DNA from: Nitrosospira multiformis
GTDB lineage: Bacteria; Pseudomonadota; Gammaproteobacteria; Burkholderiales; Nitrosomonadaceae
Assembly: GCF_900111585.1 (NCBI RefSeq)
Contig: NZ_FOHI01000002.1
Location: 186,001-250,000 of the forward strand
Reading direction: 5' to 3'
DNA: 64,000 bases
Shown here: one piece after another, positions 1-64,000 of the stretch
How positions within the stretch are numbered: position 1 is the stretch's first letter
Layout of the letters: each line of letters opens with the position of its first letter
Program-made: the position numbers and the translations under genes
The notes under the pieces: generated by a model
Told to the model about the DNA's origin: nothing
Seen by the model: only the letters and a program-made list of their open reading frames with translations
Database searches by the model: none

Positions 1-70
1 TTCGCCGGTATGATGTTTTAATGCTGCGCTCGATAAACAAGCTATTTTACCTCAAAAAAAATGCAAGCCC

Positions 71-940
71 ATGCTCGTTCATCCTCAGATTGATCCCATT
101 GCCATCCAGCTCGGCCCGCTCGCGGTTCGATGGTACGGGCTCATGTATCTCATCGGCTTCGCTTGCTTCATTCTGCTAGGGCGCTACCGCATCAAACGAA
201 ATCCCGAGGGGGCGTTCACCACCAGCATGCTGGACGATATGCTATTTTACGGTGTGCTTGGCGTGATCGTGGGCGGCCGCCTGGGTCACATATTTTTTTA
301 TCAGTTCGGCTATTATCTGGAGCATCCTCTGGAAATCTTTGCCGTCTGGCAAGGGGGGATGTCATTTCACGGCGGTTTTCTCGGAGTGATAGCCGCCATG
401 GCCCTGTTGGCGCGCAAATATCACCTGCGGTGGCTTGTCGTGACGGATTTCATCGCCCCATTGGTACCGCTGGGGCTGGGGGCGGGGCGTATCGGCAATT
501 TTATCAATGCCGAGTTATGGGGGCGGCCAACCGATATGCCTTGGGGTATGATTTTTCCCTATGTCGACAACATTCCCCGCCATCCTTCTCAACTGTACGA
601 ATTCGCCCTAGAAGGGTTGGCGTTTTTTACATTGATGTGGATTTATTCCGCGAGGCCGAGACCGGTTGGAGCGGTTTCCGGAGTGTTTTTGATCGGTTAT
701 GGCGTATTCCGCTCGTTTGCAGAGTTTTTCCGCGAGCCGGACGAGGGTTTCATGGGGGTGATGACGCTTGGTATCAGCATGGGTCAGTGGCTGTCGCTAC
801 CCATGATCCTGGCCGGGATAATCATGCTGGCCTGGGCTTATCGTACCCAAACCCCTGTGTCCGCGCGGAGGAAAGCCGGCAAAGCTGGCAAAGCCGCCAA
901 CGCTGTCATCGCGGGGAAGCGCGGCAGCAAAGAGCGATAA
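71..940 (+). CDS. lgt: Prolipoprotein diacylglyceryl transferase
   Basis: Inner-membrane enzyme that moves the diacylglyceryl group of phosphatidylglycerol onto the lipobox cysteine of prolipoproteins, the first step of lipoprotein maturation. The 289-residue protein has the usual length plus a Lys/Ala/Gly-rich tail after about residue 265. It has several hydrophobic segments, the essential histidine in MSFHGG (H100) and the Lgt signature [14 protein letters not shown] at 139-152. No strong Shine-Dalgarno precedes the ATG; another ATG ten bases upstream is out of frame. Its substrates in this window would include the DUF4156 lipoprotein and PrsT. The methyltransferase gene follows after 10 nt and is probably co-transcribed. 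The first 70 bases hold nothing I recognise. Confidence 0.97.
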
Positions 941-950
941 ACAGCTTTAC

Positions 951-1550
951 ATGTCTTTGCGCCGTTCCTACAGTCTGATCGCTCCGCTTTACGATGCCTT
1001 GCTCGCCGGGGCAGGTACGGGACTGCGGGCGGTCAGCCTTGAGCAACTGCCCCGGCAGGAGAATCTCGACATTCTCATCAGCGGCATTGGTACCGGACTC
1101 GACCTCCCGCATGTTCCAGCGTGTCATCATTATGTAGGGCTGGACCTTACCGCGGCCATGCTGAAGCGGGCCAGACCCAGGGTAGGCAATCTGCATGTAG
1201 ACCTCGTCCAGGGAGACAGCATGTCTCTGCCGTTTGTGGACGCATGCTTCGATCACGTGGTGCTGCACCTCATTCTGGCGATCGTACCGGATGCGCGCGC
1301 ATGCCTGAAAGAAACAGCGCGGGTACTGAAACCGGGCGGCAGCGTGCTGATACTTGATAAATTTCTGAAGCCAGGGGAACACGCAGTGCTCCGGCGAATG
1401 GTGAACCTGCTGTCTCAGCATATCGTGACGCGTCTGGATGTGGTTTTCGAAGAGGTGCTTGCAAGTGTTCCGCAACTGAAAGTGGAGTCAGACCAGCCGC
1501 TTCTGGCAGGAGGCTGGCTCCGGAGCATTCGACTCGTTAAAGCCGGTTAG
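951..1550 (+). CDS. Class I SAM-dependent methyltransferase (UbiE-like), substrate unknown
   Basis: A 199-residue Rossmann-fold methyltransferase. SAM-binding motif I is visible as ILISGIGTGLDL near residues 42-53, followed by the acidic loop VGLDLT and a later KPGGSVLILDKF strand typical of the Methyltransf_11/UbiE group. No membrane segment or signal peptide. It begins 10 nt after lgt and is probably in the same transcript. The substrate cannot be read from sequence; quinone or lipid head-group methylation would be guesses. Confidence 0.88.
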   Translation: MSLRRSYSLIAPLYDALLAGAGTGLRAVSLEQLPRQENLDILISGIGTGLDLPHVPACHHYVGLDLTAAMLKRARPRVGNLHVDLVQGDSMSLPFVDACFDHVVLHLILAIVPDARACLKETARVLKPGGSVLILDKFLKPGEHAVLRRMVNLLSQHIVTRLDVVFEEVLASVPQLKVESDQPLLAGGWLRSIRLVKAG

Positions 1551-1627
1551 GGCGTGACCGGGATATGCGACAAGGGTAGAATTTTTACGGGAGGCGAAAT
1601 CGTCATCCCATCTTCAGCCGGAATACC

Positions 1628-2323
1628 ATGCGCTCTAGTGCCGCTTTCACCGTCATCCTTACCATCATTGCCGGGGTCGCAAGCGGAGCGGCCGGATTGG
1701 TATCGGCGGACCCAGTAGAGGGGACAGGCAGTGTGAACAGCCCGGGACCGGATTGGACAGAGGCCTATCACAAAAACGGCCTTGTCATTTTTACGAAGGA
1801 CATAACGGAGGGACGCCGGGTAATCGCGGTTTCCGAAGTGGAAGTTCCGCCCGAAGCCGTTTTCAATGTTCTCGTCGACTTCGAACATTACCGGGAATTC
1901 ATGCCGTACGTGAAGGAATCGGAAGTCCTCAGCCGCACCGGCGATAACGAGGTGGTGACCTATGCGCGCATCGCACCGCCGTTTATCAGCGAGCGCGACT
2001 ATCCCCTCAAGGTCCGGCTGACGCGCAAAGCGGCGGCAGGTAACGACAGGCGCAAGGACGGTACCTTCAAGGTCGAGTGGACTGCGCTGCCCGAAGCGAA
2101 GCCCGAGGTTGAAGGGGTGGTGCGCATCAAGCTCAACGAAGGGTCGTGGCTGGCGGAGCCCCTGGATGGCGGCAGACACACGCGCCTCACTTATACATTG
2201 CTTACCGATCCGGGTGGACTAATTCCGGATTTTGTATTCAACCTTTCGAATACCGTCGCGATACCTGAGCTCTTCGATGCGATAAGGAAGCGTTCCGCCG
2301 AAGCAGTTTCTGGACGGAAGTAA
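1628..2323 (+). CDS. Exported START/SRPBCC-like domain protein
   Basis: A 231-residue protein with an N-terminal signal peptide (hydrophobic residues about 7-26, alanine/glycine rich, ending near VSADP) followed by a START/polyketide-cyclase-like (SRPBCC) fold. Typical phrases are VPPEAVFNVLVDFEHYREFMPYVKESEVL and ISERDYPL (given in parts), and a C-terminal helix preceded by LIPDFVFNLSNT. Proteins of this family bind a hydrophobic ligand in a helix-grip pocket; the exported form suggests a periplasmic role. Ligand and pathway are unknown. It stands alone between the methyltransferase and ynfA. Confidence 0.85.
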   Translation: MRSSAAFTVILTIIAGVASGAAGLVSADPVEGTGSVNSPGPDWTEAYHKNGLVIFTKDITEGRRVIAVSEVEVPPEAVFNVLVDFEHYREFMPYVKESEVLSRTGDNEVVTYARIAPPFISERDYPLKVRLTRKAAAGNDRRKDGTFKVEWTALPEAKPEVEGVVRIKLNEGSWLAEPLDGGRHTRLTYTLLTDPGGLIPDFVFNLSNTVAIPELFDAIRKRSAEAVSGRK

Positions 2324-2386
2324 TCAGGCCGACGGCACACTATCTGTTTGTTCCTTGTGGATTTTTCAGAGCAATAGATTACCCAT

Positions 2387-2719
2387 ATGTTTGAGCTGAA
2401 GACCTTGTTTCTTTTCCTGGCTACAGCGCTTGCCGAGATCGTTGGTTGCTATCTACCTTACCTCTGGCTTAAACAGGATGGGAGTGCCTGGCTTCTTGTC
2501 CCTGCTGCTGCAAGCCTTGCACTATTTGCATGGCTTCTCACGCTTCATCCGACGGATGCCGGTCGTATATACGCGGCTTACGGGGGTGTTTACGTTTTCG
2601 TGGCAGTACTTTGGTTGTGGGCTATTGATGGGGTCAGGCCGACTGCCTGGGACATGGCAGGTTCTCTTCTGGCGCTGACAGGTATGGCAATTATCATGTT
2701 CGGCCCAAGACATGCTTAA
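2387..2719 (+). CDS. ynfA: YnfA family small membrane protein (UPF0060)
   Basis: A 110-residue integral membrane protein with four hydrophobic segments (roughly 5-25, 32-52, 60-80, 86-106). The family motif is visible: [15 protein letters not shown] in helix 1, then [12 protein letters not shown] in the third. The family resembles small multidrug resistance exporters in size and topology, and some members have been reported to export cationic compounds. Here function is inferred from family only. It is a single gene with ordinary spacing. Confidence 0.93.
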
Positions 2720-2947
2720 TTTACATAAGCCCAAGAGTGACTTGCAATGCAATGAAGCGATGCTGCGGTTGACGCCGTCACCTTAAACCGTACAATTCTT
2801 GAGCAGAAATTTCTCATAAAATATAGGCGCTGTCTTTTCCACAAAGACGGAAGTCAATAGGTTCTCACTAAGCGATCTGCTGACAGGGAACTGCCAGTTG
2901 GCATAAGTTCAAAAATCATTGAGAAGGTTTTCAACAGGAGAAAATAG

Positions 2948-3301
2948 ATGGTCACGAGAAGGATGATCGCCTTGCCGGGCCTGCTGTCAGTTGTTTTGTT
3001 TGCCGGCTGTTCGGCGATTTCAACGACACCGGAGGGCAGATCCGTTGAGCTTGTCACAGAAAAACCCAGCGGTAATTGCAAGCCGCTGGGTGACGCGGTC
3101 GGCTCCCAAGGTAACTGGATTACCGGCGACTACACTTCGAATGAAAATCTTCTCATCGGCGCCAGAAATGATCTGCGCAACAGGGCCGCCAAAATGGGTG
3201 GAAACTACGTCTGGGTGCAGAACTCCGCCAATACGAATGCATGGGGCAGCAAGGGCACGACAAACACGACAGTGCTGGGTGTCGTTTATCGCTGCGAGTG
3301 A
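2948..3301 (+). CDS. DUF4156 lipoprotein
   Basis: A 117-residue predicted outer-membrane or periplasmic lipoprotein. A short basic N-terminus (VTRRM), a hydrophobic stretch and a lipobox LFAGC with cysteine at residue 21 show type II signal cleavage. The rest matches the DUF4156 pattern: a conserved CKPLGDAVG segment, a central NLLIGARNDLRNRAAKMGGNYV helix (given in part) and a C-terminal VVYRCE. The start is supported by the Shine-Dalgarno AGGAG about eight bases upstream of the ATG. Function unknown. Confidence 0.9.
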   Translation: MVTRRMIALPGLLSVVLFAGCSAISTTPEGRSVELVTEKPSGNCKPLGDAVGSQGNWITGDYTSNENLLIGARNDLRNRAAKMGGNYVWVQNSANTNAWGSKGTTNTTVLGVVYRCE

Positions 3302-3366
3302 TTCCTCGCACTCGGGTCCCGAATACTCGACCTGAATTTACTCCTATAGGGCAGAGCGCTGCGGAA

Positions 3367-3735
3367 ATGTCCAGCAAGGTTTACTATAACAGTGCATGTC
3401 CCGTCTGCAATGCGGGCATAAAAGAGCAGCGCCGCCGTATGGAAGCATGCGGTATCAAGGACATTGAGTGGGTCGATGTGCACGCGCAGCCGGAAGCTGT
3501 TGCAGAAGTAGATGCCTCGCTGGAGCAGGTGCGCGAGCGGCTGCACGTAAAAAGACAGGATGGCCGGATTGACGTGGGCGTGGATGCCTTCACACAACTC
3601 TGGTCACAAACACCGGGGCAGCACTGGCTGGCCAGGCTTTTTCGGCTGCCCCCACTGAGGCAGCTTTCACGTCTGGCGTATAACGCCTTTGCCGGAAGAC
3701 TGTACCGGTGGAATCGTGCCAAAAAACACTGGTAG
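3367..3735 (+). CDS. DCC-family thiol-disulfide oxidoreductase-like protein (DUF393)
   Basis: A 122-residue protein with the DUF393/DCC signature near the N-terminus: YYNSACPVCNAGI with a CxxC pair at about residues 11 and 14, followed by a thioredoxin-like half. The C-terminal part is basic (RLYRWNRAKKHW), as is common in the family. I chose the ATG at 3367, 65 bp after the DUF4156 gene, because the family motif starts right after it. The reading frame stays open to 3241 but that would overlap the lipoprotein gene. It converges on pyrC. Redox function is inferred from family. Confidence 0.85.
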   Translation: MSSKVYYNSACPVCNAGIKEQRRRMEACGIKDIEWVDVHAQPEAVAEVDASLEQVRERLHVKRQDGRIDVGVDAFTQLWSQTPGQHWLARLFRLPPLRQLSRLAYNAFAGRLYRWNRAKKHW

Positions 3736-3758
3736 GTCACTCGCAGGCGCAAGTGACC
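3735..3758. terminator. Stem-loop between convergent DCC gene and pyrC
   Basis: GGTCACT and AGTGACC form a 7-bp stem at 3735-3741/3752-3758 with an inner GC/GC pair, directly at the end of the DCC gene and about 60 nt past the pyrC stop. On the minus strand a run of six T follows after about eight bases, so it may terminate pyrC. On the plus strand no T run follows. Confidence 0.4.
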
Positions 3759-3820
3759 AGGAAACAATTCACGCAGCTATTTCCTGATCAGGAAAGTTTG
3801 GTGAAAATTCCGTTTCGACA

Positions 3821-4864
3821 CTAATTCCCGGTTTTGCCCAGGGCCCAGCTAACGCTTTCCCCGGCTCGGAATGGAATCAGGCTTTCGCCGCCAAATTCCA
3901 GTTGCGCAGGCACACTCCAGTTTTCCTTCTTTAATGTAATCCTGTCCTGGTTGCGCGGCAACTGGTAGAAATCCGCGCCATGAAAGCTGGCGAAGGCTTC
4001 CAGTTTTTCCAGTGCACCCGCCTGTTCGAATGCTTCCGCATAAAGCTCGATCGCTGCGTGAGCAGTATAGATGCCGGCGCAGCCGCATGCGTTTTCCTTG
4101 GCCGATTGTGCGTGGGGGGCGCTATCGGTGCCGAGGAAAAATTTCGGATTGCCGCTGGTCGCAGCCTCGATCAACTTCTGCCGGTGGGTTTCCCGCTTGA
4201 GGATGGGCAGGCAATAGTGGTGCGGTCGAATACCGCCTTGAAAAAGGGCATTCCGGTTGATCAGGAGGTGGTGCGCCGTGATGGTAGCTGCGATGGTTAC
4301 CGGTGCGCTGATGACAAACTCTACCGCTTCCCGTGTGGTGATATGCTCGAATACGACGCGTAGTTGCGGAAAGCGCCGGGTCAACGGGATCAGCACCCGT
4401 TCAAGAAAGACCTTTTCCCTGTCGAATGCATCCACTTCAGGATCGGTCACCTCACCGTGCACCAGCAGGGGCATATCCGCTTGCTCCATGGCTTCCAGAA
4501 TTTCATGGCACTTGGCAATGTCGGTGACCCCCGCCGCAGAGTTTGTGGTTGCACCGGCGGGATAGTATTTGATGCCGTAGATTCCTCCGCTTCTTTTTGC
4601 TTCGATGATTTCCAAAGGGGAGGTGTTATCGGTCAGGTAGAGGGTCATCAGCGGCTCGAAGTGCACGCCGTGGGGCAGGGCGGCAAGAAGTCGCTCGCGA
4701 TACGCCAGCGCCATTTCCGTGGTGATGACGGGAGGCTTGAGGTTGGGCATGACGATCGCGCGAGCAAAACGGCGGGCAGTGTCCGCCAGCACCGCCCGCA
4801 TGTGTTCGCCATCGCGGAGATGCAAGTGGAAGTCGTCCGGACGGGTAAGTGTGAAGGTATTCAA
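3821..4864 (-). CDS. pyrC: Dihydroorotase (class II, E. coli type)
   Basis: Third step of pyrimidine synthesis, closing carbamoyl aspartate to dihydroorotate. At 347 residues it has the usual length of the compact class II enzyme. The metal-binding HLHLRDG motif is at about residues 13-19, the carboxylated lysine region is [16 protein letters not shown], and later zinc-site histidines lie in [14 protein letters not shown] and TITAHHL. The catalytic aspartate is in FLGTDSAPH. It is transcribed leftward, alone, and converges on the DCC-family gene. Confidence 0.97.
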
Positions 4865-5064
4865 GATAGCTGCGGCATCTGTTTCTTTATTTAACTGGCA
4901 CGAAAAATACTATGGGCCTTCCATTGAGGACTCAAGAGGACTTGAGTCTGCTATTCCCCGATTAATTCATTGGAAATTGCAGGAGGGGCAAGCGAAGCAT
5001 CGCGCATCGCAGCAAATGATGGCTTGATCCCAGCCTCCCCCATCCTGCACTACTGTCTCCTGTT

Positions 5065-6243
5065 CTAGTCCTTGATGCGGCCTAGCAGCGTCTCGCTCGT
5101 GCAGGGTTTCTTTTCGGCAATCAACGCGGTTGCGGCCGCCACCTGTCCCCAGGTATTCCAGAGCAGAACACCGCTTACGAGCCCATCGCGCAGGTAATAA
5201 ATCACGCCTTTGCGGAAGGGCTCTACCCAATCTTCAACAATATCGAGACTGGAATCGAGTTCACCGACTGCTTCATAGCCAAGATCAAACAGGTCGGAAT
5301 AAAAGAAGGGCTGGTGATGATAGGGCTCCGGGCTCCCTGCCATGTTCCGTCCCGCCGCTTCTCCCATCATGTTTGCATTGTCTTCATGCTCGACCCGCAT
5401 GCGCTTGCCGAGCAAGGGACTGTAGAAGTTGGCGACGTCGCCGGCGGCATAGATATCGGGATTGCTGCTGCGCAGGAATTCATTCACCACGATGCCGTTG
5501 TCAACCGCGAGCCCGGCCTGGACAGCCAGTTCCGTGTTAGGAAGAATACCCAGTCCTGCCACTATTCCATCGGCGGAAATCTCGGTTCCGCTCCCCGTCG
5601 TAACAATTTTTTTGGTCCCATCCGTCCTGATCGAAGTGACAGTTTCGGGGGCGAGCACGATTACACCCTTTTCGCGATAGTAGGAATTCAGGAATTCGAC
5701 GAGAGGTCGCGGATAAATACGCGAACTGATTCCGTGTTCCGGAAAAATCATTGTGACTCGTTTATCATTCATGGCGAGCGCGGCGGCGATTTCCGAACCG
5801 ATGAAGCCGCCGCCGATCACGACAAAATCCGAACCCTGATTACTCAATTCCCGCAGCTTGAGGTAATCGTCTGCCGTCCGGTAGTAGATTATCCCGCTGT
5901 CGAAATGGGGAAAGCGGCGCACTATCCCACCCGTGGCAAGCAAAAGTTTTTCATAGGTATAGATGTTGCCTGCATTGTCCGTAGCCGTCTTTTTTGCGGG
6001 ATCCAGCGCTACTATTTTTTTTCCGAGGTGCATGGCAACGTTCAGCCCGTGCTCGCTTCGCCAGATCGAATCATAGGGTGAGTCCTTCCATAGCGCCTTG
6101 GAAAGGGGTGGGCGGTTGTAAGGACGGTGCAACTCCTCTCCGATAACGGCGATTGCGCCATCGGGATCAATCTTACGGATACCGTGTACAGCAGAATCGG
6201 CAGTCATTCCGCCCCCGACAATAAGGTATTTATGGTGTTTCAT
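5065..6243 (-). CDS. FAD/NAD(P)-dependent oxidoreductase (AIF/ferredoxin-reductase-like)
   Basis: A 392-residue class I pyridine nucleotide-disulfide reductase-fold protein. The FAD-binding GGGMTA glycine loop is at residues 9-14, a second Rossmann GGGFIGSE motif for NAD(P)H lies near residues 140-150, and the FAD-contact ATG and IYAAGDVANF motifs follow. The C-terminal region (about 300-390) resembles the extra domain of AIF-like reductases rather than a dimerisation domain of glutathione-reductase type. There is no redox-active CxxxxC pair. It is a single gene and its partner (ferredoxin, rubredoxin or quinone) is not shown by neighbours. Confidence 0.87.
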   Translation of the reverse strand: MKHHKYLIVGGGMTADSAVHGIRKIDPDGAIAVIGEELHRPYNRPPLSKALWKDSPYDSIWRSEHGLNVAMHLGKKIVALDPAKKTATDNAGNIYTYEKLLLATGGIVRRFPHFDSGIIYYRTADDYLKLRELSNQGSDFVVIGGGFIGSEIAAALAMNDKRVTMIFPEHGISSRIYPRPLVEFLNSYYREKGVIVLAPETVTSIRTDGTKKIVTTGSGTEISADGIVAGLGILPNTELAVQAGLAVDNGIVVNEFLRSSNPDIYAAGDVANFYSPLLGKRMRVEHEDNANMMGEAAGRNMAGSPEPYHHQPFFYSDLFDLGYEAVGELDSSLDIVEDWVEPFRKGVIYYLRDGLVSGVLLWNTWGQVAAATALIAEKKPCTSETLLGRIKD

Positions 6244-6584
6244 GCTGGTTTCCTTTGCAGGTATATGAAGCGCAGGTTAAAAATTGACCCGTTGTCATGT
6301 TCCGAAACCTTTTGTGTGACGATGTTGCGCGATAGAGAGCGGAACTCTGTAATAGCGAACCTATCCAATAAAATCGGAAACTTCATAAAACCTATGTAAA
6401 CTTTTATCCCTCTTGAAGAGGAAAATTGCCGGTGCATACGAGGATAGGCGGGCAGCAGGGCAAGTTCCATTGCCCTATGGATCGTAGAGAGACTGTGCCT
6501 CATTATTCAACAATCCTCATGCCAGTATATAATGGGTTCCTCCATGAATTCAAAGCCAAGCTGGGCATGTCCCAAAATTGAACG
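6244..6584. other. Intergenic region between reductase and two-helix protein
   Basis: About 340 bases without a convincing gene. It holds a hairpin (AGGGCAA/TTGCCCT at 6457-6476), a short near-palindrome CCTCTTGAAGAGG just upstream, and a good sigma-70 type promoter facing right. It must also contain the leftward promoter of the reductase gene, which I cannot place with confidence. Confidence 0.5.
6506..6533 (+). promoter_or_regulatory. Candidate sigma-70 promoter for the unknown two-helix protein
   Basis: TTCAAC at 6506-6511 and a perfect TATAAT at 6528-6533 are separated by 16 bp. Transcription would start near 6540, giving a leader of about 45 nt before the ATG at 6585. Sequence match only. 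Confidence 0.5.
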
Positions 6585-7241
6585 ATGACTGAAGTGAAAA
6601 CGGATTCAGAAGCAAACACGATTGATATTTGTGTACACCACGCGCGCGAGATACTGGCGTCCCAACTTCTACAAGTTAAAGACAAAGGGTATGATTTTGC
6701 GCCTCTTTTCAGGCAGATGACCATCCAGTTATATCTGGTGGGCGTGATGTGGCGGTGCAGCGAAAGACTCGGAGTGGCGGGAGATACTCGCGATCATGCC
6801 TTTGAAGCGATGCAATCCATGCTCATAGCCGATGGGATGAAAAAGAAAGAAGCTCAACAGCGTATCGTGTTCCTGCGCAACATGTCGCGGGTGGAAGACG
6901 GAACAGACACGCTTGCCGTATCGACTGGCTATGAAGCGGTTCCGAACGATAACAGCATGACGCGCCTTTTTGATGAATACCGCAACGAGGCGCGGGTATC
7001 CGGTTCGCTATGGCGGCTTTTTGAGCGCGGTAAAAAGATCATGTTTATCGGCGGCGCGGCGGCAGCCTTTGTAACGATCTGGGCCGTGACTATCTTTCTG
7101 CCGAAAACCGAGGGAATCGACATACTGGCAGCCGGCCTTCTGGCTGCCGCGCTTGTTGTCGTTCCGACATTCCTGATCGGGTTGTTGATTTATCGGACGA
7201 AGATGAAAAAATCGATCCCTCCTGCGTCTTCGCAATCATGA
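6585..7241 (+). CDS. Unknown protein with C-terminal pair of membrane helices
   Basis: 218 residues, not recognised. Residues 1-140 are soluble and mostly helical, with a cysteine/histidine-containing start (ICVHHAREI). Two strong hydrophobic segments follow at about residues 149-170 and 175-205, separated by a short PKTEGID turn, and the protein ends in a basic tail. The topology predicts a cytoplasmic N-terminal domain anchored by a hairpin. It is preceded by a good candidate promoter and followed 189 nt later by folD, so it is probably a single gene. Confidence 0.75.
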   Translation: MTEVKTDSEANTIDICVHHAREILASQLLQVKDKGYDFAPLFRQMTIQLYLVGVMWRCSERLGVAGDTRDHAFEAMQSMLIADGMKKKEAQQRIVFLRNMSRVEDGTDTLAVSTGYEAVPNDNSMTRLFDEYRNEARVSGSLWRLFERGKKIMFIGGAAAAFVTIWAVTIFLPKTEGIDILAAGLLAAALVVVPTFLIGLLIYRTKMKKSIPPASSQS

Positions 7242-7430
7242 TTGGACAAAGGGGCACGTTTATGGGGCGGGATACAGTTTCCAAATCAGGATTCCGGTGA
7301 GTCAGCCTGCTTTGCACGCATATGCGCGAATGCGAGGTTTCGCAGGAGATACAGCCAGAGTGAAAGATACGAACAGCCAAGGTATCCTCCGTCATCTGTT
7401 CGTTCTCTGCCCTGCCGCGTCCCAATCATA

Positions 7431-8297
7431 ATGAGCGCGAAGATCATTGATGGCAAGAGGTTGAGCCAGGAAGTGAGGGTGGAGTGTCAGGCACGGGCAG
7501 CGCGTTTGGCGGAAAAAGGTACCCAGCCGGGGCTGGCCGTGGTTATCGTGGGAGACAATCCGGCTTCCATGGTGTATGTGCGAAACAAGGCCAAAGCCTG
7601 TGGCGAAACGGGCATCTATTCCGAAGTCCACGAATTCCCGGAAAACGCCGATCAGGATGAGGTGATTAGACGCATTCAGGAATTGAACAGGAATCCCGGA
7701 ATTCACGGCATCCTCGTTCAATTGCCTCTGCCACGGCATTTCGACAGCAGCAGAGTCATCGAGTCTGTGGCCGTGGAAAAAGACGTGGATGGCTTCCATC
7801 TCTATAATGTAGGTGCACTTGTAACCGGTAGCAGTATTTTTCCCCCTTGCACGCCCAACGGCGTGATGAAAATGCTGGAAAAATATGATATCCCGATCGA
7901 GGGGCAGCATGCGGTAATAGTAGGCCGCAGTAATATCGTCGGCAAACCGATGGCGCTGATGCTGCTGCAAAAAGGCGCGACCGTTACCATCTGCACATCC
8001 AGAACACGGAACTTGTCGGAACACACCAGCCGCGCCGATATCCTGATAGTTGCTGCGGGCAAGCCGCGCCTGATCACCGCCATGATGGTGAAACCGGGAG
8101 CGACAGTAATAGACGTTGGCATCAACCGCCTGCCCGATGGAAAACTGGCGGGGGACGTGGATTTTGAGTCGGTCAAGGAAAAGGCGGGTTATATCACGCC
8201 TGTGCCGGGGGGAGTAGGTCCCATGACCATTGCGATGCTGCTTTGCAACACCGTTGTGGCGGCAGAGCAAGCGCACGCCCGATTGCAAGGTAATTGA
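7431..8297 (+). CDS. folD: Bifunctional methylenetetrahydrofolate dehydrogenase/cyclohydrolase
   Basis: Interconverts 5,10-methylene-, 5,10-methenyl- and 10-formyl-tetrahydrofolate for one-carbon supply. At 288 residues from the ATG at 7431 it has the standard length. Motifs seen are the catalytic YVRNKAKAC (lysine of YxxxK), the QLPLP segment, the cofactor loop [14 protein letters not shown] and the C-terminal [14 protein letters not shown] signature. The frame stays open to 7242 but no family residues precede [11 protein letters not shown]. aceE starts 49 nt downstream. Its 10-formyl-THF product feeds fmt, also in this window. Confidence 0.97.
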
Positions 8298-8346
8298 CAG
8301 CGCCTCTATCACATCGGGCAAGCGCCCGACAATTTCGAGACAAGAC

Positions 8347-11016
8347 ATGGAACCTATACCCGATATAGACCCAACTGAAACGCAGGAATGGCTGGAGGCG
8401 CTGGAATCCGTGTTGACGCACGAGGGGACGGAGCGGGCGCACTACCTGCTGGAAAGACTGGTGGAAAAAACACGCCGGTCAGGCGCCTATCTTCCCTATA
8501 GCGCTACCACCGCCTATATCAATACCATTCCTCCGGGAAAGGAAGAGCGGTCGCCGGGAAATCATGCGCTGGAGCATCGCATCCGTTCCTATGTCCGCTG
8601 GAATTCCATGGCCATGGTGTTGCGCGCCAACAGGAACTCCAACGTCGGCGGGCATATTGCCAGCTTTGCCTCGGCCGCTACGCTATATGATGTAGGCTAC
8701 AACCATTTCTGGCATGCCAGGTCGGAGAATCACGGTGGCGACCTGATATTTGCACAGGGACATTCATCGCCCGGTCTTTACGCCTATGCTTTTCTGCTGG
8801 GGGAACTGACAGAGGAGCAACTCAATAATTTCCGGCGGGAGGTGGGGGGAAAGGGGCTGTCTTCCTATCCGCATCCATGGTTGATGCCTGACTTCTGGCA
8901 GTTCCCGACGGTATCAATGGGACTTGGGCCGCTGATGGCGATATATCATGCGCGCTTCATGAAGTATCTGGATAGCCGCGGACTGGTCAAGACGGAGGGC
9001 CGCAAAGTCTGGGCGTTCATGGGCGATGGAGAAATGGATGAACCTGAATCACTGGGGTCCATTTCGCTTGCGTCGCGCGAGAACCTGGACAACCTGATTT
9101 TCGTCATCAACTGCAACCTTCAGCGTCTCGACGGGCCGGTGCGTGGAAATGGCAAGATCATCCAGGAACTGGAAGCCGCTTTTCGCGGGTCCGGCTGGAA
9201 CGTCATCAAGGTAATTTGGGGCTCATACTGGGATCCCTTGCTTGCCAAAGACACGAAGGGGTTGCTGCAACAACGCATGATGGAATGCGTGGATGGCGAA
9301 TATCAGACTTTCAAGTCGAGAGACGGCGCCTATGTGCGTGAACATTTCTTCGGCAAATATCCGGAGTTGCTCGAAATGGTGGCGAATATGTCGGACGACG
9401 ACATATGGCGCCTGAACCGGGGCGGACACGACCCGCATAAGGTCTATGCCGCGTATTCAGCGGCGGTGAAGCACAAGGGTCAGCCCACCGTAATCCTCGC
9501 CAAGACGATCAAGGGTTATGGGATGGGTGAAGCGGGCGAGGCCCAGAATATCACTCATCAGCAGAAAAAGATGGGTACGACTTCACTCAAAGCGTTTCGT
9601 GATCGCTTTGGCCTGCCAATCAGCGATGATAAGATCGACTCGGTACCCTACCTGAAATTCGACAAGGATTCGCCGGAAGCCGTCTACATGCACCAGCGGC
9701 GGGAGGCATTGGGGGGGTTCGTCCACCGCCGCCAGCGTGAAGCCGAGCCCCTGCAGATACCACCGCTGTCCGCCTTCGACACATTGCTCAAGGCAAGCGG
9801 TGAGGGAAGGGAATCTTCCACCACCATGGCTTTCGTGCGCATCCTCAATATCCTCATAAAAGACAAGAACATCGGCAAGCGGGTCGTGCCGATTGTGGCG
9901 GATGAGTCGCGCACCTTCGGCATGGAAGGCATGTTCCGGCAACTGGGTATCTGGTCTTCTACCGGACAACTCTATACGCCCGAGGATGCCGAGCAACTGA
10001 TGTACTACAAGGAAGACAAGAACGGGCAGATCCTGCAGGAAGGTATCAATGAGGCGGGGGCCATGTCGTCGTGGATGTCCGCGGCAACGGCCTACAGTTC
10101 TCATGGCGTGCAGATGATTCCGTTCTACATTTACTATTCGATGTTCGGCTTCCAGCGCGTGGGGGATCTTTGCTGGGCGGCGGGAGACATGCGCTGCCGC
10201 GGTTTCCTGCTGGGCGGCACTGCAGGGCGCACCACGCTGAATGGCGAGGGGTTGCAGCACGAGGACGGCCACAGCCATCTGGCGGCATCGACTGTCCCCA
10301 ATTGCATATCCTATGATCCGACCTTTGCCTACGAACTCGCGGTCATTATCCGGGATGGCCTGCGCCGCATGTACGAAATGCAGGAGGATGTCTATTACTA
10401 CATCACGGTGATGAACGAAAACTATTCGCACCCGGAAATGCCGGCAGGGGCGGAAGAAGGAATTCTGAAAGGCATGTACCTGTTCCGTGAAGGCAAGCCG
10501 GCAGGAGAAAAGGGTTCCGGGTTGCGTGTTCAATTGCTCGGGTCCGGTACCATTCTGCGCGAGGTGATTGCTGCGGCTGAAATACTGGAGAAGGAATTCG
10601 GTGTGACGGGTGATATCTGGAGTGTAACCAGCTTTACCCAGTTGAGACGCGAAGCGCTGGCGACAACGCGCTGGAACATGCTGCATCCCACAGAATCGGC
10701 AAGACTGTCGCACGTCAGCACGTGTCTCAAGGACCGGGAAGGTCCGGTGGTGGCGGCTACCGACTACATGAAGATTTTTGCCGACCAGATACGTGAATTT
10801 ATCCCAGGGAGATACAAGGTGCTGGGTACAGATGGATTCGGACGTTCCGATACGCGCGAGCAATTGCGCCGCTTCTTCGAGGTCGACCGTCATTACATTA
10901 CGATAGCCGCTCTGAAAGCGCTCGCCGAAGATGGCAGAATCGAGGCGGAAATGGTGGCGCAGGCCATAGGCAAATTTGGCCTCGACCCCGATAAACCCAA
11001 TCCGATGACCATATGA
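8347..11016 (+). CDS. aceE: Pyruvate dehydrogenase E1 component, homodimeric type
   Basis: Thiamine-diphosphate enzyme that decarboxylates pyruvate and passes the acetyl group to the E2 lipoyl arm. 889 residues matches the homodimeric AceE family. The ThDP/Mg motif GDGEMDEPES with its downstream asparagine (NLIFVINCNLQRLDG) lies near residues 230-260, and the late QHEDGHSHL region and C-terminal GTDGFGRSDTR motif are typical. The start at 8347 begins MEPIPDIDPTETQEW, the family N-terminus; upstream codons overlap folD. aceF follows after 219 nt that contain a hairpin. No lpd (E3) gene is in the window. Confidence 0.97.
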   Translation: MEPIPDIDPTETQEWLEALESVLTHEGTERAHYLLERLVEKTRRSGAYLPYSATTAYINTIPPGKEERSPGNHALEHRIRSYVRWNSMAMVLRANRNSNVGGHIASFASAATLYDVGYNHFWHARSENHGGDLIFAQGHSSPGLYAYAFLLGELTEEQLNNFRREVGGKGLSSYPHPWLMPDFWQFPTVSMGLGPLMAIYHARFMKYLDSRGLVKTEGRKVWAFMGDGEMDEPESLGSISLASRENLDNLIFVINCNLQRLDGPVRGNGKIIQELEAAFRGSGWNVIKVIWGSYWDPLLAKDTKGLLQQRMMECVDGEYQTFKSRDGAYVREHFFGKYPELLEMVANMSDDDIWRLNRGGHDPHKVYAAYSAAVKHKGQPTVILAKTIKGYGMGEAGEAQNITHQQKKMGTTSLKAFRDRFGLPISDDKIDSVPYLKFDKDSPEAVYMHQRREALGGFVHRRQREAEPLQIPPLSAFDTLLKASGEGRESSTTMAFVRILNILIKDKNIGKRVVPIVADESRTFGMEGMFRQLGIWSSTGQLYTPEDAEQLMYYKEDKNGQILQEGINEAGAMSSWMSAATAYSSHGVQMIPFYIYYSMFGFQRVGDLCWAAGDMRCRGFLLGGTAGRTTLNGEGLQHEDGHSHLAASTVPNCISYDPTFAYELAVIIRDGLRRMYEMQEDVYYYITVMNENYSHPEMPAGAEEGILKGMYLFREGKPAGEKGSGLRVQLLGSGTILREVIAAAEILEKEFGVTGDIWSVTSFTQLRREALATTRWNMLHPTESARLSHVSTCLKDREGPVVAATDYMKIFADQIREFIPGRYKVLGTDGFGRSDTREQLRRFFEVDRHYITIAALKALAEDGRIEAEMVAQAIGKFGLDPDKPNPMTI

Positions 11017-11046
11017 GAAGGCGGCAGTGAACTTTTGTGTGCGGAG

Positions 11047-11085
11047 AAGGCTAAACAACAGGCTCTGAGCGCGTCGTTTAGCCTT
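11047..11085 (+). promoter_or_regulatory. Stem-loop in the aceE-aceF intergenic spacer
   Basis: A perfect 10-bp inverted repeat (AAGGCTAAAC at 11047-11056, GTTTAGCCTT at 11076-11085) with two more inner pairs after one mismatch. It sits 30 nt past the aceE stop. No real T run follows, so it is more likely an mRNA processing or stability element, or a weak attenuator, than a full terminator. Confidence 0.5.
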
Positions 11086-11235
11086 GTTCTTCATCGAGCC
11101 GCCCAATTGGGAATTGGAACTGGGGGAACGGCGAACTGCACTACCAGGAGTCGGAACGCTTGAACGGCGGCATCCTCCTGCTGTGATCATTTCGTTGTGG
11201 AAAACCGGGATTATCTAATACGAGAAGGAAGAGGC

Positions 11236-12588
11236 GTGGCAGAGACTAAACAGGTATTGATTCCCGATATTGGCGACTTTAAAGACGTTCCTGTAATAGA
11301 AGTGCTGGTGAAACCCGGCGATTCGATCAAGGCGGAAGACTCGTTGATTGTGCTTGAATCGGACAAGGCCACCATAGAAGTGCCTTCTCCTTTTGCTGGC
11401 ATAATTAGGGAGTTATCCGTGAAGGTGGGCGACAAGGTATCGGAAGGCTCGCCCATCCTGACGCTGGAAGCTTCAGAAGCGGAGCAAGGGCCGTCCGCTG
11501 AGCCACGGGAAGTGGCACCCACTTCACCGCCGGCTCCCGCTCCAGCCATCGCTTCTCCGGAACAAGGGCCGCGGCCGGCGACGCAACCTGGTGCGCAACC
11601 CCAATCTACTGCACAACCCCAACCTTCGGGTTCTTCTCCACGCTCTGCATTCGTTCCTTCTCCGATAGATGAAGCTACGTTTGCGAAGGCGCACGCCAGT
11701 CCTTCGGTTCGACGCTTTGCGCGCGAACTTGGCGTGAATCTGGGACTGGTAAAGGGTAATGGTCCCAAGCAGCGCATTCTCAAGGAAGACGTGCAGGCTT
11801 TCGTCAAGGCTGAACTCTCCAAGCCAAGGGGTAGCGGGACCGAACTCAATCTGCTGCCCTGGCCTCAACCCGATTTTGCGAAATTCGGTCCAGTGGAATT
11901 TAAGCCGCTATCGCGGATCAAAAAAATATCCGGGGCGAATCTGCACCGCAACTGGGTCATGATTCCACACGTGACGCAGTTTGACGAAGCGGATATTACC
12001 GAGCTGGAAACCCTGCGCAAAGAAACAAACGAATCTTCAAAAGAAGAAGGTGTGAAAGTTACCCTGCTCGCGTTTCTGCTGCGGGCTTCGATAGCGGTTC
12101 TGAAGAAGTTTCCCGAGTTCAATGCCTCGCTGACCAGCGAAGGCGATGAAATGAATCTCGTGGTCAAGAATTATTACCATCTCGGCTTTGCAGCGGATAC
12201 ACCTCATGGACTGGTGGTCCCCGTGATTCGGGACGTGGACAAGAAAGGGGTCATCGCCATTGCCAAGGAAATGTCTGATCTCGCAGCTTCGGCGCGTGCA
12301 GGCAAACTCAAGCCCACCGATATGCAGGGAGCGAGTTTTACCATTTCCAGCCTCGGGGGCATCGGCGGCACTGCGTTCACCCCCATTATCAATGCGCCGG
12401 AAGTGGCGATTCTCGGTGTCTCGCGTGCAGTGATGAAGCCCGTTTATCGGGATGGCGAATTTGTCCCGCGCCTGATGCTGCCATTATCTCTTTCCTATGA
12501 TCATAGAGTAATCGACGGTGCGACAGCAGCGCGCTTTACGACGCACCTGGTCGAAGTGCTGGCTGATCTGCGTCGTGTGCTGTTGTAA
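11236..12588 (+). CDS. aceF: Pyruvate dehydrogenase E2, dihydrolipoamide acetyltransferase
   Basis: Core of the pyruvate dehydrogenase complex; transfers acetyl from lipoyl-lysine to CoA. 450 residues. It has a single N-terminal lipoyl domain (residues 1-80, lipoyl lysine K44 in ESDKATIEVP), where E. coli has three. A flexible Pro/Ala/Gln-rich linker (about 85-150) follows, then the E1/E3-binding domain (SPSVRRFARELGV to LKEDVQAF, about 155-195) and the catalytic domain with SYDHRVIDG (H423, D427). I chose the GTG at 11236 because AGGAAGAG lies just upstream; the frame is open to 11197. No E3 gene follows; nadD begins 95 nt later. Confidence 0.96.
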   Translation: MAETKQVLIPDIGDFKDVPVIEVLVKPGDSIKAEDSLIVLESDKATIEVPSPFAGIIRELSVKVGDKVSEGSPILTLEASEAEQGPSAEPREVAPTSPPAPAPAIASPEQGPRPATQPGAQPQSTAQPQPSGSSPRSAFVPSPIDEATFAKAHASPSVRRFARELGVNLGLVKGNGPKQRILKEDVQAFVKAELSKPRGSGTELNLLPWPQPDFAKFGPVEFKPLSRIKKISGANLHRNWVMIPHVTQFDEADITELETLRKETNESSKEEGVKVTLLAFLLRASIAVLKKFPEFNASLTSEGDEMNLVVKNYYHLGFAADTPHGLVVPVIRDVDKKGVIAIAKEMSDLAASARAGKLKPTDMQGASFTISSLGGIGGTAFTPIINAPEVAILGVSRAVMKPVYRDGEFVPRLMLPLSLSYDHRVIDGATAARFTTHLVEVLADLRRVLL

Positions 12589-12683
12589 AAAACAGATTAT
12601 TCAGGGAAGACAGGTGAAGACAGCTGCCGGCGTTTTTTGTCCGCTTGAGCAGCTTCGCATGATCAGCGTTTTTCCCGCCGATA

Positions 12684-13364
12684 ATGAATGATTTCCCTGT
12701 TTCTCCGGTCGGTGTTTTTGGGGGTACCTTCGATCCCGTTCACTATGGGCACTTGCGAATCGCCGAAGAAATTGCCGAACTGGCCGGGTTGAGGGAAATG
12801 CGTTTTGTTCCCGCCGGAATTCCCCGGCTGCGCCGCGGTCCGGAAGCATCGTTGGAACATAGAGTAGAAATGGTTCGCCTGGCCATCGATGGAAATTCCC
12901 GTTTTATTCTCGATGAACGAGAGGTAATACGCGGAGGTGTGAGCTACAGCGTGGATACGTTGCGCGAACTCAGGCAGGAACTGGGGAAGGATGCCGTACT
13001 CTGCTTCGTTACCGGAGCGGATGCATTCATAAGACTGGCCGAGTGGCACAGGTGGCGGGAATTGTTCGAGTTATGTCACTTCATTATTGCGGCTCGCCCC
13101 GGTCATTTGCTTTCCACGGAGGACAGAACGTCGCCCGGAGCGCTGCCACAGGAATTGGAAGAGGAATGCAGGGAGCGCTGGACGTCGAGTGCAGAGAGTC
13201 TTAAATATGCATCCGGGGGCTTGATCTTTACTGCGCAGACGACATTGCTGGATATTTCGGCAACAGCCATCCGCAGACGCGTCGCCTCAGGGAAAAGTAT
13301 CCGCTATCTGGTTCCCGAGGATACTCGGGATTATATTGCTGCTAATGATCTGTATCGGGAATAA
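12684..13364 (+). CDS. nadD: Nicotinate-nucleotide adenylyltransferase
   Basis: Adenylates nicotinate mononucleotide to deamido-NAD in NAD synthesis. 226 residues, usual length. The nucleotidyltransferase signature GVFGGTFDPVHYGHLR with the (H/T)xGH-type catalytic site is at residues 9-24, and the C-terminal SATAIRRRVASGKSIRYLVP carries the ISSTxxR-equivalent. It starts a compact rightward group nadD-rsfS-rlmH-maf-rng, an order common in betaproteobacteria. rsfS begins 2 nt after its stop. Confidence 0.96.
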   Translation: MNDFPVSPVGVFGGTFDPVHYGHLRIAEEIAELAGLREMRFVPAGIPRLRRGPEASLEHRVEMVRLAIDGNSRFILDEREVIRGGVSYSVDTLRELRQELGKDAVLCFVTGADAFIRLAEWHRWRELFELCHFIIAARPGHLLSTEDRTSPGALPQELEEECRERWTSSAESLKYASGGLIFTAQTTLLDISATAIRRRVASGKSIRYLVPEDTRDYIAANDLYRE

Positions 13365-13366
13365 CG

Positions 13367-13843
13367 ATGACGCCGGCCAAATTGATAAAAACCGTTGTTG
13401 CAGCGCTGGACGAAATCAAGGCGCGCGACGTGGAAGTACTCGATGTCAAAAAACTGACAGCCTTGTTCGATCGGATGATCCTCGCCAGCGGTGATTCCAC
13501 GCGGCAGACACGGGCAATCGCGAACAATGTGGTCGAGAAAGTCAAGGCAGCGGGTGGCATGGTTTACGGTGTGGAAGGTGAGGATAACGGGGAATGGATA
13601 TTGGTTGATCTGGGCGACGTGCTGGTACATGTCATGCAGACCGCGGTGCGCGCCCATTACAATCTCGAGGAGTTGTGGGCGCAAGCTGCCAGGATCAACA
13701 AAATATCCGAAAACTCGAGCAGGAAGAAGCCGGTCGCAAGACCACCTACCGCTGAAGAGGGGGAGACAGCACCCGCGACCCCTGCGAAGACCAGAAAAGC
13801 CAGAGTCACCCGAGCGAAGACCAATCCGGATGACGAGAGGTGA
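13367..13843 (+). CDS. rsfS: Ribosomal silencing factor RsfS (Iojap family)
   Basis: Binds ribosomal protein uL14 and blocks joining of the subunits when nutrients are low. Residues 1-115 form the Iojap/RsfS domain, with typical phrases DVEVLDVKKLTALFDRMI, GVEGEDNGEWILVDLGDV and VHVMQTAVRAHYNLEELW. Residues 116-158 are a basic, Pro/Ala/Lys-rich tail that is longer than in E. coli and probably disordered. Its start follows the nadD stop by two bases, indicating translational coupling. Confidence 0.95.
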   Translation: MTPAKLIKTVVAALDEIKARDVEVLDVKKLTALFDRMILASGDSTRQTRAIANNVVEKVKAAGGMVYGVEGEDNGEWILVDLGDVLVHVMQTAVRAHYNLEELWAQAARINKISENSSRKKPVARPPTAEEGETAPATPAKTRKARVTRAKTNPDDER

Positions 13844-13931
13844 AGGAAATATGGGAGCGAACGCCAAGTTCTCGGCGTGGGCGTCTCTCAAACAAATTCT
13901 TCCCGAAGCACTGGATAGGCATGTTTTCAGT

Positions 13932-13965
13932 ATGAAATTCCTTGTCGCATGAAATTCCTCGTTTA
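13932..13965 (+). repeat. Duplicated start region of rlmH with a six-codon mini-ORF
   Basis: The 17-bp segment starting with ATGAAATTCCTTGT (13932-13948) is repeated from 13949 as ATGAAATTCCTCGT, the true rlmH start; 13 of the first 14 bases match. The first copy encodes MKFLVA and its TGA overlaps the rlmH ATG as ATGA. Confidence 0.75.
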
Positions 13966-14419
13966 TGCGGTGGGACATAAAATGCCGGAGTGGATTGCCG
14001 CGGGTTTTCAGGAATATGCCAAACGGATGCCACGTGAGGCGAGCATCGAGCTTCTGGAGATCAAACCCGAGAGACGGGACAGCGGAAAAAAAATGGAACA
14101 GCTGCTGGCCGCCGAAGGCGCACGTATCCGCGCGCTACTGCCTTCCAATTGTCGGCTTGTGGCAATGGATGAGCGCGGGAGCCAATGGACTACCGCCGGT
14201 TTGGCGCATGCCATTGGCAGTTGGATGAAGGATGGAGGTGACACCGCGTTCCTCATTGGCGGCGCCGACGGACTGGACCCGACCCTCAGGAATGCGGCGG
14301 ATGAAGTCCTGGCGTTATCTGCCCTGACACTTCCTCATGGGCTGGTTCGAATTCTGCTGGCGGAACAGCTCTACCGCGCGATATCGCTGATCAAGGGTCA
14401 TCCGTATCATCGTGCATAA
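13949..14419 (+). CDS. rlmH: 23S rRNA pseudouridine-1915 N3-methyltransferase
   Basis: SPOUT-class methyltransferase acting on pseudouridine 1915 of helix 69 of 23S rRNA in assembled 70S ribosomes. At 156 residues it matches the family length exactly. Signatures seen are the N-terminal [16 protein letters not shown], the central [14 protein letters not shown]-knot loop and the C-terminal [26 protein letters not shown] block (shown in part). It follows rsfS after 105 nt, and its start codon overlaps the stop of a tiny upstream frame (see the repeat entry). Confidence 0.97.
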
Positions 14420-14479
14420 AGAATAACAATGTAACAGAAGTAACTGCGCTCCCGTAGCATTCACCCCGCCATAACTTTT

Positions 14480-15094
14480 GTGGAAAATCGCATCTATCTT
14501 GCTTCCCGCAGTCCCCGCCGGCAGGAATTATTAAAGCAGATCGGCGTGGACTTCATGGTTTTACCGTTGCGCGAAGCTTTGCAACGGATACCGGATGTAG
14601 ATGAAACTCCGCTGCCGCAGGAGCCGCCGCGGGAGTATGTCGAACGGATTGCACGCGTTAAAGCGGAAACGGGGCGAAAGCGAATGAGTGAGCGAGGTTG
14701 GGCAGATTTCCCGGTTTTGGGAGCGGATACAGCGGTAGTATTGAACGGCAGGATTTTTGGCAAGCCGGAAAATCCTCTCCATGCAAAGCAAATGCTGCGT
14801 GCACTGTCCGGCCAGGTTCATGAGGTTTTGACGGCCGCCGCCGTGGCAGCGGGAAATGGAACCCGGGTTTGTCTGTCCAGATCGAGTGTCCGATTCCGCA
14901 ATCTCAGCGACCAGGAAATCGGTCATTACCTCGCTTGCAACGAGGCATATGACAAGGCAGGGGCTTATGCAATTCAGGGCAGGGCGGCGGTTTTTATCTC
15001 GGAGATTTCCGGCAGTTATAGCGGTGTCGTCGGATTGCCACTGTTTGAGACGGCGCAATTGCTTGAAGAGTCCGCTATAAGAATATTTCAGTGA
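14480..15094 (+). CDS. maf: Maf-family nucleotide pyrophosphatase
   Basis: House-cleaning enzyme of the Maf/YhdE family that hydrolyses non-canonical or cell-cycle-linked nucleoside triphosphates; YhdE-type members act on dTTP/UTP. 204 residues. The N-terminal LASRSPRRQELLKQIG is diagnostic, with GADTAVVLNGRIFGKP and AYAIQGRAAVFI as later motifs. The start is a GTG at 14480. It lies in the nadD-to-rng group, 60 nt after rlmH and 24 nt before rng, the usual maf-rng pairing. Confidence 0.95.
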   Translation: MENRIYLASRSPRRQELLKQIGVDFMVLPLREALQRIPDVDETPLPQEPPREYVERIARVKAETGRKRMSERGWADFPVLGADTAVVLNGRIFGKPENPLHAKQMLRALSGQVHEVLTAAAVAAGNGTRVCLSRSSVRFRNLSDQEIGHYLACNEAYDKAGAYAIQGRAAVFISEISGSYSGVVGLPLFETAQLLEESAIRIFQ

Positions 15095-15118
15095 GCCGCA
15101 ATAAAAGCCGGATCTCTT

Positions 15119-16570
15119 ATGTCTTGTGAAATTCTTATCAATATTACTCCCCAGGAAACACGTGTCGCAGTGGTCGAGCATGGCGCCGTTCAGGAACTGC
15201 ACATAGAGCGCACCAGCAATTGCGGTATAGTCGGCAATATATATAACGGGCGCGTAATCCGGGTGCTGCCCGGCATGCAGTCTGCTTTCGTGGATATTGG
15301 TCTCGAACGGGCTGCCTTTCTCCACCTTGCTGATATCTGGCGCTTGCGGCAGAGTGAAGACGCTGATAAACCGATTGAACAGCTGTTGTACGAAGGAAAA
15401 AATATCCTCGTCCAGGTTATCAAGGATTCCATCGGCGCCAAGGGTGCCCGTCTGTCGACTCAGGTCAGTATTGCGGGCCGTTTGCTGGTTTATCTGCCCC
15501 AGGTATCGCATATCGGCATTTCCCAGCGCATCGAAGATGAAACCGAACGGAAGTCGTTGCGTGAAAAACTGAAACAGTTGTTGCCGGCCGGGGAAGAGGG
15601 GGGGTTCATTATCCGTACCGTGGCAGAAGCGGCAAGTGAACAGGATCTGCAAACGGACATCGAGTACTTGCACAAGCTGTGGCGCGACATCAAGGAAAAA
15701 TCCCTGATCCCTCAGCCCGCGCTGCTGTATCAGGACTTGAATCTGAGTTTTCGCGTCTTACGTGATTTCATCAGTGATGATACGACCCGCATCCTGGTGG
15801 ATTCGCGGGAGACTTTCCAGAAGATGGCGACCTTTGCACGGCTGTATATGGCCAACGTAGTGGAGCGACTCGATCATTATGCGGGCGAGCGCCCTTTGTT
15901 CGAGTTGTATGGGGTGGAAGATGAAATCGAGAAAGCCCTGGCGAGGCGCGTCGACCTGAAGTCCGGGGGCTATTTGATCATTGATCAGACCGAGGCGCTT
16001 ACCACCATCGATGTAAATACTGGAGGATTCATCGGCGTACGCAGTTTTGACGATACCATTTTCAAAACGAATCTCGAAGCGGCCCAGGTCATTGCGCGCC
16101 AACTCCGTCTTCGAAATCTGGGAGGCATTATCATTATCGATTTCATAGATATGGAGAGCGCGGAACACCAGAACGCCGTTCTTAGCGAATTCAAGAAGTC
16201 GTTGATGAAAGACCGGACTCACATGACGGTGAACGGTTTCACCGCCCTCGGACTGGTGGAAATGACGCGTAAGCGGACACGGGAGAGTCTGGCGCACGTT
16301 TTGTGTGAAACCTGCCCGACTTGCCAGGGTCGCAGCAAAGTCCGGACAGCCCAGACCATGTGCTATGAAATCCTGCGCGAACTGCTGCGGGAGTCCCGTC
16401 AGTTCGATGCGCGTGAATTCCGCATTGTGGCTTCACAGCAGGTAATCGATCTGTTTCTCGACGAAGAATCCCAAAGCCTGGCGCAACTTGCCGATTTTAT
16501 CGCCAAACCCATCAGTCTTCAGGTGGAGGGGACGTATACCCAGGAACAATATGACTTGATTCTCATGTAG
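15119..16570 (+). CDS. rng: Ribonuclease G
   Basis: Endonuclease of the RNase E/G family that matures the 5' end of 16S rRNA and takes part in mRNA decay. 483 residues fits RNase G without the long scaffold tail of RNase E. The S1 RNA-binding region is at about 35-125 (NIYNGRVIRVLPGMQSAFVD in part), the catalytic DNase I-like metal site is in ALTTIDVNTGGFIG and IIIIDFIDM, and the zinc-link cysteines are in CETCPTCQGRSKV. It converges on the acyltransferase gene with only 22 bp between and no obvious terminator. Confidence 0.96.
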   Translation: MSCEILINITPQETRVAVVEHGAVQELHIERTSNCGIVGNIYNGRVIRVLPGMQSAFVDIGLERAAFLHLADIWRLRQSEDADKPIEQLLYEGKNILVQVIKDSIGAKGARLSTQVSIAGRLLVYLPQVSHIGISQRIEDETERKSLREKLKQLLPAGEEGGFIIRTVAEAASEQDLQTDIEYLHKLWRDIKEKSLIPQPALLYQDLNLSFRVLRDFISDDTTRILVDSRETFQKMATFARLYMANVVERLDHYAGERPLFELYGVEDEIEKALARRVDLKSGGYLIIDQTEALTTIDVNTGGFIGVRSFDDTIFKTNLEAAQVIARQLRLRNLGGIIIIDFIDMESAEHQNAVLSEFKKSLMKDRTHMTVNGFTALGLVEMTRKRTRESLAHVLCETCPTCQGRSKVRTAQTMCYEILRELLRESRQFDAREFRIVASQQVIDLFLDEESQSLAQLADFIAKPISLQVEGTYTQEQYDLILM

Positions 16571-16592
16571 CAGGTTTCGCGGCAATAATCCC

Positions 16593-17384
16593 CTAGGGCC
16601 TACTCTCTGAATGTTCATTTTCTATCCCAGGCAGGCCGTTTCCTGTTTCCGGAAGGTTCCTTTTTATATCCTCCGCGATAACCTCATAGAGCGGCCGCAA
16701 ATTGGGTCTCATACCCTTTATCGTTCCACTGACACTCATCATTGACGGAACACGTATACCATGATGCTCGACCGGGTGGCCGATGAACTTAAGGTCGAAC
16801 CCGAGTTTGGCAAAATGCAGTGCAAGGCGCTCCTCGGTCAGAATGAACAAAGTCTCGATTTTATGCAAGCGCGCCAGTTCGAAGGTACCTAAGTAAAGGC
16901 TGATTGGAATGTAAGGAAAGCGCCGCGATTGTGCTACTCCGAAATCCTCATCCGCAATGTCAATCGCTTTGCTCGCCTCGCCTTTACGTCTTCGGTAACT
17001 GGCAACGACAGCCAGACGTGATACCTCTGCGATATGATGGCGGGGCAACAGTGCGGGATCGATAATCGACCGGTCCAATGTATCAGCGCAGGTTATCTCA
17101 AAGGGTAAAGGGTAATTGGGATCCTTCGCCCGGGGAGAAATTATGCGCGCGCAGCCAATGAACTCTTGTGTCTGGACATTGCGTAACAAAAAGTGTAGCG
17201 AGTGAATATCATACTCATCGCTTTCTCGCCTATCCTGCCGGAGGGGCTCAAATTTGAGATCCTCGCAATAAACCTCATGCCGGATACGGTGAACCTCATC
17301 CCTTAATACATCCGAAAACGCCGGCACGATTTCGAAGTACCTCTTGAAGGTATGGCCCAGATCGGGTGTTTCGGTTAGAGACAT
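16593..17384 (-). CDS. PEP-CTERM/exosortase system-associated acyltransferase
   Basis: A 263-residue GNAT-fold protein related to autoinducer/N-acyl amino acid synthases, of the type found with exosortase/PEP-CTERM systems. Seen: the N-terminal FEIVPAFSDVLRDEVHRIRHEVYCED pattern (in parts), in which the RxxVY core resembles acyl-homoserine-lactone synthase N-termini, then EFIGCARIISP, HHIAEVSRLAV and a C-terminal substrate lobe. The family is thought to use acyl-ACP or acyl-CoA; the acceptor is unknown. PrsT and a PEP-CTERM substrate are 9-16 kb away; exosortase itself is not in the window. Confidence 0.85.
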   Translation of the reverse strand: MSLTETPDLGHTFKRYFEIVPAFSDVLRDEVHRIRHEVYCEDLKFEPLRQDRRESDEYDIHSLHFLLRNVQTQEFIGCARIISPRAKDPNYPLPFEITCADTLDRSIIDPALLPRHHIAEVSRLAVVASYRRRKGEASKAIDIADEDFGVAQSRRFPYIPISLYLGTFELARLHKIETLFILTEERLALHFAKLGFDLKFIGHPVEHHGIRVPSMMSVSGTIKGMRPNLRPLYEVIAEDIKRNLPETGNGLPGIENEHSESRP

Positions 17385-17564
17385 GCTTCAGTCAACGGCA
17401 GCTTTCACTGATACTTTAGGACGAAAAAAATATTTCTTTATTGCGGCCTTCTTGCAGACTGTTGTCTGTTAATACGAGAGCCAACAAATGCTATTTTACG
17501 TAAAACGAATTAAAAATGCCGGTTTCAGAGCTTTTGTCGCTTTTTTATGATTCTCGCGATAGCC

Positions 17565-18332
17565 CTAGTCGAGTTTCTTTAAATAATCTTTGGTGAAAAC
17601 CTTATCCGGCAGATCGCGCTGTTTCATTCCCGAGTATTCGAGTACCGATTGTTCACCTGTACGCAAGGCATCTTCCATGACAAGACGGGTTGGACGTAGT
17701 GCTCCATGGAGCATCTGGAATTTCTCGTACCGGGCGGTTTTGAGTAGACGGTCGGACAGTGAGTAGAACTCCGCTCGATAAGGCCAGAAATTTGATTGCC
17801 CAACCCAATACAAAACTTTATGATAAGTCACTCCACGGTCGACTCCTGTGAGTTCCAGCACGTAATACTTTTCGCCCTCGATGACGTCTGTGCGCAAAAT
17901 TTTAGCGTTGTAATCCCCGGCAAAATTTGCGCGAGCCAAGTCCCCATTTGCTACTTGACCGGTAAGCCGTTGGGACAGGGATAGACGTACGGGCTGGGAG
18001 ACTTCCGGCATGAATATCCACAGATCTCGCCCTTTCAGCAATAAAATCTGACCTCGTTCCGAAGCTGGCTCCGTGGTCATCACTACGCTATTTTCGTTAC
18101 CCTTGGATAAGACCCTGTACTTGCGCAAATCTTCCGGATGATCCGGAGCGGTTGTGTTAATGGTGACGTCGACCTGAAAACTCTCTCGCGGGAATCGTAT
18201 CTGATCAGCCTTTTCCAGAATTGTTTGAGCCAGCTCAGTATCATTTGTGTCTGCTACTGCGGTTGGCACCGCAATAGCAAATAGGAGAATCACTGTTAAT
18301 AAGTATTGCTCAGAATTTTTTTGCATGTTCAA
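17565..18332 (-). CDS. LolA-like outer-membrane lipoprotein-sorting protein
   Basis: A 255-residue periplasmic protein with a signal peptide (hydrophobic residues 11-26, AVADT cleavage area) and the LolA/LolB-like half-barrel fold seen in 'outer membrane lipoprotein-sorting' proteins: DVTINTTAPDHPEDLRKYRVLSKG (in part), KGRDLWIFMPEVSQPVRLS, and the late LVMEDALRTGEQSVLEYSGM. Such proteins carry lipidated or hydrophobic cargo. It is divergent, by 51 bp, from an ABC ATPase and near two LolC/E-like permeases, so I infer it is the periplasmic carrier of that exporter. It is not canonical LolA. Confidence 0.85.
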   Translation of the reverse strand: MNMQKNSEQYLLTVILLFAIAVPTAVADTNDTELAQTILEKADQIRFPRESFQVDVTINTTAPDHPEDLRKYRVLSKGNENSVVMTTEPASERGQILLLKGRDLWIFMPEVSQPVRLSLSQRLTGQVANGDLARANFAGDYNAKILRTDVIEGEKYYVLELTGVDRGVTYHKVLYWVGQSNFWPYRAEFYSLSDRLLKTARYEKFQMLHGALRPTRLVMEDALRTGEQSVLEYSGMKQRDLPDKVFTKDYLKKLD

Positions 18333-18383
18333 TTCCTATCATGAATGCCAATTACTACGGGGATTACCGATCGGGGGATTTTT

Positions 18384-19118
18384 ATGAGTGACACGAGCAT
18401 TGTGCACCTCGAGAATGTTTCCAAAGATTACATCCTTGGTGAGCAGAAAGTCCAGGCATTAAAAGACATTACGTTAGATATCGCCTCCGGTGCTTTCCTC
18501 GCTATTGCAGGTCCATCTGGCAGTGGCAAGTCAACGCTGCTCAATCTGATTGGCTGTATTGATACTCCCACCTCCGGCAAAGTTTTAATCAATGGCCAGG
18601 ATATCAGCGGTCGTACTCCAGATGACCTGTCCGGGCTCAGGGCAAGAACTATCGGGTTTGTTTTTCAGACGTTCAATTTGTTTCCCGTTCTTTCAGCTGA
18701 GGAGAACGTCGAGTATCCGTTGCTGCAATTCAGGGAATTGAAGACAGCAGCGCGTCGCACCCGCGTTGCGGAATATCTCGGTATCGTCGGTTTATCCAAG
18801 TTTGCCCGACATCGGCCGAATCAGCTCAGCGGAGGACAACGTCAGCGTGTAGCAATTGCACGGGCACTTGCAACGCATCCGAAAATAGTACTGGCTGATG
18901 AGCCTACTGCCAATCTTGATCATGCGACAGGTGAAGGCATCCTGGAGTTGATGAAGAATATTAACGAAAAATTTGAGACAACCTTTATTTTTTCTACTCA
19001 TGATTCGCGTGTCATGGCGATCGCAGACAATGTAATACATATCGAAGATGGTCAGATCGTGCAACGGGAAACTCGTAAGGAGAAATCCATGCACGTTATT
19101 GAGCATAGGAATAGATAG
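18384..19118 (+). CDS. ABC transporter ATPase (LolD/MacB-like)
   Basis: A 244-residue ATPase of the MacB/LolD/FtsE family. Walker A GPSGSGKST, Q-loop FVFQTFNLFP, signature LSGGQRQRVAIARAL, Walker B IVLADEPTAN and the H-loop FSTHD are all intact. I chose the ATG at 18384 (MSDTSIVHLENVSKDY), which matches the family start; an upstream in-frame start at 18345 would add 13 residues. It pairs by family with the two FtsX-type permeases at 20.9-23.3 kb, although these are on the other strand beyond the DUF1302 gene. Confidence 0.94.
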   Translation: MSDTSIVHLENVSKDYILGEQKVQALKDITLDIASGAFLAIAGPSGSGKSTLLNLIGCIDTPTSGKVLINGQDISGRTPDDLSGLRARTIGFVFQTFNLFPVLSAEENVEYPLLQFRELKTAARRTRVAEYLGIVGLSKFARHRPNQLSGGQRQRVAIARALATHPKIVLADEPTANLDHATGEGILELMKNINEKFETTFIFSTHDSRVMAIADNVIHIEDGQIVQRETRKEKSMHVIEHRNR

Positions 19119-19163
19119 ATGTGAAAAAGGTGACTTCCAAAGGTAAAGACGAGAGTAGCGCCG

Positions 19164-20858
19164 ATGAGTTACGGAATTAGGTGCGCATATCTGATAAGCA
19201 TAAAGGCGCTGCTTGTTGTAAGGTCGATCAGTTTTGCGGGGGAGGCGGAGGTTCAGCTTCCGGATGCTGCAAAACCGGTACGTGTTATCTACGACGCGAG
19301 TGAAGACCGTACAACACCTGCCGAGCCTTTGATGCTCACTTTGTCTTTATCGATGGGAACGTCTTCCGCTCGTCCGGTACAGGAGTCAGATGATGGAGCG
19401 GGCGCTGTGGTTTCGCACGGAGTGGACGTAGAGAGAAGGCTACATGAGGAGAAGCCTTTGCTATTGTCCGTGTCACCTTCTCTTTTTTTTATTTCGGCCC
19501 ATACAGCAAAAGATCATGCGATAAATCTGAACAGAGAACCTGCCCCTGTCATCGCTGCCGGGAATGATGCGGAGAGCGAGTTCACGTCGCGGGAAGCATT
19601 ATTTGGCGACGATTTGGATCAAGAGCAAAAGCCATCAAAACCTATACCTGCCTGGAAGAGGTTGGTAACTGGGTGGAGAGGTTTTTCTCAACTGGAAATC
19701 GCAGACACTTATACTGACCCCGAGCATTTATCGAAAGCAAAGCTTCGAACGGAGCTATCACGCACGGGGCAGTTCAACGAAAATATAAAATGGAAAATAA
19801 GCGGTCGCTTCGACTATGACGCAGCTTATGACCTGTCCAGTTTTTATCCACATGCGGTTCGTCAGGATCAACGCTACCAGTTTTTCGTCCGAGAAAATTA
19901 TCTTGATGTCTCGGCTGGCGATTTTGATTTCCGTCTCGGTCGTCAGCATGTGATATGGGGTGAGATGGTGGGACTGTTCTTCGCCGACGTGGTATCAGCG
20001 AAGGATTTGCGGGAATTTGTCCTGCCTGCCTTTGACATATTGCGCATTCCCCAATGGGCGGCGCGCGCAGAATATTCGAAGGGGGATTCCCATGCTGAAG
20101 TAGTGTGGATTCCTGTGCCGACTCTTGACGAGATTGGAAGGCCGGGAGCGGATTTCTATCCCGGTCCCCTGCGCGGGGTAGCTACCTATCTTCCAGAAGA
20201 TCGCTCCGGGCGGAATATCGGTAACTCCAACTATGGGGTGCGTTTATCGCACCTCGTAAATGGTTGGGATATTTCGGGTTTCTACTACCACAGCCTGGAT
20301 TCGTCGCCTACGTTCTACCGCATCGGTGGGCCGGCCGACCCTCCTGTCTTCCAGCCCCGTCATGATGAGATTGATCAGGTGGGCGGAACCCTTTCGAAAG
20401 ACTTCGGTTCAATCGTGCTAAAAGGCGAACTGATTTATACAGATGGACGCAAATTCAACGTCACGCGAGCCACCGCAATGAATGGGTTGGTCAGGCAGAA
20501 TACGCTCGACTATGTTATAGGCCTGGACTTCAGTTTACCTGCCGAAACCCGCTTGAATCTGCAGTTCTTTCAGCGTGTCTTTTTTGCACATGACCCGGAT
20601 CTCCCTCTGGACAAGCTTGAGAATGGCGCCAGCATTCTGCTCAATGGCAAACTATCGCCCAAGATTGAGGCCCAAGCTTTACTGATCCACAGTCTGAATC
20701 GTAGCGACTGGATGTTCCGGCCTCGATTATCCTGGAATTTCCAACCGAACTGGCGTTGGGCGGTTGGAGCAGACGTATTTGGCGGTCCACCTATTGGTCT
20801 GTTTGGCCGTTTCGATCATGCTGACCGCGTCTATACCGAATTGCGGTATTCATTCTGA
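19164..20858 (+). CDS. DUF1302 family outer-membrane beta-barrel protein
   Basis: A 564-residue protein with a probable signal peptide (residues 1-25, SFAGE cleavage area). After an unusual 120-residue low-similarity N-terminal extension, it shows the DUF1302 barrel pattern from about residue 165: FSQLEIADTYTDPEHLSKA, FVRENYLDVSAGDFDFRLGRQ, VIWGEMVGLFFADVVSAKD (all in part), many alternating aromatic strands, and a C-terminal strand ending ...YTELRYSF with the terminal phenylalanine expected for Bam recognition. It follows the ATPase by 45 nt and is probably co-transcribed, suggesting an outer-membrane partner of the exporter. Confidence 0.88.
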   Translation: MSYGIRCAYLISIKALLVVRSISFAGEAEVQLPDAAKPVRVIYDASEDRTTPAEPLMLTLSLSMGTSSARPVQESDDGAGAVVSHGVDVERRLHEEKPLLLSVSPSLFFISAHTAKDHAINLNREPAPVIAAGNDAESEFTSREALFGDDLDQEQKPSKPIPAWKRLVTGWRGFSQLEIADTYTDPEHLSKAKLRTELSRTGQFNENIKWKISGRFDYDAAYDLSSFYPHAVRQDQRYQFFVRENYLDVSAGDFDFRLGRQHVIWGEMVGLFFADVVSAKDLREFVLPAFDILRIPQWAARAEYSKGDSHAEVVWIPVPTLDEIGRPGADFYPGPLRGVATYLPEDRSGRNIGNSNYGVRLSHLVNGWDISGFYYHSLDSSPTFYRIGGPADPPVFQPRHDEIDQVGGTLSKDFGSIVLKGELIYTDGRKFNVTRATAMNGLVRQNTLDYVIGLDFSLPAETRLNLQFFQRVFFAHDPDLPLDKLENGASILLNGKLSPKIEAQALLIHSLNRSDWMFRPRLSWNFQPNWRWAVGADVFGGPPIGLFGRFDHADRVYTELRYSF

Positions 20859-20889
20859 TTGATTTCAGAAGCAAGTACTTTATATACCT

Positions 20890-22101
20890 TTATATATTCT
20901 GTCGTAGCGCATCAACAACGGGTGTGCGCGAGATATGCCTCCCGGGAACGATAGCCGCCGATACTGTTGCCGCTATACCGATGGCAAAGGATACCAGCAA
21001 AACGCCGGGGACAATCTGAATGTGGGCTGTATAGCCAAGATTGGAATTTGGAGGCGGCGGCATCGAAATACCCATAGCAGAGATAATAAGCGCGAGGACA
21101 ATTCCGAGTCCGAGTCCGAGGCCGCTGCCGATCACTCCCAGTAGAAAGTTTTCCGTGACGATCAATTGGAATACTTCGTTTCTGCGATTGCCCAGCGCCA
21201 TCATTGTGCCGAATTCTCCTGTTCTTTCAAAAGCACTCATGTTGACACTGTTCAGGACGCCGAGCAGAACCATGATAAGGATAATCAATTGCAGAAAACC
21301 TAGCTGGCGTCCATAAAGTTCTACCGTTTTTTCGTAGAAATCGTTGAGTTCGATCCAGGTTTTGATCTCAAGCCCCAAAGTCTCTAACTGTTCTTTTAGC
21401 AATCCTGCAATACGAAGTGTATCGTCCGTTTTTTTCAGTGAGATGACCAGTGCATTAACCCCTTGCGTGCCCAGCAACTCCTGGGACGCGGCGAGCGGAA
21501 CTCTTATTGCTCTAGCATCATAATCACTGGAGAAACTCTTGAATACGCCGACGACCTCCAGATCAATGGTGTTTAATGCTCCTTCCAGTGTATTTGCCAG
21601 CAGGGTTACGTGATCGCCGGGCTTCAGCTTCAATTCCTGGGCGACGCCCACCCCGATAGCGATACCGAACTTATCCGTGTTTTGCAGTTGACGCCCCGAG
21701 ATGATCGAGACGGAGCTTCCAAGCGCCGCTTCTTTCGCTGGTTCTACACCCTCTCCGATGATGGGAAGGTCAGCCCGGCCGTTATTGAGCAGGGCCGAGA
21801 AATTGAGTCGCGCCATTACGCTATCGATACCCTCGTTATTCATGATAAGCCGTTTAATGGCCTCGTCATCCGTTAGCAGATATCTCTCCGGAGCGTGTGC
21901 GCCAGCAGCAAAAAAACCTTTCTTGTAGACTTGCAGATGACCGGATCGAGAGTGAATAAGAGCCTCCGATAAAGTAACGAAAATATCGTTCACCCAGCCG
22001 CCAGCAAGAACAAGAGCTACCACGCCGCTCATGATCGCCGCCAGAGTCATTGCGGTGTGCGATTTCTGTCGAAAGATATTTCGAAAGGCCAGTCTGAGCA
22101 T
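20890..22101 (-). CDS. ABC transporter permease, LolC/E-MacB type (second of pair)
   Basis: A 403-residue FtsX-type permease: membrane segment at about residues 17-40, a large periplasmic MacB-core domain (about 45-265) and three more membrane segments (about 270-295, 318-350, 365-390). The family motif near the third segment contains GISMPPPP, shared with the neighbouring permease (GIPMPPPP), so the two are paralogues likely to form a heterodimer. It lies 16 nt downstream of the other permease gene. It converges on the DUF1302 gene with a 31-bp AT-rich gap. Confidence 0.93.
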   Translation of the reverse strand: MLRLAFRNIFRQKSHTAMTLAAIMSGVVALVLAGGWVNDIFVTLSEALIHSRSGHLQVYKKGFFAAGAHAPERYLLTDDEAIKRLIMNNEGIDSVMARLNFSALLNNGRADLPIIGEGVEPAKEAALGSSVSIISGRQLQNTDKFGIAIGVGVAQELKLKPGDHVTLLANTLEGALNTIDLEVVGVFKSFSSDYDARAIRVPLAASQELLGTQGVNALVISLKKTDDTLRIAGLLKEQLETLGLEIKTWIELNDFYEKTVELYGRQLGFLQLIILIMVLLGVLNSVNMSAFERTGEFGTMMALGNRRNEVFQLIVTENFLLGVIGSGLGLGLGIVLALIISAMGISMPPPPNSNLGYTAHIQIVPGVLLVSFAIGIAATVSAAIVPGRHISRTPVVDALRQNI

Positions 22102-22117
22102 TATTCACTTTTCCGAA

Positions 22118-23347
22118 TTATCTATTGTGACGTAGCGCATCCACTATCTGCATTCGGGATGCCTTCCAGGCTGGGTATATACTGGCGATGAGCGTCGCGC
22201 CAATCGCAAGCAAAAGGGATTCGAACGCAATATTCCACGTGACAAGTATTTCGCCCGTATAGCCACGGGTCGTCCCAGGGGGTGGCGGCATCGGGATCCC
22301 AATGCTCGATATCATGGCAGCCAGTGCTACCCCTATCGTAACGCCGAGCAGACCGCCGAAACCGCCGAGCAGAATGCCTTCACTCAGGAACCGTCGGAGA
22401 ACGTCGATGCGTCTGGCACCAAGTGCCATATCAGTACCAATTTCACCGATCCGCTCCATTACCGACATCGTCATGGCGTTCAAAATGGCAAGAAGGATGA
22501 TGAAGGCGATTATCAGCTTGAGGCCATGGATTTGTTTTGTAAACAAAGCCACGGTCTTATTGTAGAAATCAGCCAGGACATACCACGGAACAGCCTCGAA
22601 ATCACTCTTTTGCAATGAATCGCGTAATCTTTGGAGTACAGTATCGGTCTTCGCTGTGTCATTCAATAACACTACCCATACGTGAGAACCTTTGACCCGA
22701 AGGAGTTGGCGGGCTGTTTCGATCGGCATGCGTAGAGCGATATCGTCATAAGACTTGTTTACGGTGGAGAACAATCCTCGGACAGTGACCTCAACCGCAT
22801 TGACACCCCTTGATGCGGTACTCGCCAATAGCACAACCTTATCGCCAATGTTTACGTTGAGGTTGCGGCCAAGACCCACACCTAGAATAATGCCCTTCAG
22901 GTCATCTACTGAAAGATTTTCACCCGCAGAAATTTCCACCGAGCCGCTGAGAATGGCTTTTTCCTCTGGGATGACCCCTTCTCCAATAAATGAAAGAGTT
23001 GCGTCTCCGTGACTGATCAGGCCTCCAAAGGAGAGGCGGGGGATGATGGTCTTGATTTGACGTGGGCCGTTTGCCGGTTCCAGTTCAGGAATTGCATCCG
23101 GTAAAAGATAAGCGTATGGGTCAGCTTTTCCTGCTTCCTGATAGCCCGGTCTGCTGATCTGGATATGGCCGAGTTGCGACTGAATGGTGGCTTCCTGCAT
23201 GCCCCAGAATATCCACTCGATAAAGCCCGCTGCAAGGATCAGGGCGATAATGCCAAACGTAACCGCGCCAACAGCGATGGCACTGCGACGCTTGTGGCGC
23301 ACCATATTTCGAAATGCAAGCAAAAAGTCGAGCCGAATACGATCCAC
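22118..23347 (-). CDS. ABC transporter permease, LolC/E-MacB type (first of pair)
   Basis: A 409-residue paralogue of the next gene with the same four-segment layout and a periplasmic MacB-core domain. Shared features are the LAFRNMVRHKRRSAI start (coupling helix region), a GEGV loop near residue 125 and GIPMPPPPGTTRGYTG before the last membrane segment. It ends in MQIVDALRHNR, the family terminus (PVVDALRQNI in its partner). It starts a leftward two-gene operon; its promoter must lie in 23348-23676. With the ATPase at 18.4 kb this should make a complete LolCDE-like or MacB-like unit. Confidence 0.93.
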   Translation of the reverse strand: MDRIRLDFLLAFRNMVRHKRRSAIAVGAVTFGIIALILAAGFIEWIFWGMQEATIQSQLGHIQISRPGYQEAGKADPYAYLLPDAIPELEPANGPRQIKTIIPRLSFGGLISHGDATLSFIGEGVIPEEKAILSGSVEISAGENLSVDDLKGIILGVGLGRNLNVNIGDKVVLLASTASRGVNAVEVTVRGLFSTVNKSYDDIALRMPIETARQLLRVKGSHVWVVLLNDTAKTDTVLQRLRDSLQKSDFEAVPWYVLADFYNKTVALFTKQIHGLKLIIAFIILLAILNAMTMSVMERIGEIGTDMALGARRIDVLRRFLSEGILLGGFGGLLGVTIGVALAAMISSIGIPMPPPPGTTRGYTGEILVTWNIAFESLLLAIGATLIASIYPAWKASRMQIVDALRHNR

Positions 23348-23676
23348 TCTCTATATCCTTCTGCTCGGTGCGCGCTGCCACATCGCGCTACTGCCCGGGA
23401 GAACAGGGGAACAAGTTCTCTGCTTGCGCTTGGCAGCAGCCGCACGAATTGTAACAATCGGATCGGAATTGATCATTGTCGCTCAAGCCTTATCTAGGAT
23501 GGACCGTTAATGCTGAATCAAGGTAATCCCTGCGCCGCGGATTATGCTGAGAAAAATTCCATTGAGGGGACTTCTAATCTTACCCCAGGCGGAAGGTACG
23601 ATGCACATCGATACGCCCCTGGTTTCAGGAAGAAGTATGATACGAAATAATTCTCAACGTAAAAGGTATTATTGCC
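23348..23676. other. Divergent promoter region between permease operon and glycosyltransferase
   Basis: About 330 bases without a convincing gene. It should carry promoters for both flanking genes. One inverted repeat with operator-like shape is seen: GAGAAC at 23401-23406 and GTTCTC at 23417-23422 with a 10-base spacer. No clear -10/-35 pair is evident to me. Confidence 0.4.
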
Positions 23677-24903
23677 GTGACGAAGCCGCAAATGGAAACC
23701 GGAAATAAGCCGATTATTCTTCTAGTTGCTGAAGCAGTCACCCTTGCGCATTTCGGTCGAATCGTGACATTGGCGCGAGCCCTTGATTCTACCGGGTATG
23801 AAGTGGTTGTCGCCTCGGATCCCCGCTATCTTGATTTAGACGCGCCACTGAACTGCACGTTCCATCCCATTCGGTCTATTCCCTCAGCCGAATTTGCGCT
23901 AGCCCTTGCTCGGGGAAAACCCGTGTATAGCCTTGAAACCCTCTCCCGCTATATTGAAGATGATCTGGCGCTGCTTGATCTCGTCAGACCCGCTCTCGTC
24001 GTAGGAGATTTCAGACTATCTCTGGCCGTGAGTGCACCGCTACGGAAAATTCCATTTGCCACCGTAGTCAACGCCTATTGGAGCCCCTATGCAGTGACCC
24101 GCTACCCTGTTCCCGATCTTCCGGTGACCCGCATTCTCGGTATCACACTTGCGCAAAAATTATTCGATATCATCAGACCCGTCGCCTTCGCCCTCCATGC
24201 CAGGCCCTTGAACCGGTTGCGTCGACGTTTCGGATTGACTCCTTTGGGGCAGGATATCAGAAACACATACACTTGGGCGGATTACACTTTATACGCAGAT
24301 ATCCCGGAAGTAGTGCCTGCGCTTAATTTACCTCCCCACCATCGCTATCTTGGTCCAGTACTCTGGTCCCCCGCTATCTCTCTGCCTGAATGGTGGGACT
24401 CCTTATCCAAAGACAAACCGATAGTGTTTCTAAGCCTAGGCAGTTCGGGTATGGCAGCACTTCTGCCGATGGCGCTTGCTGCCTTATCACAACTTGCGAT
24501 CACGGTTGTCGTAGCTACTGCAAGAAAAATTACCATAGATGAGGTTCCAGCGAACGCATATATTACTGATTACCTGCCATTGGACCTAGTTGCTGCACGC
24601 TTGAAAATAGTGATCAGCAACGGCGGCAGCCTGACTACTTATCAGGCGCTCTCAAGCGGCGTGCCGGTCATCGGTCTGTGTTCGAACCTGGATCAACTGC
24701 TGAATATGAATGCAGTGCAGCGGTTGGGGGCCGCTGTTACCTTGCATTGCGCTCGGATATCCGCTACTGACCTCGTGATGGCTGTAACCGCAATGCTGGA
24801 TAATCCATCGTATGGACGAGCGGCAATCAAGATAAGCCAGGTCTTGGCAGAATCAGATGCCAAACAGCGTTTTCGGGAATTTGTGGCGCAGGTTCTTCAT
24901 TAA
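23677..24903 (+). CDS. UDP-glycosyltransferase family protein (GT1-like)
   Basis: A 408-residue GT-B fold glycosyltransferase starting at a GTG. The N-terminal acceptor half has an AEAVTLAHFGRIVTLARAL pattern (in part) typical of macrolide-type and sterol-type transferases. The C-terminal half has VFLSLGSSG and the nucleotide-sugar site ISNGGSLTTYQALSSGVPVIG, with D/Q of the family replaced by NLDQLLNM. The acceptor is unknown; related enzymes glycosylate lipids, carotenoids and polyketides. It is followed by the E2-like acyltransferase after 56 nt, so the two probably act on the same product. Confidence 0.88.
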   Translation: MTKPQMETGNKPIILLVAEAVTLAHFGRIVTLARALDSTGYEVVVASDPRYLDLDAPLNCTFHPIRSIPSAEFALALARGKPVYSLETLSRYIEDDLALLDLVRPALVVGDFRLSLAVSAPLRKIPFATVVNAYWSPYAVTRYPVPDLPVTRILGITLAQKLFDIIRPVAFALHARPLNRLRRRFGLTPLGQDIRNTYTWADYTLYADIPEVVPALNLPPHHRYLGPVLWSPAISLPEWWDSLSKDKPIVFLSLGSSGMAALLPMALAALSQLAITVVVATARKITIDEVPANAYITDYLPLDLVAARLKIVISNGGSLTTYQALSSGVPVIGLCSNLDQLLNMNAVQRLGAAVTLHCARISATDLVMAVTAMLDNPSYGRAAIKISQVLAESDAKQRFREFVAQVLH

Positions 24904-24959
24904 AAAAAGAAGGTGTAAAAAACCTGCTGGATAATTGGCGGTGATAAGGAGGCGACTAG

Positions 24960-25772
24960 ATGGATCATCAATACACAACACTTGAGAGAAATCGATATTT
25001 CGAGGTGCTGGGCGGTTTGAACGTGGAAAATCGCGGCGATAATAAAGTTGCGATGCTCTCGGAACTTGATATGACATCGGCACAGGCATTGCGGACTTCC
25101 GTCAACCGGCAGACCGGCGTCAAACCTTCGTACACTGCAATTGTAGCCAAGGCGGTTTCAATAGCCTTGCGAGAGCATCCATATGCTAACCGAATGGCAG
25201 TGGAACGATTGTTCTGGAAGCGAATCCTGCAATTGCATGACGTGCATATGACAATCGCGGTAGAACGTGACCGGCCGGGCATCGAACAGGCAGTGTTCGC
25301 GGGTACGATCAGGGATACTGACAAGCTGGATGTAGCTGCCATCACCAAAGAATTGCAAAGTTTGGCGCAGTCAACAGAAGAAACCAACGAACGTTGGCGG
25401 CTGCTCAAACGCATGGTTGAGACCCTTCCGCCCGCTTTGGCTCGCCGGTTAATATCGATTCCGCGCTGGTTTCCCGATCAGTGGATCAAGCATCGAGGTG
25501 GCTCAGTCATGATTTCATCGCCCGCCAAATATGGCGTGGATATGATGGTTGCGAACTGGCCATGGCCGATTGGCTATTCTTTCGGCTTGGTGAAAGACCG
25601 AGTGATCGCCGTGGAGGGCGCGGTGCAGGTAAGACCGACCATGGTTCTCACCATGAGTTTCGATCGTCGTCTAATGGGGGGAGCACCGGCTGCCCGGTTT
25701 TTTCGCACAGTGTGCGAACATATAGAACATGCGGAACAGGATATGGCTTTACCTGTTGACATCACTGCGTAG
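24960..25772 (+). CDS. E2-like (CAT-fold) acyltransferase domain protein with altered catalytic motif
   Basis: A 270-residue stand-alone protein that resembles the catalytic domain of 2-oxoacid dehydrogenase acyltransferases but lacks lipoyl and E1/E3-binding domains. The C-terminal site reads SFDRRLMGGAPAARF (233-247) where AceF in this window has SYDHRVIDGATAARF. The catalytic His is therefore Arg (R236) and the Asp is Gly (G240). A second histidine-rich region, HDVHMTIAVERD (93-104), is kept. AGGAGG lies just upstream of the ATG. Possible roles are an acyltransferase with another mechanism, or a non-catalytic partner of the glycosyltransferase upstream. Confidence 0.82.
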   Translation: MDHQYTTLERNRYFEVLGGLNVENRGDNKVAMLSELDMTSAQALRTSVNRQTGVKPSYTAIVAKAVSIALREHPYANRMAVERLFWKRILQLHDVHMTIAVERDRPGIEQAVFAGTIRDTDKLDVAAITKELQSLAQSTEETNERWRLLKRMVETLPPALARRLISIPRWFPDQWIKHRGGSVMISSPAKYGVDMMVANWPWPIGYSFGLVKDRVIAVEGAVQVRPTMVLTMSFDRRLMGGAPAARFFRTVCEHIEHAEQDMALPVDITA

Positions 25773-25866
25773 CAGCTTCGATCCAACGGGTGGATCTGGC
25801 AACTGGCGAAGCGAATAACGGGCTGGATGAGCCAGGAGCTCAATATCTCCGACACGACAATGAAAA

Positions 25867-25888
25867 GGCCACCCTGACAGGGGTGGCC
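25867..25888 (-). terminator. Rho-independent terminator of the PEP-CTERM gene
   Basis: Perfect 8-bp stem GGCCACCC/GGGTGGCC with a six-base loop, followed on the minus strand by TTTTCATTG. It lies 32 nt past the stop of the PEP-CTERM gene. The stem would also fold in the plus-strand transcript of the upstream acyltransferase gene. Confidence 0.8.
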
Positions 25889-25919
25889 CGAAGAGTGAAC
25901 GCGATATACCGCTGTTTAC

Positions 25920-26759
25920 TCAGGTGCGACGACGACCCGTGAAGGCAAAACCAAGCAGACCGATACCCATCAGAGCTAAAATACCGGGTTCAGGCACTTC
26001 CGCGGCGGTAAAACCTTGTGATCCATCGGTTTGTATTACAAAACTTGATGCAGTGTCAGCCCCCGTGGCAACCCCGTTAAATGCTGTCGGCCGCGTATAT
26101 TCCGGCGCACTCTGGCCGGGGAATTGAAGCGAGGCTTGAAACTGGGTGCCTACCAATGCCGGATTTATATACGTGCTATTAGTGTTGGTGACTGTGCCGA
26201 ACAGAAAACCGCCGCCCGTACCGAGTACATCCGGACCAGGAATTGCACCGGTTGCAGAGAAGGTGCTAAAACCACTGTCCCATGTTCCACTCAGTATGCT
26301 CGTTCCGTCGAGAAAACCCGTCCCGGTGGCCTGGTTCGCATCCGGGTTGGAATCAAGGAAGATCTCCCATGTTCCGCTGTTCGTAGTGATCTGAATGCTG
26401 GTACACCCGTCGTTCTGGCAAACCGCAGTCTGTGTAATCTGCTGAAAGGTAGTTACTTCGTACGTCCCGGTTTCGGGGCCAGGCGACGCCACAAATAGAT
26501 TATTCGTTGGGGAAGTGGTGTTGATGACACCTGCAAAGGCCTGGTACGTCAAGGTGAAGGTATCGCTATCACCAGCGTTATTGGCACCGGTCAGGTCAAA
26601 CCCCTGAACCCAGCCACCCCCATTTGAATGCCAGTCGAAGCCTGTAAAATTTTGCAGTATTCCATCTGGGCTGAACGTATTCAGAGTTGCCGAATATCCA
26701 ATAGCGGGGCCACCTAGCAGTACTGCAGCCATTGATAAATTGATGAGCTTTTTATTCAC
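25920..26759 (-). CDS. PEP-CTERM sorting domain protein
   Basis: A 279-residue exported protein. It has a signal peptide (MNKKLINLSMAAVLLGG, cleavage near GYSA), a Gly/Thr/Asn/Ser-rich body with few charged residues and one NDGC/TAVC cysteine pair, and a C-terminal sorting signal. This is VPEPG at about 256-260, a hydrophobic helix and the basic end GRRRT. Exosortase would cut at the PEP motif. The body resembles no enzyme I know; such proteins are secreted or surface-linked and often glycosylated. A strong terminator follows and a 21-bp direct repeat lies upstream. Confidence 0.92.
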   Translation of the reverse strand: MNKKLINLSMAAVLLGGPAIGYSATLNTFSPDGILQNFTGFDWHSNGGGWVQGFDLTGANNAGDSDTFTLTYQAFAGVINTTSPTNNLFVASPGPETGTYEVTTFQQITQTAVCQNDGCTSIQITTNSGTWEIFLDSNPDANQATGTGFLDGTSILSGTWDSGFSTFSATGAIPGPDVLGTGGGFLFGTVTNTNSTYINPALVGTQFQASLQFPGQSAPEYTRPTAFNGVATGADTASSFVIQTDGSQGFTAAEVPEPGILALMGIGLLGFAFTGRRRT

Positions 26760-26807
26760 AATTCTCTCCCAATAGCAATAAAAATAAAAGAAGCTGTTTG
26801 TTCCAAG

Positions 26808-26849
26808 TTATACAAAGCAATTCTATGATTATACCTAGCAATTCATATG
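26808..26849. repeat. Direct repeat, 21-bp period, upstream of PEP-CTERM gene
   Basis: TTATACAAAGCAATTCTATG (26808-26827) and TTATACCTAGCAATTC-ATATG (26829-26849) differ at two bases and one inserted base. The copies start 21 bp apart, two helical turns, and lie 49-90 bp upstream of the start codon, the position of an activator or repressor site. Confidence 0.65.
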
Positions 26850-27272
26850 CCAGATTTTATGTTATTTTATTTCACCCCTAATATCAGGTACTTGCAAATT
26901 CTCGGTTCCCCTTCATCTAGGCTGGAATTCAAAAGTGTAAAAAATATCGACACTGCTCCTGCTTTTGTGCCTCTTCCACAGCATTTTCGATACCTTTGTG
27001 AGGGCGTTTTCACGGAGTAGTGATTGCCTAGATACCTCGGTGCCTAGCTCCGGTTGTAGGATGGTATGGAGTATAGCCAATTACAGGGAGGGAATCATGG
27101 GACGAGTATTACATGGCTGCTGCCCGTGACGTTGGCCGGGCATGCCATCTAAGATGCGTCGCCCTCTGGCTCAGTGACTCAGAATCCAATGACTGCCATC
27201 CCGGAATCAGCGGTCAGCAAATAGCCCATCAGATTCCTCGTTGTTCCAGACTCCGGAAGGGAGACAAGTATT

Positions 27273-27297
27273 CCACAGACTTACCACAGACTTACCA
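27273..27297. repeat. 11-bp tandem duplication
   Basis: CCACAGACTTA occurs twice in tandem (27273-27283, 27284-27294) followed by a partial third CCA. It lies about 43 bp downstream of the ThiF-nitroreductase stop codon. Confidence 0.7.
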
Positions 27298-27339
27298 ATG
27301 AATGAAGCGGACGAACGGGCATATTGAAGCACTTGTCCC

Positions 27340-29382
27340 TCAGGTACGCCAAAGCATCTGCTCCAGCTCGAGTCGAATAGACCGCGAAGTCGGTCTTTTG
27401 CCAGCGCCAATGCGTCCCATGAAAACGGCTCTGGTCGCGACTTCTTCTCCCAGAATATGATCGAGCCGCCGGGTCAGTGAGGTGGCGAGTTTAATGCATT
27501 GTTTTGTCTTCGAAAAGGGAATACCTTCACGACTATAACGTGCAAAAACGAGGGGAGTTATCTCCGGCTGTAACTGCAAGCCAAGTTTGGTAGCTGTAAG
27601 CCAGAAGCGCTGCATAACGCGCCCTGCGCTCACGTAATCATCGATGGATCGAGGCGCGTGAGGCGCCAGGATAACGAAATGCCCGGCACAGGCCATGCCG
27701 GGTATCAAATCCATCTGGAGACGCGGCGCCCAGGTTCCCGCCAAAAAAGTGTTAAAAAATTCGACACGATTCCAGCTTCCCATAATCCAACGCATTAACC
27801 GTGCTGTAAGTGGATCAACTCCGAGTGCTTGGTCAGGTACTTTATCCGCGCTATAGCGGGAGTTCCATTGTATGATGGCGCGGTGCACCTGATAGGCTTC
27901 AGGCATAATCAGACGCAGTTTTGCATTGTCGAACAGGAATCGGGCCATTTCCAGACGTCTGGAAAAACCCTCCAGCCATAAGATGTCATACTGAGGTTTC
28001 ACTGCAGCCTCTAGCGCACCCTTTTCTCTCCCGGTTAAAGGCCGCGTACTCATGGGACGGCGTTGAACACTGCGATAGGGTATATAAGGAATAAGCGGAT
28101 CGGGCGTAAGATGCGCGTCAGTCTCGAAATGGATGTCGAAAGTTGGTTTCGTATCGGGACAATCGGGAATTCGCTGGATACGTGTTTTTAGACCATGGCC
28201 TGTAGCGGCAATAGATATGGTTTCCAGCAATGCCCCGATGGAAATTTGACTAGGACGTCCATCCAGGTCATAGACGCAGTGCTCACGGGTATCGAAACCA
28301 TGTATTATCAGGTAATTGTCCCCGACGATCTGGAACCGCCAAGGCTGGGTATTGTCTCCGCTCGGCGCCCATCTGGCAAGATCGAGGATTTGTTCGATTA
28401 ATGTATGTGCCTCGAGGTCGGCGGGCCTTTTGCTTTCACCCTCACAGCCTGCCGATTCAGGCGGAATGGTAGTATCCGTGGAAGAATATTGTTCCGGATC
28501 TCTGAAGAGCTTTTTAGCATTTTTTTTGCTCAGGCGACGCCTGGCGATTGCGAGACTGAGTTGCTGGAGAGGATTGCTGTTCCCACCCGGACGCCAGGTA
28601 CGGATCAATTTATTGCGGTAGGCATCGAAGTGAACTCCATGTGGAGCAGCCAAAACCGTACCGCGATTCAGTAGTATCTTCAGAGCTTCAGTAGCTGCAA
28701 TACCCGCGCAGAGTTGGCAACCCATTATCGTCGAGGGACCGCGGCGTTCCTTGAGGTTGATGCTGGAAGGATCCAGCAGGTAGCGGGCATGTAGACCAGT
28801 GGGCGCGAGCCCTATCAAAAAACGGAGGGCCTTTTCCACCTCAGGTAGATCACCCCACTGAAAATACTCTTCGAAGGTCATTTTACCAGGCAGGAAATTC
28901 AATAATGCCGATCCCATGCCTAAAGGAGCGGTCGTTATGGCGGGAATACCCCGCTCCTGGCAAGCCGAAAACGTTGCTGCGCGAGCTGAAAAGGCAAAAA
29001 AGTCGAGACCATCGATATACAGATCAACGTCCTCGAAAAATTCCGGCAAATTATCCGGATTGACGCCCTGAGGAAAGATTTTGATATTCAGTTCCGGATT
29101 GATATCTCGCGCCATCACGGCTAAAACCTCGCTCTTTGGCCGATTGAGGCTTGAAACCGTGGCACCTATCTGGCGGTTGAAATTGACCAGATCGAAAACA
29201 TCAAAATCCGCAATATGAAATGCGCCGACCCCCAGTCGAGCCAAGGTCAGCAGATGAATACCACCGACACCACCCAATCCGGCAATTGCAACGCGTTTGT
29301 ACCGTAGAATTTCCTGTTCGACAGGTGTTACCCACCCAATATTGCGGGAGGTGGCCTCACGATATGAGAAATCCTGAACCAT
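27340..29382 (-). CDS. E1-like ThiF adenylyltransferase fused to a nitroreductase domain
   Basis: A 680-residue two-domain protein. Residues 10-265 are a ThiF/MoeB/E1 domain with nucleotide loop GLGGVGG (35-41), the acidic ADFDVFDLVNFNRQ (58-71) that binds ATP/Mg, and one CxxC pair (C222, C225). The second CxxC of zinc-binding MoeB is not seen. A charged linker (about 285-325) leads to a nitroreductase-like FMN domain with APSGDNTQPWRF at 339-350, running to the end. The same fusion is known in mycobacterial Rv1355c-like proteins. It may activate a carboxylate and reduce or oxidise the product; the substrate is unknown. It lies 179 nt downstream of a FeeM-like synthase. Confidence 0.85.
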   Translation of the reverse strand: MVQDFSYREATSRNIGWVTPVEQEILRYKRVAIAGLGGVGGIHLLTLARLGVGAFHIADFDVFDLVNFNRQIGATVSSLNRPKSEVLAVMARDINPELNIKIFPQGVNPDNLPEFFEDVDLYIDGLDFFAFSARAATFSACQERGIPAITTAPLGMGSALLNFLPGKMTFEEYFQWGDLPEVEKALRFLIGLAPTGLHARYLLDPSSINLKERRGPSTIMGCQLCAGIAATEALKILLNRGTVLAAPHGVHFDAYRNKLIRTWRPGGNSNPLQQLSLAIARRRLSKKNAKKLFRDPEQYSSTDTTIPPESAGCEGESKRPADLEAHTLIEQILDLARWAPSGDNTQPWRFQIVGDNYLIIHGFDTREHCVYDLDGRPSQISIGALLETISIAATGHGLKTRIQRIPDCPDTKPTFDIHFETDAHLTPDPLIPYIPYRSVQRRPMSTRPLTGREKGALEAAVKPQYDILWLEGFSRRLEMARFLFDNAKLRLIMPEAYQVHRAIIQWNSRYSADKVPDQALGVDPLTARLMRWIMGSWNRVEFFNTFLAGTWAPRLQMDLIPGMACAGHFVILAPHAPRSIDDYVSAGRVMQRFWLTATKLGLQLQPEITPLVFARYSREGIPFSKTKQCIKLATSLTRRLDHILGEEVATRAVFMGRIGAGKRPTSRSIRLELEQMLWRT

Positions 29383-29421
29383 TACCCGGGCCGATCAGTA
29401 GGAATAGGGGAGCAATTTTCG

Positions 29422-29447
29422 AGGTGAGCTATATAGGTGAGCTATAT
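29422..29447. repeat. Perfect 13-bp tandem duplication upstream of the ThiF-nitroreductase gene
   Basis: AGGTGAGCTATAT occurs twice without a gap (29422-29434, 29435-29447), continuing into alternating AT. It is 40-65 bp upstream of the leftward start codon, in the spacer between the FeeM-like gene and the fusion gene, where a promoter or operator is expected. Confidence 0.75.
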
Positions 29448-29561
29448 ATATGATATGAATGATAGCATCAATGCCAAATGCTTTGGCAGGGAGATTGATG
29501 GAAAAGTATCAGCTTCAAGGGACAGAAAGGTTGCAGAAGTTAAAAAGCATGTGCGTGAATT

Positions 29562-30380
29562 TCACGCAGATGGTATCCAGACACCCCCGGTTTTCAGTCG
29601 CTCAGTAATGTCACCTTCATCCTGTGCGGAAAAAAAATAAGGGTAAAATGATCTTTCGTTACCGTGTTGCTCCATCAATCCGCCGAATTTCCCAATTTGC
29701 TCGGCCATATATTCAAGTTTCACCCTAAGCAGCACCGCGGGTGCGTCAACACGGGTGCAAACTCGCTCTTCGGCAATCTGCCTGCATCCCAGCATTCTTT
29801 TATAGAAACCAGCGTGACGAGGATTTACTTCTACCACCCAATCAGTAAAACCATGGATATTCGCCGCGTAGATATAGCAAATATGGATCAGTGAAGCAAA
29901 AACCCGGGGAGGTACATTATCATCAATCGCAAGTCTGGAAGGTTCACACAGCTTTCGTCCCTGCGCTCGCAACTCATTCAGTTCGTCACCAAAATTCTCA
30001 TCCGCGGGCAACGATGAATTGCCATCCAGACACAAGGTCATAGTGCCTACTGTCTGGTTTGCGGTTTCAGCGATCAATGTAATTCTGTTAGGCTCATTGA
30101 TTACCGGCATATCAACAGAATAACCTCTCCAGGAATACCTTTTTTTTATGAGCAAACTCGCGGCTTCACGTTGATCTTCTGAATTAGCCATCCGAATATG
30201 AAAGAGCTGTTGATCGATAGGATGATCGCGAACCGACTCGGAATCACGCTCCCCGATACAAAGATCATGCAACCGATAAGGAGACTTGAATGAAATTATT
30301 GCTTCGCTATCTTCACTATCATGAGGCAGAAAGTTATATCTGTGAGTAATGAGAGCATAAAGTAGCCGAAAAATATGCAT
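29562..30380 (-). CDS. FeeM-like N-acyl amino acid synthase (GNAT fold)
   Basis: A 272-residue protein resembling N-acyl amino acid synthases of the FeeM type, relatives of acyl-homoserine-lactone synthases. Seen are the RMANSEDQREAASLLIKKRYSWRGY region (in part), NRITLIAETANQTVGTMTLCLD, CEPSRLAID and the late WVVEVNPRHAGFYKRMLGCRQI of the acyl-acceptor half. The ATG at 30380 is preceded by AGGA at good spacing; the frame stays open to 30422. Known relatives join acyl-ACP to tyrosine or other amino acids. The ThiF-nitroreductase gene is next, so the pair may form and modify an acylated amino acid. Inference. Confidence 0.8.
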   Translation of the reverse strand: MHIFRLLYALITHRYNFLPHDSEDSEAIISFKSPYRLHDLCIGERDSESVRDHPIDQQLFHIRMANSEDQREAASLLIKKRYSWRGYSVDMPVINEPNRITLIAETANQTVGTMTLCLDGNSSLPADENFGDELNELRAQGRKLCEPSRLAIDDNVPPRVFASLIHICYIYAANIHGFTDWVVEVNPRHAGFYKRMLGCRQIAEERVCTRVDAPAVLLRVKLEYMAEQIGKFGGLMEQHGNERSFYPYFFSAQDEGDITERLKTGGVWIPSA

Positions 30381-30827
30381 GTAGTTTATCCTCGTATAGC
30401 ACTGAAGGTAAAAAACAATCAAGCAATATCTATGCCACCTTTATACCGTAAGGTTTATCAACTATCTAGCTATGTGTGTTATCGCACAGACTGAAGAACT
30501 GTCTCCAAGCGGAGACACTACAATTGCGATATCAAATAGAATCCTGAAATTTAAAGGATTATTGATGTCGTCGGGATGAGACAGGGTTTGATGGGTAAGT
30601 GACGGATTTTGCGTGTTTTCACAATTCTTCCCTGAACTGCTACACGCTCCTGCATCTTGCACGGATTGCGTAGCTCCCGCGCCAGTTGGGATGTCGCCGG
30701 GTTTTCTGATTCCGTTCGTATTTCGATAACTTTCGGACAGAATCGCTAATAGCGAAAACGAATCCCATGCTTCAAGCAAGAAGATACTCGAAAGGGATTC
30801 GTAAGGCAGTAAATCAGTCCGAGGTAT
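30381..30827. other. Intergenic region between FeeM-like gene and prsT
   Basis: About 450 bases. A leftward 105-codon frame at 30462-30779 has no recognisable family and no good ribosome site, so I do not call it. The right part holds a 13-bp palindrome TCGCTAATAGCGA (30744-30756) and the stem-loop listed separately. The left part should carry the promoter of the FeeM-like gene and is AT-rich. Confidence 0.45.
30760..30802 (-). terminator. Possible terminator downstream of prsT
   Basis: CGAATCCC (30760-30767) and GGGATTCG (30795-30802) can pair, with a 27-base loop containing a smaller CTTC/GAAG stem. On the minus strand it is followed by TTTTCGC. It lies 26-68 nt past the prsT stop. Confidence 0.4.
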
Positions 30828-33617
30828 CTACTGTATCCGCTCAAGAAGAGCTCTCGCTTCATCTATACCCGAAAAGGTTTTTCCAGTAGCCAGAATTTGT
30901 TCAAGCTCTTTACGGGCCTGGCTTTTATTGCCAGACTTGACCAGTGCGGATGCAAAATGGTAGCGAATTTCCCCTGCTTGAGGCGCCAAAGAAGCGGCTT
31001 TCTGTAAAAGCGGTAGGGCCCGCGCGATATTTTCCTGCTCCAGTAGTACCCAACCCAGTGTATCCAGTACTGCCGGGTTTTCCGTAGCTAACTGATATGC
31101 CTTTTCCGCGTATTCCAAGGCCCTGGGGTCCTTTTGGCGCTGATAAGCGGTAGCCAGGTTATTGAGTGCCGGAGCAAATTTCGGTTGCTCTTTCAGGACA
31201 GCTTGATATTGCTCGACTGCAGCAGCCAATTTTCCCTCTGTGAGAAATGTATCCGCGAGGTACATTCGAGTAGGTAAATCATCTGGGTGTTTTTTCAGCC
31301 ATTCGATCAAGCGAAGGTCTGCCTCCTTATCTTTTCCAGCCTGCCTGAGCGATGCGTGGAGCTTGATCAATAAGGCCGAGGTTTTATTAACCGCGAATGC
31401 CTGTTCATAGGCACTTGCGGCAAGCGCAGGTTTTTTCTGTTTCAGCAACAGATCGCCCTCTGCTATATAACCTGCGGGTGATCCTTTATGCTGTTTCTGA
31501 ACTTGGTGCGCCATCGCAATTGCTTTCTCATAATTACCCTGTTCTGCTTCAATCTCGATCTGCGCCAATTGCGCAGCCAGATAATCGGGTTTTATAGCCA
31601 GCGATTTTTTCAGCGCATCTGATGCCGCGGAGAGGTTTTGCATTGCCATATGAATGGAGGCGATGCGGAATTGAACAAGCGGTGACTCCGGTTGTACGAC
31701 AGCGAGCCGGGCGTAGCTCTCCAGGGCACTCGCTCTGTCATTGTTAGCTAGTTGAGCCTGTGCCAGTAAATCCAGCACAGCGGGTTCCTTGGAATGTGTC
31801 CCCTCCAGTTTCTTGGCGAGAGCCAGCGCTTTCTGTTTTTCGCCCAAACGAAGATAATGTGATCCAAGCAGGATGGCCGGCTGCAGGACATCCGGATTTG
31901 CTTGCATTGCACGCTCCAGCCACTCGGTAGCCTTCTGGTTCTGTCCCTGGTTGACAGCAAGACCCGCCAGCGCGACCATGGCCTGGATATTCTTCTTGTC
32001 CTTTTCCAGAACTGCTTCAAAGCGTTTTCTGGCGGCGTCCGGTTTTTTATCCTGAATGTCGAGTCGCGCGAGATTTGCTATAGTCGGGAAATAGTTTGGT
32101 TGAATAGCAAGCGCTTTCTCAAAGCTCGCTCTTGCATTCGTTATATCGTTCTTGCCAAGATATACGCCGCCTTTCAGGTTCTGAATGAGCGGATTATCCG
32201 GGTTCTCCTTCTCCAACGCTTTTACCGCGGCGAGGGCCTTGTCGAATTCTTTGAGGCGTAAATGGGTCATGACCAGCAGGACTCCTGCCCGCGGCGATTT
32301 GGGGTCGAGTTTTGTCGCTGTTTCCAGTTCGGAGAGGGCCCGCGCGCTCTCCCCCTGCCCCAACCTGCTCATGCTTAAAGCGGTATGAAGCATCGCACTT
32401 CTCGGTGCGATATCGCTTGCCATTTCAAAGTATTCCGTGGCTTTCGCAAAGTCCCTGGCTTGCATGTAAGCTTCCCCAGCCAAGGCGAATAACTGAGGAT
32501 CCTCTTTCACATTTTTGAGCGATGGGGTCAGGATGTCGATAGCGCGTTTCGTCTCGCCATTTTTTAACATCACGGAAGCAAGCAGCTTGCGCGCGTAGAC
32601 GTTTCCGGGGTCCTTCTCCAGATAATGTTTCAGGTGTTGTTCCGCCTGCGGCATGGATCCCAGAGCAAACTGGACTGCGCCCGCGAGCAACACGCTGGGC
32701 ATGTGCTCCGGCGACTTGCTGAGTATCTGCTGGAGCGATTCCAGCGCGGCAGCAGGCTTTTTCTGACTGAAATCGAGCAAAGCCTGAGTATAGAACACCA
32801 TCAAGCTGGGACTAATCTTGCGTGCAGCGTCGATATCTGCCTTTGCCGCCTCGAACCTGCCCGTTCCAATTTCGATGAATGCCTTGTTGATATAGGCAAT
32901 GGTCGCGTTCGGCTTCAGCTTCACCACCTGGTCATAGGCAGCCAGAGCTTCCCCGGATTTACCCTGCATCCGCAGAAGGTCGCCCTTGAACAACCAGGCA
33001 TCGACATTTTGCGTACTCCGGGAAACCGCCTGTTCCGAGAAATGGGTTGCGGCTTCCACATCCCTTTGCAGCAGGGAATATTTCGCCAAGCCGATCAGGG
33101 CGTCGGCAGAATCGGGATTTTGTCCAAGCGCTTGCTCGAACAATGCCTTTGCTTCCGCAGTCTTGCCTAATCCGAGCTGCGCATTCCCCCGGAGCGTGAG
33201 TATCTGCGCTGACTTTGTTTTGTCGGCCAGTTCTTTCGTTTCATCCAGGATTTGTTGATAGGAGCCTAGCCTGAGCAAGGCTTGTCCCAGTTCGGGCAGC
33301 ACCTTGCCCGCATCCATTCCCAGGCTCAATGCCTTGCGAAGCTCTTTCTCTGCGGACTGAAAATCCCCAGTCTTGTTGTATATTGCGCCAAGCAGATACC
33401 GCGCTTCCGAATTATCAGGGTTCTGCTGCAAGGCATTTTTTAGCTGGATGATGGCTGACTTGTGATCCCCGCTTTCTTCGTAGCGCTTCGCATCCGCCAT
33501 CAGTTTCGCCGGCTCCACCGCTTTGTTACAGCCTTGCATGCTCCCCGCGGTGAGGGCGGCAGCGATTGCAAGCGTCAGGCCAGTCTTTTTTAAAGCAGTC
33601 TTTCTAAAAGCGCGCAT
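30828..33617 (-). CDS. prsT: PEP-CTERM system TPR-repeat lipoprotein PrsT
   Basis: A 929-residue lipoprotein built almost wholly of tetratricopeptide repeats. The N-terminus (MRAFRKTALKKTGLTLAIAA) is a signal sequence with a lipobox ending ...GSMQGC and cysteine near residue 30. From about residue 45 to the end, roughly 34-residue helical repeats follow (phrases such as AIIQLKNALQQNPDNSEARYLLG in part, AKALFEQALGQNPDSADALIGLA). This matches the PrsT family that accompanies exosortase systems. I chose 33617 because the signal peptide starts there; an open frame to 33704 would bury it. The protein probably organises export of polysaccharide or PEP-CTERM cargo. Confidence 0.9.
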   Translation of the reverse strand: MRAFRKTALKKTGLTLAIAAALTAGSMQGCNKAVEPAKLMADAKRYEESGDHKSAIIQLKNALQQNPDNSEARYLLGAIYNKTGDFQSAEKELRKALSLGMDAGKVLPELGQALLRLGSYQQILDETKELADKTKSAQILTLRGNAQLGLGKTAEAKALFEQALGQNPDSADALIGLAKYSLLQRDVEAATHFSEQAVSRSTQNVDAWLFKGDLLRMQGKSGEALAAYDQVVKLKPNATIAYINKAFIEIGTGRFEAAKADIDAARKISPSLMVFYTQALLDFSQKKPAAALESLQQILSKSPEHMPSVLLAGAVQFALGSMPQAEQHLKHYLEKDPGNVYARKLLASVMLKNGETKRAIDILTPSLKNVKEDPQLFALAGEAYMQARDFAKATEYFEMASDIAPRSAMLHTALSMSRLGQGESARALSELETATKLDPKSPRAGVLLVMTHLRLKEFDKALAAVKALEKENPDNPLIQNLKGGVYLGKNDITNARASFEKALAIQPNYFPTIANLARLDIQDKKPDAARKRFEAVLEKDKKNIQAMVALAGLAVNQGQNQKATEWLERAMQANPDVLQPAILLGSHYLRLGEKQKALALAKKLEGTHSKEPAVLDLLAQAQLANNDRASALESYARLAVVQPESPLVQFRIASIHMAMQNLSAASDALKKSLAIKPDYLAAQLAQIEIEAEQGNYEKAIAMAHQVQKQHKGSPAGYIAEGDLLLKQKKPALAASAYEQAFAVNKTSALLIKLHASLRQAGKDKEADLRLIEWLKKHPDDLPTRMYLADTFLTEGKLAAAVEQYQAVLKEQPKFAPALNNLATAYQRQKDPRALEYAEKAYQLATENPAVLDTLGWVLLEQENIARALPLLQKAASLAPQAGEIRYHFASALVKSGNKSQARKELEQILATGKTFSGIDEARALLERIQ

Positions 33618-33662
33618 GTAAATTCCCTTCTCCGAATCATCAACCAGGTCCACCTTCAAACT

Positions 33663-33692
33663 CCTGCGTTCCTGCATTCCTGCATTCCTGCA
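33663..33692. repeat. 8-bp tandem repeat upstream of prsT
   Basis: CCTGCRTT repeated 3.75 times: CCTGCGTT, CCTGCATT, CCTGCATT, CCTGCA. It lies 46-75 bp upstream of the prsT start. A unit of 8, not divisible by 3, could shift the frame of any longer N-terminus or change promoter spacing if copy number varies. Confidence 0.75.
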
Positions 33693-33995
33693 GCCAGCAC
33701 TCAACTTTACACCTCTGCGCAGTCCCAGTGAAACGAGGACTGTTCGATTTCAGGAGGACGATCGATGCCGATGTTTTCCATTGGTTTTGCCACTACTATT
33801 ACGGCTCGTCAGCCTGAATATAAAGTGCGACAGGGATAAGCTCATTCGCCCTGGCTTCCTTGATACTCGCGCTCAAATGGCGGAGTTCGAGTAAACTTAG
33901 CGTAGAAATATAGCAAGAGATCAAGGTATCGTGTAGAAAAGATGATCTCGTGCTCCCGGTTCGTTTGCATTGGTTATCGGTGTTCGCTTGAGGCT

Positions 33996-34033
33996 GCGGA
34001 GCAGAGTGACCTACGCGGAGCAGAGTAGCCTAT
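33996..34033. repeat. 19-bp imperfect tandem duplication
   Basis: GCGGAGCAGAGTGACCTAC (33996-34014) is followed at once by GCGGAGCAGAGTAGCCTAT (34015-34033); the first 12 bases are identical and 16 of 19 match. It lies between suhB and prsT with no assigned role. Confidence 0.7.
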
Positions 34034-34156
34034 AGTATTGTATTGCGAGATCCGGACGGAGGTTGTGGACAAGAAGTTTTCCTCTCAAAGCTCAAAGGAG
34101 GAAACTCCTGCCTATCTTTTCGCGTTTTGAAGCTGTGAGTCGGCCAGGGCCGCAAG

Positions 34157-34939
34157 CTATCGATGTGCGCGTACCCAGTCGCGCCACTGCATGAAAAGAT
34201 TCAGATCAAGGGCAGCAATGGCTGAGCGCTGCCAGAGCGGCTCGGTCCAGAAATCATCCTCGTTCAAACCGCACATGTGACCGCCTGCTTCTTCCAGAAT
34301 CAGGCTGCCTGCGGCATAGTCCCATAGTTTTTGACCCCCATGCAGATACAGGTCAAAGCGTCCGGCAGCGGTGTAACACCATTCCAGGGCACAGGAGCCG
34401 AAGTTGCGATGAGAAGAAAACGGCTTTGCCGTAGAGACTTCCTGTGCAAGCCTGCGACCAAGCCGTTTCAGGTCCACGCTCGCGATTGCCGCACATAGCG
34501 GCGGTACATCTTCCTTTATCGGCAATTTTTCCCCATTCAGGAATGCGCCCCTGCCTTTTTCGGCGTAGAACATTTCATCCGCCACTGGATTGTAAACCAC
34601 TCCCAGAACGCTTCTGCCATGTCGCATCAGTGCTACTGAAACGGCAAAGTAGGACAAGCCATTGACGAAATTGGAAGTCCCGTCTATCGGATCCATGCAC
34701 CAAAGTCCCGCATCGCCTTCCCGCCAGTGCGCGACCTGCTCGTTTTCCGTCATTTCTTCTCCCACCACCGGACCAGGATAGATCTTCCTCAACTCGCGCG
34801 CGAGCGTTTCCTGTGTGACAAGATCAGCTTCTGTAAACAGACTTCCATCGACTTTGCGCTGTCGCGCAACTTTCATATAGCGCGGCAGAATTTCCTGCTG
34901 GGCAACTGCTTTGACGGCAGCGATAACTGCATCAATCAC
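34157..34939 (-). CDS. suhB: Inositol monophosphatase family protein (SuhB-like)
   Basis: A 260-residue lithium-sensitive-phosphatase-fold protein. Metal ligands are visible in GEEMTENE (about 60), WCMDPIDGTSNFVNG (about 82-96) and LWDYAAGSLILEEAGG (about 213-228), the two signatures of the IMPase family. Its length is typical. Family members hydrolyse inositol phosphate or related sugar phosphates, and E. coli SuhB also acts in rRNA antitermination; which applies here cannot be told. It starts 3 nt after the stop of the redoxin gene, so the two form an operon. Confidence 0.9.
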   Translation of the reverse strand: MIDAVIAAVKAVAQQEILPRYMKVARQRKVDGSLFTEADLVTQETLARELRKIYPGPVVGEEMTENEQVAHWREGDAGLWCMDPIDGTSNFVNGLSYFAVSVALMRHGRSVLGVVYNPVADEMFYAEKGRGAFLNGEKLPIKEDVPPLCAAIASVDLKRLGRRLAQEVSTAKPFSSHRNFGSCALEWCYTAAGRFDLYLHGGQKLWDYAAGSLILEEAGGHMCGLNEDDFWTEPLWQRSAIAALDLNLFMQWRDWVRAHR

Positions 34940-34942
34940 CGG

Positions 34943-35500
34943 CTAGTCCACTCGCCATTTGATGGAGCAGCCGATGCTGGGAATCTGGTCCTTGGGACCA
35001 GCGCCGGTGCGGGCTACCTGAAGCATTCCTTCGAAAAGGTCACGTCGTGCATCCACCCGCGCGGCTTCCTTCCGGGAAGCATCCAGGCGCCCGCGATACT
35101 GCAATTCGAGCTTGTGATTGAAGCCGAAAAAATCCGGCGTGCAGACTGCACCATATGCCTTTGCTACTTCCTGGGTTTCATCCCAGACATAGGGAAAGGG
35201 GTAGGCATATTCCCGGGCTACGCGCCCCATGTTTTCAAATGAGTCCTCGGGATAGTCAGACGGATCGTTGGACATGATTGCGATAGCGCCGATACCCTGC
35301 TCACGCAATTCGTTGACATCGCGGATGATGCGTTCGCGCACGGCCTTCACATAAGGACAATGATTGCAGATGAACATCACCAGCAATCCTTTTTCACTCT
35401 TGACTGAGGCCAGATTGTAGTGTTTTCCATCTACTCCCGGTAAATCGAAATCAATTGCTTTCCAGCCGAAATCACAGACCGGTGTTTCCAAGCTCGCCAT
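34943..35500 (-). CDS. Thioredoxin-fold redoxin (AhpC/TSA-like)
   Basis: A 185-residue cytoplasmic protein with the redoxin fold: FDLPGVDGKHYNLASV, a FICNHCPYVKAV active-site region with CNHC (a CxxC) near residue 45, and PSDYPEDSFENMGRVARE (in parts). It lacks a signal peptide. The group is widespread in proteobacteria as a 'thioredoxin family protein' with little direct study; a peroxidase or thiol-disulfide role is inferred. It is divergent from rsmE by 225 bp and co-transcribed with suhB. Confidence 0.88.
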   Translation of the reverse strand: MASLETPVCDFGWKAIDFDLPGVDGKHYNLASVKSEKGLLVMFICNHCPYVKAVRERIIRDVNELREQGIGAIAIMSNDPSDYPEDSFENMGRVAREYAYPFPYVWDETQEVAKAYGAVCTPDFFGFNHKLELQYRGRLDASRKEAARVDARRDLFEGMLQVARTGAGPKDQIPSIGCSIKWRVD

Positions 35501-35725
35501 ATTTTTCCCCCAGATTTCATTTCCTTATAACGAATACCAGATATCGTTTCCTGCGCTATCCAGGCAGAAGCCGAGCGGTGTCTTTTCGCAGAAGCTTGTC
35601 GTGCGGATATAATTGAAAGCAGCGCGGCTATCTCGACAGCGTTTGTTCAAGCAGGACTGCTGAGACCCCAATACTATCATGAGAAAGGCGCATTGATTGT
35701 TCCACCGTCTGATACTGAATATGCA

Positions 35726-36493
35726 ATGACGCTTCCCCGCTTTTACTGCCCTGTGGAGATTCTTGCGGGACAGATCCTGGAATTGCCCTCAGCAGTTGCG
35801 CATCATGCCGCGCGCGTTCTGAGACTCGAGCCAGGCGATGAAGTGGTGTTGTTCAATGGCGACGGTGGAGAATTCACGTCTGTCATTTCGCGAATCAGCA
35901 AGCAGGGTGTGGCTGTTGTAGTCGAAAGGCATGTACAGGTCGAGCGCGAATCCCCGCTCACCATTCTGCTTGCTCAAGCGGTGTGTATGGGTGAAAAGAT
36001 GGACTGGATCGTGCAAAAAGCAGTGGAACTGGGTGTAACTCGAATTCAGCCTCTCATTACCAAGCAGAGTGTCGTGAGACTCAGCGGTGAGCGCGGGGAA
36101 AAACGCGTGAGCCATTTGCAAAAAGTCGTTATCTCCGCGTGCGAGCAATGCGGCAGAAACCATGTGCCGGAAGTGCTGCCACTCGCGCCTCTCCAGAGCT
36201 GGCTGGGTAGGCAAACCGAATCATGCAGAACGCCCAGTGGCAGTCTTTCCCCCGATGCTTGCTTCATGCTCTCACCTTTTGCAAGAAAGGGTTTGCGGGA
36301 TTTCAAGCACTCTTCAAATATCGGCTCGATCATTTTGCTCGTGGGGCCGGAAGGAGGGTTTACCCAGGATGAGGAAGCGGCTGCAATGGTTGCGGGTTTC
36401 ATGCCGTTGCGTCTGGGTCACCGCATACTGCGAACGGAGAGCGCCGCGCTGGCGGCAATGGGAGCAATGCAGGCGCTATGGGGTGATTATTGA
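35726..36493 (+). CDS. rsmE: 16S rRNA m3U1498 methyltransferase
   Basis: SPOUT methyltransferase modifying U1498 of 16S rRNA. From the ATG at 35726 the protein is 255 residues and starts MTLPRFYCPVEI, the usual PUA-like N-terminus; the frame is open to a TTG at 35693. Motifs seen are QAVCMGEKMDWIVQKAVELGVTRI (in part), ISACEQCGRN, the LLVGPEGGF knot loop and LRTESAALAA. The argA ATG follows its stop by two bases, indicating coupled translation. Confidence 0.95.
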   Translation: MTLPRFYCPVEILAGQILELPSAVAHHAARVLRLEPGDEVVLFNGDGGEFTSVISRISKQGVAVVVERHVQVERESPLTILLAQAVCMGEKMDWIVQKAVELGVTRIQPLITKQSVVRLSGERGEKRVSHLQKVVISACEQCGRNHVPEVLPLAPLQSWLGRQTESCRTPSGSLSPDACFMLSPFARKGLRDFKHSSNIGSIILLVGPEGGFTQDEEAAAMVAGFMPLRLGHRILRTESAALAAMGAMQALWGDY

Positions 36494-36495
36494 TC

Positions 36496-37824
36496 ATGGA
36501 TTTTGTGACTTGGTTCCGGTCGGTAGCGCCTTATATCAACAGCTTCCGTCATAAAGTTTTCGTGGTCGCTTTCGGCGGGGAAGTCGTTGCGGACGGAAAA
36601 TTCATCGAACTCGTACACGATCTCAATCTGCTCGCCAGCTTAGGCGTACGTCTGGTGCTGGTGCACGGTGCGCGCCCACAGATCGAGTCGCGCTTAAACG
36701 AACATGACCTGCAGACGACATATATACGAGGTATGCGCGTTACCGATGCGGCTGCGTTGCAGTGTGTCAAGGAATCGATCGGGCGAGTACGTGTCGAAAT
36801 CGAAGCACTGCTGTCAATGGGTTTGCCAAATTCACCGATGGCCAACGCTGCGATTCGCGTCGCCAGCGGCAACTTTGTTACTGCACGGCCAATCGGCGTG
36901 ATAGAGGGTATTGACCTGATGCATACCGGAGAAGTACGCAAAGTGGATATTTCCGCCATCCGCTCGCGGCTCGAGCAAGGTGAATTGGCATTGCTGTCGC
37001 CGCTTGGCTACTCCCCTACCGGCGAGATCTTTAATTTGACACTGGAAAATGTCGCAGCTGAGACTGCGATCGCCCTCAAGGCCGAGAAACTCATATTTCT
37101 GATGGATACCGAGGGGATCGAAAAGAGCACTGTAGACAGCGAACAGGCGTTGCTGCTGCGGGAACTGACGGTGGCGGAGGGCAGGAGCTTGCTCAAGGAG
37201 TTTGGCAGGAAAACGGTAAAGCTTGCCGAGGATGCACAGCTTTATCTACCTTTTGCCTTGCACGCCTGTGAACGCGGAGTATCCCGCGTCCACCTCATAA
37301 GCCGGCACGTGGATGGCGCTATTTTACAGGAGCTATTCACCCACAGTGGCATCGGGACAATGATATCGGAAGGTCCGTTGCAAAACCTGCGGGATGCACG
37401 AATAGAGGACGTGGGCGCGATTTTGCAACTGATCGAGCCTCTCGAAGCGGACGGAACGTTGGTGCGGCGGAGCCGCGAGTTGCTGGAGATGGAAATTGAC
37501 CGCTTCGTCGTGATCGAGCATGATCGCATGACTGTCGGGTGTGCGGCGCTCTATCCTTTTCCGGACGATATGGCAGGCGAGCTCGCCTGTCTTACCGTTC
37601 ATCCTGACTACCGTAGTGCGGGCTGTGGAGATGCGCTGCTCAAGGCTATTGAGGCGAAGGCGAGATCCCAGGGCAGTAAAAAACTGTTCGTCCTTACCAC
37701 CCGGACAGCCCACTGGTTTGTCGAGCGCGGCTTCCTTTCAGCAGACGTCAATCAATTACCCAAGGTGAAGCAGGGGCTATACAATTATCAACGGCGCTCG
37801 AAGGTATTTATGAAACCCCTTTAA
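36496..37824 (+). CDS. argA: Amino-acid N-acetyltransferase (N-acetylglutamate synthase)
   Basis: First step of arginine synthesis, acetyl-CoA plus glutamate to N-acetylglutamate. 442 residues with an N-terminal amino-acid-kinase domain (residues 20-285; VVAFGGEVV, VLVHGARPQIE, ALLSPLGYSPTGEIFN) and a C-terminal GNAT domain (about 295-440; CLTVHPDYRSAGCGDALL is the acetyl-CoA loop). This is the classical bacterial ArgA design; the kinase domain binds arginine for feedback control. I chose the ATG at 36496 over the TTG at 36490. Confidence 0.95.
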   Translation: MDFVTWFRSVAPYINSFRHKVFVVAFGGEVVADGKFIELVHDLNLLASLGVRLVLVHGARPQIESRLNEHDLQTTYIRGMRVTDAAALQCVKESIGRVRVEIEALLSMGLPNSPMANAAIRVASGNFVTARPIGVIEGIDLMHTGEVRKVDISAIRSRLEQGELALLSPLGYSPTGEIFNLTLENVAAETAIALKAEKLIFLMDTEGIEKSTVDSEQALLLRELTVAEGRSLLKEFGRKTVKLAEDAQLYLPFALHACERGVSRVHLISRHVDGAILQELFTHSGIGTMISEGPLQNLRDARIEDVGAILQLIEPLEADGTLVRRSRELLEMEIDRFVVIEHDRMTVGCAALYPFPDDMAGELACLTVHPDYRSAGCGDALLKAIEAKARSQGSKKLFVLTTRTAHWFVERGFLSADVNQLPKVKQGLYNYQRRSKVFMKPL

Positions 37825-37932
37825 CCAGCGGTCAGATTCTGGCTGCTGGATCGACTATCCTGTCGCGGTAATCAAAGAGTGCAGCGCACGGCGCTCTGAT
37901 GGTCTGCATTTTGTTATATTTCGGAGACAGCA

Positions 37933-38205
37933 ATGGGAAGAACCGTAAATTGCATCAAGCTTGGGCGGGAGCTGGAAGGTCTGGATTTTCCGCTTTATCC
38001 AGGCGAGTTGGGAAAGCGTATTTTTGAGAATGTCTCGAAAGAGGCATGGGCGGGCTGGATCAGGCACCAAACCATGCTGGTCAACGAGTATCATTTGAAT
38101 CTGTCGGACATCAAGGCGCGCAAATATCTGGCCGAACAGCTCGAGGCATATTTCTTCGGAAGCGGTGCGGAACAACCTCGGGGCTATGTACCTCTTGCCA
38201 AATAA
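37933..38205 (+). CDS. yggX: Fe(2+)-trafficking protein YggX
   Basis: A 90-residue cytoplasmic protein thought to protect iron-sulfur clusters and shuttle ferrous iron. [30 protein letters not shown] (in parts) is the family N-terminus with conserved cysteine C7, and [12 protein letters not shown] and [13 protein letters not shown] follow. GGAGA lies eight bases upstream of the ATG. It is a single gene between argA and ppk1. Confidence 0.96.
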
Positions 38206-38259
38206 TGTCAGATAGCACGGCAGCTTGAAGTGATTGCATTGGATATATTCAGAGACGGC

Positions 38260-40335
38260 ATGACCGATTCCAGAGCTTCCGGTCAATTCCTCAATCGAGA
38301 GGTTGGCCAGATTGAATTCAACCGGAGGGTGCTTGCGCAGGCCGAAAATGAAGAAACCCCGCTTCTTGAGCGCCTGAAGTTTCTTTGCATTGTCAGCAGT
38401 AACCTGGACGAGTTCTTCGAGGTTCGTGTCGCGGGGATCAAGGAGCAGATCAAACTCGATACCCGCGGTTTTGATCCAGCTGGCATGCTGCCGCATCAGA
38501 TATTCAGATTGGTGAGCGAACAGACGCATACGCTGGTGGCGCGGCAGTACGCGTTGCTGAATCAGCAGATTTTGCCTGGCCTTGCCAGTGAGGGGATCCA
38601 TTTTCTGCGGCGTGCCACCTGGAATGACGCACAGCGCGCGTGGATCAAGTCTTACTTCTTTCGCGAAATGATGCCGGTGCTGACTCCCATCGGCCTTGAC
38701 ATTTCACATCCCTTTCCTCGAGTACTTAACAAGAGTCTGAATTTTGCGGTAGAACTCGAGGGCAAGGACGCCTTCGGGCGTAATTCCGGAGTTGCCATCG
38801 TGCAGGCCCCGCGCGTGCTGCCCAGACTGATTCAGTTGCCGGCTGAAATCAGCAGCAGCCCCTATAATTTTGTATTTCTCTCTTCCATCCTGCATGCGCA
38901 CGTAGGGGAATTATTCGCCGGGATGAATGTGCTCGGCTGCTATCAATTTCGCGCTACGCGCAATAGCGATCTGTTCGTGGATGAGGAAGAAGTCAAGAAT
39001 TTGCGCATTGCGCTACAGGGTGAACTGCCGCAGCGCCACTTCGGCAATGCCGTAAGGCTGGAAGTGGCGGACAATTGCCCCCTGCATATGTCGGCCTTTC
39101 TGCTGGAGCAGCTCGGTCTTGCTCAGGAGGACTTCTATCAGGTAGAGGGGCCCGTGAATCTGGCGCGGATGATGCACGTCTTCGAACGCATAGACCGGTC
39201 CGATCTGAGATATCTGTCTTTCATCCCGGGTTTGCCGCTGACGCTGCAAAAGAAAAAAGCGTCTGACATTTTTCAGTTGATTCGCAAGAACGATATCCTG
39301 TTACACCATCCCTACCAGTCGTTCCAGCCGGTAATTCATTTTCTCCAGCAGGCTGCAACCGATCCTGATGTGGTCGCCATCAAGCAGACCGTATATCGTA
39401 CCGGTGCCGATTCCCAAGTCATGGCCGCGCTTATCGCCGCTGCGAGCAGCGGAAAAGAGGTCACTGTGGTGGTGGAGCTGCTGGCCCGGTTTGATGAAGA
39501 AGCCAATATCAACTGGGCCAGCCGGCTGGAGAATGTGGGGGCGCATGTGGTTTATGGAGTGGTAGGCCATAAGACACATGCAAAGATGGCAATGATAGTG
39601 CGGCGTGAGGAAGGCAGCCTTCGGCGTTACGTTCATGTCGGCACCGGGAATTATCACGCCAGCACGGCCCGGCTTTATACCGATTTCGGCTTGTTCAGCT
39701 GCCAAGAGGATTTCTGCGCTGATGTGAATGAAGTTTTCACACAGCTTACGGGACTGGGCAAGGCGGGAAAACTCAAATATCTCTGGCAATCTCCCTTCAG
39801 TTTCCATAGCCAGATGATCGCATCCATTGAAAACGAAGCGCAGAATGCAAAAGCAGGAAAGCCTGCCCGAATTATCGCAAAGATGAACGCATTGCTGGAA
39901 CCGGGGGTCATCCAGGCACTCTATGCCGCTTCCGAGGCAGGCGTAAAGATCGATCTCATTGTTCGCGGGGTATGTGCCTTGCGGCCAGGTATCAAAGGGC
40001 TCTCAGAAAACATTCGGGTACGCTCCATTATCGGCCGCTTTCTCGAACACAGCCGGATTTTCTATTTTCGCAATGGCGGTGCTTACGACATCTACCTTTC
40101 CAGCGCCGACTGGATGGATCGAAATTTTTTTCGAAGGATCGAGATCTGCTTTCCGGTTTTGGAGCCCAAACTGAAAAAGCGCGTGCTCGAAGAAGGTCTG
40201 TATGTATTCCTGAAGGACAATTGCGAGGCCTGGGAAATGGACAGCGAGGGTCGTTATCATCTGAAGCAGTCCGGTCAGCGCAAGAAGCGAAGCGCTCAGG
40301 AGACGCTGCTGATGGAACTGGCCGCCGCGCAATAG
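38260..40335 (+). CDS. ppk1: Polyphosphate kinase
   Basis: Reversibly polymerises the gamma-phosphate of ATP into polyphosphate. 691 residues from the ATG at 38260; a GTG at 38230 would add ten. The N-terminal domain starts with FLNREVGQIEFNRRVLAQA, and the two phospholipase D-like catalytic halves contain VGHKTHAKMAMIVRR (autophosphorylated histidine region), GTGNYHASTARLYTDFGL and RVRSIIGRFLEHSRIFYF (in part). It is followed 66 nt later by a CYTH-CHAD protein, a fold family that binds polyphosphate, so a shared role in polyphosphate metabolism is likely. Confidence 0.96.
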   Translation: MTDSRASGQFLNREVGQIEFNRRVLAQAENEETPLLERLKFLCIVSSNLDEFFEVRVAGIKEQIKLDTRGFDPAGMLPHQIFRLVSEQTHTLVARQYALLNQQILPGLASEGIHFLRRATWNDAQRAWIKSYFFREMMPVLTPIGLDISHPFPRVLNKSLNFAVELEGKDAFGRNSGVAIVQAPRVLPRLIQLPAEISSSPYNFVFLSSILHAHVGELFAGMNVLGCYQFRATRNSDLFVDEEEVKNLRIALQGELPQRHFGNAVRLEVADNCPLHMSAFLLEQLGLAQEDFYQVEGPVNLARMMHVFERIDRSDLRYLSFIPGLPLTLQKKKASDIFQLIRKNDILLHHPYQSFQPVIHFLQQAATDPDVVAIKQTVYRTGADSQVMAALIAAASSGKEVTVVVELLARFDEEANINWASRLENVGAHVVYGVVGHKTHAKMAMIVRREEGSLRRYVHVGTGNYHASTARLYTDFGLFSCQEDFCADVNEVFTQLTGLGKAGKLKYLWQSPFSFHSQMIASIENEAQNAKAGKPARIIAKMNALLEPGVIQALYAASEAGVKIDLIVRGVCALRPGIKGLSENIRVRSIIGRFLEHSRIFYFRNGGAYDIYLSSADWMDRNFFRRIEICFPVLEPKLKKRVLEEGLYVFLKDNCEAWEMDSEGRYHLKQSGQRKKRSAQETLLMELAAAQ

Positions 40336-40401
40336 AGGCGGCAGTCAGGAACGTTTCCCCCGGCACCGAGTAGTCGTTCCAGACATAGTCGGAAAAGAAT
40401 C

Positions 40402-41961
40402 GTGCCGCTCGAAATCGAACTCAAATTAAGATTGTCACCCGAGGATGCCGCCGGGCTTCAACATCACCCGTTCCTGACATCCCTTACCGTTTCCCGCCCT
40501 GTTACGCGGAAACTTTTCACCACCTATTACGACACGCCTGATCTGTATCTTCAGAGGCATCAGATGGCACTCCGGTTGCGACATATCGGAAGAAAATGGA
40601 TACAGTCCATCAAAGGAGGAGGGGAAGCTGCCCTTGGATTGCACCGGCGTCATGAATGGGAGTCCATGGTGCCGACAGGGCGGCCTGATTTCTCTCAAAT
40701 AACCGATCCGTCTCTCATCCGCCTGTTCGACGGTGCAGGACTGCACGGCCAATTGCGTGTCCTGTTTACGACCGACTTCAAGCGCAGCAAGCGCATGTTG
40801 CGCTTGGGGGACGGAAGCGAGATCGAGTTTTCGCTGGATCAGGGAGTAATCAGAACGCCAGCTGATTTTACCCGGGAGATTTGCGAAATCGAGCTGGAAC
40901 TGAAGTCGGGGAGTACGCAGTCGCTATACCAGTTCGCGCTGGATATACTGCACATCGTTCCTTTCAGATTGGAAAACGCAAGCAAAGCCGAGCGGGGCTA
41001 TAGGCTCGTTACCGGCTTCAAACCCGCGCCTGTCAGGGCGGTACCTGTTCGACTCGAGACGGAAATGAAATTGGGCGAAGCCATCAAGGCGATCGCGTGG
41101 AATTGCCTAGACCACTTGCATGGCACCGAGGCAGGCATGCTGCAACATCAGGATCCGGAGTATCTGCATCAGATGCGTGTGGCATTACGCAGGGTACGTA
41201 CGGCGCGCCGTGTTTTTGCCCGGGCATTCGATGCAACTGCGTTTGCTTCTGCAGCCCCGGACTTGAAATGGCTGTCGCGTTCCCTCGGCGCGGCGCGGGA
41301 CTGGGATATATTCGTGTCGGAAACATTAAGCGAAGTGAGGAATTACTTTCAGGGGCATCCCGGTATTTCTGCCTTATGGGAAGAGTGCGAGCAGATGCGG
41401 AAAAACCACAATGATGCGGCGTGTGAGGCGGTAGGATCTATCCGATACACGGAAGCAATGCTGAGGCTGGGGACTTGGCTGAACGCGGAAACCTGGCTTC
41501 CGGCCCCTGATCCGCAGCAGAGCGAATTGCGAAAGGCCCGACTGGAATGGCCGGTGAAGAAATTCGCAGATAACGCGCTGTCGCACGGGCACGAAAAATT
41601 GAAAAAGTATTACAAAAGGGCGGAAGGGCAGAGTGTAGAGGCGATACATGGCCTGCGCATTGCGGTGAAAGAACAGCGATATACCGCTGAATTTTTCTCA
41701 GACCTGTATCGCCGAAAAAAAGTGAAGCGCTACATCAAGTCTCTGACCGTATTGCAGGAAACGCTGGGCGCGGTAATTGACACTACCGTGACCGAACGAT
41801 TGCTGAATGAAGTCGGAGTTGCTGAAGCAAGAGACGAGAATGGCGGCACGTGCGAGGCAAGGGGTATTGTCCTCGGTTGGATGGTCCAGCGTGGGCTGAC
41901 GAAAAGAAGTGAGCTTGATGAGGTATGGGGGGATTTCGAGAAAAAGGAGGTGTTCTGGTAG
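40402..41961 (+). CDS. CYTH and CHAD domain protein
   Basis: 519 residues, GTG start. Residues 1-200 are a CYTH (triphosphate tunnel) domain with the EIELKLRL entry strand and later EIELELKSG. Residues about 215-510 are a CHAD domain with helical repeats and paired basic/histidine motifs: LHQMRVALRRVRTARRVF and AIHGLRIAVKEQRYTAEFF. CYTH proteins hydrolyse inorganic triphosphate and CHAD domains bind polyphosphate granules. Placement right after ppk1 supports a polyphosphate function. It ends before a strong bidirectional terminator. Confidence 0.93.
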   Translation: MPLEIELKLRLSPEDAAGLQHHPFLTSLTVSRPVTRKLFTTYYDTPDLYLQRHQMALRLRHIGRKWIQSIKGGGEAALGLHRRHEWESMVPTGRPDFSQITDPSLIRLFDGAGLHGQLRVLFTTDFKRSKRMLRLGDGSEIEFSLDQGVIRTPADFTREICEIELELKSGSTQSLYQFALDILHIVPFRLENASKAERGYRLVTGFKPAPVRAVPVRLETEMKLGEAIKAIAWNCLDHLHGTEAGMLQHQDPEYLHQMRVALRRVRTARRVFARAFDATAFASAAPDLKWLSRSLGAARDWDIFVSETLSEVRNYFQGHPGISALWEECEQMRKNHNDAACEAVGSIRYTEAMLRLGTWLNAETWLPAPDPQQSELRKARLEWPVKKFADNALSHGHEKLKKYYKRAEGQSVEAIHGLRIAVKEQRYTAEFFSDLYRRKKVKRYIKSLTVLQETLGAVIDTTVTERLLNEVGVAEARDENGGTCEARGIVLGWMVQRGLTKRSELDEVWGDFEKKEVFW

Positions 41962-42064
41962 CTGCCCGGGTGCTTGCCGAGGTAGCGATTACAAGTGCAA
42001 GATCGGGGCCGGTCGTCAGCTCTGGAAGTGCGAGCAATTCGACCAGACACTTCAGCCTCCGGTA

Positions 42065-42099
42065 ATAAAAAGGCGAACTGTATTGGTTCGCCTTTTTAT
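42065..42099. terminator. Bidirectional rho-independent terminator (CHAD gene / fba)
   Basis: A 14-bp arm pair (42065-42078 and 42086-42099; core AAAAAGGCGAAC/GTTCGCCTTTTT) around a seven-base loop, with A and T runs giving U tracts on both strands. It lies between the convergent CYTH-CHAD gene and fba and would stop both transcripts. Confidence 0.9.
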
Positions 42100-42167
42100 C
42101 TCGTTCGAATTCCAGTTGCTTATACCCAGCACTGGCGTTGAACGGGTGGAACTGTCAGTTTGCCTGA

Positions 42168-43232
42168 TTACTTGATGACAGCCTTCAATTCCCCCTTCGC
42201 GTATTTGCCTGCCATGTTGTCCAAGGCGATAGGTTTGATTTTAGCCGCCTGCCCCGCACAACCAAACGCTTCAAAGCGTGCCTTGCAAATATCCTTGGCT
42301 GCGGCAGTCGCATCCTTCAGATATTTACGCGGGTCGAATTCGCTCTTGTTCTTGGCAAGATGACGCCGTATCGCACCGGTCATCGCCAACCGGATATCGG
42401 TATCGATATTGACCTTGCGTACGCCGTATTTGATCCCTTCCTGGATTTCCTCGACTGGAACACCATAGGTTTCTTTCATCTCCCCACCATATTCACGGAT
42501 GATGTCGAGCCAATCCTGCGGCACGGAGCTGGAGCCATGCATCACCAGATGGGTATTGGGAATGCGCGCATGAATTTCCTTTATGCGCTCGATGGCGAGA
42601 ATATCTCCCGTTGGCTTGCGCGTAAACTTGTAGGCGCCATGAGAGGTGCCGATGGCGATTGCCAACGCATCCACACCCGTTTGCTTGACGAAGTCGGCTG
42701 CCTGTTCCGGATCGGTCAGCAGTTGATCATGAGACAACTTGCCTTCGGCGCCATGGCCATCTTCCGCTTCACCCATGCCGGATTCCAGGGAACCGAGGCA
42801 CCCGAGTTCACCCTCGACGGAGACACCCACTGCATGTGCCATTTCCACCACCTTGCCGGTGACTTCAACGTTGTATTCATAGGAAGAGGGTGTCTTCGCA
42901 TCCGCTTCCAGGGATCCATCCATCATGACGCTGGAAAAACCGCTGCGAATGGCATTGACGCAAACCGCTGGCGAGGCTCCGTGATCCTGGTGCATGACGA
43001 TGGGAATGTGCGGATAGGCCTCTACGGCTGCGGCAATGAGATGGCGCAGAAAAGGCTCCCCAGCATATTTACGCGCCCCTGCTGAGCCCTGCATGATCAC
43101 CGGGCTGTCGCATTCATCCGCAGCCTGCATGATGGCGTGAATCTGCTCCAAGTTGTTGACGTTGAAAGCGGGCAGGCCATAGCCATTTTCTGCCGCGTGA
43201 TCCAAAAGTTGACGCAATGATACGAGTGCCAT
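42168..43232 (-). CDS. fba: Fructose-bisphosphate aldolase, class II
   Basis: Zinc aldolase joining dihydroxyacetone phosphate and glyceraldehyde 3-phosphate (and, in autotrophs, erythrose 4-phosphate). 354 residues, the CbbA/FbaA long form. Zinc and substrate motifs: [36 protein letters not shown] and [16 protein letters not shown] lies five bases upstream of the ATG. It is the last gene of the leftward tkt-gapA-pgk-pyk-fba group and is followed by the bidirectional terminator. Confidence 0.97.
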
Positions 43233-43316
43233 TAGAACCTCCTCAAAGTTAGAATCAGTGTATATGGTAAAACATCACAGGCAGTGAAAAGATCGAGGCG
43301 GATATCTGCACCATGC

Positions 43317-44771
43317 TCAGGATTCCACCTTCCGTTCCTGTTTTCTGTGCTCGCCTACCTTCACTATTTTCATCGTATTGGTGCCGCCTGCCTTGCCCAC
43401 CGGTTCGCCGATGGTCATGATCATTAGGTCGCCGTTGCGTACCGCGCCCCGTCTGAGCAACTCGTTTTCGGCGTGATTCAGGATGATCTCCGGATCGTTC
43501 GAGCCTCCGCCGAACTTGACCGGGTACACACCCCGAAATAACGTCATCTTGCGCCGTGTATCCTCCTGAGGACTCAACGCGAATATGGGCACGGTGGAAC
43601 TCCTGCGCGACATCAGCAACACGGTCCTGCCGCTTTGTGTAAGCGCCGCAATGGCTCTGATCTTCAATCCTCCTGCGGTGAACATGGTCGCACGGGCAAT
43701 CGCTTCCTCGATATTATCGGGCAGGCCGCCCTGCAGTCGTCGGTTTTCACTGCTTACCAGGTATTCCTTTTCCGCCTCCAGGCATACCCTCGCCATTGCC
43801 GCAACCGCTTCAACAGGATATTGTCCGGTGGCGGATTCCGCTGACAGCATCACCGCATCAGTGCCATCCAGTACCGCATTTGCTACATCCGACACCTCCG
43901 CGCGGGTGGGGATGGGACTGCTGACCATGGATTCCATCATCTGGGTGGCGGTTACCACCAGCTTGTTCCTGGTTCGAGCAGTACGGATCATCCGTTTTTG
44001 CAACGCCGGCACGACTGCGTCGCCTACCTCTACCGCAAGGTCTCCGCGCGCAACCATGATCGCATCGGAGGCCTCCAGAATATCATCCAGCGCCAGGATC
44101 GCTTCCGATCGTTCGATCTTCGCCATCAATAAACTTTTTCCGCCCGCCTCGCGCATCACATCGCGCGCCCAGCGCATATCATCGCCAGAACGGGGAAATG
44201 ATACCGCCAGATAATCGGCTTTAAGCGCGGCGGCCGTCCGGATATCTTCCACGTCCTTGCCGGTGAGGGCAGGCGCACTCAGGCCACCGCCTTTGCGGTT
44301 GATTCCCTTGTTGTTGGACAGTATTCCCCCCTGCTCAACCACGCAATAAACCTGGCTTCCCTTGACTTCGGAAACGCCGAGCACGATGCGCCCATCATCC
44401 AGGATCAGCGTTGCACCGGTCTCGACATCACTGGGCAATTCCCTGTAATCCAGACCCACCCGTTCCTGGTTTCCAAGCGCGCATTCGGCGTCGAGTATGA
44501 ATTGATCGCCCGTTTTCAGCAGAATTTTATTATTTTCAAATTTGCCGATCCGGATTTTGGGTCCCTGCAGGTCTGCCAGCACACCCACCGCGTGACCCGC
44601 GGCGCGTGCGAGGGAGCGCGCCAACTCGGCGCATTCGATATGCTCTTCCCTGGTTCCATGGGAAAAGTTGATACGGACTACATCAACGCCGGCGTTTATC
44701 ATCCGCTCCAGTACCTTTGCATCTCGGGATGCGGGACCGAGTGTTGCTACGATTTTTGTTCTTCGAATCAT
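43317..44771 (-). CDS. pyk: Pyruvate kinase
   Basis: Final ATP-yielding step of glycolysis. 484 residues. The barrel start is RRTKIVATLGPASRD, the K+/Mg2+ and phosphoenolpyruvate site is MVARGDLAVEVGDA, the signature loop is TRAEVSDVANAVLDGTDAVMLSAES (in part), and the C-terminal allosteric domain starts near residue 350. It lies between pgk (56 nt upstream) and fba (84 nt downstream). Its start has only a weak Shine-Dalgarno. Confidence 0.96.
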   Translation of the reverse strand: MIRRTKIVATLGPASRDAKVLERMINAGVDVVRINFSHGTREEHIECAELARSLARAAGHAVGVLADLQGPKIRIGKFENNKILLKTGDQFILDAECALGNQERVGLDYRELPSDVETGATLILDDGRIVLGVSEVKGSQVYCVVEQGGILSNNKGINRKGGGLSAPALTGKDVEDIRTAAALKADYLAVSFPRSGDDMRWARDVMREAGGKSLLMAKIERSEAILALDDILEASDAIMVARGDLAVEVGDAVVPALQKRMIRTARTRNKLVVTATQMMESMVSSPIPTRAEVSDVANAVLDGTDAVMLSAESATGQYPVEAVAAMARVCLEAEKEYLVSSENRRLQGGLPDNIEEAIARATMFTAGGLKIRAIAALTQSGRTVLLMSRRSSTVPIFALSPQEDTRRKMTLFRGVYPVKFGGGSNDPEIILNHAENELLRRGAVRNGDLMIMTIGEPVGKAGGTNTMKIVKVGEHRKQERKVES

Positions 44772-44827
44772 TCTGATGAATGCACGTGTTGAATCCGCGT
44801 ATCAATCCACATATTCGCTACCTGGAC

Positions 44828-46015
44828 CTATCTGCTACCGGCTGCACGCTGTTCCAGTATTTCCACGGCAGGCAACTTCTTGCCTTCCAGAAATTCCAGA
44901 AAAGCTCCACCGGCAGTGGAAATGTAAGAAACCTTGTCATAGATATCGTATTTCTGGATAGCGGCAATGGTGTCTCCTCCCCCTGCCAGGGTAAAGGCGT
45001 CGGTATCGGCGATAGCCATGGCGATGGTTTTGGTGCCTTCACCGAACTGATCGAACTCGAACACTCCGACAGGGCCGTTCCATACTACGGTACCGGCTTT
45101 CATGATGATGTCCGACAACTCGCGGGCGCTCTTCGGGCCGATATCGAATATCATATCGTCATCTGTTACCGCATCTGCATTCTTCAATACCGCCGGTTCA
45201 CTGGCGTCGAATTTTTTCCCGACAACAACGTCAACGGCAATTGGAATGGTCGCATTCCGCTTTGCCATTTTTTCCATGAGCATTTTGGCGGTGGGAACCA
45301 GGTCATCTTCGCACAGGGATTTTCCAACGTTCTTTCCCGCCGCTTTGAGGAAGGTATTGGCGATGCCACCGCCCACCACCAGTTGGTCCACTTTTTCTGA
45401 CAGGGATTCCAGAACGGTCAATTTTGTCGAGACCTTCGAGCCTCCGACGATTGCCACCATGGGGCGGGCTGGATTCAACAACGCCTTGGTCAGCGCGTCC
45501 AGCTCTTCTGTAAGCAGAATGCCGGCGCAGGCAACAGGAGCGTATTTGGCAATACCATAGGTCGACGCTTCGGCACGGTGCGCTGTGCCAAACGCATCCA
45601 TTACAAACACGTCGCACAGCTTTGCATATTTCTGCGCCGTTTCATCTGCGTTTTTCTTTTCCCCCTTATTGAAACGGCAGTTTTCGAGGATGACCAGTTC
45701 GCCTTCGGCAACGTCGAAGTTGCCGTCCACCCAATCCTTGACCAGGCGCACTGGTTTGCCGAGACGTTCAGAAATATTGTCGGCTACCGGTTTGAGCGAG
45801 TTTTCTTCTGACCATACGCCCTCTTCCGGTCGTCCCAGATGGGAGGTAACCATTACTTTGCCGCCTTGCTTCAGGCAGTAGTCGATGGTGCCCATGGAGG
45901 CACTTATGCGTGCGTCGGAGGTAACTTTGCCATCTTTCACGGGCACATTGAGGTCGGCGCGGATGAACACGCGCTTGCCTTTCAGATCAAGGTCGGTGAC
46001 TCTAATGACAGACAC
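44828..46015 (-). CDS. pgk: Phosphoglycerate kinase
   Basis: Calvin cycle and glycolysis enzyme for 3-phosphoglycerate/1,3-bisphosphoglycerate. From the GTG at 46015 ([20 protein letters not shown]) it has 395 residues; GGAG sits six bases upstream. A TTG at 46027 would add four residues. Motifs: [29 protein letters not shown], the nucleotide site NGPVGVFE and the C-terminal [13 protein letters not shown]. It follows gapA by 129 nt. Confidence 0.96.
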
Positions 46016-46144
46016 TGGGAACTCCAAGTTTTAAGACATAAGGAAGTTTAGGGATTCCTTATGATGAATTGAAGAGAAGGACAGGGATCAGGGGGAAGAA
46101 AAACGATCCCAAGTTTCTTCCCCTTGTGACGAACTCGTCCTCTG

Positions 46145-47149
<1,005 letters not shown>

Positions 47150-47180
47150 TTACACTCCTTGGATAAAAAAAGAACCTCCG

Positions 47181-47204
47181 ACGCGGAGAAAATTTTCTCC
47201 GCGT
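47181..47204. promoter_or_regulatory. Perfect 24-bp palindrome between tkt and gapA
   Basis: Half-site ACGCGGAGAAAA is followed directly by its exact reverse complement. On the minus strand (direction of transcription) a T run of seven starts about ten bases further on, then the gapA ribosome site. It could act as an mRNA hairpin (attenuator or partial terminator) or as a dimeric regulator's operator. Confidence 0.6.
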
Positions 47205-47226
47205 TTCGGCTGGCAATTGGTCAGAA

Positions 47227-49242
47227 TTAAATGACGCTGTTTACCGCCTTTACCACATTCTCTACAGTGATGCCGAAGTGCTTGAACAGCTCTCCAGCGG
47301 GCGCGGACTCGCCGAAGGTATCGATGCCGACCACTGCTCCCTCCAGGCCTACATACTTGCGCCAGTAATCCGTCACGCCTGCTTCCACCGCCACGCGCCC
47401 TATACCCTTGGGCAGCACACTGTTTTTATAATCGACATCCTGGCGGTCGAATACGTTTGTGCAGGGCATCGAAACGACGCGCACATGAATTCCCGTTTCG
47501 GCCAGCGCTTTTTGCGCCATCATCGCCAGGCCGACTTCCGAACCTGTGGCAATGATGACTGCGCGCGGCTGGTTGTCGGAGGCTTCCGACAGGATATAGC
47601 CGCCCTTGTCGATCAGCTTGATCGTGTTCCCTTCGCGTTTCTGAAAGGGAAGGTTCTGGCGACTGAAAATCAGTGTGGAGGGGCCATCCTTGCGTTCGAT
47701 TGCCCGTGCCCAGGCCACGGTCGACTCGATCGTATCGCACGGACGCCACACATCCATGTTGGGGATGTAGCGCAATGTGGCGGTCTGTTCCACCGGCTGG
47801 TGGGTAGGACCATCTTCGCCCAAACCGATGGAGTCATGGGTGAATACGAACAGGCAGCGTATTTTCATCAGCGCGGCCATGCGAAGCGCATTCCGCGCAT
47901 ATTCCGAGAACATGAGGAAAGTGGCGCCGTAAGGAATGATTCCGCCATGCAGCGCCAGTCCATTCATGATGGCGCTCATGCCGAATTCGCGCACGCCGTA
48001 ATATATGTAGTTGCCGCCATCCTGCCGGGCGATGCCTTTTGAACCCGACCAGAGGGTAAGATTCGATCCGGCCAGGTCGGCCGAGCCGCCGACCAGTTCC
48101 GGCAACTTGGGTGCCAGTCCTTCAATCGCATTCTGCGATGCCTTGCGGCTTGCAATGGTTTCTTCCTTCGCATGAACACGTGCAACCAGTGCATCCACAT
48201 GCTCCTGCCACCCCTCCGGCAGCTCACCTGCCATCCGCCGGCTGAACTCGGCTGCCTCAGTCGGGTATTTCGCAGCGTACTCTGCGAACTTGCGATTCCA
48301 GCCGTCTTCCAGCTTTTGTCCTTTTGCGCGCGCATCCCAGTTCTGGTAGACATCCTCGGGGATCTCGAATGGCAAATGATTCCAGCCGATATGCGGGCGC
48401 GCAGCGGCTATTTCCAGGTCACCCAGCGCTGCACCGTGCACCTCGTGAGTATTTGCCTTGTTGGGCGAGCCCATTCCGATCACGGTCTTGCAGCAGATCA
48501 TGGAAGGTTTGTCCACGGCCTGCTTGGCAGCTTCGATGGCGGCCTCTATCGCTACCGGATCATGTCCGTTGACATTCGGCACAACATGCCAACCATAGGC
48601 TTCGAAGCGTTTGGGCGTGTCGTCTGTGAACCATCCCTCCACATGCCCATCGATGGAAATGCCATTGTCGTCATAAAAACAGATCAGCTTACCCAGTCCC
48701 AATGTGCCTGCAAGCGAGCAGGCTTCATGAGAGATACCTTCCATCAGACAGCCATCGCCCAGGAATACATAGGTATGGTGATTGACGATATCGAAGCCGG
48801 GACGGTTGAATTCCGAGGCAAGTATTTTCTCTGCCAGAGCCATTCCCACAGCATTGGTAATCCCCTGGCCCAGCGGACCTGTGGTCGTCTCGACGCCGGG
48901 TGTATAACCATATTCCGGATGGCCGGGAGTCCTGGAATGAAGCTGACGGAAACGCTTGATTTCCTCCATCGGCAAATCGTAGCCCGTGAGGTGCAGCAGG
49001 GCGTAAATGAGCATGGATCCATGTCCATTGGACAAAACGAAGCGGTCACGGTCGGCCCACTTCGGATTTGCCGGATTATGGCGTAGGTGATGTATCCACA
49101 ATACCTCAGCGATCTCAGCCATGCCCATAGGCATTCCCGGATGCCCCGAGTTGGCTTTTTGCACGGCATCCATCGCCAGTGCACGAATGGCGCTGGTCAG
49201 GTTCTTGAATACCGGCGCTTCAAAATCTCGAAATGTTCCCAT
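47227..49242 (-). CDS. tkt: Transketolase
   Basis: Thiamine-diphosphate enzyme of the Calvin and pentose phosphate cycles. 671 residues from the ATG at 49242, which has AGGGAG nine bases upstream; an ATG six bases earlier is also possible but too close to that site. Motifs: [17 protein letters not shown], ThDP loop [12 protein letters not shown], the central [18 protein letters not shown] and the C-terminal [14 protein letters not shown]. It is first in the leftward carbon-metabolism group and sits just downstream of the ntrX terminator. Confidence 0.97.
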
Positions 49243-49285
49243 GAACATGAACTCCCTAGCTCAACAATTTATACGCACACAAAAA

Positions 49286-49304
49286 CACCGCTCAAATAGC
49301 GGTG
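49286..49304 (-). terminator. Rho-independent terminator of the ntrYX operon
   Basis: CACCGCT (49286-49292) and AGCGGTG (49298-49304) form a 7-bp stem with a five-base loop, followed on the minus strand by TTTTTG. It lies 77 nt past the ntrX stop and about 40 nt upstream of tkt, separating the two leftward units. Confidence 0.8.
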
Positions 49305-49380
49305 CGATCGGCAAAACCATTATTATCTCTTAAGATAGGATGCCAGACAATATGACAACTCCGATTGTAGAGAATGAATC

Positions 49381-50631
49381 TCAATTCCCGCGCAGCCTGA
49401 TGCCGAGCAGCTTGAGCTTGCGGTACAGATGGGTGCGCTCCAGGCCAGCGCGTTCCGCCACTCGGGTCATATTGCCATTTTCCTGTTCGATAAGCTGTTC
49501 AAAATATGTTTTTTCGAACATGTCCCGCGCTTCACGCAACGGTATGTCGAGCGGGATACCTCCCACTGCCTGTGAAGGCGGGGAAGGGATCAGCATCTGT
49601 TTTACGTCTTCTGCCGATATTTCATCGCTAGTGCAGGTCAGTGCAAGGGTATGCACTGCGCCTGTCAGTTGTGCGAGATTTCCGGGCCAGTCGTGATTTC
49701 GCAGGCAGTTGAGGGCAGCGGTGCTGAATTGTCGCAACGGAACGTCTCCTGATTCGATGTAACGCGAGAGTATCTGGGTCGCGAGTTCGGGAATGTCTTC
49801 CCGATGCTCCCTCAGTGCGGGCACGTTGATGCAAAGTCCACTCAGCATCTCGTACAGCTTGGGATCGTAGACCCCTTGAGCCGCCAGACTGGCAAGCGGC
49901 GTGGAGGTCACGCATACGAGCCGGACACTGTATCTTTCCAGCTTGCCCAGGAGCAGTAACAGTCCTTTTTGCGCCAGTTTGTTGAGCTCGCCGATCTCCT
50001 TGAGAAAAAGCAATCCTCCTTTTGCTTGTTCAAGTAACTCAAACGGAGCATTCGACAGGGTGGCGAGAGTATCGGGTTCTACCCAAGGTGTATTTGGCTG
50101 GTGCAGAAAGCGGGCGCATAGATCCACGCCCGTTCCCGGTTCACTTATGAGCAGCACCGGTGCCGTGAGGCTGGCAACCTGTTCCAGTCGTCTTTTCAGG
50201 TCTGTAATCAGCGCCCCTCGTCCCAGGCTCGCCAGGGGAAGTGTCATCCGTGGCTTGGCCTGCCCGCTGCGCAACGCGCGGCCGACTGTACTCAGCAGTT
50301 TTTGCAGCGGTACCGGTTTTTCGAGATAGGCCGCTGCTCCCATACGCGTGGCTTCTACCGCGGTGTCGATTGTGCCATGACCTGACATCATCACGACCGG
50401 CATGGTGAGAAGTCCGCTGCTGACCCATTCTTTCAACAGAGTGATGCCGTCGGTATCCGGCATCCAGATATCCAGCAATACCAGATCAGGGCGAGCCTGT
50501 TTCCGCCATGCGCGCGCCTGTGCAGCGTTTTCCGCCAGGGCGACGCGATAACCTTCATCGCGCAGAATTTCGGACAAAAGCTCACGGATGCCGATTTCAT
50601 CGTCGACGATCAGTATCGTATTGTTGCTCAT
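49381..50631 (-). CDS. ntrX: NtrX-like response regulator with degenerate AAA+ domain
   Basis: 416 residues: receiver domain (1-120, phospho-acceptor D54, K105), AAA+-derived middle domain (about 138-345) and a Fis-type helix-turn-helix (about 370-416, NMTRVAERAGLERTHLYRKL). The middle domain has lost key ATPase features. The Walker A region is SEPGTGVD (163-170) without lysine, the Walker B region is GGLLFLKEIG with lysine at 211 in place of aspartate, and the sigma-54 contact loop GAFTGA is missing. It should bind DNA but not activate sigma-54 polymerase. Start chosen at MSNNTILIVDDE. It is last in the fmt-rsmB-DUF4390-ntrY-ntrX group. Confidence 0.9.
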   Translation of the reverse strand: MSNNTILIVDDEIGIRELLSEILRDEGYRVALAENAAQARAWRKQARPDLVLLDIWMPDTDGITLLKEWVSSGLLTMPVVMMSGHGTIDTAVEATRMGAAAYLEKPVPLQKLLSTVGRALRSGQAKPRMTLPLASLGRGALITDLKRRLEQVASLTAPVLLISEPGTGVDLCARFLHQPNTPWVEPDTLATLSNAPFELLEQAKGGLLFLKEIGELNKLAQKGLLLLLGKLERYSVRLVCVTSTPLASLAAQGVYDPKLYEMLSGLCINVPALREHREDIPELATQILSRYIESGDVPLRQFSTAALNCLRNHDWPGNLAQLTGAVHTLALTCTSDEISAEDVKQMLIPSPPSQAVGGIPLDIPLREARDMFEKTYFEQLIEQENGNMTRVAERAGLERTHLYRKLKLLGIRLRGN

Positions 50632-50689
50632 AATTCCAGGAATAGATTTGCTTGCCACGGAAATGAAATTGAACGTCAAGCCTTACCTC

Positions 50690-52924
50690 TTATTCTTTTG
50701 ACTGCAGTTCACAGGAAAGTGAAAGTGCAGGTTCTCCCGCGATCGGTCGGAGCCATCTATCTTTGAGAGAAACCACCAGCTTGTCCGGGGAGAGGGGGAG
50801 TACGATTGAAATACGCGCACCGTGAGGTCGCATATTTTCAATCTGTATCGTTCCCCTGTGTTCTTCGATTATCTTTTTTACAATGGGAAGACCCAGTCCG
50901 GTCCCTTTCGGTTTTGTTGTCACATAGGGTTCAAATACCCGTGCTCTCACCTGTTCAGGAAATCCCCCGCCGTTATCGCTGACGGTGAAACGTATTCCTG
51001 AGGGCAGGATTTCCGTTTTTATCATGATTGCGGGTTGAGGCAAACCAGCCAGCGCATCCTGGGCATTCTGCAGGAGATTGTGTATCACCTGGCGCAGTCG
51101 CGCAGAGTCACCTTTCATCATCGGCAGGTCGGGCGCCAGAACCAGATCGATGTGGGGTTGCCGATTATCCGGCGCTGCTGTGGCTGGACTCTCATACAAG
51201 GCCATTACTTCCCGCACCAGCGCATTGAAATCCAGCAGGTGAAATTCGGGTTCAGGTGCACGCGCGTATTCGCTGAATTCATTGACCATTCTTTTGAGCG
51301 CTTCCACCTGATTGACGATCGTTTCGGTGGAACGCTGCAGAATTTGCGCATCATTGTCATTCAGCTTCGCGGCAAGCTTGTGTTGTATGCGTTCGGCGGA
51401 CAGTTGTATCGGGGTCAGGGGATTCTTTATTTCATGCGCCAGACGGCGGGCCACTTCTCCCCAGGCTGCAGCGCGCTGAGCTTCCAGTAGATGGGTGATG
51501 TCGTCGAACACGACGACGCCTCCTCCGCCCGGCACATGCGCCAGCCATGTTCCCCGTAGCAGCAGGACCTGACGCGTGCCCTCCCTCGCTCGCTCCACCT
51601 GGCGCTGCCACTCGCCCTTTGTTTCTGAATGAAATCCTTCCAGAATTCCATATGCGAAAGCGTTCAACTCGGATTCACGCATCGCGCATTCCTCGATCGT
51701 CAATCCTTCCAGACCGGGCAGCGGAACGTTCAGGATTTGCTCTGCGCTCAGATTGGCTGTGCGCAAGTGCAGGCTTTCATCGAATACCAGGACGCCCGAG
51801 GAAAGATTGGCCAGGATGTTTTCCAGATAAGCCCGCGCGCTTTCCACTTCCTGTTGATTGTGTTGGGCAGTTATCCGCGCTTCCTCCAACTGCTGGGTCA
51901 TGAGATTGAATGATTCGGTCAGTACGCCCAGTTCGTCGCGGCTCTGTACCGGATGGCGTCTGCTGAAATCGCCCTGCGCAACCGCTCGTGTACCCTCCGC
52001 CAGCATTCCCAGAGGCGCGCTGAGCCGTTCGCTGATCAGGAATGCGGCGGCCAGGGCAGAGAAAAGCGCAAGCAGCAGCGCGAGCGTCAGGGTCACCCCG
52101 TAGAGGTGTTTGAGACCTTCGCGCGACAGCAGCAATTCCTGGTAGTCCCGATAGGCTGCCTGTACTATTTCCGCGTCTTCCGCCAGTTGTTTCGGCACGG
52201 GCTGCGTCAACTGAAGAATGCGCGTATTGTTTCTTACGCCGGGAACATCGATAAGTGACCATACCTTCAGGTACAAACCTTCGCCGGGAATCGACTCAAT
52301 CGTGCTGTATCCGTTTTCCGCCCTGATCTGATGGATTGAAGTCGTACTGAGTCCGTCAGGGACGGTTTCACTCGTGTCCGCACGTGCAAATGCAACGACG
52401 TTACCTTCGTGATCGAACAGGACTGCTTCCTGCGCCTGCGTTTGATGGACAAGTTGGTTTAATGCCGGCGGCAAGGGCCCCGTTTGCTCAGATAATGCAA
52501 GCGCGGTGAGATCGGCTTTTCTATGCAGATCTTCCAGCCGACTGTCGAGAATGGTGCGCCCCAGTTCCAATCCGCCTTCCAGGGCGCGATCCACTTTTAC
52601 GTCGAACCACGATTCGATACTTTTTCCCAGAAACTGGACCGATATGCTATAGACCAGGACACCCGGGAGCACCGCCATCAGCGAGAAGATCAGCAACAGG
52701 CGCAGCGCCAGCCTGGAACCGAATACGCCCGCCTGAAGCCTGCGTCTGAGCCTCCACAGCAGGTATCCGACGATTGCCATGAGGAACAGCACCAAACCGG
52801 CGTTGAGCCTGATCAGAAGCCTGTATTTACGGTCAAAGAGGCCGGTATCGGCGCCAGCGCTCGCGAGCAGGAGCAGCATGATCGCCCCCAGCGCCACGCC
52901 GGCGATGATGAGGTATTTCATCAT
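50690..52924 (-). CDS. ntrY: NtrY-like membrane sensor histidine kinase
   Basis: 744 residues from the ATG at 52924, which overlaps the DUF4390 stop by ATGA. Membrane segments are at about residues 3-23, 35-58, 75-98 and near 290-310. A HAMP domain (AEGTRAVAQGDFSRRHPVQS in part), a PAS-like region (about 375-480), the H-box LAHEIKNPLTPIQLSAERI and the ATP-binding N, G1 and G2 boxes (HNLLQNAQDAL, FTVSDNGGGFP, KGTGLGLPIVKKI) follow. It pairs with NtrX, 58 nt downstream. In betaproteobacteria NtrYX has been tied to nitrogen and redox or respiratory control; the signal is unknown. Confidence 0.93.
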   Translation of the reverse strand: MMKYLIIAGVALGAIMLLLLASAGADTGLFDRKYRLLIRLNAGLVLFLMAIVGYLLWRLRRRLQAGVFGSRLALRLLLIFSLMAVLPGVLVYSISVQFLGKSIESWFDVKVDRALEGGLELGRTILDSRLEDLHRKADLTALALSEQTGPLPPALNQLVHQTQAQEAVLFDHEGNVVAFARADTSETVPDGLSTTSIHQIRAENGYSTIESIPGEGLYLKVWSLIDVPGVRNNTRILQLTQPVPKQLAEDAEIVQAAYRDYQELLLSREGLKHLYGVTLTLALLLALFSALAAAFLISERLSAPLGMLAEGTRAVAQGDFSRRHPVQSRDELGVLTESFNLMTQQLEEARITAQHNQQEVESARAYLENILANLSSGVLVFDESLHLRTANLSAEQILNVPLPGLEGLTIEECAMRESELNAFAYGILEGFHSETKGEWQRQVERAREGTRQVLLLRGTWLAHVPGGGGVVVFDDITHLLEAQRAAAWGEVARRLAHEIKNPLTPIQLSAERIQHKLAAKLNDNDAQILQRSTETIVNQVEALKRMVNEFSEYARAPEPEFHLLDFNALVREVMALYESPATAAPDNRQPHIDLVLAPDLPMMKGDSARLRQVIHNLLQNAQDALAGLPQPAIMIKTEILPSGIRFTVSDNGGGFPEQVRARVFEPYVTTKPKGTGLGLPIVKKIIEEHRGTIQIENMRPHGARISIVLPLSPDKLVVSLKDRWLRPIAGEPALSLSCELQSKE

Positions 52925-53538
52925 TTGCTGCTGTCCTGCAGCTTCTGGGAGGGTAGGCGGGTATCCCACCGCAAAGTACCGGAACCGAGATCCCACTCCC
53001 GGGAGCCGAGCGTTTCCACCTGGAACGGCTTGGGCAGCGCCGCTATGTCGAGACGCATGCGCAATTCCACGGTATATTCCGCGTTCGGGATCAATTCTTC
53101 ACTCGCATTGATCGGTCGGTCCCGCACGCGGCTTAACGCCTGCAATGCCTCGTTGAGCGAACCGAAGTTCTGTGACAATGCCCCCCGCGTCAGGCGATAC
53201 TGGCGGGTCAGCGCGTAGTAGCTCAATCCTTCGCGCACTCTGCTATAGCCTACTCTTTCATCGAACCAGTACCAGCGTGAGTTGACCAGGCCGAGTTCGG
53301 TGACAAAATAAAGCACAATACCCTTCTCCAGGGCGTGCTCCAGTTTGTGATTGAGAGTGATCTGGAAATCGGCGTCAAACTCGTAGGTGCCTTCCACCGG
53401 TTTGATTCTGACCGACTTGATCTCTATGCTTGCTTCCCCATGTGCGCTGGATGCCTGTCCTATGAGCACAAGCAGCAGCACTGCCACAGTCATGTGCAGG
53501 AGACGCGCCAGGAAATCAGAGCTTTTCAAGCAATGCAT
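52921..53538 (-). CDS. DUF4390 exported protein
   Basis: 205 residues from the ATG at 53538: a signal peptide (FLARLLHMTVAVLLLVLIGQ, cleavage near SSAHG) then the DUF4390 pattern, including IEIKSVRIKPVEGTYEFDADF, LNHKLEHALEKGIVLYFV and the conserved RYWF-like SRWYWFDERV. No strong ribosome site marks the start; 53493 is the alternative. The gene starts inside the end of rsmB by 23 bases and ends by overlapping ntrY. The fixed position before ntrYX in betaproteobacteria suggests a periplasmic link to the NtrY sensor, but function is unknown. Confidence 0.88.
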   Translation of the reverse strand: MHCLKSSDFLARLLHMTVAVLLLVLIGQASSAHGEASIEIKSVRIKPVEGTYEFDADFQITLNHKLEHALEKGIVLYFVTELGLVNSRWYWFDERVGYSRVREGLSYYALTRQYRLTRGALSQNFGSLNEALQALSRVRDRPINASEELIPNAEYTVELRMRLDIAALPKPFQVETLGSREWDLGSGTLRWDTRLPSQKLQDSSK

Positions 53539-54844
53539 AAAAAAAACCGTCGTGATGGGGGTTCGGCAACAACTGGCCGTCAACGATTTCTGGCACGGAA
53601 AAGGGCAGCAGACGAGCATCCGGGTGATGATTCAGGAAGCTTTCCACCTGAAGACCGTTTTCTTCTGCGAATATGGAACAAGTGACATAGAGCAATTTAC
53701 CGCCTTTGACCAGGGTTTGCCAAAGAGCATCGAGTGTTTTACGTTGTATCTCGGCAAACTGCGCCAGGTCGCTTTCGCGCCGCAGCCATTTGATGTCGGG
53801 GTGACGCCGCACCACTCCGGACGCAGAACAAGGGACATCAGCCAGGATACGATCGAATGGCTTTCCATCCCACCACTCCCGCGGGTGGGTAGCGTCGCCC
53901 TGAATAATGCGATAAGGCTTGAGGTCGAGACGAGTGAAATTCTGCTTTAGCCGTTCTACCCGCTCGCCATCATTGTCAACTGCGATCAGTTCCAGATCGA
54001 TCAACTCAAGCAGATGCGCACTTTTCCCGCCAGGCGCAGCGCAGGCGTCAAGCACACGCATTCCGCTCTGGGAACATAGTAGCGGCGCTGCCATTTGGGC
54101 GCCCACATCCTGAACTGATACCAGCCCTTGACCGAATCCTGGCAGTTTTTCCACCGGGACCGGGTGAAATAATTCAAGCGCCTCTTCTGCCCAGTCGTTT
54201 TCCGGTCGCCGGGCATTCAGTCCGGCATTGTGCAGCAGGGTCTGATAGGCCTCAATATTTGTCCTTCGCCGATTGACTCTGAGCGCCATGGGCGGCCGCC
54301 GATTGGCAGTTTCCAGTACAGCCTGATAGCGGGAGGGATATTGCGCATGGAGTTTGTCGATCCACCATTGTGGATGAGAATACCTTCCTACTTCGGTTGC
54401 CGCCGTTTGTTCAAGCAGGGCAGGACGTTTGCGCAAAAAGTTGCGCAATATCGCATTGACCAGTCCGCCTATACTTTTCGCATGCCGAGGATCCCGCATG
54501 TCCCTGCTATTCCTGCTATCGATCGAGGGACTGCAAGAAGCGGATACCGCGCTGTCCACTACAACATGCGGCGCCGTTTTGCTGTATTGAAGCTGATACA
54601 GTCCCACCAGCAGCAGGTAGCGCAAACTCTGATCCTTGAGGGGCTTGTTCAGCAATAAGTCAAGCAATATGTCCAGTTGACCATAAAAGCGCAGTACGCC
54701 ATAGCTTAAGTCCTGAATCGCACCGCGCTGCTGGTCAGAGAGGCCGCTGTGGCTGCGCCAGGTTTCCTGCAAAACCGTTGTCAGACTCGCGCCACTCAGC
54801 ACTCTTTCAACAGTGGCGGCGGCCAGGCGCTGGGTCCTGATCAT
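53516..54844 (-). CDS. rsmB: 16S rRNA m5C967 methyltransferase
   Basis: 442 residues: an N-terminal NusB-like RNA-binding domain (about 1-150) and a Rossmann-type RNA m5C methyltransferase domain. Motifs: DACAAPGGKSAHLLEL (SAM site), ILADVPCSASGVVRRHPD with the PC motif cysteine, and VTCSIFAEEN with the catalytic TCS cysteine. Its ATG overlaps the fmt stop by four bases (ATGA), showing coupling. Confidence 0.96.
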   Translation of the reverse strand: MIRTQRLAAATVERVLSGASLTTVLQETWRSHSGLSDQQRGAIQDLSYGVLRFYGQLDILLDLLLNKPLKDQSLRYLLLVGLYQLQYSKTAPHVVVDSAVSASCSPSIDSRNSRDMRDPRHAKSIGGLVNAILRNFLRKRPALLEQTAATEVGRYSHPQWWIDKLHAQYPSRYQAVLETANRRPPMALRVNRRRTNIEAYQTLLHNAGLNARRPENDWAEEALELFHPVPVEKLPGFGQGLVSVQDVGAQMAAPLLCSQSGMRVLDACAAPGGKSAHLLELIDLELIAVDNDGERVERLKQNFTRLDLKPYRIIQGDATHPREWWDGKPFDRILADVPCSASGVVRRHPDIKWLRRESDLAQFAEIQRKTLDALWQTLVKGGKLLYVTCSIFAEENGLQVESFLNHHPDARLLPFSVPEIVDGQLLPNPHHDGFFYALLEKL

Positions 54845-55779
54845 TCCCGGCTTTCAAAACGATCGCCCCGCCGCAGGGAATGCCCCAGGAGGAATTCAGC
54901 AGATCTTAATTTTTTACCTCCGGATTTTTGCACGATCTTCAATACCAAGGCATGCTTGCCGCATGCAACCACAATTCCATCTGATCTTATTGCAACGATT
55001 TTCCCCGGTTTTTCATCTGCCTCTGCGATATCCACGCTGGTCCGCCACACTTTCATGGAAATTCCATTCACGGTGGAATGCATGCCGGGACGAGGATTAA
55101 AGGCCCTCACTGCGCGATCAATATTTTCTGCATCCATCCGCCAGTCAATTTCGGCTTCCGCCTTTTCCAGTTTGGAGGCATACGTCGCCGCCAGATCATT
55201 CTGGGGGATGGCGATAATTTTTCCTTGCTGCAACAAAGCCAGCGCCTCTACGATACAGGTCGCTCCCAGTTGTCCAAGCTTTTCATGCAATGTTCCGGCA
55301 GTATCATCCTTTGCGATTGTAATACTTCGTACCAGCAGAATGGGGCCGGTATCAAGACCGCGATCCATTTGCATGATCGTAATTCCTGTTTCCTGATCTC
55401 CCGCCATAATCGCCCGTTCGATTGGAGCCGCTCCGCGCCACCGGGGCAGTAACGAGGCATGAATGTTGACGCAGCCAAGTTTCGGAATATTCAGAACAGA
55501 GAAAGGCAGAATCAATCCATACGCAGCGACAACCATGATATCCGCCCTGATGGCATCGAGTTGTGCGTGCAACTCGGGTTGCCTGAGGGAGGGAGGCTGT
55601 AGTAGACCAAATCCCCGCTTTTGCGCCAGTAACTTCACTGCGCTGGGAGCATTTTTCATGCCTCTTCCAGCAGGTCGATCCGGCTGGGTCAGCACCAATG
55701 CAATTTCGTGTCCGACATCTGCCAGCGCTTCAAGCGCGGCAGCGGCGAAAGGAGGCGTTCCAGCAAAAATGATTCTCAT
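54841..55779 (-). CDS. fmt: Methionyl-tRNA formyltransferase
   Basis: Formylates initiator Met-tRNA with 10-formyl-THF. 312 residues, usual length. The N-terminal RIIFAGTPPFAAAALEAL, the folate/catalytic motif HASLLPRWRGAAPIERAI with QMDRGLDTGPIL, and the C-terminal tRNA-binding domain starting near residue 205 are all seen. def lies upstream across 206 bp rather than in the tight def-fmt arrangement common elsewhere. Confidence 0.97.
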   Translation of the reverse strand: MRIIFAGTPPFAAAALEALADVGHEIALVLTQPDRPAGRGMKNAPSAVKLLAQKRGFGLLQPPSLRQPELHAQLDAIRADIMVVAAYGLILPFSVLNIPKLGCVNIHASLLPRWRGAAPIERAIMAGDQETGITIMQMDRGLDTGPILLVRSITIAKDDTAGTLHEKLGQLGATCIVEALALLQQGKIIAIPQNDLAATYASKLEKAEAEIDWRMDAENIDRAVRAFNPRPGMHSTVNGISMKVWRTSVDIAEADEKPGKIVAIRSDGIVVACGKHALVLKIVQKSGGKKLRSAEFLLGHSLRRGDRFESRE

Positions 55780-55985
55780 GGAGATAGACAGGAGTAGGCG
55801 CTCGACGGCAAGAAAGGGCTGTCAGTATCCACATCCCGTTCCCGGAGCGCCGGTCAGCAAATTCTCCGGATAATTTTGCATTGCGGTTGCCTCGGGTTTG
55901 CTGTGGAAGCAGGGAAATGCACCGTGGAATGTACCAAAAGCTTGCGAGAGACGGACAATAAAGATATAAATTTTTACATGGTCTG

Positions 55986-56489
55986 CTACATCACCTTTCG
56001 GCGTTGTTTCCGGAATCTTGCCTGAATCCTCGATTGCTTCATCCGCGACCAATACTCCACAAATACTTTTCCCAACAGGTGATCCATTTCATGCTGGATA
56101 CATACCGCCAGAAGACCGTCGGCATCCAGCGTGAAGCGCTCGCCGTTCTCATTCAGAGCTTCGACGGTAATCTGCGCAGCGCGCGGCACCTTGCCAAATA
56201 TGCCAGGTACGGACAGGCAGCCTTCCTCATAGTCCGATTCCCCGTCGTGTGCGGTGATTTCCGGATTGATCAGCACAAGCAGCTGGTCATGGGTATTGGA
56301 AACATCGATTACGATAACACGCTTGTGCACATCCACCTGGGTGGCAGCCAACCCGACCCCCGGCGCGGCGTACATGGTTTCTGCCATATCCTGCACCAGG
56401 ACGCGTATTTCATCGGTGACTTCGGGAACCGGCGCCGCAATGGTGTGTAACCGTTCGTCAGGATATTGCAATATTTTCAATAGCGCCAT
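55986..56489 (-). CDS. def: Peptide deformylase
   Basis: Removes the N-formyl group from nascent proteins. 167 residues from the ATG at 56489 ([14 protein letters not shown]). All three metal-site motifs are intact: [13 protein letters not shown] and HEMDH. The frame is open to 56561 but the added residues are not family-like. It is divergent from dprA across 279 bp. Confidence 0.97.
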
Positions 56490-56768
56490 AAAAAGGCTTG
56501 AACATAAAAGAAACTGAATGCAAAATTCAAGGCGACGCCTGATAGCGATAGTCCGTCGCACCTTCGCAGGATTCCTGCGGATATATTATATCCTGATTTA
56601 CCTGCAACCTTCTTTTCTCCGACTTTCAATCACTGCTAAGTTCCTATATTTCATCAGATTGTCTTGCCATGACAGTAACCGGAGATTTGCGCTCCAGGTT
56701 GATCACCGTGAGTTCTGCAGCGGTGAAGGGATGAAGTCCACCGGATGCGGTTACGGGATGAAAAGGAC

Positions 56769-57887
56769 ATGTCATCAATGCCTGACCAGGTAATTTCGCA
56801 GCGGAATATCGAACCGGATATCGAATCCTGGCTCGCCCTGGATTTGATCAATGGCCTGGGTGACGAGTCGATGAGGTGTTTGCTTGCGGCTTTTGGCAGC
56901 CCCGCTGCAATTCTTTCGGCCAGCATGACTTCATTGGAGCGCGTGGTTAAAAGGAAGGTGGCGGCCAACATTATCGGGGGAGCTGACCTGCAAAAGCTGA
57001 ACGCTTCGCTCAAATGGCTGGAAGACCCGCAGAACTCCGTCATCACCCTGGCAGATCCGGATTATCCCGCACTGTTACTCAATATCCCCGATCCCCCGCC
57101 GCTTCTCTATGTCAAAGGAAAGCGCGGTCTACTGAACACGCCAATGCTTGCCATTGTCGGCAGCCGAAATGCTACGCCTCAAGGCCTTTCCAATGCAGAA
57201 GCTTTTGCCGAGGCGGCGAGCAATGCGGGATTTTGCATCGCCAGTGGCATGGCGCTTGGGGTGGACGCCGCAGCGCATCGTGGGGGACTGCGAGGAAGGG
57301 CCAGCAGTGTTGCCGTGGTGGGTACCGGACTGGATCTCGTTTATCCCGCAAGCCATCGCAAGCTGGCGCATGAGTTGGCGGAAGAGGGCGCGCTTGTCTC
57401 CGAGTTTCCGTTGGGTACGCCTCCCATCGGCAGCAACTTTCCGCGCCGCAATCGCATCATCAGTGGCCTGAGCAGGGGGTGCCTTGTGGTCGAGGCCGCG
57501 TTGCAGAGCGGTTCTCTTATCACCGCGCGACAGGCGTTGGAGCAGGGACGCGAAGTATTCGCCATTCCGGGCTCCATCCACTCGCCCTTGTCCAGGGGAT
57601 GCCATGCACTCATCAAGCAGGGTGCCAAGCTGGTGGAAAGTGCAGAAGATATTCTGGAGGAATTCGGCTGCCCACTTGGAGCCCCCGTCCTCATTCCGGA
57701 AGGGGGTGAAGCTGCAAGAGAAGAATTTTTGCTGTTGAAACACCTCAGTCACGACATCATCGATGTCGATACCCTCTGCCTGCGTAGCGGCTTGACGGTA
57801 GAAACGGTATCGGCGATGCTGTTGACGCTTGAACTGGATGGCATAATCGCCAGTCTTCCCGGCGGGCGTTACCAGCGGCTCCGATAG
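56769..57887 (+). CDS. dprA: DNA-processing protein DprA (Smf)
   Basis: Loads RecA on incoming single-stranded DNA in natural transformation. 372 residues from the ATG at 56769; starts at 56745 or 56778 are also possible. It has an N-terminal SAM-like helical region (about 15-80), a Rossmann domain with AIVGSRNATPQG and ASGMALGVDAAAH and GTGLDLVYPASH, then SEFPLGTPPIGSNFPRRNRIISGLS (in part), and a C-terminal winged-helix (about 310-372). In many relatives smg lies between dprA and a topoisomerase gene; here 290 bp without a gene separate dprA from topB. Confidence 0.96.
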   Translation: MSSMPDQVISQRNIEPDIESWLALDLINGLGDESMRCLLAAFGSPAAILSASMTSLERVVKRKVAANIIGGADLQKLNASLKWLEDPQNSVITLADPDYPALLLNIPDPPPLLYVKGKRGLLNTPMLAIVGSRNATPQGLSNAEAFAEAASNAGFCIASGMALGVDAAAHRGGLRGRASSVAVVGTGLDLVYPASHRKLAHELAEEGALVSEFPLGTPPIGSNFPRRNRIISGLSRGCLVVEAALQSGSLITARQALEQGREVFAIPGSIHSPLSRGCHALIKQGAKLVESAEDILEEFGCPLGAPVLIPEGGEAAREEFLLLKHLSHDIIDVDTLCLRSGLTVETVSAMLLTLELDGIIASLPGGRYQRLR

Positions 57888-58177
57888 GTTGCGGTGTTCG
57901 AGGTATGTACGGCTTCCATATGATAACCAGGTCCGGAGGGGATAAGAGGGGGTAACGTGGGGCCGGAAGAGGTTGCAGGAGTTGCAGCGACTGGTACGGA
58001 CGACAGGATTCCGCGCGGAGAAGCATGGCTGTTTTTCTGCTCAGCTTGCCTGCCTTCGGGGATTCCTATCATGATGATATTTTTGGTTCCGGATCGATGG
58101 CAGTGCTATCTATTTTTGCTTGCTCCCTGTTATGCTGATAAATCGCATGGGGGTGGTGCGATATTTACAGGAGTTTC

Positions 58178-60718
58178 ATGGGTAAAACCTTAATCATTGC
58201 CGAGAAGCCTTCTGTTGCCGCAGACATTGCGCGTGCCTTAGGCGGATTCACGAAACATACCGACTACTTCGAGAACGATGAATATGTCGTGTCATCTGCG
58301 GTAGGGCATTTGCTTGAGCTCGCGGTCCCTCCGGAACACGAAGTCAAGCGAGGGAAATGGAGCTTTACGAATCTGCCCGTCATTCCACCGCATTTTGACC
58401 TCAATCCCATCGAGAAAACCGAATCGCGGCTCAAGCTTTTGACCAGACTCATCAAACGGAAGGATGTGGACGCACTGATCAATGCTTGCGATGCAGGTCG
58501 GGAAGGGGAACTGATTTTTCGCTACATCACTCGCCATGTTGGAACCAAAAAGCCGGTTAAACGACTATGGCTGCAATCGATGACGCCCGCTTCCATCCGG
58601 GAGGGTTTCAATAAGTTGCTGGATGATGAGGACGTGTGGCCACTGGCGGAAGCAGCGGTAAGCCGTTCGGAAGCTGACTGGCTGGTGGGCATAAACGGCA
58701 CCCGCGCCATGACCGCATTCAATTCACAGGAAGGCGGCTTCCATAAAACCACAGTGGGGCGTGTACAAACTCCTACATTGGCGATTCTGAGCGAGCGCGA
58801 AGACATCATCAAGAAATTTGTCCCTCGCAGTTACTGGGAAGTGCATGCAACGTTTTCCGCGCGGGAAGGAAGCTATAAGGGCCGCTGGTTCGACGAGTCG
58901 TTCACGAAAGCCAGGAAAGACAATGAGCAAAAAGCAGAGCGGTTATGGGATCATGCGACTGCGGAAGCTATCCGAGCCAAGTGCCTCGGCAAATCTGGGG
59001 TCGTCACCGAAGAAAGCAAGCCTGCTACCGAAACCTGCCCTTTGCTCTATGACCTTACCAGTTTACAGCGCGACGCGAACGGCCGTTTCGGTTTTTCCGC
59101 CAAGACTACGCTCTCACTGGCGCAGGCATTATATGAAAAGCATAAGGTGCTGACTTATCCGCGCACGGACTCGCGGGCTCTGCCGGAAGATTATATTGCC
59201 ACTGTCAAGGAAGCCCTGGGTTCGCTCCAAAACTCTGGATATGGAGCATTCGCCACACAGATTCTCGGAGCAGGCTGGGTTAAGCCCAATAAACGTATAT
59301 TCAACAATGCAAAAATCTCCGATCACTTTGCGATCATCCCTACGACCATTGAAGCCAGGGGTTTGAACGAGGTGGAGTCAAAACTGTACGATCTTGTTGT
59401 CAAACGTTTTCTCGCGATATTCTATCCGGCGGCTGAATTTCTCGTTACCACTCGTATCACGCGAGTGGAGAACGAGCCCTTCAAGACGGAAGGCAAAGTC
59501 CTGATCAATCCCGGCTGGCAGACCGTTTACGGCAAGGAGGCGCAGCCTTCGGGTACGGAGGACAACTCGACTCTGGTCAAGCTGGAGCCGGATGAACCGG
59601 TGATCGCCGAGGAAATTGAGGTTGCCTCGCACCAGACCCGCCCGCCCCCCCGATTCAATGAAGCCACGCTGCTGTCTGCGATGGAAGGCGCGGGTAAATG
59701 GGTGGAAGATGAAGAACTGCGGGAAGCCATGAGCGCAAAGGGACTTGGCACACCGGCGACACGCGCAGCGATTATCGAAGGCCTGGTATCGGAAAACTAC
59801 ATCCAGCGTGTGGGACGGGAACTGCATCCAACTGCCAAGGCCTTTTCCCTCATCACCTTGTTGCGCGGGTTGAAAGTACCGGAACTTACTTCGCCTGAAC
59901 TGACAGGTGACTGGGAATACAAGCTGCGCCAGATCGAACAGGGAAAGCTTGAACGCAACAAGTTCATGGCAGAAATCGCGGAGATGACGAGCCACATCGT
60001 GCAACAAGCAAAAAGTCATCGCGGCGAAACCATTAGTGGAGATTTTTCGACGCTCAAGTCGCCCTGTCCGAAATGCGGTGGGGTAATTCAGGAGACATAT
60101 AAAAAATTTCAGTGCCAGAAATGTGATTTCGCACTATGGAAAATTCTGGCGGGACGACAGTTTGAAACGGCGGAAATGGAACAGCTCATTACCCGGCGGG
60201 AGGTGGGACCTCTCCAGGGCTTTCGGAGCAAGATGGGGCGCTTGTTCAACGCCAACATCAAACTGACTGATGAATTCGAAATGAAGTTCGATTTCGGCGC
60301 AGACGGTGAGCAGGATGCCGAAGAGGTTGATTTTTCCGGGCAGGAACCGCTCGGAAAGTGTCCCCGGTGCAGTGGCCGGGTATTCGATCACGGCATGAGT
60401 TACCTGTGCGAAAAATCGCTCGGTTCTGCACACACATGCAGCTTTAAAATAGGGAAAATCATTCTCTCGCGGCCGCTCGAGCGCGAGCAGGTCATGAAAC
60501 TGTTGCAGACCGGCAAAACGGATTTGCTGACAAAGTTTATTTCCAAGAAGGGCAGGCCGTTTTCAGCCTATCTCGTTGCCGACAAGGACGGAAAAATCGG
60601 GTTCGAGTTCGAAGTGAAGGAGGCAAAGGTTAAAGCTCCGGCAGAGACGGAGGAAACAAAGGTGTCGAAATCGAAGGCTGCGCCGTTGAAAAAAACCCTC
60701 TCCGCGAAAACGAGGTGA
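58178..60718 (+). CDS. topB: DNA topoisomerase III (type IA)
   Basis: 846 residues. The Toprim domain starts GKTLIIAEKPSVAADIA with acidic residues in NACDAGREGELIFR; the active-site tyrosine is in VLTYPRTDSRALPEDY (about 327-330). The C-terminal part carries two zinc-ribbon-like modules (CPKCGG..CQKC near 630-650; CPRCSG near 728) and ends in a Lys/Ala-rich tail. The enzyme relaxes and decatenates single-strand-containing DNA. AGGAG precedes the ATG. The sequence resembles TopB more than TopA in the N-terminal region. It converges on acp. Confidence 0.93.
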   Translation: MGKTLIIAEKPSVAADIARALGGFTKHTDYFENDEYVVSSAVGHLLELAVPPEHEVKRGKWSFTNLPVIPPHFDLNPIEKTESRLKLLTRLIKRKDVDALINACDAGREGELIFRYITRHVGTKKPVKRLWLQSMTPASIREGFNKLLDDEDVWPLAEAAVSRSEADWLVGINGTRAMTAFNSQEGGFHKTTVGRVQTPTLAILSEREDIIKKFVPRSYWEVHATFSAREGSYKGRWFDESFTKARKDNEQKAERLWDHATAEAIRAKCLGKSGVVTEESKPATETCPLLYDLTSLQRDANGRFGFSAKTTLSLAQALYEKHKVLTYPRTDSRALPEDYIATVKEALGSLQNSGYGAFATQILGAGWVKPNKRIFNNAKISDHFAIIPTTIEARGLNEVESKLYDLVVKRFLAIFYPAAEFLVTTRITRVENEPFKTEGKVLINPGWQTVYGKEAQPSGTEDNSTLVKLEPDEPVIAEEIEVASHQTRPPPRFNEATLLSAMEGAGKWVEDEELREAMSAKGLGTPATRAAIIEGLVSENYIQRVGRELHPTAKAFSLITLLRGLKVPELTSPELTGDWEYKLRQIEQGKLERNKFMAEIAEMTSHIVQQAKSHRGETISGDFSTLKSPCPKCGGVIQETYKKFQCQKCDFALWKILAGRQFETAEMEQLITRREVGPLQGFRSKMGRLFNANIKLTDEFEMKFDFGADGEQDAEEVDFSGQEPLGKCPRCSGRVFDHGMSYLCEKSLGSAHTCSFKIGKIILSRPLEREQVMKLLQTGKTDLLTKFISKKGRPFSAYLVADKDGKIGFEFEVKEAKVKAPAETEETKVSKSKAAPLKKTLSAKTR

Positions 60719-60786
60719 AAGGGGCAGTGGAGCGCAGCCTGCTTCGTGAAGACCCCTTCGGAAGATCGGGGGAATGAGAGAAGAGG

Positions 60787-60816
60787 GGAAGGGCGTGATT
60801 GTGTAACGCCTCTTCC
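60787..60816 (+). terminator. Stem-loop between convergent topB and acp
   Basis: GGAAGGGCGT (60787-60796) pairs with ACGCCTCTTCC (60806-60816) with one bulged base and a nine-base loop, followed on the plus strand by TTTATT. It lies 70 nt past topB and just beyond the acp stop codon. Confidence 0.5.
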
Positions 60817-60817
60817 T

Positions 60818-61075
60818 TTATTGAGGGGCTGCTGATGGCTGATGGGTTTCGATATAGGAGACGATATCTCCTACGGTGCTGAATCCCTTTGCTTCCTCGC
60901 TATCGAAATTGATGCCAAACGCATCTTCAGCGTCAAACAGAAGCTGTATCGTATCCATGGAGTCGAGTCCAAGCTCTTCAAATTTTGAAGACCGGTTGAT
61001 AGTGGAAGCATCGAGATTCTCGACTTTTGTGGCAATGAATTGTATGACCTTTGCTTCAATCTCCGCTGTGTCCAT
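60818..61075 (-). CDS. Acyl carrier protein
   Basis: 85 residues. The phosphopantetheine serine is in ELGLDSMDTIQLLFDAED (S39), flanked by the acidic helix II typical of ACPs. It is more divergent than housekeeping AcpP, with VIQFIATKVENLDASTINRSSKFE before the motif and a C-terminal QPSAAPQ tail. It starts 15 nt after a ketosynthase gene on the same strand, and no fabD, fabG or fabH is next to it, so I infer a dedicated ACP rather than the one of general fatty acid synthesis. Confidence 0.92.
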   Translation of the reverse strand: MDTAEIEAKVIQFIATKVENLDASTINRSSKFEELGLDSMDTIQLLFDAEDAFGINFDSEEAKGFSTVGDIVSYIETHQPSAAPQ

Positions 61076-61090
61076 ATCTAGTTTCTTCCT

Positions 61091-62311
61091 TCATGCAAGG
61101 GTTGTGAAAAGAATGCTCGCATTGTTGCCACCAAATCCGAAAGCGTTACACAAGCCGGTGCGGACACTTCTTTTCTGCGCAACGTTGGGGGTGTAATCGA
61201 GGTCACACTCGGGATCAGCCTCATCAAGATTGATGGTCGGATGGATGGTGCCGGTATGAAGCGCCATGATGGTGGCGATACTGCCGATTGCTGCCGACGC
61301 GCCGATGGAATGGCCTACCATCGATTTGGTGGCACTGATGGCAATGTCAGCGGCACGCGCTCCAAAAAGATTTTTTATCGCCCGCGTTTCGACTGTATCG
61401 CCCAGCGGCGTGGAAGTCGCATGCGCATTGATATGCTCAATGGAATCCGGCTCCATTCCTGCATCACGGATGGCTTCCTGCATGGCAGCTATCTGGCCTT
61501 CCATGTCGGGCATTACAATATGCGTTGCATCACATGCCTGTCCATAGCCGGCAAGCTCGGCATATATTTTCGCTCCCCGGTGGCGGGCCTGCTCTTCCTT
61601 CTCGAGAATCAGTATTCCGGCACCCTCTCCCATGACAAAACCATCGCGACCTTTTGCGAAAGGACGCGAGGCTCCGGTTGGATTATCGTTGGAAGTGGTG
61701 GTCAGGGCATGCAATATCTCAAAACCATTGATGGTGAGCGGCAATACGCATGCTTCAGCGCCGCCGGCTACCACCACGTCCGCTCTTCCTGCACGCAGGA
61801 GATCGAGTGCCGCGCCGATGGCATTGGCTCCCGAAGAGCAAGCTGTACTGGAGGTCAGGTTCATGCCTTTGAACCCATGCCTGATCGCGATCCAGGCGGC
61901 AGCGGAGTTGGCCATTGTGCGTGGTACGGTGAAAGGCGGTACCGGCTGACTTCGAAACTTGCGCAGCGCGGACGATTCGAAGGTGGAAAAACCACCCATT
62001 CCCGAACCTATGCTCACCCCGATGCGGCGAGATTCATAAGCATCAAGCCCGCCGGCGTCCTCGAGGGCAAGACGCGCAGCAAGCAGGGCAAGCTGGGTGA
62101 ATCTGTCGGTTTGCTCGATATACTTTTGGGAGAGGAAGGTTGAAGGATCAAAGTCCGCCACTTCTCCTGCAATTTGGGAACGCCTGCTCGATGCATCAAA
62201 GCTGGTTATTCTTTTTATTCCGCTCACACCATTGACAGCCGCTGACCAGAACTGGTCAACCCCGATACCAATGGGGGAAACAACTCCCATTCCTGTAACG
62301 ACTACACGCAT
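61091..62311 (-). CDS. Beta-ketoacyl-ACP synthase, KAS II-like
   Basis: 406-residue condensing enzyme. The Cys-His-His triad is intact: the cysteine in STACSSGANAIGAA (about 162), histidine in EHINAHATSTPLGD (about 302) and histidine in SATKSMVGHSIGASAAIG (about 337). The start VVVTGMGVVSPIG is FabF-like. It is paired with the divergent ACP downstream and a small membrane-protein gene upstream. It could be a second FabF or a condensing enzyme of a specialised lipid pathway; sequence alone does not decide. Confidence 0.92.
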   Translation of the reverse strand: MRVVVTGMGVVSPIGIGVDQFWSAAVNGVSGIKRITSFDASSRRSQIAGEVADFDPSTFLSQKYIEQTDRFTQLALLAARLALEDAGGLDAYESRRIGVSIGSGMGGFSTFESSALRKFRSQPVPPFTVPRTMANSAAAWIAIRHGFKGMNLTSSTACSSGANAIGAALDLLRAGRADVVVAGGAEACVLPLTINGFEILHALTTTSNDNPTGASRPFAKGRDGFVMGEGAGILILEKEEQARHRGAKIYAELAGYGQACDATHIVMPDMEGQIAAMQEAIRDAGMEPDSIEHINAHATSTPLGDTVETRAIKNLFGARAADIAISATKSMVGHSIGASAAIGSIATIMALHTGTIHPTINLDEADPECDLDYTPNVAQKRSVRTGLCNAFGFGGNNASILFTTLA

Positions 62312-62491
62312 ACAAAACCGGAAATAATCATAGGAATCTGCTCAACCTCATTATGCGGAGGCAATGCAGTGAACAGGTGAGTTCTCATTGTAATGGGCAG
62401 CGTAAATGAGTAGCGGAATCCGCCGGGAATCGTTGACCGGCCATTGCCTGAAGGTTTCCGGACCTCACGGTTGAGCAGGATACTCGTATTG

Positions 62492-62746
62492 CTATTTTGC
62501 GTTGAATATCATTGGGAACAGGTATCTCAATATGCCTCCCATAATCCAGATGATGAGTAATAAACTCGAGATGACGGCTACTCCTTCGATAATCGCTGAC
62601 AAGAGCGTTGCAGCCAAGCTATCGAATTCCTGTTGCCCGGCTTCGTTGCGCCGGCTCCTGCGGCGGTTCCTTACCCATATTTGCAGCCCGATAACGACAG
62701 GAATAAGGGCGAGAGACACTAGCAGGTTATACTCAGAACTTTCCAT
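62492..62746 (-). CDS. Small two-helix membrane protein, unknown
   Basis: 84 residues from the ATG at 62746, with GGAAGG ten bases upstream. Two hydrophobic segments (about 8-26 and 50-78) flank a very basic loop (WVRNRRRSRRNEAG), predicting a cytoplasmic loop. I do not recognise the family. It precedes the ketosynthase gene on the same strand by 180 nt and may be co-transcribed with it. Confidence 0.65.
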   Translation of the reverse strand: MESSEYNLLVSLALIPVVIGLQIWVRNRRRSRRNEAGQQEFDSLAATLLSAIIEGVAVISSLLLIIWIMGGILRYLFPMIFNAK

Positions 62747-63138
62747 CAATAATCAACCTTCCGCAAATAATCGTTACAGAATCCATTGCCAGTCGCTGTT
62801 TTTTCTTTTCCTTTTACTTCATTCGCTATACTGCACCGCTCATTTTCCAGACTGAGTGCGCGAAGATCGCGGGGATAAATGCTGAAGTCCGCCCTCAGGT
62901 AGCAGACCGGCAATTATAATATCACACGTCAACAAGGTGTCATCGAGTTAACAAGTTAACATATCCGCCTTGTCCGCGGGGTATGGACTGATTCCTGTCG
63001 GGATTGGGTAAAGCAGAAACCGTTTCGATCTTCAACTCATTTTCGAGGCGCAGTCTTTCACGGTACAAACGTTTCCGCTCTCTGGACGCAATGCGACCAT
63101 GGAATATCCACGTCTGATCATCACTTGGCCAGTTTTAC
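62747..63138. other. Divergent intergenic region before the partial GNAT-like gene
   Basis: About 390 bases with no supported gene. It contains two copies of the palindrome GTTAAC (62947-62952 and 62955-62960) eight bases apart, in an otherwise AT-rich stretch that could be a divergent promoter or operator. Confidence 0.45.
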
Positions 63139-64000
63139 ATGAAAAAAAAGATTAGCGGCCCGCACTTCCCGGAAGTCATTGTCCGTCCGGTCAGAAGCTA
63201 TCGGGAAATGGGAGTTTTTATCGATATTCCCTGGAGTATTTATGCTGACGATCCCATGTGGGTGCCCCCTTTACGGCTGGAGCGACGACTGCATTTTTCG
63301 AGATTCAATCCCTTTTTCAAGCACGGAAAATGGCAGGCCTGGATTGCATACAGGGATGATCAGCCGGTAGGAAGGATCAGCGCCCAGATCGATCAACTGC
63401 ATCGGGAACGCTACGGCGGCGATACCGGACATTTCGGTCTGTTCGAGTGCATAGATGATAAGGAGGTTTCGGCCGCCCTCATCCAGATGGCTGAGGCATG
63501 GCTGAGGGCGCAGCAGACGAGACATGTGACCGGTCCCTTCAATTTATCGATCAACCAGGAATGCGGCATATTGGTGGACGGTTTTGATACGCCGCCGGTA
63601 GTGATGATGCCGCACTCCCGCAGATGGTACGGCCGCCTGCTGGAAGAACAAGGGTATCAACAGGCGAAGGATTTGCTTGCCTATTGGATAGAGCTCGATT
63701 TCAAGGTGCCGCGGCTGATGGACGCCTTGATCGGTAAATTTGCGGATCAGGTGCGACTGAGAACCTTGCGCCGCGACAAGTTCAGTGAGGAACTGGAAGT
63801 TCTGCGTGATATATTCAACGATGCCTGGTCCGAGAATTGGGGTTTCGTTCCTTTTACCCAGGCAGAGTTCGCGGAACTTGGCACCAGTCTTCGCTTGCTC
63901 GTACCCGATGATTGTATCCAGATTGCGGAGGTCGACGGGGTGCCCGCTGCGTTCATGGTGGCATTGCCAAACCTCAACGAAATTTTTGCCGAACTGAACG
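63139..64000 (+). CDS. GNAT-fold acyltransferase-like protein, truncated by window edge
   Basis: An open frame from ATG at 63139 to the end, at least 287 residues with no stop. The start is MKKKISGPHFPEVIVRPVRS. Phrases such as FIDIPWSIYADDPMWVPPLR, FNPFFKHG, PVGRISAQIDQLH, FGLFECIDD and GPFNLSINQECGILVDGFDTPP (each in part) belong to a conserved family of large GNAT-like proteins in proteobacteria. Some relatives lie in sphingolipid-type gene clusters, and a GNAT-like ceramide synthase is known in Caulobacter. Whether this is such an enzyme is inference. It diverges from the ketosynthase-ACP group. Confidence 0.85.
   Translation, partial: MKKKISGPHFPEVIVRPVRSYREMGVFIDIPWSIYADDPMWVPPLRLERRLHFSRFNPFFKHGKWQAWIAYRDDQPVGRISAQIDQLHRERYGGDTGHFGLFECIDDKEVSAALIQMAEAWLRAQQTRHVTGPFNLSINQECGILVDGFDTPPVVMMPHSRRWYGRLLEEQGYQQAKDLLAYWIELDFKVPRLMDALIGKFADQVRLRTLRRDKFSEELEVLRDIFNDAWSENWGFVPFTQAEFAELGTSLRLLVPDDCIQIAEVDGVPAAFMVALPNLNEIFAELN

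Follow-up and report, generated by a model that had tools for sequence, protein, structure and literature searches.

Three characterised systems, OxzA/OxzB, TrzA/TrzS and TyzA/B/C, share a route that starts with the acylation of an amino acid by an N-acyl amino acid synthase (NAS), after which a ThiF enzyme cyclises the product and a flavin oxidase desaturates it; OxzB, TrzS and TyzB/TyzC are the ThiF and flavin-oxidase systems that work behind the NAS, and acyl-oxazolones were detected from the OxzAB, TyzABC and TrzAS systems (PMC10404671, PMC12856293). OxzA/OxzB come from Pseudoalteromonas rubra (de Rond 2021, as described in PMC10404671 and PMC12856293), and TrzA/TrzS from mycobacteria and Rhodococcus (PMC12856293). 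Producers of kyonggic acid, thalassotalic acid and stieleriacine also have genes for a NAS, a ThiF enzyme and a nitroreductase; according to PMC12479983, no oxazolone of those families was observed. Long-chain NAS are furthermore linked to PEP-CTERM systems (Craig 2011, as cited in PMC4897644, PMC11072679 and PMC7293339), an example being ExoAT of Methylomonas LW13.

Here, we analysed a window, i.e., one whole stretch of 64,000 nucleotides of Nitrosospira multiformis DNA, in which ThiF and flavin-dependent oxidase (FDO) domains are fused in a single gene and a NAS gene is adjacent. The features of the pair and its surroundings are as follows.

16593..17384, minus strand: PEP-CTERM/exosortase system-associated acyltransferase, probably a second NAS (TIGR03694, 257.5 bits, above the cut-off of 111.95)
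17565..18332, minus strand: LolA-like periplasmic lipid/lipoprotein carrier (PF17131, 4.8e-49)
18345..19118, plus strand: LolD/MacB-like ABC ATPase (TIGR02211, 216.7 bits, under the cut-off of 307.75)
19164..20858, plus strand: DUF1302 protein, presumably with an outer-membrane role (PF06980, 3.5e-13)
20890..22101, minus strand: FtsX/LolCE-like permease 1 (PF02687, PF12704)
22118..23347, minus strand: FtsX/LolCE-like permease 2 (PF02687, PF12704)
23677..24903, plus strand: GT1-like (GT-B) glycosyltransferase (GT; PF06722, 7.1e-14; CalG1, 1.6e-14)
24960..25772, plus strand: stand-alone E2/CAT-fold acyltransferase, a possible tailoring enzyme (PF00198, 3.4e-23)
25920..26759, minus strand: flocculation-associated PEP-CTERM protein PepA (NF033554, 169 bits, cut-off 80)
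27340..29382, minus strand: ThiF/E1-nitroreductase fusion (680 aa, ATG start)
27340..28413, minus strand: FDO domain (Acg-type nitroreductase), fusion residues 324-680 (PF00881, fold 2ymv)
28414..28512, minus strand: linker predicted to be disordered, fusion residues 291-323 (pLDDT <50)
28513..29382, minus strand: ThiF/E1-type adenylating cyclase domain, fusion residues 1-290 (PF00899, PRK08223)
29383..29561, minus strand: spacer between FeeM and fusion, with a terminator-like hairpin and a promoter-like site
29562..30380, minus strand: FeeM-type NAS (PF21926, PDB 2g0b, dN/dS)
30828..33704, minus strand: PrsT, the XrtA/PEP-CTERM TPR protein (TIGR02917, 946.6 bits, cut-off 312.2)

An Rfam scan of positions 15000-36500 returned nothing at gathering scores. 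The preliminary description of this DNA had included neither the PEP-CTERM context nor the GT.

Likened by description, the window pair matches OxzA/OxzB in having an N-acyltransferase gene beside a single ThiF-nitroreductase fusion gene, with acylation, cyclisation and desaturation as the corresponding activities, but differs from that system, as far as the citing papers describe it, in that it lies within an XrtA/PEP-CTERM island which also holds GT and ABC exporter genes. The likeness to TrzA/TrzS, again by description, is the ThiF-FDO fusion behind a NAS, whereas the window fusion scores 171.7 bits against the Rv1355c family (NF005901, TrzS), below its cut-off of 476. TrzA is tryptophan-specific and prefers short chains (PMC12856293). 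The clusters of Massilia kyonggiensis, Thalassotalea and Stieleria hold the same three activities, but with ThiF and nitroreductase as separate genes and, in the part of PMC12479983 at hand, no mention of a GT. As in the PEP-CTERM-linked long-chain NAS, a NAS is tied to an exosortase system here by the TIGR03694 gene of the window; ThiF and nitroreductase, however, stand outside that link as the citing passages describe it.

The gene pair is confirmed as real rather than a product of chance. Both reading frames are intact, and dN/dS values of 0.14-0.20 for the FeeM and fusion genes (0.17-0.20 for FeeM; two Nitrosospira strain pairs each) indicate purifying selection. The FeeM gene (stop at 29562, ATG start at 30380, alternative in-frame TTG at 30422) lies upstream of the fusion on the same strand, and coordinates and domains bear out the preliminary description of a FeeM-like protein 179 nt upstream of a 680-residue fusion. 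A spacer resembling this one occurs in a second genome (G007). The terminator-like hairpin sits at the FeeM stop, in a region whose site numbers are no higher than in shuffles, and the two genes may form separate transcripts.

The FeeM-type protein matches PF21926 (1.3e-53; 181.5 bits, above the gathering cut-off of 27), and FeeM 2g0b (4.6e-11) is its sole PDB match. In the fusion, PF00899 covers residues 13-265 (1.8e-39) and includes the E1 nucleotide loop reported earlier, GLGGVGG at residues 35-41; PRK08223 (NF006077, 'hypothetical protein') matches residues 3-290 at 437.8 bits, above its cut-off of 266. The closest PDB entry to the ThiF half by sequence profile is TcdA (1.4e-22), and its predicted fold is nearest to E. 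coli ThiF. TcdA/CsdL adenylates and cyclises a carboxylate. Among 26 ThiF rows, G35, G37, G38 and G40 of the loop are invariant wherever covered, and D61, R70, K83, D124 and D127 are kept in all 26; D127 would correspond to TrzS D217, and the catalytic aspartate appears to be kept. The nitroreductase motif APSGDNTQPW, likewise reported earlier, falls within a PF00881 match (1.9e-11) that is confined to residues 327-353, and the Acg family model NF047509 gives 119.9 bits, under its cut-off of 199. The structure model of the fusion (pLDDT 89.9) has two folded halves matching ThiF and Acg, and the second half models, at the level of the fold only, as an Acg-type nitroreductase (2ymv, TM 0.73 by target). 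R490 is present in 30 of 30 FDO rows and Q605 in 29. They are mapped to TrzS R540 and Q651 solely through residue numbering, which leaves the arginine ambiguous; on this mapping, the FMN-site glutamine appears to be kept.

The association of NAS and ThiF extends far beyond the genus, as the neighbourhood survey suggested in the preliminary description would ask of a pathway. In a phylum sample of 398 genomes, whose counts we pooled as one set on the basis of equal numbers and handles, each of the 16 ThiF genomes has a NAS within 5 kb of ThiF (distance between the ThiF match and the nearest NAS, 43-4216 bp), and a NAS is present in 16/16 genomes with ThiF vs 51/382 without (p = 8e-14; Fisher tests treated related genomes as independent, with no correction for relatedness). 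Of the 16, 14 have the PEP-CTERM/exosortase acyltransferase TIGR03694, and FeeM alone was not enriched in the ThiF genomes of this sample (3/16, p = 0.17). We also examined the best 80 ThiF loci of at least 548 relatives (at least 592 stretches), which are the most window-like and include many Oxalobacteraceae; 12 of them are shorter than 12 kb, so absences at those loci mean little. A profile search found FeeM in 33 of these 80 loci, at most 256 nt from ThiF in 31, and no NAS in the flank examined of 40, among which L067 and L068 begin inside FeeM and yield a FeeM end by tblastn. A genome-wide NAS search covered 29 of the 40 (excluded were L067, L068, L079, L083, L089, L091, L098, L101, L104, L127 and L138) and in five of them detected neither kind of NAS at E <= 1e-15. 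A natural FeeM-ThiF-nitroreductase fusion of 989 aa is encoded on a Nitratidesulfovibrio plasmid amid XrtA/PEP-CTERM genes; when plasmids were searched for a sequence resembling TrzS, the only matches came from Nitratidesulfovibrio and Bdellovibrio.

We propose, with a probability of roughly 0.8 and whichever end form is produced, that the window pair is an OxzA/OxzB-type acyl-oxazolone pathway. By analogy with the characterised homologues, the FeeM-type NAS would take a fatty acyl group off an acyl carrier and attach it to the amino nitrogen of what is probably an aromatic amino acid. The ThiF half would then use ATP to adenylate the carboxylate, upon which ring closure through the amide oxygen would yield a 5(4H)-oxazolone. 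The Acg-type FMN half would remove two hydrogens, and the product would be either the alpha,beta-unsaturated acyl-oxazolone or its hydrolysed form, an N-acyl-dehydroamino acid of the type seen in kyonggic acids and stieleriacines. Desaturation by the studied FDO homologues is O2-dependent. The chemistry guessed in the preliminary description, an N-acyl amino acid that is adenylated and oxidised, agrees with the characterised pathway but lacked the cyclisation to an oxazolone, and its statement that the pair had no described function was wrong in view of OxzB, TrzS and TyzB/TyzC. That description had named two refuting conditions, genes that are rarely neighbours and a second half without FMN-binding residues; both outcomes favoured its reading, the second at the level of the fold.

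Within this proposal, the end product might be the open-chain N-acyl-2,3-dehydro amino acid, with an oxazolone that is transient and opens in water; as the activated form, it would enable the flavin enzyme to desaturate. Such a product fits the kyonggic acid, thalassotalic acid and stieleriacine producers, with their three genes and no observed oxazolone (PMC12479983), as well as the tryptazolones, which acid hydrolyses and alcohols open (PMC12856293). Kyonggic acid producers belong to Massilia, and the gene order of the window recurs at several loci of that genus (PrsT-FeeM-ThiF-FDO, e.g., L099, L102, L103, L105 and L113; M. kyonggiensis itself is outside the loci examined). The OxzAB, TyzABC and TrzAS systems, however, gave detectable oxazolones, and their absence in the other families may reflect extraction conditions. 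We regard the open-chain product as a serious possibility, though somewhat less likely than not.

Beyond the core of the acyl-oxazolone pathway, the GT is a frequent partner of ThiF-FDO genes. It is present at 34 and absent from 46 of the best 80 loci (of at least 548 relatives), and in Nitrosospira it occurs in 7/7 genomes where the pair is fused or adjacent, against 0/6 others. A second family of 136 genomes, taken as the same set across counts from equal numbers and handles, was tested around G418, since its locus L072 was already known to hold ThiF and GT. There, 21 of 30 ThiF genomes are without GT, and nine of ten GT genomes have ThiF/FDO, all nine within 3.2 kb; in G442, the match beside the GT spans query residues 265-677 only, mostly FDO. 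When G418, G426 and G442, the genomes behind loci among the 80, are removed, six genomes have both, 21 ThiF only, one GT only and 105 neither (p = 2.6e-4).

The GT could instead serve exopolysaccharide assembly and be linked to ThiF-FDO merely through shared PEP-CTERM islands, a reading to which we give somewhat under even odds. PrsT is commonly nearby, neighbouring ThiF at 28 of the best 80 loci (of at least 548), and the GT is missing both from the majority of Massilia loci that carry FeeM and from every one of the other 15 ThiF genomes in the phylum sample. Against this stand the second-family linkage, the GT1/GT-B type, as in small-molecule enzymes such as CalG1, and four of the Nitrosospira islands examined, those of G001, G006, G008 and G010, where no fused or adjacent pair is present; these keep exporter and NAS and lack the GT, both at the island and elsewhere in the genome. 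The island set covered that of G011 only in part, within 20 kb, and did not include G002 (80% complete). A role of the ThiF half in activating sulfur-carrier or ubiquitin-like proteins, with an incidental neighbourhood, is very improbable: although the E1 superfamily fold and nucleotide site would suit such a role, a plain sulfur-carrier E1 was rejected because the fusion falls far under the ThiF (TIGR02356, 80.5 of 275.25) and MoeB (NF004281, 67.2 of 266) cut-offs and because of the NAS partner, present in every ThiF genome of the phylum sample and fused to ThiF-FDO in nature, and genome G000 holds two further ThiF/MoeB-like matches elsewhere.

Other candidate partners and histories were set aside. 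The E2-like acyltransferase is not a core partner because it is rare, occurring besides the window in only two of 20 fetched loci (G004 and G007) and in none of the 80 others (best 80 of at least 548). In Nitrosospira, the FeeM-fusion pair shares its island with the Lol-like ABC exporter genes, which are not ThiF-specific, because they are also present where ThiF is absent (L054, L055) and occur in about a tenth of the best 80 loci of at least 548 (ABC ATPase 11, FtsX 10 each, LolA-like 7, DUF1302 7). On a quick tree of 97 rows (L066 omitted because it shares its genome with L046; L054, L055 and L056 absent for lack of ThiF), AU tests rejected one common origin for the ThiF genes of Nitrosospira (p = 1.3e-5) and for the fused form (p = 7.8e-6); these p-values flatter, since the groups were defined with the tree already known.

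On the best reading, the core is a known one, whereas the variant built on it is new, linked to the cell surface and possibly glycosylated, with a predicted product. From linkage, the GT might add a sugar, and the Lol-like ABC system might move the lipid outward, to the outer membrane or into the matrix, within the XrtA/PEP-CTERM surface programme. Taken together, the island might make and export an acyl-oxazolone that bears a sugar, or else the opened N-acyl-dehydroamino acid as its glycoside, through NAS, ThiF, FDO and the GT1 enzyme. Lol-like ABC, LolA and DUF1302 proteins would carry it to the surface or matrix as part of an XrtA/PEP-CTERM flocculation programme, and in many Proteobacteria the exosortase-associated TIGR03694 acyltransferases would perform the acyl-amino-acid step of the same pathway; we offer this tentatively, with the odds leaning against it. 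A narrow full-text literature search did not find a glycosylated acyl-oxazolone lipid type.

The core chemistry is already known elsewhere, and the additions are the TIGR03694 co-occurrence, the GT partner and the Lol-like exporter island. Ammonia oxidisers inhabit soil and wastewater, where they are found in flocs and biofilms. The tryptazolone authors regard what oxazolones do physiologically as a major unresolved question (PMC12856293). The occurrence of the pathway in PEP-CTERM/exosortase surface islands, often with a GT, makes the location of the product testable, at the outer surface, in flocs or in biofilm, and the GT linkage points to a testable chemical extension, a glycoside. If our reading is true, it would define a surface lipid to be sought in ammonia oxidisers.

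In the window, a gene for an N-acyl amino acid synthase (NAS) of the FeeM type is followed downstream by one for a 680-residue protein in which a ThiF domain is fused to a nitroreductase-type flavin-dependent oxidase (FDO):

29562-30380 (TTG alternative at 30422), minus strand: FeeM-type NAS (Pfam FeeM, 1.3e-53)
27340-29382, minus strand: ThiF-nitroreductase fusion, 680 aa (Pfam ThiF, 1.8e-39; nitroreductase, 1.9e-11)

This arrangement, with 179 nt between the genes, was already recognized in the preliminary description and is confirmed by Pfam, AlphaFold2, Foldseek and the purifying selection evident in both genes. The AlphaFold2 model of the fusion consists of two confident halves and a disordered linker (residues 291-323; mean pLDDT 89.9, pTM 0.57). 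In Foldseek, E. coli ThiF and related proteins matched the first half, while 2ymv, the Acg homologue of Mycobacterium smegmatis, matched the second; in sequence-profile comparison TcdA/CsdL, E. coli ThiF and MoeB were closest to the ThiF half. Residues expected for adenylation were kept in all 26 aligned ThiF rows, as were A336, P340, S341, D343, N344, Q346, W348 and R490 of the FDO half in 30 of 30 rows. In the spacer region (29383-29568), a terminator-like hairpin lies where FeeM stops, and a promoter-like site is present as well; Nitrosospira genome G007 has a similar spacer. Each of the two genes may have its own transcript.

The claim that such a pair has no described function is wrong, because papers describe systems of NAS, ThiF cyclase and flavin oxidase. 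According to two articles, acyl-oxazolones are made by OxzA/OxzB, TyzA/B/C and TrzA/TrzS, each comprising an NAS, a ThiF cyclase and an FDO of the nitroreductase superfamily, and OxzB and TrzS unite cyclase and oxidase in one protein (PMC10404671, PMC12856293). A third ties kyonggic acids, thalassotalic acids and stieleriacines to NAS, ThiF and nitroreductase genes (PMC12479983). The chemistry that had been guessed, formation of an acyl amino acid followed by adenylation and oxidation, comes close to these systems. Like OxzA/OxzB and TrzA/TrzS as described in print, the window pair combines a ThiF-FDO fusion with an NAS. By motif and numbering only, we infer that D127 of the fusion corresponds to TrzS D217 and Q605 to Q651. 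Matched by description, the core pair likely belongs to the known acyl-oxazolone kind.

Linkage to an NAS extends well beyond the window. In a sample of 398 genomes from the phylum, fusion relatives (E <= 1e-35; 16/16 match the ThiF half) occurred in 16 genomes, TIGR03694, a probable second NAS type, in 32 and FeeM (PF21926) in 36. Every ThiF genome had an NAS, compared with 51/382 others (Fisher 8e-14), and 14/16 had TIGR03694, compared with 18/382 (Fisher 2e-15), both uncorrected for relatedness; FeeM by itself was unenriched in the ThiF genomes of this sample (3/16, p 0.17). Distances between the ThiF match and the nearest NAS were 43 to 4216 bp across the 16 genomes. Nine of them belong to a single family, f19 (G027, G035, G295, G307, G338, G354, G358, G366 and G393), where the neighbour at this distance is TIGR03694; that these are methanotrophs is only a guess.

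Among the best 80 of at least 548 fusion relatives, an FDO was present in 71 loci by tblastn and 74 by HMM. HMMs detected FeeM in 33 of these 80 and a TIGR03694-type gene in 8, and neither in 40, two of which start inside FeeM. Genome-wide searches for 29 no-NAS loci recovered FeeM (E <= 1e-15) in 22 and TIGR03694 in 4, 24 in total. Five genomes (G420, G434, G435, G436, G440; loci L074, L096, L097, L106, L122) have, alongside ThiF-FDO, a frame of 255-258 aa whose PF21926 match is weak (E about 1e-4 to 1e-6) and which might represent another, divergent kind of NAS. In G421, G439, G441, G443 and G444 the FeeM domain lies within open frames of 477-564 aa and may be fused to another part.

The main addition to the published work we found is linkage to a GT1-like glycosyltransferase (GT; 23677-24903, plus strand), which among proteins of solved structure is closest to GT-B enzymes, CalG1 being one of them. 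GT relatives (41-65% identity) occurred in 34 of the best 80 of at least 548 loci, 35 to 7286 bp from ThiF/FDO. Among 13 Nitrosospira genomes (E <= 1e-20), GT was present in exactly the seven with a fused or adjacent ThiF-FDO pair and in none of the other six. In the phylum sample (E <= 1e-30) it was confined to the window's own genome; GT thus marks only a subset of systems, as the 15 other ThiF genomes lack it. A second sample, 136 genomes from the family of Janthinobacterium sp. GW456P, had ThiF/FDO in 30, GT in 10 and both in 9 (Fisher 3.6e-6, with related genomes treated as independent; 2.6e-4 after removal of the three genomes that had also contributed to the 80 loci). The two were 131-3112 bp apart in all nine; the tenth GT genome, G453, has a GT of 33% identity and no ThiF. 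A stand-alone E2/CAT-fold acyltransferase (24960-25772) adjoins GT and was seen, among the loci examined, only in three Nitrosospira islands; it might acylate the sugar.

All three core domains occur in a single 989-aa protein on plasmid pDVUL01 of Nitratidesulfovibrio vulgaris DP4, where PEP-CTERM proteins and an XrtA glycosyltransferase are encoded nearby:

L147 (the plasmid locus), 5062-8031: WP_011787321.1, FeeM (43-198), ThiF (316-565), nitroreductase (from 609); its annotation reads simply 'ThiF family adenylyltransferase'

In the window, the pair is part of an island bounded by RNase G and PrsT. The order is TIGR03694 acyltransferase, LolA-like carrier, LolD-like ATPase, DUF1302 protein, two FtsX/LolCE permeases, GT, E2-like acyltransferase and PepA, after which the pair stands. 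A second TIGR03694 acyltransferase of this genome lies at G000:C14:446243-446944 (262.1 bits). The island is retained in Nitrosospira loci with variation in make-up, and the ThiF(-FDO) positions within it differ across the 13 genomes. ThiF and FDO are fused in G000 (the window's genome), G003, G005 and G007, separate and adjacent in G004, G009 and G012, and far apart in G006; FDO is divergent in G008, and ThiF-FDO was not found in G001, G002 (80% complete), G010 and G011. G012 lacks a FeeM-type NAS, its weak match coinciding with its TIGR03694-type gene. Among the best 80 of at least 548 relatives, large parts of the island also turn up in other genera. Locus L092 (gammaproteobacterial bin Ga0074134) has nearly all of it, with fused ThiF-FDO, DUF1302, ATPase, LolA-like carrier, both permeases and GT (65% identity). 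In L131 (Nitrotoga) only GT is missing from the set, and L114, L130, L141 and L143 contain the greater part of it, likewise without GT. Nitrosospira ThiF rows fell in three places of the tree, with Gallionellaceae/Methylophilaceae bins, with Nitrotoga and near Rhodocyclales, and a tree test, on groups chosen after the tree was seen, rejected one clade for them. The ThiF slot has therefore probably been filled several times by transfer, as judged from these sequences.

No paper was found joining oxazolone, glycosyltransferase, N-acyl and nitroreductase, or joining ThiF, exosortase and acyltransferase; most subscription papers lay outside the search, which makes its outcome a weak argument for novelty. 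PEP-CTERM and ThiF occur together in PMC3684757, where a Rubrivivax PEP-CTERM polysaccharide cluster includes two THIF genes next to genes of ABC transporters, in PMC3226654, which uses the terms in unrelated senses, and in PMC2887384. Together with the linked GT, the additional NAS and the surrounding surface island, the pair would represent a variation on the known acyl-oxazolone core. With the links to GT and TIGR03694, the role of these lipids becomes directly testable.
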